From Petrosia ficiformis (Eukaryota > Porifera > Demospongiae > Haplosclerida > Petrosiidae), in NCBI GenBank assembly GCA_947044365.1, contig OX345638.1:5406201-5470200 (forward strand): a stretch of DNA of 64,000 nt. The letters are read 5' to 3'. A program made the translations under genes and the position numbers. Under the pieces are notes generated by a model that ran no database searches, had not been told where the DNA came from, and saw nothing but the letters and a program-made list of their open reading frames with translations. Each line of letters starts with the position of its first letter. The stretch's first letter is position 1. Below are positions 1 to 64,000 of this stretch, piece after piece.

Positions 1-129
1 GTACCACCCATTATGAGAAACAATACATGTACATCGTAGATTCATTACATATACATTGTATAATTATCTACATGTGCATGTGTATATAATCTGTACACAT
101 TATGGAAGTTATTAACTACTTAGTCCGTT

Positions 130-1060
130 TGGTTTACAATTTGGAAGTTTTAATGACTAAAAGAGATAAAATTTGAAGCATGGGCCAAATCGGCTCAATA
201 TTGGTTAGTGTGTGTGTCATTGGGAATACATGATAACACTCGAGATGGAAAGACAGAAAGAAAGAAAGAAAGAAAGACAGACACCTGAGGCAAATGAAAA
301 AATGAAAATGAGTTGCCTCAGGTATATATCTTGACCCAATTAACACAGACGTAATGCTTTTAGTGACAATAATTGCAGTCCTCATTTAATCATAATGCCG
401 TTTACCCTGAAGAGAGAACTGTGTAGTGCCAAGTAAGAAGCTCTTTTGCCAATGGTGCACCATATGAGCTTATCAAACACATCTACTATGTTAATAGTTA
501 TACCTAGTGTACCGGTCTTAGTACATATTTATTTAACGGGGTATGTAGACATATCCTGGATGGATATTTAGATTCCCCAACATATAATAGATCTAATTAC
601 AAACTATCCATTTGTGGGAAACACGGTTTACAATGTATAATTAGATCTATTATAAATAAATTCATTTTGCGTAATTATTTATCAATGTGTTTAAACAACA
701 AGGAAATAAAGTAATGTGTCAAATCCTCCATGGAACTACCCTCCCTCCATTATTAGGCCTTCTCTCTCCTCTTTCAAATAGAGGTTAATAATTTAGTCAT
801 TCAATACAACATGAAATATAATTGTAATACATACATCAGTGTTTATGATAAACTTATATTGTGCATCATCTGTCCAATGAGCTTCTTATTTGGCACTGCA
901 CAGTTCTCTCTTTGGGCCAGATGGCCACAGTGATATTGTCAATAACAGAATTAACTGTTTGTTAATTGACTAAAAATGCATTCGCAATGGGACACATACT
1001 AACTATTGTTGAGCCAATTTGGCCCATGCTTCAAAACATATCAAAACTTGTGTTACCAAT
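130..1060. repeat. Palindromic (foldback) block with long inverted arms, unit A
   Basis: Positions 175-222 are the imperfect reverse complement of 987-1,035, and 411-480 that of about 840-905. Both arms share the same order of landmarks: a GCATGGGCCAAAT word outermost, and an AAGAAGCT / GTGCACCAT segment inside. This is an imperfect palindrome of roughly 0.9 kb with arms of about 350 bp, like a foldback element or a head-to-head MITE pair. Copies lie at about 25,680-26,740 (right arm truncated) and 43,810-44,730. No coding capacity is seen. Confidence 0.7.
243..324 (-). mobile_element. 3' end of a tRNA-derived SINE, unit A
   Basis: Read on the minus strand, this is a short hairpin (CCTGAGGCAA then TTGCCTCAGG) followed by a TTTC-rich tail. 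The same tail follows an intact B-box in the copy at 24,425. The tRNA-like 5' part is missing here. The same fragment is present at the equivalent place in unit C (43,922-44,003) but absent from unit B. Confidence 0.55.
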
Positions 1061-2578
1061 GGTGCACACACTAACCATTGTTGAGCTAATTCAGCATATA
1101 CATATACAAGTGTACATGTACATACACTGTACATCTAGTACATACACTGTACATGTAGTATAATACATATACAAATACAGTTATAAACACATGTGTATTT
1201 GCAGTACATGTACCAATAGTGATATACATGTATACATGTATTTACATGTAGTTATATGTACCCTATACATGTACCCTATACATGTACCCTATACACGTAC
1301 ATATAAATTTCACAAATTAGGTCAATTACAATGCAATATTAATTATCAATACTACTACTACCTTAAAAATCTATTACTATTACTATTACCTTATAAATCA
1401 GTATATTACTATTATTATTGCTAATAGCTCCAAAGTCAGTGTAATATATTACTATTACACTAGCGAAATAACGGGTTTCAGCCATTATTTCGCTAGGTGC
1501 TCGTAAAGTCATAATGTGTTATAGTCTTAATAATAAATCAATGATCAATTAAAAATTATTAGAAATTATGAATAACAAAAAATGATAAAATTACAAATTA
1601 ACTTAATTTATTAATAATTATTTAAGAAAGTGATTAAGGTATTTTATTATAATTCTGTTAATATAAAATTTAAATTTTCATATTCATGAAAATTCAGATT
1701 TAGGTGAGTAAATTCCTACCTTATCAAACGTTTGTCCTTGCACTTTGTTAATGGTCAGAGTATGCAAGTCTTAGTGGAAATTGTACTCTATGCATGCTGA
1801 ATGGCAGATTAGTATTATTTGGAGCTAGTTTTATTCTTGGTATCAGAACCTCATTTCCAGTATTTTGTCCATAAATGAGTTTTGCCTGTACACAGTTACG
1901 ATGTAAATACTTATTTCTAATCTTGTACCATTACATAATCCCTTTTTCAAAGCAATGCTATGAAGTAACATTACAATGCACCCCACTTTTAGGTTTAGAC
2001 AGTGAGGAGGTACACCTGAGTGTGTTAATGAAACTCAATTGGATAGTTTTGAGCCTCTTCGCTATTATCACAACTTACAGAATCTGCACTCGTGTATGAT
2101 ATAGATTCAAAACTTTTGCGTGACATTGAGGGCCTAACTTTCTTTGATACCTTTCTTGATTGCTTCTTCTTTCTCTTAAAGTATCTGTTTTTATCAATTG
2201 CCTATTGAAGGCTAGAGTAGTTTAAACAACTTTTAAACTCTTTTTCTGGTCTTCTCCATTTGCAAATTTATGGGCGCAGTTTAATGTGGTCGCCATGGTT
2301 TCTTACGTATGGATTTTCTGGGTCTTTGTTGCGGGTGAATTCAACAGACAGACAACGATAATTATATTATAGATTAAAAATCAATATATTACCATCACTA
2401 TTACTGAATTACTACAGCATTGAGGTTGCTTTGAAATTCTATTTTAATCATTACATTTAATGTTTATAAGTTTCTCAAAAAGAGAATCAGTAAACCAACA
2501 GCTTTCCAAAGTTCCCTCCAATACTAAAAAGTATCTCTACTGGCACTACTGAACATATCCCTTACTATTACTATTACC
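1061..2578. other. AT-rich, low-complexity stretch without a gene
   Basis: Holds overlapping palindromic TACATG/GTACAT words (about 1,100-1,310), scattered ATTACT triplet-type repeats, and otherwise unstructured AT-rich DNA. The short open frames here have no recognisable domain and are interrupted in unit C. Nothing else is seen. Confidence 0.6.
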
Positions 2579-3373
2579 TCAACATTGAGATTGTATATTA
2601 ATACTATTACTTCACTGTCTATTACTATTACTATTACTATTACTATTACCTCAACATTGAGATTGTATATTAATACTATTACTTCATTGTCTATTACTAT
2701 TACTATTACTATTACTATTACCTCAACATTGAGATTGTATATTAATACTATTACTTCATTGTCTATTACTATTACTATTACTATTACTATTACCTCAACA
2801 TTGAGATTGTATATTAATACTATTACTTCATTGTCTATTACTATTACTATTACTATTACTATTACCTCAACATTGAGATTGTATATTAATACTATTACTT
2901 CATTGTCTATTACTATTACTATTACTATTACTATTACCTCAACATTGAGATTGTATATTAATACTATTACTTCATTGTCTATTACTATTACTATTACTAT
3001 TACTATTACCTCAACATTGAGATTGTATATTAATACTATTACTTCATTGTCTATTACTATTACTATTACTATTACTATTACCTCAACATTGAGATTGTAT
3101 ATTAATACTATTACTTCATTGTCTATTACTATTACTATTACTATTACTATTACCTCAACATTGAGATTGTATATTAATACTATTACTTCATTGTCTATTA
3201 CTATTACTATTACTATTACTATTACCTCAACATTGAGATTGTATATTAATACTATTACTTCATTGTCTATTACTATTACTATTACTATTACTATTACCTC
3301 AACATTGAGATTGTATATTAATACTATTACTTCACTGTCTATTACTATTACTATTACTATTACCTCAACTTTT
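2579..3373. repeat. 72-bp minisatellite, 11 copies
   Basis: Eleven head-to-tail copies of a 72-bp unit start at 2,581, 2,653, 2,725 and so on to 3,301. Each has a unique part (AACATTGAGATTGTATATTA...) and a TATTAC microsatellite tail. Copies are nearly identical; the first and last carry a C in TTCACTG where the inner nine carry T, and the last is 6 bp shorter. Because 72 is divisible by 3, the array is open in several frames and gives a spurious 263-residue frame. Unit C has one copy (45,469-45,535) with the same C and the same short tail as the last copy here. Confidence 0.95.
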
Positions 3374-3428
3374 TAATTACCTATTACTATTACTAGTATC
3401 TATTAGAATTACCCTATGTCTGTAATTC

Positions 3429-4060
3429 AGGGCTGGGTGATAGTGACATTTTTACTACATGTGTGTATCACAATTGTTAGTAATTAATTAAACGACAGTG
3501 AATACTATCACGACAGTGATGGATCAAAAATGTAACATATATATATATATATATAATAAACACAATTTCTTTTAATTTGTTAGTTTTTTGGCATAGGAGT
3601 ATAGGATTCAAGGGACAGCTAGCTTTTTTGATTCAGTAGATTTCTGTTTACTATTGCTACTAGGAGTCTGTAATTTGACATAACAGTAAGATGGCAAAAC
3701 TGTAAATGTAATCTCATATTGGAAGTATTTCCACAATATTTGATTTTCTTTTATATTCACAACTTAAGAATCTACAAATAACTTGGTTTTGGAAATTTTC
3801 CTTCTATTGCATCACTCTAAGAACCTTCCAACAGAAAAACTTCTAGTTCACAGTCTAAAGCTACATCACTTGTAGAACCAGTTGCCATTTTATATATACT
3901 TCACTTACAGCTTACACATGTGGCAATGTGGGTATGGTGATTAGTATGCGCATGCACAATCCAACTTATTTACTATCGCCATAGAGAATTTTGACTATCG
4001 TTATCGAGATAATAGCCCTGACGATAATGATAGTCTGATTATTGTCACAATCTCACAGCC
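3429..4060. mobile_element. hAT-like element relic, unit A
   Basis: Starts with CAGGGCTGGG, typical of hAT termini, and ends near 4,060 with CACAGCC. The interior has ATCG-rich motifs near both ends. On the minus strand about 3,650-3,800 is the decayed counterpart of the BED-finger frame seen intact at 45,736-45,957 in unit C, here with a stop and a shifted frame. The matching right end is kept in unit B at about 26,768, next to a deletion junction. Confidence 0.5.
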
Positions 4061-4802
4061 TTAGTTTGTATATACTTGTAATACAGTTATGCATGTATAA
4101 ATGTATAATCACAACATCAAAAGGTGTCATATATTTATAATAATAACTAATACGTCTCTTGTGTATACTGGTTTCATGCCACACACCCCATAGCAATGGA
4201 CTCAAGTCATGAATATCATTACAAGTACACATGACAATTATGTAACTACATGTAAGAACAGATACTTTTTGAGTAAACAATTTTGTTCAAATGTTTATGT
4301 GTAATCATTCATTGTGTGACCATTTCATACAGTAAACTACTGCATGAAATTAGGCATCTAAAATAACTAATGTTTAATGTTCCTACATACTGTACAGTAC
4401 CTGGAATTATTAAATAGGAGTATCACTGTACTGTAATTGACTACAGTGTACATCATTAGTAAAGTACACTGTATTCTGATTGTACATGTGCTACACAGTA
4501 TTACACATTAGTACTATGCTATCTCATACAAATGTAAAGGGAATTCACACATTACTATGATTACAACAGAAAGTAGTACTATAGTACTGCTTCAAAGTAC
4601 ACTTGACTATCACCTTATTAACGTATAGCTCCCATCATAGTATGTAAAGTTTATAAACTTAATAAAGACAGGTGCTGTATCAAGTTTCATTGCCTGTACA
4701 AAATCCCGAACTAATGAATGCTCAAATGCTAGTGTTTGATCAAATGATTTACTTCAATCGGTCTTTCTAAACACAATCCCATTAAAATATTGACCAGCTT
4801 AC
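4061..4802. other. Intron or 3' region of the CH gene; no further exon seen
   Basis: This stretch lies between the conserved CH exon and the hAT relic. It is duplicated with moderate divergence at about 26,780-27,508 and 46,245-46,978. It contains repeated short words such as AGTACACTGTA and no open frame with recognisable content. Confidence 0.5.
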
Positions 4803-5671
4803 CTAATGAATTGTATTGATTGTGGTGCTACAATTTTCATTAATTCAATTAGAACTAAACCATCTTTAAGACCCGAACGTAAGTCTGTTATGTGCATCTG
4901 ATGCTCTGAAGATTTCAATTGTTGATTAATCCACTGTGTGAAACTAGTCTGTTGTTCTTTAACCCAATCAGTATCATCATTCTTACCAGATACACTGCCA
5001 TTGCTAATAGATTGATGGATAGATACGTGTAGATAGACAGACAGATAGATAGAATATATATAATATATTTGTAATTATGTACATCTATCTGATTTATAGG
5101 ACACATCAAGCTTTTAGTTCAGGCATCAAAACCAAGGATAGGTTGTTATTAAGGTTGCTATAAACAATATAGCATATACATTAAAGTTTGTGGAAGCTTT
5201 TAGTTGCATGTGAGCCTATAGCTTTGTCTTAGGAATATCAAAACTGAGGACAGCCAAACCTACTATAAACAATAAGCATATATGCTTGCCTTTGCAGATC
5301 TGATATGCAATAATATAGACCTGCATGTACTACAGCAAATGGTTGCCATGGTAACATAGTAAGCATATGCTATAACTACATACATGTACATAATTATATA
5401 TTGTAATTATAAAGGTCATATGTACATGCATGATAGAGATGAATAGATAGATTGAGAGATAGCTCTATAGATTGAAGGCTCCATCAATAGATGAAGTGAA
5501 TAGATAGATGAACACACTCACAGTTGTACACACACACACGCACACACACTTTGATTGCTTAGCTATTGATGGATTAGTATCAGGATGTGAACTAAGTAGA
5601 GAGAAGACATCTCCTCCACTACCCAATCTAGCCCTCCTAGGACTTTTGGATCCATTAACTGTAGCCATCAA
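4803..5671 (-). CDS. CH-domain (actin-binding) gene, 5' exons 1-2, unit A
   Basis: Two coding exons on the minus strand. Exon 1 (5,671-5,550) starts with two consecutive ATG codons and encodes a basic, serine-rich leader of about 40 aa (MMATVNGSKSPRRARLG...). Exon 2 (5,003-4,803) encodes the first half of a type-1 calponin-homology domain: a QQTSFTQWIN motif followed by DLRSGLKDGLVLIELM, as in the first CH domain of filamin, spectrin and actinin proteins. Donors and acceptors are GT-AG and the phases match (2 then 2). The third exon would lie left of the window; in unit B it is at 24,986-25,087. The full gene is probably an actin-crosslinking protein, but only its beginning is inside the repeat unit. 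The family (filamin versus spectrin type) is not settled by this piece. Confidence 0.75.
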
Positions 5672-8600
5672 ATAAATTTATCTAAAAGTTAAGAGATAGA
5701 AGACTTTGAACGTAACGTGATAACTATCAAATAGATTATAGATTGAATAGTTCATTTCATTGTAATAAGCCACTTACATTTAATTGCAATGTGTCTTATG
5801 ATATACATGTAATGTAGGACAAACATTTGCTTTGCTATTTAAGATATGTTTGTCAGTGTTAGAAGATATAATATTATGTTACTGGGTATAATAACAACAG
5901 TAGGATAATTACTGAATTCACAAGCAACCTCATTTGTTTAGCTTGAGAAGCCAAATATAAGGAAGCCAAGCAAGAACTGCCAAAAAAAGGTAAATTACTT
6001 CCTGCTCAACTTTGCTGTACAAAATAGCTACATATCAAGTGTTCTAATGGATTAAATAACCAAAGTATGGCCTTGTCTCTAGACAATCACTACATAGGTA
6101 TTAAAACAGTTCATACAATCTTCATTATTTCCAAACACTTAACAAAGGACTGATAAAACAGGAAAATTGTCGGCTTCTATTTTCTTTACTACATGTACAT
6201 TCATGTCTGATATAATAATTACGATACTGACATAATTATGTTAATTAAATTACACAACAGAATAGACTATTAGTCTACTAGGAAATGAATATAATTGTGA
6301 CATAATTTCAAAGATCATAATTAATAAGATATATTGAGAAAAGTATTCCTATGATTGCTTGGTGATGAACACATATCAATCACTGCTGATGTCTCTACTC
6401 TTCTGTGTACTCAAAAACTGAGGCCTAAAGAACTAAGCGTAAATGCAGTCTAAGTTGATGAAACTGAAGCATTACTTCAAAGTTCTAAATGACTACATAC
6501 TTCCTCATGTCTGAAACTCTAATTTTTATATTATCTATAAACTGTTTATCTACTATATACAACAGTTATTAGTATTATTTACATTTTAAAATTCTTCCTA
6601 AATCTTCCTGCTAGTCTATAGCTGAAGCACATGTTCTTTTATGCATCACGTCCATTAAATGACTGAGCTCCTTGGAATGACGCAACATACTTAACTACGT
6701 ATACAATGCATACTCATGTAAATGAGAAAAGAATATATATAATTATATATATAATTATAATATTATATTAGATATACACAACATGTATTTGAACCGTGAA
6801 CCCGTGGGAAAGCAATCATAGGGACAGGCCTATGGACCATAAAAAGGTGTATAATAATTATACTAAGTATACTATATTAAGTGTTTTATGAACATAGGGG
6901 TAATCAATATTCAATTAGTGAGATAACAACCTGTATAGAATAATTACTATTTCCCTATTTTGTATAGGATACCAAAAACACACTCAATTATAAATACAAT
7001 AATTTAATCAAAAAATATTTGAAATATTTTCATTCCTTTAGTGTATTACATACTAAAGTGTTTATATAAACATATTGGCTTCATAGTCAATACTAAATGT
7101 AACAAAAATATAACAACTATATATATATCAGGTATTTAGTGAATATTTGTAATAATTATAGATCATGTAAATTAGTCTGATAAATAGAAACGCACAAAAC
7201 ATGACTGTTATCTAATTATCACTACACACATGATATATTAGTAGAAATAGTGATGTAGTGATGTAATACTAAATTAAATTTTATTGATAGTATATATGAT
7301 AAAATGATGACTTCAGATATACACTCAGTTCCATTATGTTACCTACGACATCAAATTGCTCTTAATGATTGGGGTTCCCCAGGATTTCTCAAAACTGGAA
7401 TGGGTCACCCCTCCTCAGATTTAGGAAGTAAATCAATCATACTGAACATATTCCTGCCCCATATATTCTATTTGTGTAGCAAATAGTATCATGTATTATA
7501 GTTATGAATAACTTTTAATAACTTGCTGCAATTAATACAAATTAATCGTAGTTAGAAATTATGTGTTAATGAATTGTAATGAATGCTCATACTGATGACG
7601 AAATATAATATATGTAGTATAATTATAGATTGTGATGTGTATTACAGGTTGTGCTAACAGAACTGGTACCAGTTATCACTTAGTGTGGTGGTCCACTATG
7701 TCGAAGACAAATGCACAATAACTTCAACAGTGAATAGATTTACAAAAGCAACCACCACGGAGAATGGAGTTAGCTCAGAGGAGTATAGGTGTATTAGAAT
7801 ATAAATCTGATCTATAATCCTATCATAACACGATAAACCTTAGACCTAGGATTGAGGGCATTTTATATCTGATGAACCAATACTTGGTCTCTAGTCACTA
7901 CTATCTCTATAGTTATAATGAGCTAACACAACAACTATTCATGTGGTATGAGATATTACATTGCAGAAGCATCTTTACCATAGGGATCTAAATGCACATT
8001 TAATAATAAGATATATCTGTCTACCTTTGATACACAAACTGCAAGAGATAACAGTCACTTTACAAATACAATCAGTAAATTTAGTACTATAATAATTATT
8101 TATAATATGATTGCAATATTTTACTAACCTGTAGTATTTTAGAGAGCTTATCCCAGCCAATCGTCAGCCTACCGAGTTATTGAGTAAAGAAGGTGGGTCT
8201 TGTAAAATCCTCATAGGGGTGTGACTCTAATTACTAGGGGACTAAGGGAGTAGCTTCAGCGATGGCTCTGATCCTACAAACCCAACTGTGGAATAGCGAA
8301 TGGATTTGTTTGACATTTCCCAAGATAGCTGCTAAATTTTTTGTGAAAACATCTGTTGCACAATTAGTTATGCCAAAAAATTTTCCGAAGTTGTTACTGT
8401 AGCAGATACCTAAAGTAGAATTGTAACGCAATAGCTAAACAAATTTCATTGATTGCATCATTATATAGTTGTTACAAAGAATTGAACAGAACTGTTAGCT
8501 ATCAAACCCCCATCTTTTTTGTGAGGATATTAATTAACTTCTGATTTGTCTTGGGACAAAATTATTATGAGCTGGGTCATTCTCATGTATGCACTCAATG

Positions 8601-9088
8601 CATTATGTCATCATTATAACTGCCAGATCTAGAATACAGTTATTTATATCTGACTAGTAGCACAGTTTCTATTTGTAGCTAGAAACTTGTAAATGGTTAG
8701 TTACATGTAGAAACTGCCTAATTAATGGTGCTAGTGACAATTAACTATCAATTTAATGGTTTTTTGTTTACATTCATCAGTTTCAGTTTCAGTTTACATT
8801 CTTCTATAAGTTCAATATCTTGATTGACTTATCTTCAGGCAAATATTTAGCAAACAGTCTAAAAAATAGTAGCATCACTAGCATGTAACCATGGCGGAAA
8901 TACAAATCAGGTGACTACTTCTCAGGTGACTTCTGGATGTCATATCATATGACTTCCTTGCGTGATTCGTTTCCAAGGTAATCCAAAACTAATAACAGTA
9001 CACCAGGGCGTGTCACATGATCACCATTTATTACTGAGTAAAAACTGTTTGTAAAAGAGACTTCAGTTTGCATGATAAGCTTCTGTAT
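5672..9088. other. Intergenic region between divergent CH and GTPase genes, unit A
   Basis: About 3.4 kb separate the start codons of the CH gene (minus) and the GTPase gene (plus). It contains the TIR element at 6,348-6,822 and a conserved block at about 7,300-8,460. Short frames at 7,304-7,486 (+) and 8,234-8,431 (-) are kept in unit B but broken or strongly changed in unit C, so they are not called genes. About 8,157 there is a CCAAT box followed by a GGTGGGTCTTGT word, a segment that recurs three more times in the window. Confidence 0.6.
6348..6822. mobile_element. MITE with CCTATGATTGCTT terminal inverted repeats
   Basis: Left end CCTATGATTGCTT (6,348-6,360) and right end AAGCAATCATAGG (6,810-6,822) are perfect inverted repeats 475 bp apart. 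The interior is non-coding and contains a TACGTATACAATGCATAC word shared by all family members. Relatives: 29,254-29,716, 48,575-49,009, 55,883-56,278, a left-end fragment from 53,851, and single ends near 11,362 and 49,745. The superfamily is not identified. Confidence 0.7.
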
Positions 9089-9106
9089 ATGACTACAGTG
9101 TTAGAG
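9089..9106 (+). other. Possible alternative first coding exon, unit A
   Basis: ATGACTACAGTGTTAGAG followed by GTAAGA would encode MTTVLE and end in phase 0. It could therefore splice straight to the AIG1 exon at 9,339, replacing the MTASTVKE exon. Unit B has the same exon (32,006-32,023). In unit C the ATG is absent (58,921-58,938), so there it can only be 5' UTR. Whether it is a leader or an alternative start cannot be told from sequence. Confidence 0.35.
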
Positions 9107-9256
9107 GTAAGAAAAATCCAAAACCCAAAGCATAACCTACAACAATATTTCTTTTTTTTTAATTACCAACAGGTTTTTTCACAACCTAACTTTTGAAAAA
9201 CATCTATGATTATATTTTCTATCACTATCTAGTCACTATTCACAATAGTATTAGCT

Positions 9257-12200
9257 ATGACTGCATCAACAGTGAAGGAGGTAAGAATCAAAATCAACGT
9301 ATATATGTGATAATTAATAAGATTTTGCTCATTTACAGCAACAATTGCATTTTTTATTTCAATCTTCTAAACAGGAATCCGAATCAATTAATATACTAGT
9401 AACAGGGAAGACAGGAGTCGGAAAGTCGTCCATTACAAATGCCATTATTGGAGAAATAGTTGCAGAAGAAGGTAAATCCTTAGGAGGTGTAACTAGGGAT
9501 ATTTCTTGTCACGAGAGAACAGTAAATCATATCAAGTTCAAAGTATGGAAATCTTCTGGTCTTCAAGATATAACAGATGAAGATGGTGAAATTACAAAAA
9601 GGATTATGCAGACCTTAAAGCAACACTGCAGTCACCTGCATCTTTTGTTATACTGCATTCGTATGGATCGAGATCGTATTGAAATATCAGAGTTTGAAGC
9701 TATTAAGCAGTTATCTCAATTGTTTAGTCCTAAAATTTGGGAATCTGCAATTTTTGCCCTCACATTTGCGAATCGTGTTATACCTCCACCAGACATGGCA
9801 ACCGATGAAGAAGAAGCTCAGTGGTTTAAAGAGCGTATAAAAATGTTTCAGGCGGCGATTGTCAGAACTTTAGTAGAAGTTGGTGTTCCAGAGGATAAGG
9901 CAAAACAAGTACCAGTTATTCCAACAGGTTATCACAAACCTACTAAGCACATGCCCAACCCATGGAAGCTCTTTGACAGACCTAATTGGTTCAATCCATT
10001 TTCGCATTCATGTGCAAAGCAGATGGAAGAACATACAATAATGACACTTTTGGCTTCACAAAAACATCGTGTTCAAAAGCTAACAGAAGCACAGACAACA
10101 TCAATAGAGGTTATTGCTAATAGTAGTAGCAACTCCATTAAAATCTTAATACTTTATTATTTGCAGAGTCATGCCTGGAAAACAGAAGTTTCAGATTCGA
10201 GCTCTTGGGCTGCACTATTTGAAAAAACAAAGTAGGCATGTTTGCTAATCTGATCTATATCTGTTGTGAATTTACATCAATCGCATGATATGTAACTTAA
10301 ATCAATTGAGTGTACATCCATGTAATACTTCCTCTTATAATGATATTATGATATCATTATAATTATTATTATTGTATGTCAACTTACAGCTGCTACATTA
10401 AATTCTTTTATTATTTAGCAACAATTCACCTGATGAACTTAAAGAGGAAGTCAAGCCAATGCAGAAAAGAAATGTATCAGGTATGGCGAGCACTTATAAT
10501 CATAATGAATTCACATACTAATTTACGAATGGGTTCCTTCAAGTTGAATATTGAAATAGTATTGAAAGTACATGTATAACAATTATCTGTATTTTTACGA
10601 ACTCTACCAAAATTGTGATGTACCACACTTGAACGTGGTGTATACATTCTGAGGCAATTACATGGGGTTCAACACATATAGACTCCTAGCCCACACTTTG
10701 ATTTATGTAAATACATAAAAGCAATTTTTAATGGACTTTCTAACGATAAAGTTTATGGTTAGAAAGTCCATTAAAAATCGGTTACAAGCTCTACCAAAAT
10801 TGTGATGTACCACACTTAAATGACTTAAATGGCTTGCTTACAGTTTTGTAACATTGACAGAGAAGTATAGCATCTAACTGATAAATTTATGGTGAGCAGC
10901 AGTAGTAATAATTTACTTTTAACACTATTTATAATGTTAAACTCCACTTGAACGCGCTTTTGTTGAAAAATGTAGTCTTGTATTTAACCACACCTCCTCT
11001 TAAAACCCACAGTTTAAGAGGGGCTTCATCTGGGAACAAGTCTAATAGTTGTATGAAGAATACACTACATCTAATTGCCATGGCAATGGAGTGTAAATAA
11101 GTATTAAAGTGTGATCTTATTGCACTTCAAAAATTATATTACACAGTCAGACCTGTTATTACAGACCCTGAAAAATGGAGACACCCAGTGGCTTGGCTAG
11201 GAGGGGAGTTGTTGGGTTTAGGCATGTAACGTTTCGTGACAACAGACAACAACAAATAATTTTAATGAATGACTTATATCTAATCTTTGAAGGTGTTTTG
11301 CGAATCGAATTACTTGTCCTCTGCAATTAATTTTCCATGATTTTTTTTATGCCCTGTAAGGCCATTCCTATGATTGCTTTCCAAGGGGTTTAATTGTATA
11401 TATCATATTTATATTGTTGCGTGAGTATGTGTTGTATACGTAGTTAAGGAAATTGCATCATTCAACGCACGCTTGATAGTGATGTTCGATACCATAAAAA
11501 AAGAATTCGGTTTGATACCAAGTACTTTTTTCTCAGTATGGGAAGTATCGAGTACGATACCAAGTATAGTAGCTACATGTATGTGCATGTGCAATTTGTC
11601 ACGTGGGTTATCAATTTATTTATCATAATTTGGCAAAACAAGTTGGAGATAATACATGAACACAACTTGGTGAAAACAACTACTAGTGGAGTAAGAGTGC
11701 AGCGAAATACTATCTATGTGACATGTTATGATTGTTCGAATAATAGTTTCGTGTTGTGGTTTTAATTGATTAGTAAGCCTATAATCACTTAGTAAACATG
11801 TTGCAGTGTTGCTATAGGAATTTCACGCAATGAACAAAAGCAAAGTTTGTTGTAAGGCTGGATCTCTTGATTTTTACAAGTGATGGACTGAGAAAGTCGC
11901 TAAAGTGTGGGCGTTGACCACTGACTACTGCATTTGTAAAACACTCGTCTAGCTGCTTTCTACCAACAAATAAAGAATATCCACGGCCTTCTTAAAAGGT
12001 CTTCTGTCCAACCAAGTAAGCAGCTTTGAAATCCAAAAGTTACACAGCTGATAGATGTGGGCATTGCCCTCGAGAGCAAAACACTCGCGCTATCGATCAC
12101 CTTGCTGTCTTTCTGCAACTAAAGAAGAGTTCCAAATAGCTTTCTTGTTATTTCTTATATCCAACACAGTAATAGCTATAATCTAAATTGCTTAGATGCC

Positions 12201-15200
12201 GTATTCTTCGTTTCTACGCTCAATCATCAATTGAAAGACTAGGCAGCCATGACTTGAAGTTATTCAAAGCCCATTTGTTACAGCAAAGAGTATTATTCGG
12301 AACGAAAACTTTCTTTGCTAATAATACTTCCTCATCTGAAACTTTCTTGAAACGATTTCTTTTTAAAGACAAGGATTATCTTGGTTTCACAGGTGGAACA
12401 TTCTCCTTATCCTCCATGCTATCATGTGCTCTATAGTATGTACTAGTGCGCATGCTCAGATGAATAAAATGGCATCCACCAATACGATATATTGTTTATA
12501 GTATGGTAGGCAAGTGCTCTATGAATGTTAGCAGACCTTTGGCCTCTGTTTATTATTTGTAGTTGTGAAAGAAATTTCACAAGTGTTGGCATCATTCTAA
12601 TGCGTATTTATCGACATAAAAGCTTATAACTCAGCAAAGGTATGTCAGATTTCAAAAGCGATTATACCACCATGAAGAAGACCAGGTGCAGATTCAAAAA
12701 AATATTTTAGAAATAAGTTTTGAAAAATTGTTTTCTCATCCGCAGTCATATATACTGATTAGGTACTGATTAGTGTTAGAGCATTTTCATAATTATTTTA
12801 ACATTAATATCCTATTGTAAATATACCAGTGTGTGAGTTTTGGAATCAAATTATCATGAATCTTTCATCTCTTGTATGGAAGAATTGACAAGAGTACAAG
12901 ATCTCACCCAGCTGAAAACATGCGTGGGAGTAGCTGTATATCTTTTTCAACTGAGAACCACATTTACCAATTATAATCAAGTGTTTATAGTTTAATATGA
13001 CAATTTTTAGTTTTTAAATTTTTTGCTTCATGGTGTGTGAAATAGCATGATAAACTAGTTTTTCTTCATAGAAAACTAGGTCTAGCACATAATTCACGTT
13101 TGTGTTTGCACTATGTAATCAATCTGTCCAGCGTTATGTATCATTTTGATAATGATCTCCAATCCATGTACTTGATCATTCTTTTCACTCATCTCATTGT
13201 ATAAAAGGAAAAAATTATAATTGTACATATAATTATATATTTTCCAATAAGCCTTTTATGACTTAAATAATGCAGGATGATTTTATCAGTGCATTGTAAT
13301 TTGTGGTATAATTGTGCTTCTGAAAATCTTTGTCTTTCTTACATTCATAAGCTGATTTACTTTTACTGTAAAATTCAGGTAATCAAAAGGAAATTGAGAA
13401 GTACAAGAAGCTGCTCCGACATTTATATGACAAAAATTTTGATGCTAAAGGTGTAGCATTTGTCATTGGAATATCCGGTCCAGAAGGAGTCGAAATTGAT
13501 GTTGAAAATATGACGTCAACATTTAAGGAGTTGCATCTTGCTGTTTCATCTCATAATGATTTGACCTCGAGTGAATTGATATCATTGTTACATGTTGCTT
13601 GCACATCTGTCTATCCACCTGGTTACAAGTTTATAGTGTTTTATTATGCTGGTCACGGTGGTGTTGATCCTGGTAATGGAGAAGGTTATGTCTTACCATT
13701 ACAACTTCAGGAGGCAGGTGATCCTGAAAAGGTGTATATTGAAGATGATATTGTTTCTCGATTTTCAACAGAAATTTCACCATTACTTGAGTATCGTTAT
13801 CGTATTTTACTTTTTGATTGTTGTTTGAGCACTCAATCCACTAGAAATGATCCTGAAGATCTTTCAACGAAACCTCAAAAATTCGATCTCAAAGCTCATG
13901 GTGGTTGCCTGGTCGCCTATGCAACATCCAGAAGCTACAAATCAGAGGGTGACAACTGCAGAGGAGGATTGTGGACGTATCATCTTCATCAGAATTTGAA
14001 GCTTCCTATGCCGATTAGTGTTGTTCTAGATCGAACACACGATGCTGTAAGGAAAGAATCTAGGGCTTACGGAAGAATACAGGAACCCAACTATCACTCC
14101 TGCATTGGTGAAGTTTATTTGAAAGGTAGAATATTTTGTTCTAATATTAATCATGAAATGCTATATTATATTCCTGTGTAATACATGCTTTCTGATTTGA
14201 AACATACAGTAGCTCCTTATATGTAACTACATGTATAACATAATCTGAATGATATAAAATTATGATGTATGGACAATAAACTATTATTATATCTAATACA
14301 GATACCGATAGCGTTCCTAATCTCATTTCCACATCAACATCTAGTGTGCAGAAAAATCCAAAAGGTGAGAAATATTGCCACTCAGTATTGCTCCTTTCAC
14401 AACAGTAACACAATAACTAGGAAATGTTCTTTTTATAGCAGAAAACCTGTCATGCATGTATAATTGTTATAATAATGTAAATTAACCATTTCAAAAATTT
14501 TTCTTTGCATGTTCAGGGCAGACTGTTACAAATACATCCATACTGAAGAAATCTCCTGAGAAGATTGATGTTTTCAACTTGCTCAAAAAGAAATCAGCTC
14601 ATTGGGATGACTTTGCTAGGGAGCTAAATATTGATGACAACTCACGACAAGAGCTCGCAATTGAAGGTAATACTACAACTAGCAGAAGCAAGCTGGAAAA
14701 GGTGCTCGTAAAGTGGATCAACGGTGAGACATCTGAAGTAACATGGAAATACATCATTGATGTATTAGAAGGGCTCGAGTTTATAGAACTAGCAAGAAAT
14801 GTGAAAGATTTCCTACGAAAACAAGATGTGGTCAAAAAATATAGTGAAAAACGTGATTTTGAAGGTATAACTTGTATTACTATACATTATATTGTCCAAG
14901 CACACAAACATTCGTAATCATAATTATAATAATTATAATAATTAGGGCTTAATGTGCATTGAATGCAAGTCATACAATTTTTAACATTTTAATAAAAACT
15001 GAACATTTCAACCCGAAGGTCTTCAAGTTGAAACATTCAGTTTTTTTATTAATAATTTTTTAAAGAAAATTCTACCGTGCTAATAATGCTCAATAAAAAA
15101 ACTCTACTAATAATGCTACATCTAGTTGTCATGGCAATGGCCAATGGAGTCTAAATAAGTAATAAAATCTGGTCTTCTTACACTTCAACAATTATATTAT

Positions 15201-18200
15201 ACAGTCAAACCTGTTACTCGAAAATGGCAACACCCAAGTGGCTTGGCTTAGGAGGGGAGTTGTTGGAGTTTAGCTTACTTTGGCATGTCATCCCTACCAA
15301 CAGCTAACTGTGCTCTATCAATTATACCTCTAACTTAATTAGTCTTGAGCCTGTGTTATAATGCATACACCAACAACACATTCATTGTTTTCAAAACGAA
15401 ATTGTGAAGGTGTGTTAATCATTATATTAAAAAAATCATTATATAATTATGATAGTGTGCAGTGCATACATTATGCTGTAATAATTGAGTGCAATCTATG
15501 AATACTTAATTAGCCATGTAAAGTGTTGGGGACATTTTGCATTCCAGAGTGTGCTTACTGTACTTACTACTCCAGCTATACCACTGCATACACCTGGATG
15601 TTAACACAAGGTCTCAAACAGTTTTCCATTGCAGCTTGTATATTAGACCATTGGAAAATAGGAATGGAATATCGACAGAATTTTACTCTTACCCTGATAT
15701 ACGCTATTGTAGCTTACATATTATAGACAACAATAAGGATAAAAACTAAACCTGCAAGTACAGCAATACTTGAAATGAATGATTTATATCTAATCTTTGA
15801 ACGAATTTTGCGAATCCAATTAGTTGGTTTTCCATGATTTTTGTATATATCAATATTGTGCATAACGAAAATTTAATAGTTAATTCTGTGAAACAAAGAC
15901 TCCGGAGAAAGTCACAAAGTGTCTAGAATACACAGGTTTTATAACATGTTTTGCTTAGCTCCATTATTTAAATAATTTAGATAGGTTATGTACAATGAAA
16001 CTGTGAAGAAAAACAAGTTATCTTTCAATCTTCTTTTCTCTCAATATCTACATAGATATTCCTGTTTCACTCGAGGCTGTTATCGAGGCTTTAAAAGAAG
16101 GATCTGGTCACATGAATTTAGCACTCATATTAATGCATGGTGCACCATCTGTTGGGAAGTCCAGTGTTAATCGTTTACTACAAGGTCTACCACCCCTACC
16201 AAAAAGCCAACAACACAGCACGGCTTTATTTGAAAATGCAGTTCGTTTAATCAACACTGGCCAACTTGCTCTAACTCCAGATAATGTTCTGGACTGCGTT
16301 GATGAGAAGAAACTAATGATTATGTTTGCTAACTATATTTCACAACGAATGGAGGAGAGTACAATAGAAGCAAGTGTAACTCAAGTTACTCAAACATTAA
16401 GTCACAAAACACCTCAATCTCTACTGCAGTCAACCTCACATGTTATCTCCTCATCAAGTGATATTCCAACCATGGACACAAACCAGGTTAAAATATCAGA
16501 TGCTGTTACCGAGATCAATAACCCTACGAAATACTCTTCTGACCTTTTCGATAGTGTTCCAACCATTCACACAGACGAGTTTGAGATATCAGATGTTATG
16601 AAAGATATTGTTACCAACCTCAATAGAGGTACGAGATTCCCTTCTCACCTTTTTAATGATAAATGGTTTCACATAGTTGATTCTGGGGGTCAACCTCAGT
16701 TTGGTGATGTTCTTCCTCTAATGTTTCCAAAAGTATCATTGCATATGGTTGTGATTCGACTAGACGAGAAGTTGGATGACAAGCCAAAGATCCGTTACCT
16801 AGTAGCTGGTGAAGACAACTATGATCTACCAGAAAATCTTTCACTCTCCTATCTACAAATGATAGAGAGGACATGTGAGTTAGCTCAGGCAGCCGCTACA
16901 AAAAATCAGGAAGGTCATTCACCAAGGGTCGTCATAGTGGCTACACGTTTAGATTGCGTTTGTCCTGAAGAGTCTTTAAGGCAAAAGAATCGCCGGCTTG
17001 AGGAGGTGTTTGAAAGATACAAACACATTATTGTACGTAAAAGTAGTAGTGAGATAATTTTTGCTATGAATGCAATGATTCCAGAAGGAGAGGTACGTAA
17101 GGAGTATACTTGTGTGCTTCAGAATGTCCTTTTGAATGCCCCGCCTGTTCACACTAGTGATGTTGAGGTTCCAGTGAGATGGATGCTATTATATTTAGAG
17201 CTTAGCCGACTTTCTGAAGAAGGGCTGTTAGAGATGTCTACCTGTGAAGCAGTGGCAGATCGACTTGAGATGCGTAATGATCTATCAAATGCTCTGGATT
17301 ACTTCACAAAAGTTGCCTTACACATGCGCTTCGCCGATAAACTACCCAAGCTTGTTTTCACACAAGTAGCTCCAATTGTTTCTCGACTATCAACAGTGAT
17401 TGCAGCTTCTTTCACTCAACCGGAATTTGACCCAATTCAGCAAGAAAGAGAGAATCTAAAACGCAAAGGTATTGTAACAAAAGCCTTTGTCCACAAATTG
17501 TTCAAAGACAAGTTTAAGCAAAATCCATTCTCAGTGGACGACTTCTTCTCTCTCCTTGAACACCTACTTATTGCCGTGAACATCGATGATAGCGAATATT
17601 TCATCCCATGTGTTTTACCACTTGATGATCCTAATCCAGAGGATTTTCCAACCAAATCTGCTAGCCTTCCTGTCCTTCTCACTTGGAATAAGGAAGTTCT
17701 CCCTCAAGGATTTTTTCCTGCTTTGATTGTTAAATTGCTTCAAAGGAAAACTCCTCCAATTTTCACCCATTGTGCTGGAGAAAAACAACTTCGACGTGCA
17801 GTTTACCTCAACTCGGAATACGGTGCTCTTCGTTTAGTTGATCAAACCTCGTGGTTTGAGTTGTATTTTGCTGGTAAAATGCAGTATTCTCCCATCGTGC
17901 TTGAAGCCGTTGAAGATTCTTCTCGTGCCCTCGTAGATGTATTGAAAATTCACGGTTTCGGTGAACTTAAACGCGCGTTCCATTGTACTGGTGTTTGTGG
18001 CAGCAAAGATCCAGTTCATCCTGCTCTCCTCACAGTCACTAATGAGGGTCAGTGTACAAAGAGGGAAGCTTGCCGTTTCCCTTTGTCATCACAGCATATG
18101 TGCTGGATCAATGCCACTGAAGGTATTATAATAATTATTATAAAATTATTAAAATACTTAATGAAAATTCCAGGCTTATATACTTTTATTTTCATTTCAA

Positions 18201-18795
18201 TGCGTGCCAAGTGTATTTTGTTTGCCAGTTTCTCATGTTAACAATAATTATTGTTTTAACAATACTTCATAAACAATAGTGCAATTTTCTGTTTTACTAA
18301 ACTTGATGCACTTCAATGACAAAGGATTATTAATAATTTGATTTTGACTTATTAGCAGTCATAGTATATAAAGACCTGTGTAACCACTATAAGAATATTT
18401 TTGCTGTATAATTATGATAACCAGAAGTGAATATTATTTATCTATTATTCTATTTAGAAACAAACTCTACTGATACCAGACCTGCACCTAAAAGCTCCAA
18501 TGTGTTGAGATCAAACCACGCAGACCTATGTAGACTACTAAATGGTAGTGAACCAACTCTATTATCGTTAACAGCTGAGCTGTATGCTAAAGGAATCATT
18601 GACACAAATATAAAGATTGATGTTCTCAACAAAGGAGGATTTTCTGGTGCTGATATTTTACTCACTCATGTACAAATGAAGATTGAGCAGAGTCCTGAAC
18701 ATCTAGATATCGTCCAAAAAGCAATGGAAAATGAACAATTCCTTCATGAAATAGTCAAGAAAATGAAAAAGGAAACTACAAAGGAACACATTTGA
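9257..18795 (+). CDS. AIG1 GTPase / caspase-like / death / Roc-COR / CARD-like protein, copy A
   Basis: Eight-exon model from GT-AG sites with matching phases: 9257-9280, 9339-10231, 10419-10480, 13379-14125, 14302-14364, 14517-14864, 16056-18122, 18458-18795 (stop TGA), giving 4,542 nt and 1,513 aa. Domain order: AIG1 GTPase (about 25-230), caspase-like (330-576), linker, death domain (about 613-710), Roc-COR-like GTPase (732-1,400), CARD-like helices (about 1,415-1,505). No signal peptide or membrane span is seen, so it is probably cytosolic. All introns from exon 3 onward are phase 1. The domain set (two GTPases, a cysteine-peptidase fold, two death-superfamily-type modules) suggests a nucleotide-gated scaffold in cell death or innate immunity; that role is inference. 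The AIG1 G3 motif is damaged. It could be two genes if transcription breaks in the 2.9-kb intron, but frame continuity argues for one. Confidence 0.8.
9339..10231 (+). CDS. AIG1-type GTPase exon, copy A (degenerate G3)
   Basis: Encodes residues 9-306. G1 is GKTGVGKSS (31-39), the switch-I threonine lies in GGVTRD (T60), and G4 is ALTFANR (148-154), as in AIG1/IMAP and Toc-like GTPases. At the G3 position the expected DSPG (kept in copies B and C) reads KSSG (79-82), so the metal-contacting Asp is a Lys. This should weaken Mg-GTP handling. After the G domain a 60-residue tail, shared with copy B, ends in SSWAAL. The donor is AAA|GTAGGC at 10,232, inside the apparent stop codon of the unspliced frame. 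Confidence 0.85.
10419..10480 (+). CDS. Small connecting exon, copy A
   Basis: A 62-nt exon after a TATTTAG acceptor encoding a polar, charged linker with an EEVKPMQK motif. It takes phase 2 in and gives phase 1 out. Copy B has the same exon at 33,380-33,441. In copy C the same linker is fused directly to the GTPase exon (59,876-59,920), which supports its coding status in all three. Confidence 0.75.
10724..10778. repeat. Perfect 21-bp hairpin with 13-nt loop
   Basis: 10,724-10,744 and 10,758-10,778 are exact reverse complements around a 13-nt loop (10,745-10,757). Only a single arm exists at the corresponding place in unit B (about 35,512), so the hairpin is particular to A. It lies inside an intron of the GTPase gene. 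It could be a MITE tip, a recombination product or a small-RNA hairpin; sequence alone does not decide. Confidence 0.8.
11058..11345. repeat. Direct repeat R1, left of the caspase/death-domain exons
   Basis: Shares with 15,110-15,850 (R2) the blocks GCCATGGCAATGG / GTCATGGCAATGG, ACAGTCA.ACCTGTTA, GTGGCTTGGCT.AGGAGGGGAG and ATATCTAATCTTTGAA followed by TTTTCCATGATTTTT. R1 and R2 are in the same orientation and about 4.05 kb apart measured at the shared GGAGGGGAGTTGTTGG word. Copy B holds one hybrid version at about 35,672-36,350. Confidence 0.8.
13379..14125 (+). CDS. Caspase-like (peptidase C14) exon, copy A only
   Basis: Encodes residues 327-576 on one phase 1-1 exon. The p20-type signature is present: a strand and the histidine motif YYAGHGG (415-421, H419), then LLFDCCLS with the putative nucleophile C475. 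The DCC form resembles metacaspase-like and bacterial orthocaspase sites (DCCHSG) more than the QACRG box of classical caspases. An acidic stretch (EDDIV) lies between the two motifs. The domain starts with a charged helix (KEIEKYKKLLRHLYDKNF). No clear p10-like unit or cleavage linker is obvious. Both catalytic residues are kept, so it may be active, as inference. Confidence 0.8.
14302..14364 (+). CDS. Linker exon, copy A only
   Basis: A 63-nt, phase 1-1 exon after a TAATACAG acceptor, encoding a Ser/Thr-rich linker (DTDSVPNLISTSTSSVQKNP) between the caspase-like and death domains. Joining it keeps both neighbours in frame. It could be skipped without a frame change. Confidence 0.65.
14517..14864 (+). 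CDS. Death-domain exon, copy A only
   Basis: Encodes residues 597-713 (phase 1-1). The six-helix death-domain pattern is clear: HWDDFARELNI with W626, then KLEKVLVKWINGE, TWKYIIDVLEGL and ELARNVKDFL. These match the conserved W, the WL-like helix-4 and the TW..LI.AL helix-5 motifs of the family. A charged tail (KKYSEKRDFE) leads to the Roc exon. Death domains make homotypic contacts in death and NF-kB signalling complexes. Copies B and C have no counterpart. Confidence 0.88.
14865..16055. other. Intron of copy A with hairpin and repeat R2
   Basis: An 1.2-kb intron. It holds an imperfect hairpin (14,991-15,012 with 15,027-15,050, loop of 14 nt) and direct repeat R2 (about 15,110-15,850). The short open frames at 15,523-15,749 recur in unit B but with changed ends and are not called genes. 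The acceptor CTACATAG at 16,048-16,055 is shared by all three copies. Confidence 0.6.
15110..15850. repeat. Direct repeat R2, right of the caspase/death-domain exons
   Basis: Partner of R1 at 11,058-11,345. R2 continues with CTTACTTTGGCATGTCATCC and TTAATTAGTCTTGAGCCTGTG, words absent after R1 but present in copy B after its R1-like left half. That asymmetry marks the deletion in B. Confidence 0.8.
16056..18122 (+). CDS. Roc-COR-like GTPase exon, copy A
   Basis: Encodes residues 713-1,402 on one 2,067-nt exon. Roc-like G motifs: G1 HGAPSVGKSS (740-749), G3 VDSGGQPQF (D921), G4 ATRLD (T1009-D1012). About 170 residues separate G1 and G3, far more than in ordinary small GTPases. Next comes a winged-helix-like region (RWMLLYLELSRL, ALDYFTKVALHMRF) and a COR-like part (FFSLLEHLLIAV, YFIPCVLPL, LPQGFFPALIVKLL). 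The C-terminal part is cysteine-containing and ends in HMCWINATE. ROCO proteins use this module for GTP-dependent dimerisation. The unspliced frame runs on to 18,241, but the donor GAAG|GTATTA is conserved in all copies. Confidence 0.82.
18458..18795 (+). CDS. C-terminal CARD-like helical exon, copy A
   Basis: The last exon encodes residues 1,402-1,513 after an ATTTAG acceptor and ends in TGA. After a Ser/Pro-rich linker (TDTRPAPKSSN) come about six predicted helices: HADLCRLL, PTLLSLTAELYAKG, SGADILLTHVQMKIEQ, PEHLDIVQKAM, FLHEIVKKMKKE. The pattern A..LL..V...I...P......+...L resembles the helix 4-6 region of CARD and related death folds. Identity with CARD is suggested, not proven. The exon is the most conserved of the gene between copies. 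Confidence 0.6.
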
Positions 18796-21026
18796 TGCAT
18801 TAACTCTATACCGTTTAAATATTGTGACTCTGTTTAATTGTTTTTGGCTTTGTCAAGCTGTAGTAATATTTTGTATTAATAATAATATTATCCTCACAGT
18901 GAAGCATGGGCAAGGGGTTATATCAGTTACCTTTCAGTTCTTGTGTGTGTCTCCGCTGTTTCTCAAAAAAACTGCAGATAGCTACTGCTACAAACATGGG
19001 AATATTGCTCTTCTCCACACCAGGACGAACCTGGGCTGTGTTTTAAATTCACTATATAGGCAATAAGAAAGCTTATTCAAATTTACTCACCCGTTCCCAC
19101 TTTGGTTAATGAACACTGTTCCCAGGTAATAATTATACTGATTGTTGAATATAATTAGGACTAGATACTAACTTTGTTTATGCAAACTTTGAAGTCGTGT
19201 GAAAAATGTTTCATTACTCTCACTTCAAGAAAGTTGCCCATGTTGTGATAATGCTCATGTGATGTGCGCATGCAAATAATTTTTTTTCATCAGTGTGTAA
19301 TTTCCAAGTTGTATGTATATATTATGATTATTACTCTGTTAATAAAAGTTAACTGTACTGAGTTACACTTCTGCACTAAAATGTAGAGGATTGCAATATT
19401 CTAATATGATAATTTAGTCATTACATAATTCTAATTAACTAATTTTATGGATCAGACCTTTAATCATACACTGAAACAGACCTGTTTGGTCATGTCTGTC
19501 ATTGTAAATTAGGACATTTGCTAAAATTAATAAATGCACTTGCAGTGCAGAACCCTCATCACAAATGTGATTTGGGAAACAACTTGAGAATGATTCAGTC
19601 ACTGACAAGGAAATAACTGTAGACAATACTTGACTGTAATAATATTAGGTATCAACAGGGTTCTTAGGACTTTCTCATTACATTGGAACCAACCTAAAGT
19701 AATTGCATTAGTAGATATGACTCGATGGTTTGTAATTGTCTCAAGCATGTATTTCATGTAGATAGACTAACATAATACTAAAGGTAAAATCCAGGAACGG
19801 AATGATCAAATATGTGTGTAACTTGAAAACGGTGCAAAGGAGTTGAAAACATATACATGCAATTAAATGAAATTATTGAAAATGATCTATCGCACTGTTA
19901 GTCAATTTTCTACCCACTTTGACTGTGGTGTGACAATAAATAATGGATTATCATCACTCATCAAATACCTATTAAAGTATACTATGATTGATGGGAATAC
20001 ATTTATGATGTATGCGTAGACATGCACCATTAATATAATGATACCATTTTTAAGAATCTATCCATTAAATATAAGTGTGTGAACACTACTGAATCATTTG
20101 TTCTTCCATCTCTGCATCTGTTTTCTTATCTGCATCAAGCCATCCATAATACACGTTTCCTATTAATTATATCCATTTTTGAAGATCTTTTTGCACCAGA
20201 AAGAATGTTCTCAAGTGTTGTAATCAACTTGTTTCAGTTACTTGTTGGGCTATCATACCATTTCATGATGAATAAAGCTTATTTGCTTTTAGTACTCCAT
20301 CACAAAATGACATAACAATCCATCAAAGTAACCATTTTTGAGAAAAAGAGCAGCTCATTCAAACACCTCTCATAGTCTCATTAACAAACGATTACAGAAA
20401 AATTAACTGTAGACAACATTTAACCAACAAAATGTGCAATCCAGATAGATGTTGCCAAGTTAGAAAGACAAAAGGTAACAGAGAACACATGCAATTAAAT
20501 GTAATTATTGAGTATAATATACCAAATTCACATTAAGGATGACTGGAATATAGAAACTAGCAAAGATCCTCAGCTTCATTACCAAGGATCCTTACCTTCA
20601 CTATTAAATACTGTCACCAGTCCATTATACAAGTCAACAACAAGGCTTGGAGAAACATATAATTAAATGTAATTATTCTGTATAATGCACACTTAAAAGC
20701 TAATGAAGATATGGATGATTGGATCATCATTGGAATATTCAATAGAAACGATCAAAGATCATTACCTTCATTAATTAAACTACCAAAGATCCTTACTTTC
20801 TGTCGTTATTAAATACTGTTATCAGTCTATTACAATGAACAATTGGGCCTGGAGAGACACATAATTAAATGTAATTATTCACCAAACCAGTTAGGGTTGA
20901 TTAGAACACAGAAACTAGCAAAGATCGTTTGCTCACTTACTTATTTACTTACTCAATATACTACCATACAATACTGTACATGTGTACATATAATATTAAT
21001 ACATATCATCACAGCTTATTATATAC
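18796..21026. other. 3' flank of GTPase copy A, non-coding
   Basis: Conserved in units B (39,355-41,560) and C (63,118 onward). From 19,850 to 20,900 it contains four or five degenerate copies of a block with AATTAAATGTAATTATT and CAAAGATCCTTAC words, spaced about 170-200 bp. The 78-aa frame at 20,079-20,315 is interrupted in unit B, so it is not called a gene. Confidence 0.6.
19850..20920. repeat. Degenerate tandem array with AATTAAATGTAATTATT
   Basis: The word ATGCAATTAAATG(T/A)AATTATT recurs near 19,858, 20,489, 20,657 and 20,853, each followed after 60-120 bp by an AAAGATC(C/A)TTA(C) word. The same array occurs in unit B (40,345-41,500). No coding content. Confidence 0.6.
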
Positions 21027-21225
21027 ACCCCCCCTTTAAAATTCCCCCCGTGGTTGTTATTTAGGCCAAAGGGTGGCCGAAAAACCATCAACTTTTTTAG
21101 CCACATTCATCAGTTTGTGCCTGATGCCAATTACAAGGATTTGGACAGCTTCGTGTAGCTAGGAACAGACGGCGAACCACGTAGGGGTGAAATGTCACAT
21201 ATATGTGACATCAGTGCTCTAAGGG
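21027..21225. mobile_element. Truncated piggyBac-like MITE
   Basis: Right half of the element seen complete at 23,692-24,230, in opposite orientation. It ends with TCAGTGCTCTAAGGG next to TTAA (21,226-21,229). The left side breaks in a C-rich run at about 21,027. Unit B lacks it at the equivalent position (about 41,575). Confidence 0.7.
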
Positions 21226-21792
21226 TTAATACATACATGTATCGTCATATCTTATTATATACACGTTGTCTGTTATCAAGTGCTGTACTCAATATACTAC
21301 CATACTCTACTGTACATGTCCACATACATGTATAATATTAATGACCACATCCTATGGGCTAAATACTGCTTGCAGGGTTCATACAGTGAAGGAGAAGGGA
21401 GGAATATCCCCTACCCTTGTTTTCAGGTCACATTTATGTAAATTGTCAACATGCAACTACATCTTAGCTACAATCCTTTGGGGTCACAAAAGCCACCAGA
21501 TGCCACCTTAGAGAGCATAAATTTAAAAATTTTCAAGGGGGAGCATACCCCCAGGAACACTCCTGAAGCAGTGTTCTTTGCATGATCGATTATTTCCTCT
21601 CCTGTATGTAATCCTGGTCTGTAACAGTTGGTTGAAAATTTTGGTCCAAGCATGAAATGTTCTTTCTACTCAAAAAAGGATGTTCATTGCCAACATCCTT
21701 TTTAAGTGGAAATGACATTTGATGCTTAAAGCAACAGTTCCAGACTGACTTTTACATGTAGGGTGTGGTTGTGGGAAGCGTGAGCAACTAAT

Positions 21793-22154
21793 CAGGGTTT
21801 CATTTAGGGGGGGGGGCCAGGGGGGGGCATTCGCCCCCCCTTGCTTGAGTCTTGCCCCCCCTTGAGAATTTGGTTGCCCAAAAATATTTTTAATGTTAAT
21901 AGTTAGCTGAATACGACTATTTTGGGTTTAGATTCCAAAAATAGTATCTCAAACAGTTACATCATTGTGGTCTGAAAATGCACCAGAAATGACCTCAGAG
22001 AGTCTAACACCAAAAAAAATCCCTGGGGGACCATGCCCCCACACCCCCCTATGCTGTTGCTGTGCACACCACACCAACCCTATACATCGCCCCCCCAAAG
22101 TTCTCAACATTCAACTTTTGCCCCCCCTTGACTATTTTTCTAAATGAAAGCCTG
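21793..22154. mobile_element. hAT-like MITE with 5-bp target duplication
   Basis: Terminal inverted repeats CAGGGTTTCATTTAG (left) and the complement of CTAAATGAAAGCCTG (right); target duplication CTAAT at 21,788-21,792 and 22,155-22,159. The 362-bp interior has several C/G runs and no coding frame. CAGGG termini are common in hAT elements, and 5-bp duplications are known for a hAT subgroup; that assignment is inference. Present only at the A/B junction. Confidence 0.85.
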
Positions 22155-22305
22155 CTAATACTCCACAAGAAACAAATTAGGAAACATACATTTTAAGTAT
22201 TATACAACATAATAATTATATTGAATTGTTGTACTTGATAATGTGAGGGATCAGAGGCTACGAAAATCAGTCATTTGGCAAATACAGTGATTACTCTAAC
22301 CTACA

Positions 22306-22570
22306 ACCAGTATGGGACATCCTATGTATCCCGGGATACTTAGTATAATGGGAATACAGTAATATTACCATAACCAGTATGGGACATCCTATGTATCCCG
22401 GGATACTTAGTATAATGGGAATACAGTATTATTAGCATAAACCATAATCAGTATAGGATGGGACATCCTTGGACATCCTAGGAATCCCAGGATACTTAGT
22501 ACAGTGGGAATAGTGTATAATTACCCTAAACCATGAACAGCATGAGACATCCTCAGACATTCTAGTAATG
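22306..22570. repeat. Tandem repeat of about 67 bp, 2 good and 2 degenerate copies
   Basis: Two nearly identical copies start with ACCAGTATGGGACATCC (about 22,307 and 22,373). A third (about 22,446) has an added GGACATCC duplication and a fourth (about 22,530) is poor. Each contains TCCCGGGATACTTAGTA. Found only at the A/B junction. Confidence 0.8.
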
Positions 22571-23019
22571 CATGCGATATTTGAAAGGATGTCTTGGACA
22601 TCTGAAGGCAAATCTGGACATGTATGGGCAAATAATAATTTTGATAAACACTAATATTTAATTGCTCATTATTCTGTCATTGTGCACAAGAAACTAACTA
22701 CATGTATATTTTGGGATCTAGGTGGAGCAATAGTTCCTCTTCTGGATACACGATTTCATTGGCTACTTTAAGAAATTGATATAATTATGTGTTTGTCGAA
22801 ATATTGACAGCCAAATGACTGATTTTCACATTCAAGGTTACATGTACATATATGAAAGATAGTCCAGTATTGGTAGGAATGAACCTAATAGTGATTATGA
22901 AGGTCTAAAATAAGTACATTTTCATATCTGATAGAATATAATTCTTATTCATTTGATGCTATTGTTGATATGATATACGTTTACAAAATAAATGCATTTG
23001 CCAGTTAAATAATATGTCA

Positions 23020-23125
23020 ACATGATGTACATGTACATTATTATATATACATGTATATGTACTCAATTAGAGTACATACATGTACATGTACATGTACACA
23101 ATTAAAGTACATACATGTACATAAT
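23020..23125. repeat. Palindromic GTACAT/ATGTAC array
   Basis: Overlapping ATGTACATGTAC words, self-complementary at many offsets, near the A/B unit boundary. Similar arrays are at 24,325-24,420, 24,560-24,760, 42,030-42,330, 42,420-42,720 and 44,740-44,950. Not coding: open frames across them are rich in Tyr, Met, Cys, His and Val only because of the repeat. Confidence 0.75.
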
Positions 23126-23161
23126 TAATCCGAGCGCGTAGGCGGAGGGTTCTAGTACTTG

Positions 23162-23162
<1 letters not shown>

Positions 23163-23198
<36 letters not shown>

Positions 23199-23224
23199 TG
23201 TATGTCTGTCTGTCTGTCTGTGTG
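23163..23224. repeat. Microsatellite (GT)n followed by (GTCT)n
   Basis: About 17 GT units followed by GTCT tetramers. Simple repeat with no sign of function; present only in unit B's left end. Confidence 0.9.
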
Positions 23225-23691
23225 TTACCACGTAATCTTTGCAAATACCAGATGATACTAATTTGTTGACACATGGTTGAAGACGCTATATATCCGTAAT
23301 GCCAACATTTAAAGGATTTGTTCTGAACTCATCTTGTTGCAGAGAAACAGCCGTGTAAACTCTCATCAATCTGTCGCCATCTTGAAAATTTTTCGTGGTT
23401 CAGCAGAAAACACTGAACCACTAACTTTTGTCTCTTTGAAGCTTTGTTTGTCTATTGTCCTAACGAGTGTTTATACAGCTATTTGTGAAATTTTGTCCAG
23501 AAATTCGCTAGTTCTCAAGAGATCTGATGGCCTTGCTATCCCTATAATTTGCATATTCATGTACTGACTACTTAGTGTTGATACGAATGGTGTGTTCCTG
23601 GCTGTTCCAATGTTACTTAGGCAAAGTTGCTCTAAAGCCATGCTGCTTAGCAGTAGCTAGCGAGGGTTACGCACGTTAGCGTATTCATTAA

Positions 23692-24230
23692 CCCTTAGAG
23701 CACTGATGTCACATGCGTATATGTGACATTTCACCCCTACGTGGTTCGCCGTCTGTTCCTAGCTACACAAAGCTGTCTAAATGTTTGTAATTGGCGTCAG
23801 GCACAAGCTGATGAACGTGGCTAAAAAAGTTGATGGTTTTTTGGCTGCCCTTTCGCCTAAATAACAATTACGGGGGGGGGGTGTCGGAATTTTAAAGGGG
23901 GGTGTCCCCCCTTTAACTGGGGTCTGCAATTTGCAGTTTTTGTGACCCCGCCTATGTGCTCTGGTGGGTACCTGAGGCCTTTTCCTTGCTGTGAAACCTG
24001 AAATCGTGGGTGTAGCTGGTGCCAACATGCAGTGGGGTCATTTTGTTAGCCCCAGTTCCAGTCAAAAGAGGGAGAGCACTGCATTTGATTTGATCCTACA
24101 AATGTCAGAAAAGTCCTGAGCCAAGTTTGGGGTAGAGAAAGTGAACGGTGGCCAAATTATATACATACAATAGAGTCGCCAGTGTTGGAAATGGGAAGAA
24201 TTTTGAAAAACAGGCTCAGTGCTCTAAGGG
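23692..24230. mobile_element. Complete piggyBac-like MITE with TTAA ends
   Basis: 539 bp between TTAA (23,688-23,691) and TTAA (24,231-24,234). Both ends read CCCTTAGAGCACTGA inward. TTAA duplications with CCC termini are the hallmark of piggyBac. The interior is non-coding, so it is non-autonomous. A truncated inverted copy is at 21,027-21,225. Confidence 0.85.
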
Positions 24231-24424
24231 TTAAAGTACATAAATGTACATGAAAATTCATGAGCCTAGCATGCTAGCAAAAGGTGTAGAAACCATTAAC
24301 AAACACAACAAACAAACATGTATATATGTACACTATGTATGTACAGGTACACTACATGTACATGTACATGTACATGCATATACATGTAGTACACTATATG
24401 TACATGTATACTACATGTATATGT

Positions 24425-24530
24425 CTGTCTGGAGTACAGAGTGTAGTGGGTTCGAATCCCACCTGGGGCAACTCTCATTTTCATTTTTCCATTGCTTCAG
24501 GTGTCTCTCTTTCTTTCTTTCTTTCTTTCT
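24425..24530 (+). mobile_element. tRNA-derived SINE fragment
   Basis: Contains an exact RNA polymerase III B-box GGTTCGAATCC (24,449-24,459) in a T-arm-like setting (GTGGGTTCGAATCCCAC), then CTGGGGCAA ... TTGCTTCAGG and a TTTC tail (24,508-24,530). No convincing A-box or acceptor stem precedes it, so it is 5'-truncated and not a tRNA gene. Confidence 0.6.
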
Positions 24531-24985
24531 ACATCTCTGATAACATCATGTATACGTATATGGACACTCTATGTACATGTACACTACATGTATTATATGT
24601 ACATGTATACTACAAGTACATGTATACTACATGTATATACATGTATGCACACTACTACCTGCATGTACATTTACACTAAATGTAAATTTTATAGCATTAT
24701 ATGCACATTATATAGTACATATATCCACAGAGGTATGCACATGTACAAGTACATGTATGTTACACATGTACAGTGAGGCTAGGTTCACATAATGACACAA
24801 AGCCTTGCATCATGTTCGTTGCATTATGATAAAATTCTGAAACTGATTGGTTAAATACAACACTATCCTCCCGTTACGTATTGCATTTACAATACAATTG
24901 ATGCAATGCAAAGAAACAAAAGGCTTTCCGTCATTATGTAAACCTAGACTTAATGGTACTATAAAAACTATTTCTTAATTCTTAC

Positions 24986-27900
24986 CTATATAATTTTAGT
25001 AATGGTATGTTTTGTCTTTTCATACAATCCAATGCTATCTGAACATTCTCTAATCTCTGAAGTCTTAAATGTGGGGACTTGTGGTACCTGAATAGATAAT
25101 TATAAAACATTATATCATCTGACACAGGACAATAATACATGCTGTAGGGTTACATACAGTACAAGATGTTTAGTTAGGGAGAGGGAAGAATTGATCATAT
25201 GAAAAACACTGCCAAAGAGGGGGGGCATTTAGGGTGGGGGTTGAGAGGTATTGGGTTGTGCCCTAAAGATATTTCTTTGCCCTCTGTTAGTTTACGGAGC
25301 TCCAGAAGACTTGTAGCTGAAATTTTGTAGCATGTTGAAATATATTTGGTTTAAAATCTTGGCAGTAAACTCAAGTTAGGAGGATATCCTGCAATTCTGA
25401 ATGTATGATAACATATAGTGTATCTCCTTATTAAGGGTGATAGGAGTTCAACAGTAGTACATGAAGTTTGATGAAAAAAAATGTTGTAAAACAGTGTTTT
25501 CAGCATAAGCTATAAACCAACATGGAGGGAGAGCTACTGTATACAGTTACATGTACATCGTAGATCCATTATATGTATAATTATGTGTATTTAATCTGTA
25601 CACATAATGGAAGTGGTTTGATTCAGAATTATTAACTACTTAGTTCATTTGGTTTACAATTTGGAAGTTTTAATGCCTACCGGAGATATAATTTGAAGCA
25701 TGGGCCAAATTGGCTCAATATTGGTTAGTATGTGTGTGTCATTGGGAATATGCATATCATGAGCCAATTAACAAAGCCTTCATGCATTTAGTGACAATAA
25801 TTGCAGTCATAATTTAATCATAATAATTGTAGTCATCAGTTAATCATAATGCATCTGACTCAAAGAGAGAACTGTGAGTGCTAAGTAAGAAGCTCTTTTG
25901 CCAATGGTGCACCATATGAGATTATCAAACACATCTACTATGTTAATAGCTAAAGCTAGTGTACTGGTTTTAGTACATATTTATTCAACAGGGTATATAC
26001 AAGTAGACATATCCTGGATGGATATTTGGATTCCCCAACATATTATAATAGAACTATCCATTTGTGGGAAACACTGCAGGCTTTCATTTAGAAAAATGGG
26101 GGGGGGGGGGGGGGGGGGGCGATGTATAGGGTTGGTGTGGTCTGCACACCAACTGCCCAGGGGGGTGTGGGGGCATGCTCCCCCGGGGATTTTTTTGGTG
26201 TTCGACTCTCTGAGGTCATTTCTGGTGCATTTTCAGACCACAATGATGTAACTGTTTGAGATACTATTTTTGGAATCTAAACCCAAAATAGTTGTATTCA
26301 GCTAACTATTAACATTAAAAATATTTTTGGGCAACCAAATTCCCAAGGGGGGGCAAGACTCTAGCAAGGGGGGGGGGGGGGCGAATGCCCCCCCCCACCC
26401 GCCCCCTAAATGAAACCCTGCACTGTTTACAATGTACAATTAGATCTATTATAATTAAATTCATTTTGCGTAATTATTTATCAATATGTTTGAACAACAA
26501 GGAAATGAAGTAATGTGTCAAATCCTCCATGGAACTACCGTCCCTCCATTATTAGGCCTTCTCTCTCCTCTTTCAAATAGAGGTCAATAATTTAGTCATT
26601 CAATACAACATGAAATATAATTGTAATACATACATGTACATGTACATCAGTGTTTATGATAAGCTCATATGGCACACCATTGGTCCAATGAGCTTCTTAT
26701 TTGGCACTGCAGTTCTCTCTTTGTGTCAGATGGCAAAGTTAATTATGATTATATATCACTATCGTCCAGCCTTAGTCTGTATATATACATGTATGTAATA
26801 CAGTAATGCATGTATAAATGTATAATCACAACATCAAAAGGTGTCATATATTTATAATAATAACCAATACGTCTCTTGTGTATACTGGTTTCATGCCTGA
26901 TTTATTCATGAACCACACACCCCATAGCAATGGACACAAGTCATGAATATCATTACAAGTAACATGACAATTATGTAACTACGTACATGTAAGAACAGAT
27001 AATTTTGACTTTTTGAGTAAACAACTTTGTTCAAATGTTTATGTGTAATCACTCATTGTGTGGCCACTTCATACAGTAAACTACTGCATGAAATTAGGTA
27101 TCTAAAATAACAGTACCTGACATTATTAAGTTTATGTAGTATCACTGTACTTTAATGGACTACAGTGTACATCGTTAGAGAAGTACACTGTACTTCTAAT
27201 GTACATGGTCTACACAGTATTACACATTAGTACTATGCTATCTCATACACACACACATTCACACGTTACTATGATTACAGTACAAAGTAGTACTATAGTA
27301 CTACTTAGAAGTACAGTTGACTATCACTTTATTAAAGTATAGTTCCCATTATAGTATGTAAACTTAACAAAGTCAGGTACTGTATCAAGTTTCATTCCCT
27401 GTAAAAAAATGCCCAACTAATGAATGCTCAAAAGCTAGTGTTTGAATCATTTACTTCAATCGGTCAGTTTTTCTAAATACAATCCCATTAAAACATTGAC
27501 CAGCTTACCTAATGAATTGTATTGATTGTGGTGCTACAATTTTCATTAATTCAATTAGAACTAAACCATCTTTAAGACCAGAACGTAAGTCTGTTATGTG
27601 CATCTGATGTTCTGAAGATTTCAATTGTTGATTAATCCACTGTGTGAAGCTAGTCTGTTGTTCTTTAACCCAATCAGTATCATCATTCTTACCAGATACA
27701 CTGCCATTGCTAATAGATTGATGGATAGATAGATAGACAGATAGATAGATAGAATATATAATATACATGTAATTATGTACATCTAATATCTGATTTACAG
27801 GACACATCAAGTTTGTGGAAGCTTTTAGTTGCATGTCAACCCATGGCTTTGTCTCAGGCATCCAAAACTGAGGATAGCCAAACCTACTATGAACAATACA

Positions 27901-28351
27901 GCCTATACACTTGCCTTGGCAGGTCTGATATGCAATAATATAAACCTGCATGTACTACATCAAAATAGTTGCCATGGTAACGTAGTAAGCATATATGTTA
28001 TAGCTACATCCATGTACATAATTATATATTGTAATTATATACAATAATTATAATTATAGAGGACATATGTACATGCATGATAGAAAAATGAATCAGTAGA
28101 TGAATAAATAGATTAAGAGATACAATGTAGCTGAATAGATTAAATGCTCCATTAATAGATGAAGCATAAGTGAATAGATAGATGAACACACTCACAGTTG
28201 TACACAAACACACACACATGTGCACACACTTTGATTGCTTTGCTAGTGATGGATTAGTATCAGGATGTGAACTAAGTAGAGAGAAGACATCTCCTCCACT
28301 ACCCAATCTAGCCCTCCTAGGACTTCTGGATCCATTAACTGTAGCCATCAA
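24986..28351 (-). CDS. CH-domain (actin-binding) gene, exons 1-3, unit B
   Basis: Exon 1 28,351-28,230, exon 2 27,709-27,509, exon 3 25,087-24,986, all GT-AG with matching phases (2, 2, 2). Exon 3 continues the CH domain with LRLQRLENVQIALDCMK, the helix that follows the DG loop in filamin and spectrin CH1 domains, and ends IPLLKLYR. With exon 2 this covers most of one CH domain. No fourth exon is recognisable to the left (22,985-24,985 is transposons and simple repeats), so this copy is a 5' fragment unless a long intron spans into unit A. It is the only copy in the window with three undamaged exons. It may act as a decoy fragment or simply be a duplication by-product. Confidence 0.72.
25640..26740. 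repeat. Palindromic (foldback) block, unit B
   Basis: Equivalent of the block at 130-1,060. The left arm is complete but lacks the SINE tail. The right arm stops near 26,745, where a deletion joins it to the right end of the hAT-like relic (CCAGCCTTAG at about 26,768). The MITE at 26,077-26,420 sits in its middle. Confidence 0.65.
26077..26420. mobile_element. hAT-like MITE with poly-G and 5-bp target duplication
   Basis: Same family as 21,793-22,154, in opposite orientation. Ends CAGGCTTTCATTTAG and the complement of CTAAATGAAACCCTG; target duplication CACTG at 26,072-26,076 and 26,421-26,425. Units A (about 625) and C (about 44,306) show the empty site ACACGGTTTAC. It contains a run of 22 G (26,098-26,119) and another G-rich stretch near 26,367. 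Confidence 0.9.
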
Positions 28352-31300
28352 ATGAATTTATCTACAAGTTAAGAGATAGAAGACTTTGAAACTAATGTTA
28401 TAACAATTTTAAATAGATTACAGATTGAATAGTTCATTTCATTGTAATAAGTCACTTACATTTAATTGCAATGTGTCTTATGATATACATGTAATGTAGG
28501 ACAAACATTTGCTTTGCTATTTAAGATATGTTTGTCAGTGTTAGAAGACATAATATTATGTTACTGGGTATAATAACAACAGTAGGATAATTACTGAATT
28601 CACAAGCAACCTCATTTGTTTAGCTTGAGAAGCCAAATATAAGGAAGCCAAGCAAGAACTGCCAAAAAAGGTAAATTACTTCCTGCTCAACTTTGCTGTA
28701 CAAAATAGAAGTGTTCTAATGGATTAAATAACCAAAGTATGGCCTTGTCTCTAGACAATCACTACATAGATACTAAAACAGTTCATACAATCTTCATTAT
28801 TTCCAAACACTTAACAAAGGACTGATAAAACAGGAAAATTGTCGGCTTCTATTTTCTTTACTACATGTACATTCATGTCTGATATAATAATTACGATACT
28901 GACATAATTATGTTAATTAAATTACACAACACAATAGACTATTAGTCTAATAGGAAATGAATATAATTGTGACATAATTTCAAAAATGGACCTTCTCCCA
29001 TAAAATAGTTCTGGACAAACACATTGAATCACTCGCTATTTTGCCATTTTATACAGAAAGGCAATGCAGTTTGGTATCCGGGAAGAGCTATCGTTAATCT
29101 TCTTAAATACCACAGTTTGTTGGCTTCCTATACAGAATGACTTAACAACAAGTGAATGAACGAAAGTGTTTCACCAAAAAATATTCTTACGAGAAGATCC
29201 TCTTTTTTTGATAATTAGATCATAATTAATAAGATATATTCAGAAGGAGTATTCCTATGATTGCTTGGTGATGAACACATATCAATCACTGCTGATGTCT
29301 CTACTTTTCTGTGTACTCGAAAACTGAGGCCTGAAGAACTAAGTGTAAATGCAGTCTAAGTTGATGAAACTGAAGCACTACTTCAAGGTTCTAAATGACT
29401 ACATATTTCCTCATGTCTGAAACTCTAATTTTTACATTATCTATAAACTGTTTATCTACTATATACAACAGTTATTAGTATTATTTACATTTTAAAATTT
29501 TTCCTAAATCTTCCTGCTAGTCTATAGCTGAAGCACGTGTTCTTTATGCATCACGTCCATTAAATGACTGAGCTCCTTGGAATAACGCAACATCCTTAAC
29601 TACGTATACAATGCATACTCATGTAAATGAGAAAAGAATATATATAATTATATATATAATTATAATTTTACATTAGATATATTTGAACAGTGAACCCGTG
29701 GGAAAGCAATCATAGGGACAGGCCTATGGGCCATAAAAAGGTGTATAATAATTATACTAAGTATACTATATTAAGTGTTTTATGAACATAGGGGTAATCA
29801 ATATTCAATTAGTGAGATAACAACCTGTATAGAATAATTACTATTTCCCTATTTTGTATAGGATACCAAAAACACACTCAATTATAAATACAATAATTTA
29901 ATCAAAAAATATTTGAAATATTTTCATTCCTTTAGTGTATTACATACTAAAGAGTTTATATAAACCTATTGGCTTCATAGTCAATACTAAATGTAACATA
30001 AATATAACAACTATATATATATCAGGTATTTAGTGAATATTTGTAATAATTATAGATTATGTAAATTAGCTGATAAATAGAAACGCACAAAACATGTCTG
30101 TTATCTAATTATCACTACACACATGATATATTAGTAGAAATAGTGATGTAATGATGTAATACTAAATTAAATTTTATTGATAGTATATATGATAAAATGA
30201 TGACTTCAGATATACACTCAGTTCCATTATGTTACCTACGACATCAAATTGCTCTTAATGATCGGGGTTCCCCAGGATTTCTCAAAACTGGAATGGGTCA
30301 CCCCTCCTCAGATTTAGGAAGTAAATCAATCATACTGAACATATTCCTGCCCCATATATTCTATTTGTGTAGCAAATAGTATCATGTATTATAGTTATGA
30401 ATAACTTTTAATAACTTGCTGCAATTAATACAAATTAATCGTAGTTAGAAATTATGTGTTAATGAATTGTAATGAATGCTCATACTGATGACGAAATATA
30501 ATATATGTAGTATAATTATAGGTTGTGATGTGTATTATAGGTTGTGCTAACAGAACTGGTACCAGTTATCATTTAGTGTGCTGCTCTACTATGTCGAAGA
30601 CAAATGCACAATAACTTCAACAGTGAATAGATTTACAAAGCAACCACCACGGAGAATGGAGTTAGCTTAGAGGAGTATAGGTGTATTAGAATATAAATCT
30701 GATCTATAATCCTATCATAACACGATAAACCTTAGACCTAGGATTGAGGGCAATTTATATCTGATGAACCAATACTTGGTCTCTAGTCACTACTATCTCT
30801 ATAGTTATAATGAGCTAACACAACAACTATTCATGTGGTATGAGATATTACATTGCAGAAGCATCTTTACCATAGGGATCTAAATGCACATTTAATAATA
30901 ATAAGTTATATATCTGTCTATTTATGCATCACCAAAAAATAACAAAACACAGTTTACCTTTGATACACAAACTGCAAGAGATAACAGTCACTTTACAAAT
31001 ACAATCAGTAAATTTAGTACTATAATAATTATTTATAATATGATTGCAATATTTTACTAACCCTGTAGTATTTTAGAGAGCTTATCCCAGCCAATCGTCA
31101 GCCTACCGAGTTATTGAGTAAAGAAGGTGGGTCTTGTAAAATCCTCATAGGGGTGTGACTCTAATTACTAGGGGACTAAGGGAGTAGCTTCAGCGATGGC
31201 TCTGATCCTACAAACCCAACTGTGGAATAGCGAATGGATTTGTTTGACATTTCCCAAGATAGCTGCTAAATTTTTTGTGAAAACATCTGTTGCACAATTA

Positions 31301-32192
31301 GTTATGCCAAAAATTTTTCCGAAGTTGTTACTGTAGCAGATACCTAAAGTAGAATTGTAACGCAATAGCTAAACAAATTTCATTGATTGCACCATTATAC
31401 AGTTGTTACAAAGAATTGAACAGAACTGTTAGCTATCAAACCCCCATCTTTTTTGTGAGGATATTAATTAACTTCTGATTTGTCTTGGGACAAAATTATT
31501 ACGAGCTGGATCATTCTCCTTCATGTATACACTGAATGCATTACATCATCATTATAACTGCCAGATCTAGAGTACAGTTATTTATATCTAGCTAGTAGCA
31601 CAGTTTCTATTTGTAGCTAGAAACTCATAAATGGTTAGTTACATGTAGAAACTGCCTAATTAATGGTGCTAGTGACAATTAACTATCAATTTAATGTTTT
31701 TTTCATCAGTTTCAGTTTACATTCTTAATTTACATTCTTCTATATGTTCAATATCTTGATTATCTTATCTTCAAGCAAACATTTAGCAAACAATAGTAGC
31801 ATCACCAGCATGTGACCATGGCGAAAATACAAATCAGGTGACTTCAGGATGTCATATCATATGACTTCCTTGCGTGGATTCGTTTCCAAGGTAATCCAAA
31901 ACTAATAACAGTACGCTAGGGCGTGTCACATGATCACCATTTCTTAGTGAAAGACTGTGAAACTGTTTTAAAAGAGACTTCACTTTTCATGATACGCTTC
32001 TGTATATGACTACAGTGTTAGAGGTAAGAAAAATCTAAAACCCAAAGCATAGCCTACAACAATATTTCTTTTCTTTAATTACCAACAGGTTTTTTCACAA
32101 CCTAACTCAGTTGAAAAAATCTATGATTATATTTTAGGATACACTCTATCACTATAAAGACTAGCTAGTCACTATTCACAATAGTATTAGCT
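28352..32192. other. Intergenic region between divergent genes, unit B
   Basis: Nearly identical to 5,672-9,256 of unit A, with two extra pieces: about 230 bp at 28,985-29,215, also present in C and so deleted in A, and about 35 bp near 30,925. It holds a TIR element (29,254-29,716), the CCAAT/GGTGGGTCTTGT segment near 31,090 and a possible leader exon with MTTVLE (32,006-32,023). No gene is supported. Confidence 0.6.
29254..29716. mobile_element. MITE with CCTATGATTGCTT ends, unit B
   Basis: Same element as 6,348-6,822, carried along by the duplication: flanks and interior match with few differences. Non-coding. Confidence 0.65.
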
Positions 32193-35100
32193 ATGACTGC
32201 ATCAACAGTGCAGGAGGTAAAAATCAAAATCAACGTATATATGTGATAATTAATAAGCTTTTGCTCATTTACAGCGACAATTGCGTTTTTTATTTCGATC
32301 TTGTAAATGTGAATCCGAATCAATTAATATACTAGTAATAGGGAAGACAGGAGTTGGAAAGTCTGCCATTACAAATGCCATTATTGGAGAAAGTCTCGCA
32401 CCAGAAGTTAAAGAACTAGAAGGTGTAACTAGGGATGTTACTTGTCACGAGACAATTATAAATCATATCAAGTTCAGAGTATGGGATTCTCCTGGTCTTC
32501 AAGATATCACAGAGATAGATGATAACATTACAGAAAGGATTATGCAGACCTTGAGGCAACACTGCAGTCACCTGCATCTTTTTTTATACTGCATTCGTAT
32601 GGATCGAGATCGTATGGAAATATCAGATTTTTATGCTATGAAGCAGTTATCTCAATTGTTTACTCCTAAAATTTGGGATTGTGCAATTTTTGCCCTCACA
32701 TTTGCGAATCGTGCTTTACCTCCACCTGAAATGAAAATAGAAACCAAGGAAGAAGCTGCTCAGTGGTTTAAAGAGCATATCAAGAAGTTTAAGGAGGCAA
32801 TTGTCAACGCCTTAGTAGAGAATGGCATTCCAACAAATAAGGCAAAACAAGTACCTGTTATTCCAACAGGTTATCACCCTTCCATATTTATGTCCAACAC
32901 AAGGGAGCTCTTAGACAGACCTGACTGGTTCACTCCATTTTGGCATTTATGCACAAGGCAGATGAAAGAAAATACAATAATGGCACTATTGGCTTCACAA
33001 AAACAAGTAGTTAAAGGTAAAACAACATCCGATAAGGCACAGGAGGGTGCAGAGAAACGACAGGAACTAAAAAGGAAAGCAACAATAGTAGAGGTTATTA
33101 CTAATAGTCGTAACAACTTCATTAAAATCATAACTCTTTATTATTTGCAGAGTCATGACTGGAAAATAGAAGTTTCAGATTCAAGTTCTTGGGCTGCACT
33201 AATTGAAAAAACAAAGTAGGCATGTTTGCTAATCTGATCTATATCTGTTACGAACTTACATCGATCGCATGATAATTTGTAAATTAAATCAATTCAGTGT
33301 ACATCCATGTAATAATTCCTCTTTATAATAATATTATCATATAATTATAATATTTTATATACTTCATTTTAATATTTAGCAACACTTCATCTGGTGAACT
33401 TAAAGAGGAAGTCAAGCCAATGCAGAAAGAAAATGTATCAGGTATGGTATGCACTTATGATTATTATGAATTTACATGCTAATTATTTGTAAAATACATA
33501 GATGGGTTTAAGGATGAGTTCCTTCAAGTTGAATATTTGAAAGTATAACAATTATCTGTATTTTTACAAAAAATGTTGATAACTCTACCAACTCTGTGAT
33601 GTACTACATGACTTGGCTGGCTTACAGCTTTGTAACACTGGCATGCAGACAAATATAGCATCTAACTGATAAAATTATAGTTAAGTGTAGAGAACTCGAA
33701 CGACGTCCGTCCTTTAAATCCTAGTCCTTGTTTCGGTGGACAATTTATTGTAAGGTTGACTGGATTCTCATTGCCAAAGATTGTATTGAAAGAAATAAAG
33801 AAACTGCACACGATGTTTCGACTGTGTAGTTTTCTTCAAGTGTGCAGTTTGTCTGTGCATGCAGGCTATTTATACAGAAACAAAAAAACAAAAAACAAAA
33901 AACAAAAAACAAAAAACAAAAGTTGCAAAAATAAAAATAAATAAATGAATAAATAAATAATATTGTATAATATATAATACAAAGCGCATGTACAAAAATT
34001 AATAAAGATGTACTGAAAAAAAGTGACCTGTTAAATATGATGTGAGTGTGCCAGCGTGTGTGGGTGGAGAGTCTATGACATCACAATCTGTCTCGTCTCG
34101 GATTGATCTCTAAAGGTTGATAGGTCTGGAGTAAGGTAATCCACTTGCTATCTCTGATCTTCCTTAGAGGAGTGTCTCTCTTCCATAGTTGTTCTATTAC
34201 CATTACTTGCAAGTCCTCCAGAGTGTGTTGTAGTGAATTGAAGTGGGCAGCAACTGGTTTTTCATGAATCTTTTTATTGACAATATCGAAACGGTGGCCG
34301 TTCATTCGTTCATTCAAGGTCTGCTCTGTCTCACCCACATACTGGAGTCCACATCTTTTGCAAGAAATTAAGTAAATGAGATTGGAAGATTTGCAGGTGG
34401 CTTTGCATCTAATTTGGTACTGTTTTCCTGTGGTCTTGCTGGAAATTTGATCTGTTGTGACCAATATCGGGCATGTATTACACCTCAGCCTTCCACAAGG
34501 TGAATTTCCAGGTGTTTCCCTTGGTCTTGTGGAGACTTCAGCATGTACCAGGAGATCCTTTAAGTTCTTTGGTCGTCTATAAGATCTGAGGGGAGGAGAA
34601 GGAGATGCAGCTTTCATTCTTTCTGAGGAACACATAATTGGATGGAGTTCCTTTGTAATACTGCCTAATGGTGGATTAGAGGGATGGTAAGTTACAACAA
34701 GAGTATTCGAGTTTCTTCTTTTTTCTCCGTTGTTTGAAGGCAGTCTTCTCTTGTTTTTGTAGATGCTTGTTTTTTGTTTTGGTTGATGTGGTATGAGGTA
34801 GTCTTTCGTCTTCTTATCGATTAAACCTTTTGTGAACAGCTGTTGGACTTGCTGTTTGTCTTCCTTTTAGAAGGGAGGTGTTAGCTCTTTTTCTAGTTTC
34901 TGGTAAAAACTTGTATCACCAAGTTGTCTGCCTGTTTCTGCTAAATAGTCTTCTTTATTCATCACTACTACTGCTGATCCTTTGTCTGCTTCCTTGATGA
35001 TGATGTCATCCCTCTTTTGCAGATCTTTGAGTGCTTTCCTTTCTTCTGGTGTTGGGTTGTCTCTGGCTTTCGGAATGCTGGTGTTCCCATTCAAGATGCA

Positions 35101-38100
35101 TCTTCTCACAGTTTTAATGTAGGTTTCCATCTCTTCCTTTTCCTGGCATCCATGTACTTGGTGGTTTAAATGCAGGAATGTCTGTTTATTTATTTATTCT
35201 TTATTTTTTTGCAACTTTTGTTTTTTGTTTTTCGTTTTTTTGTTTTTGTTTTTTTGTTTCTGTATAAATAGCCCGCATGCACAGACAAAACACACACTTG
35301 AAGAAAACTACACAGTCGAAACATCGTGTGCAGTTTCTTTATTTCTGATAAAATTATAATGAGCAGCAGTAGTAATAATTTATTTTGAGCACTATGTATA
35401 ATATTAAACTCCTCTTGGATGTGGTCTATCCAGGCAATTAAGGCCAAGGAGAGAATAGACCACACTTACATGGGGTTCAACACATTTAGACTTTGATTTA
35501 TGCAACCGTTTATTAATGGACTTTCTACTGTATTTGTAATTTCTTAGTTCAATTTTATATGAAGCGCTTTGTTGAAAAATGTAATATTTATTTAGTCTTG
35601 TATTTAACCACACCTCCTCTTAAAACCCACGGTTTAAGAGGCAGTTCGTCTGGGAACAGGTCTAACAGTTGTATGAAGAATAAACTACGTCTATACAGTC
35701 AAACCTATTATTCCAGACCCTGGAAAATGGAGACACCCAGTGGCTTGGCTAGGAGGGGAGTTGTTGGGTTTAGCTTACTTGGGCATGTCATCCATCCCAA
35801 CAGTCCTAACAATCATGCCTCTACGTTAATTAGTCTTGAGCCTGTGTTATAATGCATATATCAACAACACATTAATTGGTTTCAAAACCAAATAGTTAAT
35901 GTGTGGTTAATCATTATAAATATATATAGTTATATAATTATGGTAGTGTGCAGTGCATACATGTACATTATGAATTAAATCTGTAATAATTGACTACAAA
36001 CCATGAATACTTAATTAGCCATGTAAAGTTTTGGGGACACTTTGCATTCCAGAGTGTGCCCTACTGTACTTACTACTCCAGCTATACCGCTGCATATACA
36101 CCTTGATGTTAACACAAAGTCTCAAACATTTTTCCATTGAAGCTTGTATATTAGACCATTGGATAATAGGGATGGAATATGGACAGAATTTTACTCTTAC
36201 CCCGATGTATGCTATCGTAGCTTGCGTATTATAGACAACAATAAGGATAAAAACTAAACCTGCAAGTACAGCAATACTTGAAATGAATGATTTATATCTA
36301 ATCTTGGAACGAATGTTGGGAATCGAATTAGTTGGTTTTCCATGATTTTTGTATAAATCAATATTATGTATAATGACAATTTAGTAGATAATCCTGTGAA
36401 ACAAAGACAGCTCCATACTCAGGACAGGGTCACAAGGTGTCCTGAATACACACGTTTTACTGTATAGTTGAATGTGTTTTGCTTAGCGCCATTATTTAAA
36501 TGATTTATATAGGTTATGTACAATGAAACTGTGAAGAACAACAATTTATCTTTCAATCTTTTTTTTCTCTCAATATATACATAGATATTCCTGTTTCACC
36601 TGAGGTTCAAGCTGCTGTTATTGAGGCTATAAAAGAAGGATCAGGTGACATGAATTTAGCCCTCGTCTTATTGCATGGTGCACCAGCTGTTGGGAAGTCC
36701 AGCATAAATCGTGTACTACAAGGTCTACCACCCCTACCAAAAAGCCAACAACACAGCACAGCTTTATTTGAAAATCCAGTTCGTTTAATCAACACTGGCC
36801 AACTTGCTCTAACTCCGGATAATATTCTGGATCATGTTGATGAGAATAAACTAATGAACATGATAGCTGCACACATTTCACAACAAAAGGAGGAGAGTAC
36901 AGCAGAAGAAGATGTAACTCAATCATCAAGTCCCAAAACAGTTCAATCTCTACTACAGTCAACTTCACATGTTATCTCCTCATCAAGTGATATTCCAACC
37001 ATGGACACAAACCAGGTTAAAATATCAGATGCTGTTACCGAGATCAATAACCCTAACTCTTCTGACCTGTTCGATAGTGTTCCACCCATTCACACAGACC
37101 AGGTTGAGATATCAGATGTTGTCAAAGGTATTGTTAGCGAGCTCAGTAAAGTTACGAAATACTCTTTTCACCTTTTCAATGTTCGATGGTTTCATATAGT
37201 TGATTCTGGCGGTCAACCTCAGTTCAGTGATGTTCTTCCTCTAATGTTTCCAAAAGTGTCATTACATATGGTTGTGATTCGACTAGATGAGAAGTTGGAT
37301 GACAAGCCAAAGATCCGTTACCTAGTAGCTGGTGAAGACAAATACGTGCTTCCAGAAAATCTTTCACTCTCCTATCTACAAATGATAGAGAGGACATGTG
37401 AGTTAGCTCAGGCAGCTGCTAGAAAAAATCAGAAAGATAAGCCTCCGAGGGTCGTTGTAGTGGCTACACGTTTAGATTGCGTTTGTCCTGAAGAGTCTTT
37501 GCTACAGAAGAATTGTCGTCTTGAGAAGGTGTTTGAAAGACACAAACACATTATCATACGTAAGAATAGTAATGAGATAATTTTTGCTATGAATGCAATG
37601 GTTCCAGAAGGAGAGGTACGTAAGGAGTATACTCGGGTGCTTCAGAATGTCCTTTTTGATGCTCCACCTGTTCACACTTGTGATGTTGAAGTTCCAGCCA
37701 GATGGATGCTATTATATTTAGAGCTTAGCCGACTTTCTGAAGAAGGGCTGTTAGAGATGTCCACTTGTATAGCAGTGGCAGATCGACTTGAGATGCGTAA
37801 TGATCTACCAAATGCTCTGGATTTCTTCACAAAAGTTGCCTTACACATGCGCTTCACTGATAAACTACCAAAGCTTGTCTTCACAAAAGTAAATCCAATT
37901 GTTTCTCGACTGTCGACAGTGCTTGCAGCTTCTTTCACTCAACCAGAATTTGCACCAATACAGCAAGAAAGAGAGAATCTAAAACTCAATGGTATTGTAA
38001 ACAAAGCCTTTGTCCACACATTGTTTGATGGCAGGTTTAAGCAACATCCATTCTCAGTGGATGACTTCTTCTCCCTCCTTGAATACCTACTTATTGCTGT

Positions 38101-39354
38101 GAACATCGATGATAGCGAATATTTCATTCCATGTGTTTTGCCACTTGATGATCCTAACCCAGAAGATTTTCCAACCAAATCTGCTGGACCTCCTGTCCTT
38201 CTCACTTGGAATAAGGAAGTTCTCCCTCAAGGGTTTTTTCCTGCTTTGATTGTTAAATTGCTTCAAAGGAAAATTGCTCCAATTTTCAGCCATTGTGCTG
38301 GGGAAAAACAACTTCGACGTGCAGTTTACCTCAAATCACAATACGGTGCTCTTCGTTTAGTTGATCAAACCTCATGGTTTGAGTTGTATTTTGCTGGTAA
38401 AATGCAGTATTCTCCCATCGTGCTTAAAGCAGTTGAAGATACTTCTCATGCCCTCGTAGATGTATTGAATATTCACGGTTTCGGTGAACTTAAACGTGCG
38501 TTCCATTGTACAGGTGTTTGTGGCAGCAAAGATCCAGTTCATCCTGCTCTCCTCACAGACACTAATGAGGGTGTATGTACAAAGAGGGAAGCTTGTCGTT
38601 TCCCTTTGTCATCAGAGCATATGTGCTGGATCAATGCCACTGAAGGTATTATAATAATTATTATAACATTATTAAAATGCTTAATGAAAATTCCAGGCTT
38701 ATATACTTTGGCCAGAAATGTTTTAATTTTATTTTCATTTCAATGCATGCCAAGTGCATTTTGTTTGCCAGTTTCTCATGTTAACAATAATTATTGTTTT
38801 AACAGTACTTCATAAACAATAGTGCAATTTTCTCTTGTGCAATTTTCTCTTTTAATAAACTTGATGCACTTCAATGACAAAGGATTATTAATAATTTGAT
38901 TTTGACTTATTAGCAGTCATAGTATATAAAGACCAGCGTAAACCACTATAAGAATATTTTTACTGTATAATTATGATAACCAGAAGTGAATATTATTTAT
39001 TTATTATTCTATTTAGAAACAAACTCTACTGATACCAGACCTGCACCTAAAAGCTCCAATGTGTTGAGATCAAACCACGCAGACCTATGTAGACTACTAA
39101 ATGGTAGTGAACCAACTCTATTATCGTTAACAGCTGAGCTGTATGCTAAAGGAATCATTGACATAAATATAAAGATTGATATTTCCAACAAAGGAGGATT
39201 TGCTGGTGCTGATATTTTACTCACTCATGTACAAATGAAGGTTGAGCAGAGTCCTGAACACCTATATATCGTCCAAAAAGCAATGGAAAACGAACAATTC
39301 CTTCGTGAAATAGTCAAGAAAATGAAAAAGGAAACTACAAAGGAACACATTTGA
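32193..39354 (+). CDS. AIG1 GTPase / Roc-COR / CARD-like protein, copy B
   Basis: Five-exon model: 32193-32216, 32275-33215, 33380-33441, 36585-38645, 39017-39354, giving 3,426 nt and 1,141 aa. It lacks the caspase-like, linker and death-domain exons of copy A; the EEVKPMQK linker exon (phase 1 out) splices straight to the Roc-COR exon (phase 1 in), so the frame is kept. It is the only copy whose AIG1 domain keeps both the G2 threonine and the G3 aspartate. Its 3.1-kb intron 3 carries a Penelope-like element. The frame has no stop or shift in any exon, so the copy is probably functional. Confidence 0.8.
32275..33215 (+). CDS. AIG1-type GTPase exon, copy B (intact motifs)
   Basis: Residues 9-322. 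G1 GKTGVGKSA (31-39), G2 T60 in GVTRD, G3 DSPG (D79), G4 ALTFANR. The segment after the G domain is 16 residues longer than in copy A, with a lysine-rich piece (KRQELKRKA). As in A, the donor AAA|GTAGGC overlaps the stop of the unspliced frame. Confidence 0.85.
33805..33846 (-). ncRNA. Hammerhead-ribozyme-like motif, 3' end of Penelope element
   Basis: On the minus strand: a 7-bp stem TGCACAC/GTGTGCA encloses TTGAAGA, a 3-bp stem ACT-ACAC-AGT, then CGAAAC and ATC. This follows the hammerhead order CUGANGA, stem II, GAAA, NUH, with the first core C replaced by T. Penelope-like elements are known to carry minimal hammerheads with a very short stem III. Activity is doubtful given the core change. 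Confidence 0.5.
34081..34866 (-). pseudogene. Penelope-like GIY-YIG endonuclease part
   Basis: Open from 34,866 to a stop at 34,081. It has a Zn-type CGRLRCNTC motif, then the GIY-YIG core (LIYLISCKRCGLQYVGET, ERMNGHR), as in Penelope endonucleases. Upstream, a lysine-rich stretch replaces the RT palm and is followed by a thumb-like SNPPLGSI piece, so the RT core was deleted with the frame kept. A single TAA at 34,867-34,869 separates it from the N-terminal part in the same frame. Confidence 0.82.
34867..35130 (-). pseudogene. Penelope-like RT N-terminal part
   Basis: An 87-residue frame with DIIIKEADKGSAVVVMNKEDY, the conserved pre-RT motif (ADKG.AVVV) of Penelope-like and related reverse transcriptases. 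It ends at a TAA that is in frame with the endonuclease part. No RT catalytic motif (YxDD-type) is present anywhere in the element. Confidence 0.8.
35291..35330 (+). ncRNA. Hammerhead-like motif, opposite end of Penelope element
   Basis: Inverted copy of the motif at 33,805-33,846: TTGAAGA, ACT-ACAC-AGT, CGAAAC, ATC, GTGTGCA. Its outer stem is weaker because the 5' side reads ACACACAC. Confidence 0.45.
35672..36350. repeat. Hybrid R1/R2 repeat: deletion junction in copy B
   Basis: The left part (CAGACCCTGGAAAATGGAG, CACCCAGTGGCTTGGCTAGG) follows R1 of copy A. The right part (CTTACTTGGGCATGTCATCC, TTAATTAGTCTTGAGCCTGTG) follows R2. The switch lies near 35,750-35,775. This marks where about 4 kb with the caspase and death-domain exons was lost. 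Confidence 0.8.
36585..38645 (+). CDS. Roc-COR-like GTPase exon, copy B
   Basis: 2,061 nt, one exon, residues 343-1,030. G1 HGAPAVGKSS, G3 VDSGGQPQF and G4 ATRLD are intact. It starts with the DIPVSPEVQAAVIEAIKEG helix shared with copy C; copy A lacks two or three residues there. It is closest to copy A in the G1-G3 spacer, where both carry the SSSDIPTMDTNQVKISDAV block. Confidence 0.82.
39017..39354 (+). CDS. C-terminal CARD-like helical exon, copy B
   Basis: 338 nt, residues 1,030-1,141, TGA stop. It differs from copy A at about ten residues (for example INIKIDISNK for TNIKIDVLNK), none disrupting the helical pattern. Confidence 0.6.
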
Positions 39355-42300
39355 TGCATTAACTCTATACCGTTTAAATATTGTGACTCTGTTTAATTGT
39401 TTTTGGCTTTGTCAAGCTGTAGTAATATTTATATTAATAATAATATTATCCTCACAGTGAAGCATGGGCAAGGGGTTATAGCAGTTACTTTTCAACTGTT
39501 GTCTTCACTGTTTCTAAAAAAACGGCAGATAGCTACTGCTCCAAACATGGAAATATCGCTCTACTCCACAACAGGACGAACCTGGGCTGTGTTTTAAAGC
39601 CACTAGGCATTTAGAAAGCTGATTAAATTTACTCAACAGTTCCCACTTTGGTTAATTAACACTGTTCCCAGGTAATAATTGAATATTATATTGTTTCTGC
39701 TAACCTTAAAGTCCTGTGAAAATAATGTTAATGTTTCATCACTCTTACTTAAGAAAGTTACCCATGTTGTGATAATGCTCATGTGACTGACGTGCACATG
39801 CATATGATTTTTTATCAGTGTGTAATTTTCAAGTTATACTACTCTGTTAATAAACGTTAACTGTACTGAGTTACACTTCTGCACTACTACATATAAAATG
39901 TAATATTCTACTATGATAATTTAGTCATTAAATAATTCTAATCAACTAATTTTATCAATTTCAGACACTTAATTCATTTCATCATACTGAAACAGACCTG
40001 TTTGGTCATGTCTGTCATTGTAAATTAGGACGTTTGCTAAAATTAATGAATGCACACGCAGTTCAGAACCCTCGCCACAAGTGTGATTTGGGGAACAACT
40101 TGAAAATGATTCAGTCAGTACTGACAAGGAAATAACAGCAGACAATACTTGACTGTAATAATATAAGGTATCAACAGGGTTCTTAGGACTTTCTCATTAC
40201 ATTGGAACCAACCTAAAATAAAGTAATTGCATTAGTAGATATGACTCAATGGTTTATAAAGATAGACTAACATAATAAAATCCAGGAATGGAATGATCAA
40301 ATATGTGTGTAACTTGAAAACGATACAAAGGAGTTGAAAACATATACATGCAATTAAATGAAATAATTGAAAATGATCTAGCAAAATGTTAGTCAATTTT
40401 CTACCCACTTTGATGGGAAATAATGCATTATCGTCACTCCTCAAATACCTAGATAAGAATACTAAGATTGATAGGAATACATTTATGATGTATGCGCGTA
40501 GACATGCACCATTTATATAATGATACCATTTTTAAGAATCTATCCATTATATATAAGTGTCTGAACACTATTGAATCATTTGTTCTTCTGACTCTCCATC
40601 TGTTTTCTCATCCAGATTCAGCCATTACAAATCCTATTATTTACATCCATTTTTGAAGATCTTTTTGTACCAGAAAGAATGTTTTACAAGTGTTGTAATC
40701 AGTATGTTTCAGTTACTTGTTGGGCTATCATACCATTTCATGATGAATAAAGCTTATTTGCTTTTAGTACTCCATCACAAAATGACATAACAATCCATCA
40801 AAGTAACCATTTTTCAGAAAAAGAGCAGCTCATTTAAACTCCTCTCATTAACAGGCGATTACAGATACATTAACATTTAACCAAAAAAATGTGCAAGTTA
40901 GAAAGACAAAAGGTAACAGGGAACATGCAATTAAATGTGAGTATAATATACCAAATTCACATTAAGCATGATTGGAATAGAAACTAGCAAAGATCCTTAG
41001 CTTCATTACCAAAGATCCTTACCTTCTGTCGCTTTATATTCTGTGACCAGTCAAGATACAGTGAACAGCAGGGCTTGGAGATGTGTACAATTAAATGGAG
41101 TTATTCAGTATAATACCCCGTTAAAAGGAAATCCAGTTAGGGATGATTGCAAAGATCCTTAGATTCATTACACAAACTACCAAAGACCTTTATTTTCCGT
41201 CTTTATTAAATACTGTCACCAGTCCATATACGAACAAGGCTTGGAGAAACATATAATTAAATGTCATTACTCTGTATAATGCACACTTCAAAGCTAATAA
41301 AGATATGGATAATTGGAATATAGAAACGATCAAAGATCATTACCTTCATTAATTAAACTACCAAAGACCCTTACTTTCTGTCGTTATTAAATACTGTTAT
41401 CAGTCTATTACAGTGAACATTTGAGCTTGGAGAGACACATAATTAAATGTAATTATTCACCAAACCAGTTAGGGTTGATTAGAACACAGAAACTAGCAAA
41501 GATCACTTACTTACTGTACTCAATATACTACCATACTGTACTGTACATGTGTACATATAAATATCAACACACCTTATTATACACATGTTCTCTGTTATCA
41601 AGTACTGTACTCAATATACATGTTCTACCATACTCTACTGTACATGTCCCCATATAATATTAATGTCCACATCCTATGAGCTATATAAATACTACTTGCA
41701 GGGTTCATACAGTGAAGGAGAAGGGAGGAATATCCCCTACCCTAGATTTCAGGTGAAATTGTCAACATGCATCTACTTCTTAGCTACAGTCCTTTGGGGT
41801 CACAAAAGCCACCAGATGCCACCTCAGAGAGCATAAATGAAACTAATTTTCCAGGGGGAGCATACCCCCAGGAACCCTCCTTGAGCAGTGTTCTTTGCAT
41901 GATCAAATATTTCCTCTCCTATATGAAATCCTGGTCTAGAACAGTTAGTTCAAAATCTTGGTCCATCTTGGATGTTGTTGTTGATATATGTTTACAAAAT
42001 GAATGCATTTGACAATTAAATAATATATCAACATGATGTACACGTACACTACATACATGTACATGTATACAAATAGAGTATATACATGTACTGGTACATG
42101 TACACTATTAGAGTACATACATGTACATGTACACTATTAGAGTACATACTTGTACATGTACACTATTAGTATATGTACTCAATTGAAGTACATAAATGTA
42201 CATGTACATTGTACATACATGTACGTACATGTACATAATTATACACTATTAGAGTATATACATGTACATGTACCCAATTAGAGTACATAAATGTACACGT

Positions 42301-42948
42301 ATACAATTAAAGTACATACATGTACACAATTAAAATACATACGTGTACATGAAATTCATGAGCCTAGCATGCTAGCAAAAGGTGTAGAAACAATTAACAA
42401 ACAAACACAACAAACCAACATGTATATACTGTATGTACACTATATGCTACATGTATTATATGTACACACCTACAAGTACATGTACACTACATGTACATAC
42501 ATGTACAACTGTATGTACACTACATGTATATACATGTATGCACACTACTACCTGCTTGTACATTTACACTACACGTAAATTACATGTATCTGCATTATAC
42601 CAATATATGCACATAATTATAATCCTAATTATTGCTAAACCCGCAGTACAAACACTTGTATATCCACAATGGCATGCACATGTACATGTACAAGTACATG
42701 TATGTACACATGTACAGTGAGGCTGGGTTCACATATTGGCTTGCATCACGTCCGTTGGATTATGATAACATTCTGAAAACTGATTGGTTAAATGCAACAC
42801 AGCTAACAACTATCCTCATGTTACATCTCATCTAACAATTCTGAAGGAAGCGTAGCATGTTTACAATACAATTGATGTAATCCATAGAAACACAAAGCCT
42901 TGCTTCATTATGTGAACCCAGACTTAATGGTATAAAACTATTTCTTAC
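39355..42948. other. 3' flank of copy B and B/C junction
   Basis: Non-coding. It repeats the array of AATTAAATGTAATTATT words (40,345-41,500) and ends in palindromic GTACAT arrays at 42,030-42,330 and 42,420-42,720. Unlike the A/B junction it has no hAT-like or piggyBac-like MITE, so those inserted after duplication or were lost here. No gene is supported. Confidence 0.6.
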
Positions 42949-43809
42949 CTATATTTAGTAATGGTATGTTTTGTCTTTTCATACAATCCAATGCTATCTG
43001 AACATTCTCTAATCTCTGAAGTCTTCAACGTGGGGACTTGTGGTACCTAAGTAGATAATTGTATATAGGTAAAAGATTATATCCTCTTGAAATAGGACAA
43101 CAACACATGCTGTAGGGTTACATACAACATGTTTAGTTAGAGAGGGGGAAGAATTGATCATGTGAAGAGCACTCAGTGCTAATGGAAGGGAGGGGGGCAT
43201 TTGGGGTGGGGGTTGAGAGGTCATGGGTTATGCCCTGAGGATATGTTTCATTCTCTGGTACAGGGGTGTGTAAACATTGAGCCGACTACCGGACATTTTG
43301 ACCTATTTTCACCACTCTTGTCCTGCTCCCCATATACTTTCTATACAGTGCAATTTCAATTTAGCAGACATTCAATAGATTTATCGGACAATGTCCTGCA
43401 TGACTGGCTGTTTCCACACCATTGCTCTGTTAGTTTAAAAAACTCCAGAAGACTTGTAGCTAAAGTGTTGTAGAATGTTGAAGTAAATTTGGTTTAAAAT
43501 CTAGAGGGTAAACTCAAGTTAGGGGATATCTTGCAATCTAGTATGTATGATAACATATAGTGTATCTCCCTATTAAGGGTGGAGAAGTCCAACAGTCGTA
43601 CAAGAAGTTTGATGAAAAAATGTTGTAAAACAGTGTTTTCAGTTTAAGCTATAAAATAACATGGAGAAAGAGCCATTGTACCACCCATTATGAGAAACAA
43701 TACATGTACATCGTAGATCCATTACATATACATTGTATAATTATCTACATGTGCATGTGTATATAATCTGTACACATTATGGAAGTTATTAACTACTTAG
43801 TCCGTTTGG

Positions 43810-44730
43810 TTTACAATTTGGAAGTTTTAATGACTAAAAGAGATAAAATTTGAAGCATGGGCCAAATCGGCTCAATATTGGTTATTGTGTGTGTCATTGG
43901 GAATACAGTTTAACACTCGAGATGGAAAGACAGAAAGAAAGAAAGAAGGAAAGAAAGACAGACACCTGAGGCAAATGAAAAAATGAAAATGAGTTGCCTC
44001 AGGTATATATCTTGAGCCAATTAACACAGACGTAATGCTTTTAGTGACAATAATTGCAGTCCTCATTTAATCATAATGCCGTTTACCCCGAAGAGAGAAC
44101 TGTGTAGTGCCAAGTAAGAAGCTCTTTTGCCAATGGTGCACCATATGAGCTTATCAAACACATCTACTATGTTAATAGTTATACCTAGTGTACCGGTCTT
44201 AGTACATATTTATTTAACGGGGTATGTAGACATATCCTGGATGGATATTTGGATTCCCCAACATATAATAGATCTAATTACAAACTATCCATTTGTGGGA
44301 AACACGGTTTACAATGTATAATTTGATCTATTATAATTAAATTCATTATGCATAATTATTTATCAATATGTTTAAACAACAAGGAAATGAAGTAACGTGT
44401 CAAATCCTCCATGGAACTACCCTCCCTCCATTATTAGGCATTCTCTCTCCTCTTTCAAATAGAGGTTAATAATTTAGTCATTCAATACAACATGAAATAT
44501 AATTGTAGTAAATACATCAATGTTTATGATAAACTTATATGGTGCGTCGTTTCTTCAATGAGCTTCTTATTTGGCACTGCACAGTTCTCTCTTTGGGCCA
44601 GATGGCACAGTTAATTATGATTATATTGTCACTAACAGAATTAACTGTTTGTTAATTGACTAAAGATACATTCGCAATGGCGCACACAGTAACTATTGTT
44701 CAGCCTATTTGGCCCATGCTTCAAAACATA
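43810..44730. repeat. Palindromic (foldback) block, unit C, with SINE tail
   Basis: Equivalent of 130-1,060 and nearly identical in its left arm, including the SINE tail at 43,922-44,003. Outside the palindrome at 44,740-45,070 lie GTACAT arrays. Confidence 0.65.
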
Positions 44731-45468
44731 TCAAAACCTGTGAATACATGTACATGTATACTATACATATACTTGTACCGTAGTACATATATGTACTACA
44801 TTTGTAATGCATACATGTATATGTACATGCAGTACATGTTACATACACTGTACATCCATGTACATGTAGTACATACGCTGTATATATACAGTAGTAGTAT
44901 ATACATGTACATGTAGCATATACATGTACAAATACAGTTATAAATACATGTATATACCACTATATTTGCAGTACATGTACTCATAGAAGTAACAGTGATG
45001 TAGTTACATGTAAATGTTACATGCACCATATATATATATATACTATACATACAATGTACATTGTATATAAATTTCACACATGGGCACAATTACAATGCAA
45101 TGTAATATATTAAATTATCAATATTACTATTACCTTAAATATCTATTACTATTGCTAACACCTCCTAAGCTAGTGTAATATATTATAATTACTATTACCT
45201 TAAAAATCAGTATATTACTATTACTATTACTAATAGCTCCAAAGTCAGTGTAATATACATTAAAAATCAATATATTACTATCACTATTACTGAATTACTA
45301 TAGCACTCAGGTTTCTTTGAAATTCTTTATATTTAATGTTCATATGTTTCTCAAAAAGAGAATCAGTAAATCTACAGCTTTCCAACCAAAAACAGTTCCC
45401 TCCAATACTGAAATGTATCTCTACTGGCCCTACTATAAATGAACATATCCATTACTATTACTATTACC

Positions 45469-45535
45469 TCAACATTGAGATTGTATATTAATACTATTAC
45501 TTCACTGTCTATTACTATTACTATTACTATTACCT
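45469..45535. repeat. Single copy of the 72-bp minisatellite unit
   Basis: One unit with the TTCACTG variant and the shorter TATTAC tail, followed by the same CTCAACTTTTTAATTACC flank as the array in unit A. It shows the unexpanded state. Confidence 0.9.
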
Positions 45536-45598
45536 CAACTTTTTAATTACCTATTACTATTACTATTATCTACTACTATTACCCTATGCCTGTAATTC

Positions 45599-46240
45599 AG
45601 GGCTGGGCAATAGTGACATTTTTACTATCATTTTTACTAGTTAGTAATTACTTAAACGACAGTGAACACTATCACGACAGCGATGGACCTAAAAATGGTA
45701 ACATAATTATAATAAACACAATTCCTTTCAATTTCTTAGTTTCTTGGTATAGGAGTATGGGATTCGAGGGACAGCTTTTGTGATTCAGTAGATTTCTGTT
45801 TATTATTGCTACTAGGAGTCTGTAATTTTGACATAGCAGTAATGTGACAACGCTGTAAATGGAATCTCATATTGGAAGTATTTCCAGAATATTTGATTTT
45901 CTTTTTGTATTCACAACCTAAGATTCTACAAAGCACTTTTTTTATTTGGTTCTGCAAATTTTCCTTCTATTGCAGGGAAACCATAATACTGCTAAACATC
46001 ACTCCTAGAACCTTCCAATGGAAGACCCTCACAATCTAAAGCTATGTCACTTGTAGAATCAGTTGCCATTTTATTTACACTTCTCTTAGAGTTTACACAT
46101 GTGGCAGTGTGGGTATGGTGATTAGTGAGGGCATGCACAATCCAACGTGTTTACTTTGGCTATAAAGAATTTTAACTATCGTTATCGTGATAATAAGCAC
46201 TGACGATAATGATAGTTGGACAATTGTTACAATCTCCCAG
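45599..46240. mobile_element. hAT-like element relic with BED-finger frame, unit C
   Basis: Left end CAGGGCTGGG, right end CTCCCAGCC near 46,240; ATCG-rich subterminal motifs on both sides. A 73-aa frame on the minus strand (45,957-45,736) reads CRILGCEYKKKIKYSGNTSN followed by MRFHLQRCH: a BED-type zinc finger (C, C, H, H spacing slightly altered), the usual N-terminal DNA-binding domain of hAT transposases. No catalytic domain remains. Confidence 0.65.
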
Positions 46241-47720
46241 CCTTAGTCTGTATATACATGTAATACAGTTATGCATGTATAAATGTATAATCACAACATC
46301 AAAAGGTGTCATATATTTATAATGATAACTAATACGTCTCTTGTGTATACCGGTTTCATGCCTGATTTATTCATGAGCCACACACCCCATAGCAATGGAC
46401 TCAAGTCGTGAATATCATTACAAGTACACATGACAATTATGTAACTACATGTAAAAACCGATAATTTTGACTTTTTGTGTAAACAATTTTGTTCAAATGT
46501 TTATGTGTAATCACTCATTCATTGTGTGGCCATTTCATACAGTAAACTACTGCATGAAATTAGGCATCTTAAATAACTAATGCTTGATGTTCCTACATAC
46601 AGTACCTGGAATTATTAAGTAAGTAGTATTACTGTACTATAATTGACTACAGTGTACATCGTTAGTAAAGTACACTGTACTTCGATTGTAGATGTACTAC
46701 ACATTAGTACTATGCTATCTCATACAAATGTAAAGGGAATTCACACATTACAGTACAAAGTAGTACTATAGTACTGCTTAGAAGTACAGTTGACTATCAT
46801 TTTATTAAAGTATAGCTCCCATCATAGTATGTAAACTTAACAAAGTTAGGTGTTGTATCACATTTCACTGCCTGTACAAAATGCCCAACTAATGAATGCT
46901 AAAGTGTTGGATCCAATCATTTACTTCAATCGATCAGTTTTTCTAAATACAATCCCATTAAAATATTGACCAGCTTACCTAATGAATTGTATTGATTGTG
47001 GTGCTACAATTTTCATTAATTCAATTAGAACTAAACCATCTTTAAGACCAGAACGTAAGTCTGTTATGTGCATCTGATGCTCTGAAGATTTCAATTGTTG
47101 ATTAATCCACTGTGTGAAGCTAGTCTGTTGTTCTTTAACCCAATCAGTATCATCATTCTTACCGGATACACTGCCATTGCTAATAGATAGATGTATAGAT
47201 AGTGAGACAGATAGACAGATAGAATGTATAATACACATGTACATCTATATATAAATTTATAGGACACACCACACACACATAGCTTTATCTCACGCATCCA
47301 AAAACTGAGGACAGCCAAACCTACTATAAACGATGTGATATGCAATAGTATAGACCTGCAAGTACTACATCAAATTGTTGCCATGGTAACATAGTAAGCA
47401 TATGCTATAACTACATACATGTACATAATTTTATATTGTAATCATAGAGGTCATATGTACATGATAGAAAATTGAATCAATAGATGAATAGATAGATTGA
47501 GAGATAGCTCAATAGATTGAAGGCTCCATCAATAATAAATAGATAGATGAACACACTCACAGTTGTACACACACAAACACACACACACGCACACACACTT
47601 TGATTGCTTTGCTAGTGATGGATTTGTATCAGGATGTGAGTTCAGTAGAGAGAAGACATCTCCTCCACTACCCAGTCTAGCTCTTCTAGGACTTTTGGAT
47701 CCATTAACTGTAGCCATCAA

Positions 47721-50700
47721 ATGTATTTATCTACAAGTTAAGAGATAGAAGACTATGAAAGTAACGTTATAAAAATTTTAAATAGATTATAGATTGAATT
47801 GTTCAGTAATAAATCACTTACATTTAATTACAATGTGTCTTATGATATACATGTAATGTAAGACAAACATTTACTTGCATGCTTATTAAGACATGTTCAT
47901 CAGTGTTAGAAGATATAATATTATGTTACTGGGTAGAATAACATCAGTAGTTTAATTACAGAATCCACAAGCAACCTCATCTCTTTAGCTTTAAACTTTA
48001 AATATAAGAGAAGCCAAATATAAGGAAGCCAAGCAAGAACCAAAAAGGTAAATTACTTCCTGCTCAACTTTGATAGCTAAATAGCAAATGTTCTAAAGAG
48101 AGGGTGTTGCCTTACAGATTAAATAACCAAAGTATGGCCTTGTCTCTAGATCATCACTACATAGAGATTATTAAAACACTTCATACAATCTTCATTATTT
48201 TCAAACACTTAACAAAGAGCTAATAAAACAGGAAATTTGAGGATTTTTTTCGGCTTCTATTTTCTTTACTACATTCATGTCTGATATAATAATTACGATA
48301 CTGACATAATTGTGTTAATTAAATTACACAACACAATAGATTGCATTGAATCACTCGCTATTCTGACATTTTATACAGAAAGGCAATGCAGTTTGGTAAC
48401 CAGGAAGAGCTATCGTTAATCATCTTAGATACCAGAGTTTGTTGGTTTCCTATACAGAATTACTGAATAACAAGTGATTGAAGGTGTGTCCCAAACATTA
48501 TTTTGAGGAGAAGATGCCTTTTTTGATAATTACATGTATATCATAATAAATAAGATATATTAACGAAAAGTATCCCTATGATTGCTTTGTGATGGACACA
48601 TATCAATCACTGCTGATGTCTTCTGTGTACTCACAAACTGAGGCCTGAAGAACTAAGTGTAAATGAAGTCTAGGTTGATGAAACTGAAGCACTACTTCAA
48701 GGTTCTAAATGACTAAAAACTTCCTTATGTCTGAAACTCAGATTTTTACATTATCTATAAACTGTTTATCTGCAGTTATTAGTATTATTTTAAAATTCTT
48801 CCTGAATCTTCCTGTTAGTCTATAGCTGAACTACATGTTCTTTTATGCATCACATCCAATAATTGACCAAGCTCCTTGGAATGATGCAAAATCCTTAACT
48901 ACGTATACAATGCATACTCGTGTAAATAGAAAAGAATATATATAATTATATATATAATTATATATTAGATATATTTGAACATTGAACCCGTGGGAAAGCA
49001 ATCATAAGGACGGGCCTATGGGCCATAAAAAGGTGTATAATAATTATACTAAGTATACTATATTAAGTGTTTTATGAACATAGGTGTCATCAATATTCAA
49101 TTAGTGAGATAATAATCTCTATAAAATATTCATTATTCTCCTATTTTGTATAGGATACCAAAAACACACTAAATTATAAATACAATAATTTAATCAAAAA
49201 ATATTTGAAATATTTTCATTCCTTTAGTGTATAACAAACTAAAGAGTTTATATAAACATATTGGCTTCGTAGTCAATACTAAATGTAACAAAAATATAAC
49301 AACTATATATCAGGTATTTAGTGAATATTTGTAATAATTATAGATTATGTAAATTAGTCTGATAAATAGCAACACACAACACATGTCTGTTATCTAATTA
49401 TCACTACACACACGATATATTAGTAGAAATAGTGATGTAGTGATGTAATACTAATTTATTGATAGTATGATAAACTGATGACTTCAGATATACAATCAGT
49501 TCCATTGTGTTACCTAAGAGATGAAATTGCTCTTAATGATCGGGGTTCCCCAGGATTTTCCAAAACTGGCACGGGACACCCCTCCTCAGATTTATGAAGT
49601 AAACTACAAGAATCAATCATACTGAATCTAATTGAACATATTCCTGCCACCATATATTATATTTGTTGCACAATAATGTGCTATGCCATGTGTATTTTTC
49701 TGATTTACCCTAAACAGTTTGGTATTGCCTATACACATGTACATGGTAATTCCTATGATTGCTTTTGATGGGGTTTTAATGTATATAGCTTTATAACTAT
49801 TTATACATAATTATTTGCTGGTCACATATTCATTACATATATGTACACTTTTAAGAAACTATGGAATTTTAGGAGGGTCTATTTATTGATAAGCATGCTA
49901 TGAATGTGCACTCAAGCTACAGCAGGAAGAAAGCTGCTTAAACAAATGGTAACTATAACTGAAATACTATACTGCAGTATATTGTTGGATTTTAGGCATG
50001 AGAAAGTCTAGATCTGAAATGATTATTGGTCATCACAAAGTACTTTTTTAAAATCCAGTTACATCACTCAATAATAAACGATACTGATATATTTAATGGC
50101 TAATGATAACCAAATAGAACTATGAATTCAATTATAGCTATAGTAAGTAACGATAGTTAACAGCCCACTCTGAGCTAGTGGTTAAAAAAGTTTGGTACCA
50201 AAAGATGAACATTGGTTAACTGGACCATTTCCAATAGAGAAGAGGGGATGCTCTGGGACTCCTCCCCCACCCCCTTAAAAAATTATGCTATAATATAATT
50301 ATACAAATACCACAAAACAAAGCCCTCAATACTAAACATCTTGTAATAATCCCTGTACTATGACATGCACACAAACAAATGAACATAGACACACACACCC
50401 ACACTCAAGTACTATTAGACTATTAGTAGTAATATACCAAGTGCACACATTGTTTACATATCTACACCTATTCTTATAATAACTGATATATTTATATACC
50501 ATAATCTATTATTATGAAGACACTAATCTATTAACTGTATTTTAACGTATAATAATTATACTAAAATGCAATAAAATTACCATTACAGTATCATGTATTA
50601 TAGTTATGAATAACTTTTAATACCTTGTTGCATAATGAATTACCTTAAAAACAAATTAATTTCAATCTGCTTCTATCAAAAACAATCTCGTAGTTACAAA

Positions 50701-51569
50701 TTACGAGTGAGTAAATTGTAATGCTCATACTGATGAAGAAATATAATATATGTAGAATAATTATAGATAACTATGTGTATTATAGGTAACAGAGCTGGTG
50801 CAAATTCTCGCTTATTGTGCTGCTCCACTATGTCGAAGACAAATGCATAATAACTTCAACGGTGAATGGATTTACAAATGAAACCACCATGGAGAATTGT
50901 GTTGATTGGAAGGGAGGTATGTGGATTAGTATATAAGCTACAATCATATCATAGCACAGTAAACCTTAGACCTAGGATTGAAGTAAATTAATTTATATCC
51001 GAGGAACCTGCACTTGGTATGCTTATATAACAATGTTATAATGAGCTAAAACAATGGCTCTTCAAGTAATATGAGATATTACATTTTGAAGAAACACCCT
51101 CAACATGGGGATCAAAATGAACATCTAATAACAATAAGTTATATCTGTCTATTTATGTATCACCAAAAAATAACAAACACTGTTTATAATACTGTTTTGA
51201 TACACAAACTGCAAGAGATAAGTTATAACAATCACTTTTACAAATATAATCTTTAAATTTAGTACTATAACATTTCTAGCAGGTTATTTATAATATGATT
51301 GCAATATTTTACTAACCTTGTAGTCTTTTCGAGCTTGTATCATCCAATCGCCACGGGCTTGGACTGTGTAAGAAGGCGGGTCTTGTATAATCTATAATAC
51401 TCATGGGGGTGCGGCTCTCGTTATTAGGGGAGTAGCTATATATATATATAGTCGTCCCAGCCCCACCTCCTATGAGGGACCCGGACTAGGTATGGTTCAT
51501 TTTTCAAAGCTGGGACCCCGCGTTGTGAAATGATCTTGTTGACGTTAGGCGTTATACATAACAAGATTC
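47721..51569. other. Gene-poor region, unit C
   Basis: Homologous to 5,672-8,160 of unit A but clearly diverged. It contains a TIR element (48,575-49,009), extra DNA absent from A and B at about 49,650-50,580 (AT-rich, no gene), and near 51,340 a diverged copy of the CCAAT/GGCGGGTCTTGT segment. The 7,304-type short frame is truncated by a TGA here. Confidence 0.55.
48575..49009. mobile_element. MITE with CCTATGATTGCTT ends, unit C
   Basis: Orthologous to 6,348-6,822 by position; one end has changed (AAGCAATCATAAGG). Non-coding. Confidence 0.65.
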
Positions 51570-54500
51570 ATGGCAAGGAGGAACCAGGTTTGTAGATTCT
51601 ATCTTCAGGGAAGATGTAAGTATGGAAACAGATGTCACAATATACATCCACAACCAGGTATATTCATCAGATGTCGTTTCTAAATAGAAATCAAGGGGGT
51701 AGGAAGATCATTTTAGTTGGCGGTGCTACAATCTGTATGTCCCATTTCAGTTGTGTTTTGTGATTATTATCAAGCTCTGTGAGAATGAACGATTCACATT
51801 AAATTATTATTGTTTGTACTAGTTAATCAAATTTTCCAGTAAGTAATTGACTCTCCTTTCATTTAACGAAGCAAATTCTTTTGCTATTTTACACAAGTCA
51901 AGTTTGTCAGTTCTATCATTATGAACGTACAACAACAATAGATTGTTCAGCCTACAATTAGTCATTGTACTCCTCAGGTATGTTTTAAGCCTGCATAAGG
52001 AGGAACAAGACCTTTTTGCAGGTTCAGCTGAATTTGAATCATCAACTGAGAAACTTGAATAGAGGTCAACTTTTTCTGAGCCATTTTCTAACTCATTTAC
52101 AGCTGCTTTTCTAACTCAATCACAGTTAGTCATGTGTGACTGAGTGTGACATCACAACAATCTTCCTAAAAAATCTTGCACCACACTTCTTGCTAATGAG
52201 TTAATTGACATGTATATGTACGTATGTAATCATGATTTTGTTGCAATTCACTACTAAGCAGTGTTTGATTGATAGTGGATTAATGATTTAAAATGAAATG
52301 CAGCACCATAATAATTACCGGCACTAAAAAGAAGCAATGCTACAGCATCCTTTGCAAGTTGCAACCCCCTTTCTTACCCCCCTGGAAATGTTTTATGTAA
52401 GGCAGCGAGACCAGTATATTATTCGCAAAACCTAAGGAACTCTGCTTACTGTAACACTAAAAGCTATGTAAGGATGATGGATGACCTTGTTCAGATTGAT
52501 ACAATACCCTATAGTTTGGCGAATTTAGACATTGCTGGGACTCTGACAAATTTATACTTGTCCCTATTTGCCAGAACTCTATGCTTGTATAAAACTTTCA
52601 AATTGGTACATTTATATAACACATATAGATCAATGAATCATGAATTATATGTTATGATATAACTAATAATGGAGATTCGTACCTGTTAGATTTCAGTCCA
52701 CTATTTTGAATGCCACAAGTTCTGAGCATGTGCATTGGCTCTAGTTTTATATTTTAAATATAAACGTATATACCAGTTTTATATTTTCTTTTATACAAAT
52801 TGATTATTAAGTTTTTATAGCCCGTTAGACTAATTCTTGCAGGGCTGGTTACAATGTTTATATAATTATGTAATTACATTATTATAATATTTATATGTCA
52901 TTATTAATTTACACAATAGTATAACTATAATTATAATTATAGTAATAATAATTTAATTATATAAAGTTGTACACTAGGAAATCAGAGAATTGAAAGTTTC
53001 CAACAATGGGAGGAAGAAGAGGAGGAAGTAAGCTAGATTTAATCACCTAAAACATGTACATACTAAGGCACATTTATTTACTTAAGTATATATGTAAATG
53101 TAGGTATGTATGTTATGAATGCAAGTACCTATAGATATCTATATGCATCCCTTCATCTTAAGAGCGTGTATACTTGGCTAGTATTTAATATGTATTGTTC
53201 AATCCATGCAAGTTTGTAATTATGTACATAAATAATAAAATAGAAATGCTCTGTACTAGTCAATAAATTATAGTTACTTTAACACTTTTTTTGCAGTGAT
53301 GCAGTGTTTATGTAAATCAATGCTGGGAGGAGTACCCAAATCAAGGCCTGACCAATCTTTGCAATTGAAAATTAATACTACACATTAATTGTTAAAGAGA
53401 TTTGCCTACATGTGGAATGTAATTTTCAATAATATCGTAGAAAAGAGTGAATACTTGATCATACCTTTCATTAATGTAACTAAGAAGGCAAACATTTCGA
53501 ACACACTTTGTACGCCCATGTTATTTAACCTTTTTTGTTTAGTTTCCCCCAGCCCCGTAAATACATATAAATATGACTTTTATATTACTAATCATATAGC
53601 TGCAATTCTGTTTAGAAGTTACACAATTTCAACTGCAGGAATCTGATAGTAGTCTAGAGGAGATACATTCCAGAATACATGCACAAGGGTCAAGATTGGA
53701 GAGGACACGATCACCAACAGATTTAGTGATACAGACACGATCCAGGTGGCAAACAGCTAATACTAGAGTACAGATAATGAAGTAGCAAATACAGGTTATC
53801 AGCTAGAGATATGTAGAGATAGCTCAGAAAACAAGATAGAAAAAAGTATCCCTATAATTGCTTTCAGCCACAATGTGGTGTATGACATTCAGTAATCAGT
53901 GACTTTCTCATGCCTGAAGCACAATCGCCTATTACAGTGCATATTCACTGTTACTTCTAAAGGTTGTTGTAAAACTTTATGAATATATTTCACCAGCTAA
54001 AACAGCTATTAGTCCAGTTTCTATGTAAGCTACAACCAGTCAATCATTTCTTCGAGGCTTTCTTCCTGCTCCTCGAGTGCGTCCTCTATTATGTGCCACT
54101 ACCATATGTGATGCAATATATTATATAATTTTACACTTTATTACATACATGGAGGCTTAGCATAATTCTAAGAAAGTCAATTGTTTGTTCATGCATTGAC
54201 TTCACTTAAGAGGACAAGAGGTTTATATTCATGTTCATTGAGACACTCAAGAAGACAAACGGACATAGTCAATAATATATAATTATGACACAATTACACT
54301 AATGAATCCATGATGAAATTAAATAGTGCAGGAAATGAATAATGGTTAGAGCAACACAAAATAATTTCATTAAATTTCTCAAATCATGATTATAACGAAT
54401 TTCGATTAACTATTAACTATATAAAATAGCATGCATTTCATTGTTTTTTAATGATTCATAGTGTTGTATTAAACTACCATAAGGTCATATTGTCACTCTA

Positions 54501-55457
54501 TAATATTACAGGTGTATAAATTGTTATGCAATTATGTCTGAGTATTTATTTTTCAAACATCTGTACATTAAAGATATTGGCATTTAGTGTCAAGTAGTAG
54601 TGTTGAAATGAAACACAAAGAATAGTCATGTTATATTATAATGGATAATCAGTATAATTATATGCTTAATTTTAGATCTAATTACCAATAAATCTTGCAA
54701 ATTTGCATGCTGTAAACAGTATTGAAGCTGTGACATAGTACTGAGTGTCAAAAGTGTTGCTACACATCTGATTATTATAATTATGATTCAAGTAATGTTT
54801 TCAGCCAGTATAATTCATTTATTCTTGGAGTTATTACATTCAGCAAGAAGACATTATCTATAGAGTTGAATTCCAGGAATAATAATCCATATTTAAACCA
54901 TATATAGTCATTGGTTCTTGGAAATGTAATTAGCAAATTCATTATGATTTGATTTTCATTCTAAGAACATCTATAATTTGAATAATTATTTGATATTCAT
55001 TATTTCATGGAATCCCATTTGGCATTAATCACTATAACTAGCTATAGAATTTTGTCTTAGGAATAATAATACAACTATATTTAATAATTGTAAAGATTCT
55101 GTGTAATGCAGTTCTTGGGATTAACAATAAGAGCTAGTAAACTTTAATAATCAAGGTTGCTTTAGTATTATTGATTCAATTCCGTGTTGCAGAATTTGAA
55201 GATATAATTGAAAGAGCTTTAATTAAGAGTGGAGTTAGTTCTGATGATACTTCAGAAGTACCAGTCCTGGTTTGGCATTATTATTAAACATAATATTATT
55301 TGTATTATTGTGTGCAATTAGCCACCCCCCTCGCCAATGTATTTATGACCTTATTACATCTATATACCTAAATTTGTATATATTATTGTAGAGTAGTCAT
55401 GAATGGCCAATTGAACTTTCCAAATCAAGTGGTGTGTTGAGCAAGATTGAGAAATAA
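51570..55457 (+). CDS. Small CCCH zinc-finger gene (NUP42-like N-terminus), model incomplete
   Basis: Exon 1 (51,570-51,657) encodes MARRNQVCRFYLQGRCKYGN then RCHNIHPQP: one C-x7-C-x5-C-x3-H finger, very like the extreme N-terminus of nucleoporin NUP42. Exon 2 (52,978-53,027) adds a segment ending in five Glu. Exon 3 (from 53,639) continues in phase with ESDSSLEEIHSRI and stops at 53,785 if no donor is used, giving 94 aa. Two further open segments with good acceptors lie at 55,193-55,269 (needs phase 1 in) and 55,392-55,457 (TAA), but I could not join them to exon 3 in phase, so an exon or alternative donor is missing. The gene is found only in unit C. NUP42 function (mRNA export at the pore) should not be assumed from one finger. 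Confidence 0.5.
53851..54110. mobile_element. MITE fragment, CCTATGATTGCTT family
   Basis: Left end CCTATAATTGCTTTC and interior words (ATTCAGTAATCA, CATGCCTGAAGCAC) match the copy at 55,883-56,278. The right end is not found. Confidence 0.5.
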
Positions 55458-58073
55458 TGTTGGAAACGTGGAATTATGTCATGAATACAGTATTAATAAA
55501 GATAATAATAATTAAATTTTTCAATTTACAGTATCGCAAACTTATAATAATTATAATACATGTACTGATTGACTTTCACATGCACTATATAATTATTATG
55601 TTTTTAAAAATAATTATTTCCTTAATTATTCATTATTTTTTATATGTTTTGCACTATAATAATGTTATTTGCATTTTGACATCTACATTATGAATTATAC
55701 TATAAAAAGAATAATAAAAAAAAACATTTTCAAATAAACAAAAGAAATGTAGGATATCAAAACAAAAAAAGCACAAGAACAAGATTGGGATGGTACCTTA
55801 GCAGCAAAATTAAAATAACCACTTCCACATAACCCTACATGAGTACAAGAATAATAACAAGTGTATATAGGGAAAAAACATCCCTATGATTGCTTTACAA
55901 ATTTAAGTGAAGATAAAGTGTCCTTATGACTGCTTTGTGGTGTCCAGCATTCAGTAATCATAGCTGACTTTATCAAGCATGAAAGACAACAGCTTATTAT
56001 AGTTATTATTTTGATTGTCTACTCTCCTGACCTTTCAAAGAACCTTGTAGAACTTTAAGAATATATTTCAGGCAAAATAGCTAGCTATTAGTTCCAGTTT
56101 TCTTTCTGCTGGTCTGTAGAGCTCGAGCGCGCGTTCGTTTACGCACCACACCCATTAATTGACCGAGCCCCCGGAAATGACGCAACTTCCTTAACTACGT
56201 ATACAACGCATACTCACGCAAGTTGACACAAGAAAACATTATAATTATACATTAAACCCCGTTGAAAGTAATCATAGGGATGGCCCTACGAGCCATAAAA
56301 ATGTTTTTTATTATTCTTGTTTCGATTCTATTTTTAAAGAATTCAGGTAAATTTGTGATCAAATACGTGATGACTATTCTGTTTCACTTACAGTACTGAT
56401 ATTTTCTGCAGGAACGGTGTCCAGAAGGAGACAGTACTCAACATTTACTGCAATATTATAATTATTTGTAATTACAATTCCTACATCCTCTTTCATTTTT
56501 GAACATGTTTCTATATGATAGTATATTATTCTTGTTTCGATTCTTTTTAAATGACTCAGTGTTATTAGTTCAGAAGTTACTATTAATAACAGTAACTTCT
56601 GAACTCTCAATAACATGTGGTTATCTAAACATACAGGCACTGTTAGGCAGGGCACTTCATATGTACTGATAATATTCAACAATAACTTAGGGACTGGTTG
56701 TTTCCAAAACGGACAAAGTGAAAGAATAATCTAGGATTTCGCTGAGAGCAGTGTTATGTTGTGCAATACTTTTCACAAGAATTATATATTAATTTTATTG
56801 TGTAATAGTCTACAACTTTCTTAGGTCGTGTAATACATGTTGTGTAATGCTCAATCTAGAATCTTTCATATTGTGTAATACTTATTTCTTGTGTTGCATA
56901 ATCATTTCACTATATAAAACCATTACAAAAGTGGTCAAGATTAACTTCCTTATAGTCATAGTACTAGTTAGTAGTTGGAGTAGAGTTGTTATTCAAGCTC
57001 GGTTGACATGGTCTGGATCAAGAACATTGAATTGTATGACATTATGCTATTGACATTTAGGGTCGAAGGAAAAAGTACAAAACCTTTATATATATGAATA
57101 GCGGGTATTGCTATAAATTTTGCAGGTTGCCCGATATTTAGCAGGAAAAGTTTTGTGGTTAACTTCAAAACCTCAAGAATGCGGGGCTGAATGTATGTGG
57201 GGCTATAACTTCAGTTGGGTGCTTATCTCAGCCAATCGTCAGCCTACCGAGTTATTGAGTAAGAAGGCGGGTCTTGTAAAATCCTCATAGGGGTGTGACT
57301 CTAATTATTAGGTTCAGCTTGACATTCTTCCAAGATAGCTACATCTTTTGCGAAAACATCTGTTGCACCATTAGATATACCAAAAAAATGTCCAAAGTTG
57401 TTACTGTAGCAGATAACTAAAGTAGAATTTGAACGCAATAGCTAAACAAATTTCATAGATTGCACCATTATACAGTTGTTACAAAGAATTGTACAGAACT
57501 GTTCGTTAGCTATTTTTTGTCAGGATAAAGATTAACTTCTGATTTGTCTTGGGACGAAATTATAATTATTATAATCATGAGCTGGATCATTGTCCTTCAT
57601 GTATACACTCAATGCATTACGTCATCATTATAACTGCTAGAGTGCAGTTGTTTACATATTGCTAGTAGAGCAGTTTCTATTTGTAGCTAGCTAGAAACTC
57701 GTAAATGGTTAGTTACATGAAGAAACTGCCTAAATATTGTTGTGCAGGTGACAATTAACTATGAAACGCTAACAACTCTTGAAGAGAGAATATAATAGAG
57801 CCCCATTTAGATTTTTAAAATGCTGTAATTCTTTTTACAATGAATTCATATTTAGCTATATATCACATGCTAGCCTATAATATACGTACATTCTCAAAGT
57901 GCAAGCTATAGTTAATAATGATTACATAGTATTATAATCTTACAAAAGATTTTTATAAAAAGTATAGTATTATACGGACAAGAACTAGAATTTACATTAG
58001 TATTCTCGAGAAACATGGAAAGTCAAATGAAAATATTTAAAACGTTTGCTTCAAGAAAATAAACCTGAAGCAT
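55458..58073. other. Gene-free stretch, unit C
   Basis: Holds the MITE at 55,883-56,278 and AT-rich DNA. From about 57,220 it returns to close homology with unit A (8,150 onward), beginning with the CCAAT/GGCGGGTCTTGT segment. A 102-aa frame on the minus strand (56,682-56,374) has no recognisable domain and overlaps a short inverted repeat (AGTAACTTCTGAAC), so it is not called. Confidence 0.55.
55883..56278. mobile_element. MITE, CCTATGATTGCTT family, extra copy in unit C
   Basis: Left end CCTATGATTGCTTT and right end AAAGTAATCATAGG, 396 bp. It shares the ACTACGTATACAACGCATAC word with the other members. It lies in the segment private to unit C. Confidence 0.65.
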
Positions 58074-58640
58074 GTGACTCTCAGTGAGTCAGAAATAGAA
58101 CAATGTTGGACTTCCAATGATAATGAACTGGTGAAAACCAACAAAAATAAAATAGATAAAGCATTCGATCTTAAAATGTCGGAAACAGTTTTGCAACTGA
58201 ACAGATGTCCTGTTTTGTTATTCCAATTATATACAGGCAACAGATTAAAATTATGTGTCAAGCAGACTCACCTTTTTATCTGGTACTCGACTGGAAGCAT
58301 AAAGACACCACAAAATGGTATAAAGATCCACCAATGGGCATACACAAGGTAAATGATGCTATTAAAATATTGTCAGAACATGCTAATCTTGCAGGGAGAA
58401 AAACAAACAACTCTGCAAGGAAAATAATATGGAGACTATGTGTAGCTCTATAAATATCCCTGATAGCAGTGTCATTCAGCTTTCAGGACATCGAAACATA
58501 TGCAGCTTCATTAAATGCATACAAGAAGCCGTCTGTTGTGCAACAAGAAGAGATCAGCAGTATGTTCAAAAAACACCTACACTCTGGTGAGCCACACCTT
58601 TCGCTTGGAGGAGCGAAGGGCATGGCTCGCCAGACTACTG
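58074..58640 (+). pseudogene. Decayed DUF3504 / Crypton-type tyrosine recombinase
   Basis: Three shifted frames together give the C-terminal part of a tyrosine recombinase: CQADSPFYLVLDWKHKD, WYKDPPMGIHKVN and KTNNSARK (58,205-58,453, ended by TAA), then QLSGHRN in the next frame, then SLNAYKKPSVVQQEEISSMF (to about 58,590). The order R, H, Y (ARK, GHRN, NAY) fits the family found in metazoan Crypton-derived DUF3504 proteins. At least two frameshifts and a stop make it non-functional. It lies upstream of GTPase copy C and is absent from A and B. Confidence 0.72.
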
Positions 58641-59078
58641 TATTGTATGTACGTGCATAGCAGATCTAATACGCCAGACTGTTCATTAGTGTAACTTCCA
58701 TTCTTCTATATGTTCAATATCTTATCTTCAAGCAAAACATTTAGCAAACAATAGTACATGTGACCATGGCGAAAATACAAATCAGGTGACTATTTCTCAG
58801 GTGACTTTAGGAAGTCATATGACTTCCTCGCGTGGATCCGTTGTTTCCAACTCGCTTACCAGATAGGGCGTGTCACATATTTTTAGTGAAACAGACTTCA
58901 CTTTTTACGAACGTCGATAAGGTTCTAGAGTGTTAGAGGTAAGAAAACCCAAAGCATAGCCTACATTACCTTTCATTACCAACAGGTTTTTCGCAACCTA
59001 ACTTTAAAAAATCTATGATTATATTTTAGGGTACACTCTATGACTATAAAGGAAGCTAACTAGTCACTATTATTAGCT

Positions 59079-62000
59079 ATGACTGCATCAACAGTGATGG
59101 AGGTAAGAATCAACATACATATGTGATAATTAATAAGCTTTTGCTCACTTACAGCAACAATTGCGTTTTTTATTGCAATCTTCTAAACATGAATCCGAAT
59201 CAATTAATATACTAGTAACTGGAAAGACAGGAGCTGGAAAGTCATCCATTACAAATGCCATTCTTGGAGAAATACTTGCACAGGAAGGTAAAGACTTAGG
59301 AGGTGTAGGTAGAGAGGTTACTTGTCACGAGAAAACAGTAAGTCATATCAAGTTCAAAATGTTGGATTCTCCTGGTCTTCATGATACCCCAGAGGAAGAT
59401 CGTGAAATTACGAAAAGGATTGCACAGACCTTGAGACAACACTGCACTCACCTGCATCTTCTTTTATACTGCATTCGTATAGATCGAAATCGTATTGAAA
59501 GATCAGAGTTGCCTGCTATTAAGCATGTATCTCAATTGTTTAGTCCTAAAATTTGGGATTGTGCAATTTTTGCCCTCACATTTGCGAACCGTGCTTTACC
59601 TCCACCTGAAAAGGAAACCGATGAAGAAGTAGCTTCGTGGTTTAAACAGCATATAAAAGAGTTTCAGGATGTGATTGTCAGAGCTTTAGTGGAGAGTGGT
59701 GTTTCAGAGTATAAGGCAAAACAAGTACCAGTTATTCCAACAGGTTATCACAAACCTCTTAAGTGGATGCCCAACCCAAGGAAGCTCTTTGACAGACCTG
59801 ATTGGTTCAATCCATTTTGGCATTCATGCACAAAGCAAATGGAAGAAAATACAATAATGGCACTATTGCCAAGTAAAGTTAATGAGGAAGTCAAGCCAAT
59901 GCAGAAAGGAAATGTATCAGGTATGGCATGCACTTATAATTATTATGAATTCACATACTAATTTGTAAAATGCATAAAAAGCTTTAAGGTGAGTTCCTTC
60001 GAGTTGAATATTAAAATAGTATTGAAAGTATAACAATTATCTATATTTTTGCAAACTCTACCACAATTGTGATGTACTACATGACTTAAATGGCTGGCGT
60101 ACAGACAACAATAAATGTTTTTGATAAAAACAAAACCTGCAAGTACAGTGTATTAAACAATACTTGAAATGAATGATTTTAAATTTCAAATCAAATTACT
60201 TGTTTTTCCATGATTTTTGTGTAATTGATTATGCATAATGACAATGTAGTAGTTAATTCTGTGAAACAAAGGCTGCTCCATAATCAGGACAAAGTCACAA
60301 GGTGTCTGGAATACACATTTTACTGTATAACTGAACGTGTTTTGCTTAGCTCCATTATTTAAATAATTTAGATAGGTTATGTACAATGAAACTGTGAAGA
60401 AAAACAATTTATCTCTTTTCTCTTGATATCTACATAGATATTCCTGTTTCACCTGAGCTTCAAGCTGCTGTTATCGAGGCTATAAAAAAAGAAGGATCTG
60501 GTTACATGAATGTAGCACTCGTCTTATTGCATGGTGCACCAGCTGTTGGGAAGTCCAGCATAAATCGTATACTACAAGGTCTACCACCCCTACCAAAAAG
60601 CCAACAACACAGCACAGATTTATTTGAAAATCCAGTTCGTTTAATCAACACTGGTCAACTTGCTCTAACAAAAGGTAATGTTCTGGAACATGTTGATGAG
60701 AATAAACTAATGAACATGATAGCTGCACATATTTCACAACAAAAGGAGGAAAGTTCACCTGAAGCAAGTGTAACTCAAGGTACCCAGTCAAGTCGTAAAA
60801 CACCTGAATTGAGAATTCCATCAAGTGATATTCGGACCATTCACACAGACCAAGTTGAGAGATCAGGAGTTGAGCTCAATAAGACTGTGGAATACTCTTC
60901 TGACCATTTCAATATTCCAACCATTGACGTTGAGGAATCAGATGTTATCAAAGGTATTGCTACTGAGCTCGATAACGTTACGAAATGCTCTTCTAACCTT
61001 TTCAGGGATCGATGGTTTCACATAGTTGATTCTGGTGGTCAGCCTCAGTTTAGTGATGTTCTTCCTCTAATGTTTCCAAAAGTATCGTTACATATGGTCG
61101 TGATTCGACTCGATGAGAAGTTGGATGACAAGCCGAAGATCCGTTACTTAGTAGCTGGTGAAGACAAATACAAGATTCCAGAAAATCTTTCACTCTCCTA
61201 TTTACAAATGATAGAGAGGACATGTGAGTTAGCTCAGGCAGCCGCTACGAAAAATCAGGAAGATAATCCCCCAAGGGTCGTTGTAGTGGCTACACGTTTG
61301 GATTGCGTTTGTCCTAAAGAGCCTTTAAAGGAAAAGAATCGCCGTCTTGAGGAGGTGTTTGAAAGATACAAACACATTATTGTACGTAAAAGTAGTAAGG
61401 AGGTAATTTTTGATATGAATGCAATGGTTCCAGAAGGAGAGGAACGTAAGGAGTATACTCGTGTGCTTCAGAATGTCCTTTTGAATGCCCCGCCTGTTCA
61501 CACTAGTGATGTTGAGGTTCCAGTCAGATGGATGCTATTATATTTAGAGCTTAGTCGACTTTCTGAAGAAGGTCTGTTAGAGATGTCTACTTGTGAAGCA
61601 GTGGCAAATCGAATTGAGATGCTTAGTGATCTATCAAATGCTCTGGATTACTTCACAAAAGTTGCCTTACACATGCGCTTCACTGATAAACACAAGCTTG
61701 TTTTCACAGAAGTAAATCCAATTGTTTCTCGACTGTCAACAGTGCTTGCAGCTTCTTTCACTCAACCAGAATTTGCAGCATTAGAGCAAGAAAGAGATAA
61801 TTTAAAAGTCAATGGTATTGTAAGCAAAGCCTTTGTCCAGAAATTGTTTGATGGCAAGTTTAAGCCAAGTCCATTCTCAGTGGATGACTTCTTCTCGCTT
61901 CTTGAATACCTACATATCTCTGTGAAGATCGATGATAGCGAATATTTCATTCCATGCGCTTTACCCCTTGAAGATCCTAACCTAGAAGATTTTCCAAACA

Positions 62001-63117
62001 CATCTGACCCTATCCTTCTCACTTGGAATAACAAAGTCCTACCTCAAGGCTTCTTTCCCGCTTTGATTGTTCATCTGCTTCAAAGAAAAAGGCCCAAATT
62101 TAGCTATTGTGCTGGTGAAAAGCAACTTCGACGTGCAGTTTGCCTCAAATCACAATATGGTGCTCTCCGATTAGTTGATCAAACCTCGTGGTTTGAGTTG
62201 TATTTTGCCGGTAAAACGCAATATTCTCCCATCATGCTTAAAGCAGTTGAAGATTCTTCTCATGTCCTTGCAGATGTATTGAAAAGTAACATTTTCGGCA
62301 AGCTTAAACGTGCATTCCATTGTACAGGTGTTTGTGGCATCAAAAATCCAGTTCATCCTGCTCTCCTCACAGACACTAATGAGTGTCAGTGTACAAGAAA
62401 GGAAGCTTGGCGTTTTCCTTTGTCATCAAAGCATATGTGCTGGATCAATGCCACTGAAGGTATTATAACATTATTAAAATGCTTAATGAAAATTCCAGGC
62501 CTATATACTTTGGCCAGAAATTCCCATACATGCCAAGTGTATTTTGTTTGCCAGTTTCTCATGTTAACAATAATTATTGTTTTAATGGTACTTCATAAAT
62601 AATAGCGCAATTTTCTGTTTTACTAAACTTGATGCACTTCAATGACAAAGGATTATTATTTGATTTTGACTTATTAGTATATAAAGACCAGTGTGAACCG
62701 CTATAAATATGTTATAAAATTATTTTTGCTGTATATGATAACCAGAAGTGAATATTATTTATTTTATTATTCTATTTAGAAACAAACTCTACTGATACCA
62801 GACCTGCACTTATAAGCTCCAATGTGTTGAGATCAAATCACGCAGACCTATGTAGACTACTAAATGGTAGTGAACCAACTCTATTATCGTTAACAACTGA
62901 GCTGTATGCTAAAGGAATCATTGACATAAATATAAAGATTGATATTTCCAACAAAGGAGGATTTTCTGGTGCTGATATTTTACTCACTCATGTACAAATG
63001 AAGATTGAGCAGAGTCCTGAACAACTAGATATCGTCCAAAAAGCAATGGAAAACGAACAATTCCTTCATGAAATAGTCAAGAAAATGAAAAAGGAAACTA
63101 TGAAGGAACACATTTGA
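59079..63117 (+). CDS. AIG1 GTPase / Roc-COR / CARD-like protein, copy C
   Basis: Four-exon model: 59079-59102, 59155-59920, 60438-62459, 62780-63117, giving 3,150 nt and 1,049 aa. The AIG1 exon and the EEVKPMQK linker are one exon here; the 40-70 residues and the intron that separate them in A and B are gone. The caspase-like and death-domain exons are absent; phase 1 joins phase 1 across a 517-bp intron. The first exon reads MTASTVME. No frame damage is seen, so it is probably expressed, though the AIG1 switch-I threonine is replaced. Confidence 0.8.
59155..59920 (+). CDS. AIG1-type GTPase exon fused to linker, copy C (G2 changed)
   Basis: Residues 9-264. G1 GKTGAGKSS, G3 DSPG (D79) and G4 ALTFANR are present, but the switch-I motif reads GGVGRE: the conserved Thr at position 60 is Gly. 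The domain is followed at once by LLPSKVNEEVKPMQK and the phase-1 donor at 59,921. Confidence 0.85.
60438..62459 (+). CDS. Roc-COR-like GTPase exon, copy C
   Basis: 2,022 nt, residues 264-938. G1 HGAPAVGKSS, G3 VDSGGQPQF and G4 ATRLD are intact. The G1-G3 spacer is the most divergent part: it lacks the SSSDIPTMDTNQVK block of A and B and has its own RTIHTDQVERSGVEL piece. The COR-like part is slightly shorter (DPILLTWNN). Confidence 0.82.
62780..63117 (+). CDS. C-terminal CARD-like helical exon, copy C
   Basis: 338 nt ending in TGA, residues 938-1,049. Nearly the same as copies A and B; differences include STTELYAK-type and KETMKEHI changes. Confidence 0.6.
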
Positions 63118-64000
63118 TGCATTAACTCTGTACCGTTTAAATATTGTGACTGTTTCATTTTTTTGCTTTGTCAAGCTGTAGTAATATTTTTTTATTAATA
63201 ATAATATTACCTTTACATTGAAGCATGGGCGATGGGTTATAGCAGTTACTTTTCAGTTCTTGTGTGTGTCTTCACTGTTTCTCAAAACACGGCAGATAGC
63301 TACTGCTACAAACATGGAAATATTGCTCTTCTCCACAATAGGACGAATCTGGGCTGTGTTTCAAAGCCACTATATAGGCATTTAGAAAGCTGATTCAAAT
63401 TTACTCAACGGTTTCCCACTTTTGTTAATTATTAACAGTGTTCCTAGATAATAATTATACTGATTATTGAATATAATTATGGATAGATACTAACCTTGAT
63501 TCTGCAAACATTGAAGTCCTGTTTCATCACTCTTAATTCAAGAAAGTTACCCATGTTGTGATAATGCTCATGTGAAGTGCGCATGCATATGATTTTTTAT
63601 CAGTGTGTAATTTCCAAGTTATATATATATATATATTATTATTACAATAAAAGTTAACTGTACTGAGTTACACTTCTGCACTACTACTTATAAAATGTAT
63701 AGAATTGCAATAATCTACAATCTTAAATTAGTCATTACATAATTCTATTTAACTAATTTTATCAATTTCAGACCCTTAATTCATCTCATCATACTGAAAC
63801 AGCCTGTTTGGTCATGCCTGTCATTGTAAATTAGGACGTTTGCTAAAATTAATGAATGCACTTCTCGGTGCAGAACCCTCACCACAAATGTGATTTGGGA
63901 AACAACTTGAGAATGATTCAGTCACTGACAAGGAAATAACTGCGGACAATACTTGACTGTAATAATATTAGGTATCAACAGGGTTCTTAGGACTTTCTCA
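63118..64000. other. 3' flank of copy C, non-coding
   Basis: Homologous to 18,796-19,680 and 39,355-40,200. No open frame of note; the window ends inside this flank. Confidence 0.6.

Follow-up and report, generated by a model that had tools for sequence, protein, structure and literature searches.

The window analysed here, a stretch of 64,000 nucleotides from the sponge Petrosia ficiformis (C3:5406201-5470200), carries a gene model, designated copy A, which is best read, with a probability of roughly 55%, as a young chimeric gene generated by exon shuffling, its most likely product being predicted as an intracellular protein of five domains. According to this reading, a tandemly repeated gene composed of an AIG1 GTPase domain, a Roc-COR region and a tail would have received a cassette encoding a caspase-like peptidase (Peptidase_C14, hereafter C14), a linker and a death domain, which would have entered the phase-1 intron ahead of the Roc-COR exon. 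The genome searched comprised 191 Mb in 29 contigs, and no Rfam match was found anywhere in the 64-kb window.

Copy A consists of eight exons on the forward strand, spanning positions 9,257-18,795. A check of splice sites and frame bore out, as a gene model, the in-frame join proposed by the initial annotation: one open frame of 1,513 aa runs to position 18795, all introns start with GT and end with AG, and the phases after exons 1-7 are 0, 2, 1, 1, 1, 1 and 1. Exon 1 (9257..9280) contains the start codon and encodes MTASTVKE, with a matching start in two sister genes of the window, copies B (32193) and C (59079); it is followed by exon 2 (9339..10231), which encodes the AIG1 domain, and by exon 3 (10419..10480), a short linker placed by the frame and splice check and ending in phase 1. 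Exon 4 (13379..14125) encodes C14, exon 5 (14302..14364) a second linker placed by the same check, exon 6 (14517..14864) the death domain and exon 7 (16056..18122) the Roc-like GTPase plus COR, each of these four being of phase 1 at both ends, and exon 8 (18458..18795) encodes the tail domain and the stop codon. When exons 4-6 are left out, the frame remains open and yields 1,127 aa. As predicted from genomic DNA, the gene model of copy A is real and well formed, its order of modules being unusual, and the succession of AIG1, caspase-like, death, Roc-COR and tail modules in a single frame is likewise real at the level of the model. Four of the five module names proposed at the outset could be retained, the exception being a CARD-like tail, which found no sequence-profile support. 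As a property of the gene, this architecture belongs to the copy A model only, since the C14 and Death exons are present in 1 of 7 tandem units and arrived as a cassette.

The AIG1 exon scored 63 bits in a single-exon Pfam scan, against a cut-off of 27 and ahead of the runner-up family MMR_HSR1 (34.8 bits), so that the proposed label passed its profile check; the AIG1 profile also matched 12 of 14 prokaryote control genomes, above cut-off in 8, and the label is therefore partly general to GTPases. Among the named motifs of GTPases are the G1 P-loop and the G3 DxxG. Copy A retains the former (GKTGVGKS) and lacks the latter, the G3 Asp being replaced by Lys; across 15 aligned AIG1 copies this position is Asp in 12, Glu in 2 and Lys in copy A alone. 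It is probable from these residues that the AIG1 domain of copy A no longer performs normal GTP hydrolysis. The dN/dS of AIG1 among copies A, B and C was about 1.0, a value consistent with diversifying selection as well as with lost constraint; together with the lost G3 Asp, which counts against full function, this value is also compatible with decay. Elsewhere in the genome, weak AIG1 matches of about 25-30 bits were observed at C5:1053846-1180541 and C16:1077679-1134393 within single frames of 899-3,662 aa, which are reminiscent of very large inducible GTPases.

The proposed caspase fold was upheld by the Peptidase_C14 profile, with 66.7 bits against a cut-off of 21.4 in a single-exon scan, and by an intact catalytic dyad, the His lying in AGHGG and the Cys in FDCCL; both residues are retained in all eight aligned C14 sequences (copy A and seven relatives on contig C1). 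Classical animal caspases cleave after Asp and are activated by dimerisation, and their active-site pentapeptide is QACxG. The corresponding segment of copy A is FDCCLST, which departs from that pattern and is presumably nearer to the metacaspase or paracaspase type, and for this reason "caspase-like" is the safe name. Matches in the PDB covered the first part of the exon only and were caspase-3-like, with an E-value of about 0.002. By protein, the best full-length C14 match in the genome showed 73% identity (C1), and the dN/dS of copy A against the seven C1 relatives ranged from 0.23 to 0.33, a value that mixes time before and after the insertion. The death domain was likewise recovered by Pfam Death, scoring 24.9 bits on the exon frame and 25.8 when trimmed, over a cut-off of 22.6, and hitting 4 of 4 sequences when the exon was taken together with three relatives; when scanned inside the whole 1,513 aa it fell below that cut-off (20.4 bits). 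The Death-exon profile matched ZZZ3 (0.0038) and FADD (0.025) best in the PDB, and the closest Death match by protein, on C13, was 71% identical.

For the Roc-COR exon, the family as a whole was more informative than the single sequence. The 744-aa frame of copy A gave no Pfam match and, as a lone query, only a weak match to LRRK2 (0.13), but a search using seven copies retrieved 49 relatives, of which 41 were aligned with the window sequence. The profile of these 42 sequences matched LRRK2 (5.6e-9) and LRRK1 (1.2e-7), all in the COR part, and also 3dpu (1.8e-4), termed "Rab family protein" in its entry, which we take to be the Chlorobium Roco protein. COR-A was found in 5 of 8 scanned relatives, over the cut-off in 1, while Pfam Roc gave weak sub-threshold matches in 3 of those 8 and none for the window exon. 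In the 42 sequences, Gly28, Gly33 and Lys34 are nearly invariant, and Asp208, Gly210, Gly211 and Gln212 (DSGGQ) are invariant. As judged from the family profile, a COR region follows a Ras-like G domain, the arrangement of Roco proteins. The Roc assignment proposed earlier can thus be kept for the COR part through that profile, with no Pfam match for the exon itself, and the G domain is assigned to Roc as a candidate, on the P-loop and DxGGQ motifs.

The tail exon resembles at least 147 places in the genome and has no relative in Pfam or the PDB. The CARD designation found no support in sequence comparisons, a death fold of the tail being still possible: among 27 tail sequences (26 of 72 proteins plus the window sequence), none gave a Pfam match to CARD, DED or Death; a PDB search with the tail profile returned only an RPN10 chain at 0.93; and none of the genome matches to CARD (16) or DED (11) lay at any of the tail places listed. 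Comparison of the tail profile with the Death-exon profile gave a probability of 0.7 of 100. It was also observed that the tail exons of copies A, B and C (18458-18795, 39017-39354 and 62780-63117) differ by synonymous distances of 0.021-0.035, in comparison with 0.17-0.23 for the Roc-COR exon, and that a tail 97% identical to that of copy A lies 1 Mb away (C3:6409908-6410240), with no AIG1 or Roc-COR beside it among the matches listed. Recent exon spread or gene conversion is a possible cause of this low divergence.

The origin of the central exons became apparent from comparison of the cluster, for which a region of 264 kb was used (2,500 letters of it as N). On its forward strand lie seven units that comprise AIG1, Roc-COR and tail: two upstream, copies A, B and C, and two downstream. 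Copy B (32193..39354, 1,141 aa) and copy C (59079..63117, 1,049 aa), both on the forward strand, are of the AIG1-Roc-COR-tail type, and no trace of C14 or Death was found in their equivalent introns; the two exons occur only in copy A, in the intron preceding the Roc-COR exon. Copies A, B and C and the first upstream unit have an uninterrupted Roc-COR frame; the frame is broken in the second upstream unit by one stop, in downstream unit D by a frameshift and in downstream unit E, which is left in fragments. When the intron of copy A was compared by blastn with that of five other units, the alignment extended to about position 11,316 and resumed at about 15,116 or 15,198, defining a forward-strand insert with approximate borders at 11317..15115 and no counterpart in the units compared. 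A stretch of the ancestral intron (11140..11316) recurs beyond the insert at 15198-15840, with 141 of 168 positions identical. Dating the insertion by this duplication was tried and rejected: the left stretch is about as divergent from the right (141/168) as from copy B (151/177), and the right is nearer to copy B (158/168 over the same columns), so that the duplication may go back to two source copies and yields no date. The tandem copies provide a before-and-after view of exon shuffling, in which the same intron can be seen with and without the cassette and relatives of the cassette are still present.

About half of the insert is the C14-linker-Death cassette (13040..14983) and about a third interspersed repeats, with about 490 bp left unplaced. 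The repeats lie mainly at 11477..12551, in which 11760-12224 recurs at 35 or more other places, 12228-12551 at 4 and 11477-11765 at 2, as counted from 40 scored candidates of 344; further repeats are located at 11,344-11,463 and 14,989-15,121. The latter, at the right end of the insert, is a short palindromic repeat that was also seen 3′ of the Roc-COR exon region of the second upstream unit (L020, L038). The cassette is collinear with a relative at C1:1734901-1737900, the one relative that was compared in full, which has an identical acceptor before C14 and an identical donor after Death; the cassette therefore arrived with no evident initial or terminal exon. That relative is broken: it contains four internal gaps whose lengths are not multiples of three, and each of the three frames is interrupted by stops. 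When L010 and L012 served as outgroup, copy A showed 4, 15 and 15 private changes at the first, second and third codon positions and the broken copy 18, 21 and 17, which corresponds to 19 versus 39 changes at positions 1 and 2 (p 0.012) and 15 versus 17 at position 3 (p 0.86). With each of three outgroup sets, a Fisher test on the codon-position skew gave a non-significant result (p 0.26, 0.16 and 0.34).

The arrangement of the same modules across the genome was also surveyed. Matches numbered 91 for AIG1 (36 of them in the cluster), 138 for C14, 93 for Roc-COR and at least 150 each for Death and tail; the neighbour tally used 91 of 91, 122 of 138 and 64 of 93 of the first three, extra pieces of listed places being dropped, and 150 Death and 147 tail entries among the matches listed, so that all order counts are lower bounds. 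When modules were required to lie on one strand within 6 kb of each other, C14-Death was found at least 23 times, C14-tail-Death at least 13, AIG1-Roc-COR-tail at least 5 and Roc-COR-Death at least 5, and the full order AIG1-C14-Death-Roc-COR-tail once among the matches listed. AIG1 lay within 15 kb of C14 once among those matches, and the two further pairs that appeared at 30 kb are neighbours of copy A. At three places on C1 (C1:1519956-1528308, C1:51319120-51327404 and C1:51452973-51462994), a Roc-COR is followed about 6 kb on by C14, tail and Death, all lying on one strand; these are either pairs of genes or a second type of multi-domain gene that lacks AIG1, and they count against uniqueness, as the modules sit together there also in its absence.

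The reading of copy A as a chimeric gene is supported by its single GT-AG frame and by the presence of C14 and Death in 1 of 7 units within a shared intron, by the frequency of the C14-Death order as against AIG1-C14, by the integrity of the C14 frame and dyad when the C1 relative is broken (19 versus 39 changes), and by the dN/dS of C14. Counted against it are the 2.9-kb, repeat-filled intron before C14, the non-significant codon skew, the G3 loss and dN/dS of AIG1, and the broken sister units. Moreover, a phase 1-1 cassette would fall in the right orientation and phase by chance about 1 time in 6, so that frame continuity is weak proof.

The strongest rival, which we consider rather doubtful, treats the cassette as a passenger: the C14 and Death exons would normally be skipped, copy A would produce the 1,127-aa AIG1-Roc-COR-tail protein, and the recent cassette would eventually decay. 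Such skipping would preserve the frame, and the richness of the insert in repeats, the broken state of related C1 cassettes and of some sister units, and the missing G3 Asp of AIG1 all agree with a locus of this kind; against it, no stop interrupts the frames of C14, linker and Death, every splice signal is present, and C14 has accumulated about half the replacement changes of its broken relative.

Less probable still, and on balance unlikely, is a C14-Death gene nested within the intron with a start of its own, the outer gene being AIG1-Roc-COR-tail. In this genome, C14 followed by Death is often found in the absence of AIG1, and five candidate ATG exons with an accepted donor in phase 1 were found in 11,317-13,350, a number that chance could give. 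However, the C14 exon opens with an acceptor, its frame starting at 13372 with a stop just upstream, the Death exon ends in a donor, a stop (14,917) being reached only by reading into the intron, and the upstream part is largely repeats.

That exons 1-3 and the Roc-COR-tail part are separate neighbouring genes, with no fusion of two GTPases, is very improbable: the opposite strand of the cluster contains many solitary AIG1 genes and Roc-COR without AIG1 exists on C1 and elsewhere, but copies A, B and C share order, strand and a phase-1 junction, no stop ends exon 3, and the other units have the same module order. An assembly error that joined the insert at the wrong place is hardly credible, since, although tandem and interspersed repeats hinder the assembly of such clusters and the insert-flanking sequence is partly duplicated, the locus lies inside an 11.4-Mb contig and its C14-Death differs by at least 27% at the protein level from full-length C14 matches elsewhere, so that it does not correspond to another locus copied here in error.

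Returning to the chimeric gene, a mode of action can be proposed for its putative product. In Roco proteins the switch operates through nucleotide-linked dimerisation; death domains form assemblies, and proximity activates initiator caspases. By analogy, the Roc-COR region could gather chains, the death domain and the tail might supply added contacts between them, and the built-in caspase-like domains, once brought close, would become active through induced proximity; the AIG1 domain of this copy would act as a docking or localising part. On paper, the phase 1-1 cassette exons would be either readable or skippable in frame. If copy A is transcribed as modelled, a single chain would place a caspase-like protease under the direct control of a Roco-type switch, and the growth of death-fold repertoires in early-branching animals would become testable at a single locus. 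A bolder version, possible and advanced tentatively, envisages a single-chain GTPase-gated caspase in which splicing of the symmetric cassette would choose between an armed (1,513 aa) and an unarmed (1,127 aa) form, with AIG1 as a pseudo-GTPase sensor or decoy; were it true, a switch, a protease and a death-domain adaptor, normally separate molecules, would have been fused by a recent insertion.

An immune role of copy A is conceivable in this framework, and the initial annotation had likened it to an NLR-like or PIDDosome-like sensor-effector. Neither NACHT nor LRR, which together characterise NLRs, was among the 20 Pfam families obtained for the whole chain at E-values up to 10. The order of PIDD1 is LRR-ZU5-UPA-Death, of which only Death was listed by Pfam for the chain, with no ZU5. 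The comparison may serve as an analogy, but Pfam gives no NACHT, LRR or ZU5 and the AIG1 domain lacks its G3 Asp. Nearer to copy A are the Roco proteins (LRRK2, LRRK1 and bacterial Roco), with which it shares a COR-like region by profile and the conserved P-loop and DxGGQ; unlike them, its chain has no kinase or LRR, and it carries AIG1 on the N-terminal side and a C14 protease centrally. DAPK1 combines Roc-COR with a death domain, as described in the portion of the literature available.

Related combinations have been reported in other animals. In the snail Biomphalaria, AIG1/GIMAP proteins with death-superfamily domains have undergone tandem expansion (PMC7053062), which resembles the present cluster in both respects; the accessible text of that report names no caspase or Roc-COR partner, whereas in copy A the death domain comes with the protease. 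From the sponge Amphimedon, 357 shuffled TRADD-N proteins were described, whose partners are death-fold domains and in some cases caspase, and AIG-GTPase partners were noted in such fusions of bivalves (PMC8195603). These proteins are alike in their lineage-specific death-fold expansion with variable partners, including caspase and AIG-GTPase, and differ in being centred on TRADD-N; the order of copy A is not named in the part of that source available. A TRADD-N expansion as in Amphimedon was rejected for the present genome, in which one match was found. In the sponge Dysidea avara, the sections consulted describe a transcript joining NACHT to PF00656 (peptidase C14) and two AIG1 genes that respond to symbionts, GIMAP genes having not been detected in Amphimedon (PMC11229196), and a figure legend lists caspase and COR among the partner domains of its NACHT genes (PMC12909245). 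The NACHT-C14 transcript likewise places an NTPase switch and a caspase-like protease in one chain, but with a NACHT ATPase instead of a Roc-COR GTPase and, as described there, no AIG1. Exon shuffling itself is on record for the LRRs of brown-algal Roco genes, according to the part of the report available (PMC11378527).

The principle of shuffled death-fold and AIG1 partners is therefore known, and the literature search, of partial coverage, retrieved neither the five-module combination nor the AIG1-Roc-COR gene type, nor any publication with both "AIG1" and "COR domain". A whole-protein database search, based on few short words, yielded two AIG1 proteins from plants and nothing else; relatives that were later retrieved with the Roc-COR query escaped it, so that it constitutes no proof of absence. 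Among eight database proteins viewed, no spliced relative was recognised, and two (P0003 and P0010) are genomic, because their C-termini read into an intron.

Other features of the region were recorded as well. The intron of copy B contains, on the reverse strand (34084-34866), a 261-aa frame with a GIY-YIG match of 26.1 bits against a cut-off of 22.6, which we assume to belong perhaps to a Penelope-like element, and the intron of unit D shares its layout in the parts compared. At 2524-3376, open frames of 282 aa occur on both strands over one stretch, with no Pfam match above cut-off. Finally, a partial gene with a calponin-homology domain (41.1 bits), which seems to have no connection with the cluster, was identified on the reverse strand at 27508-27954.
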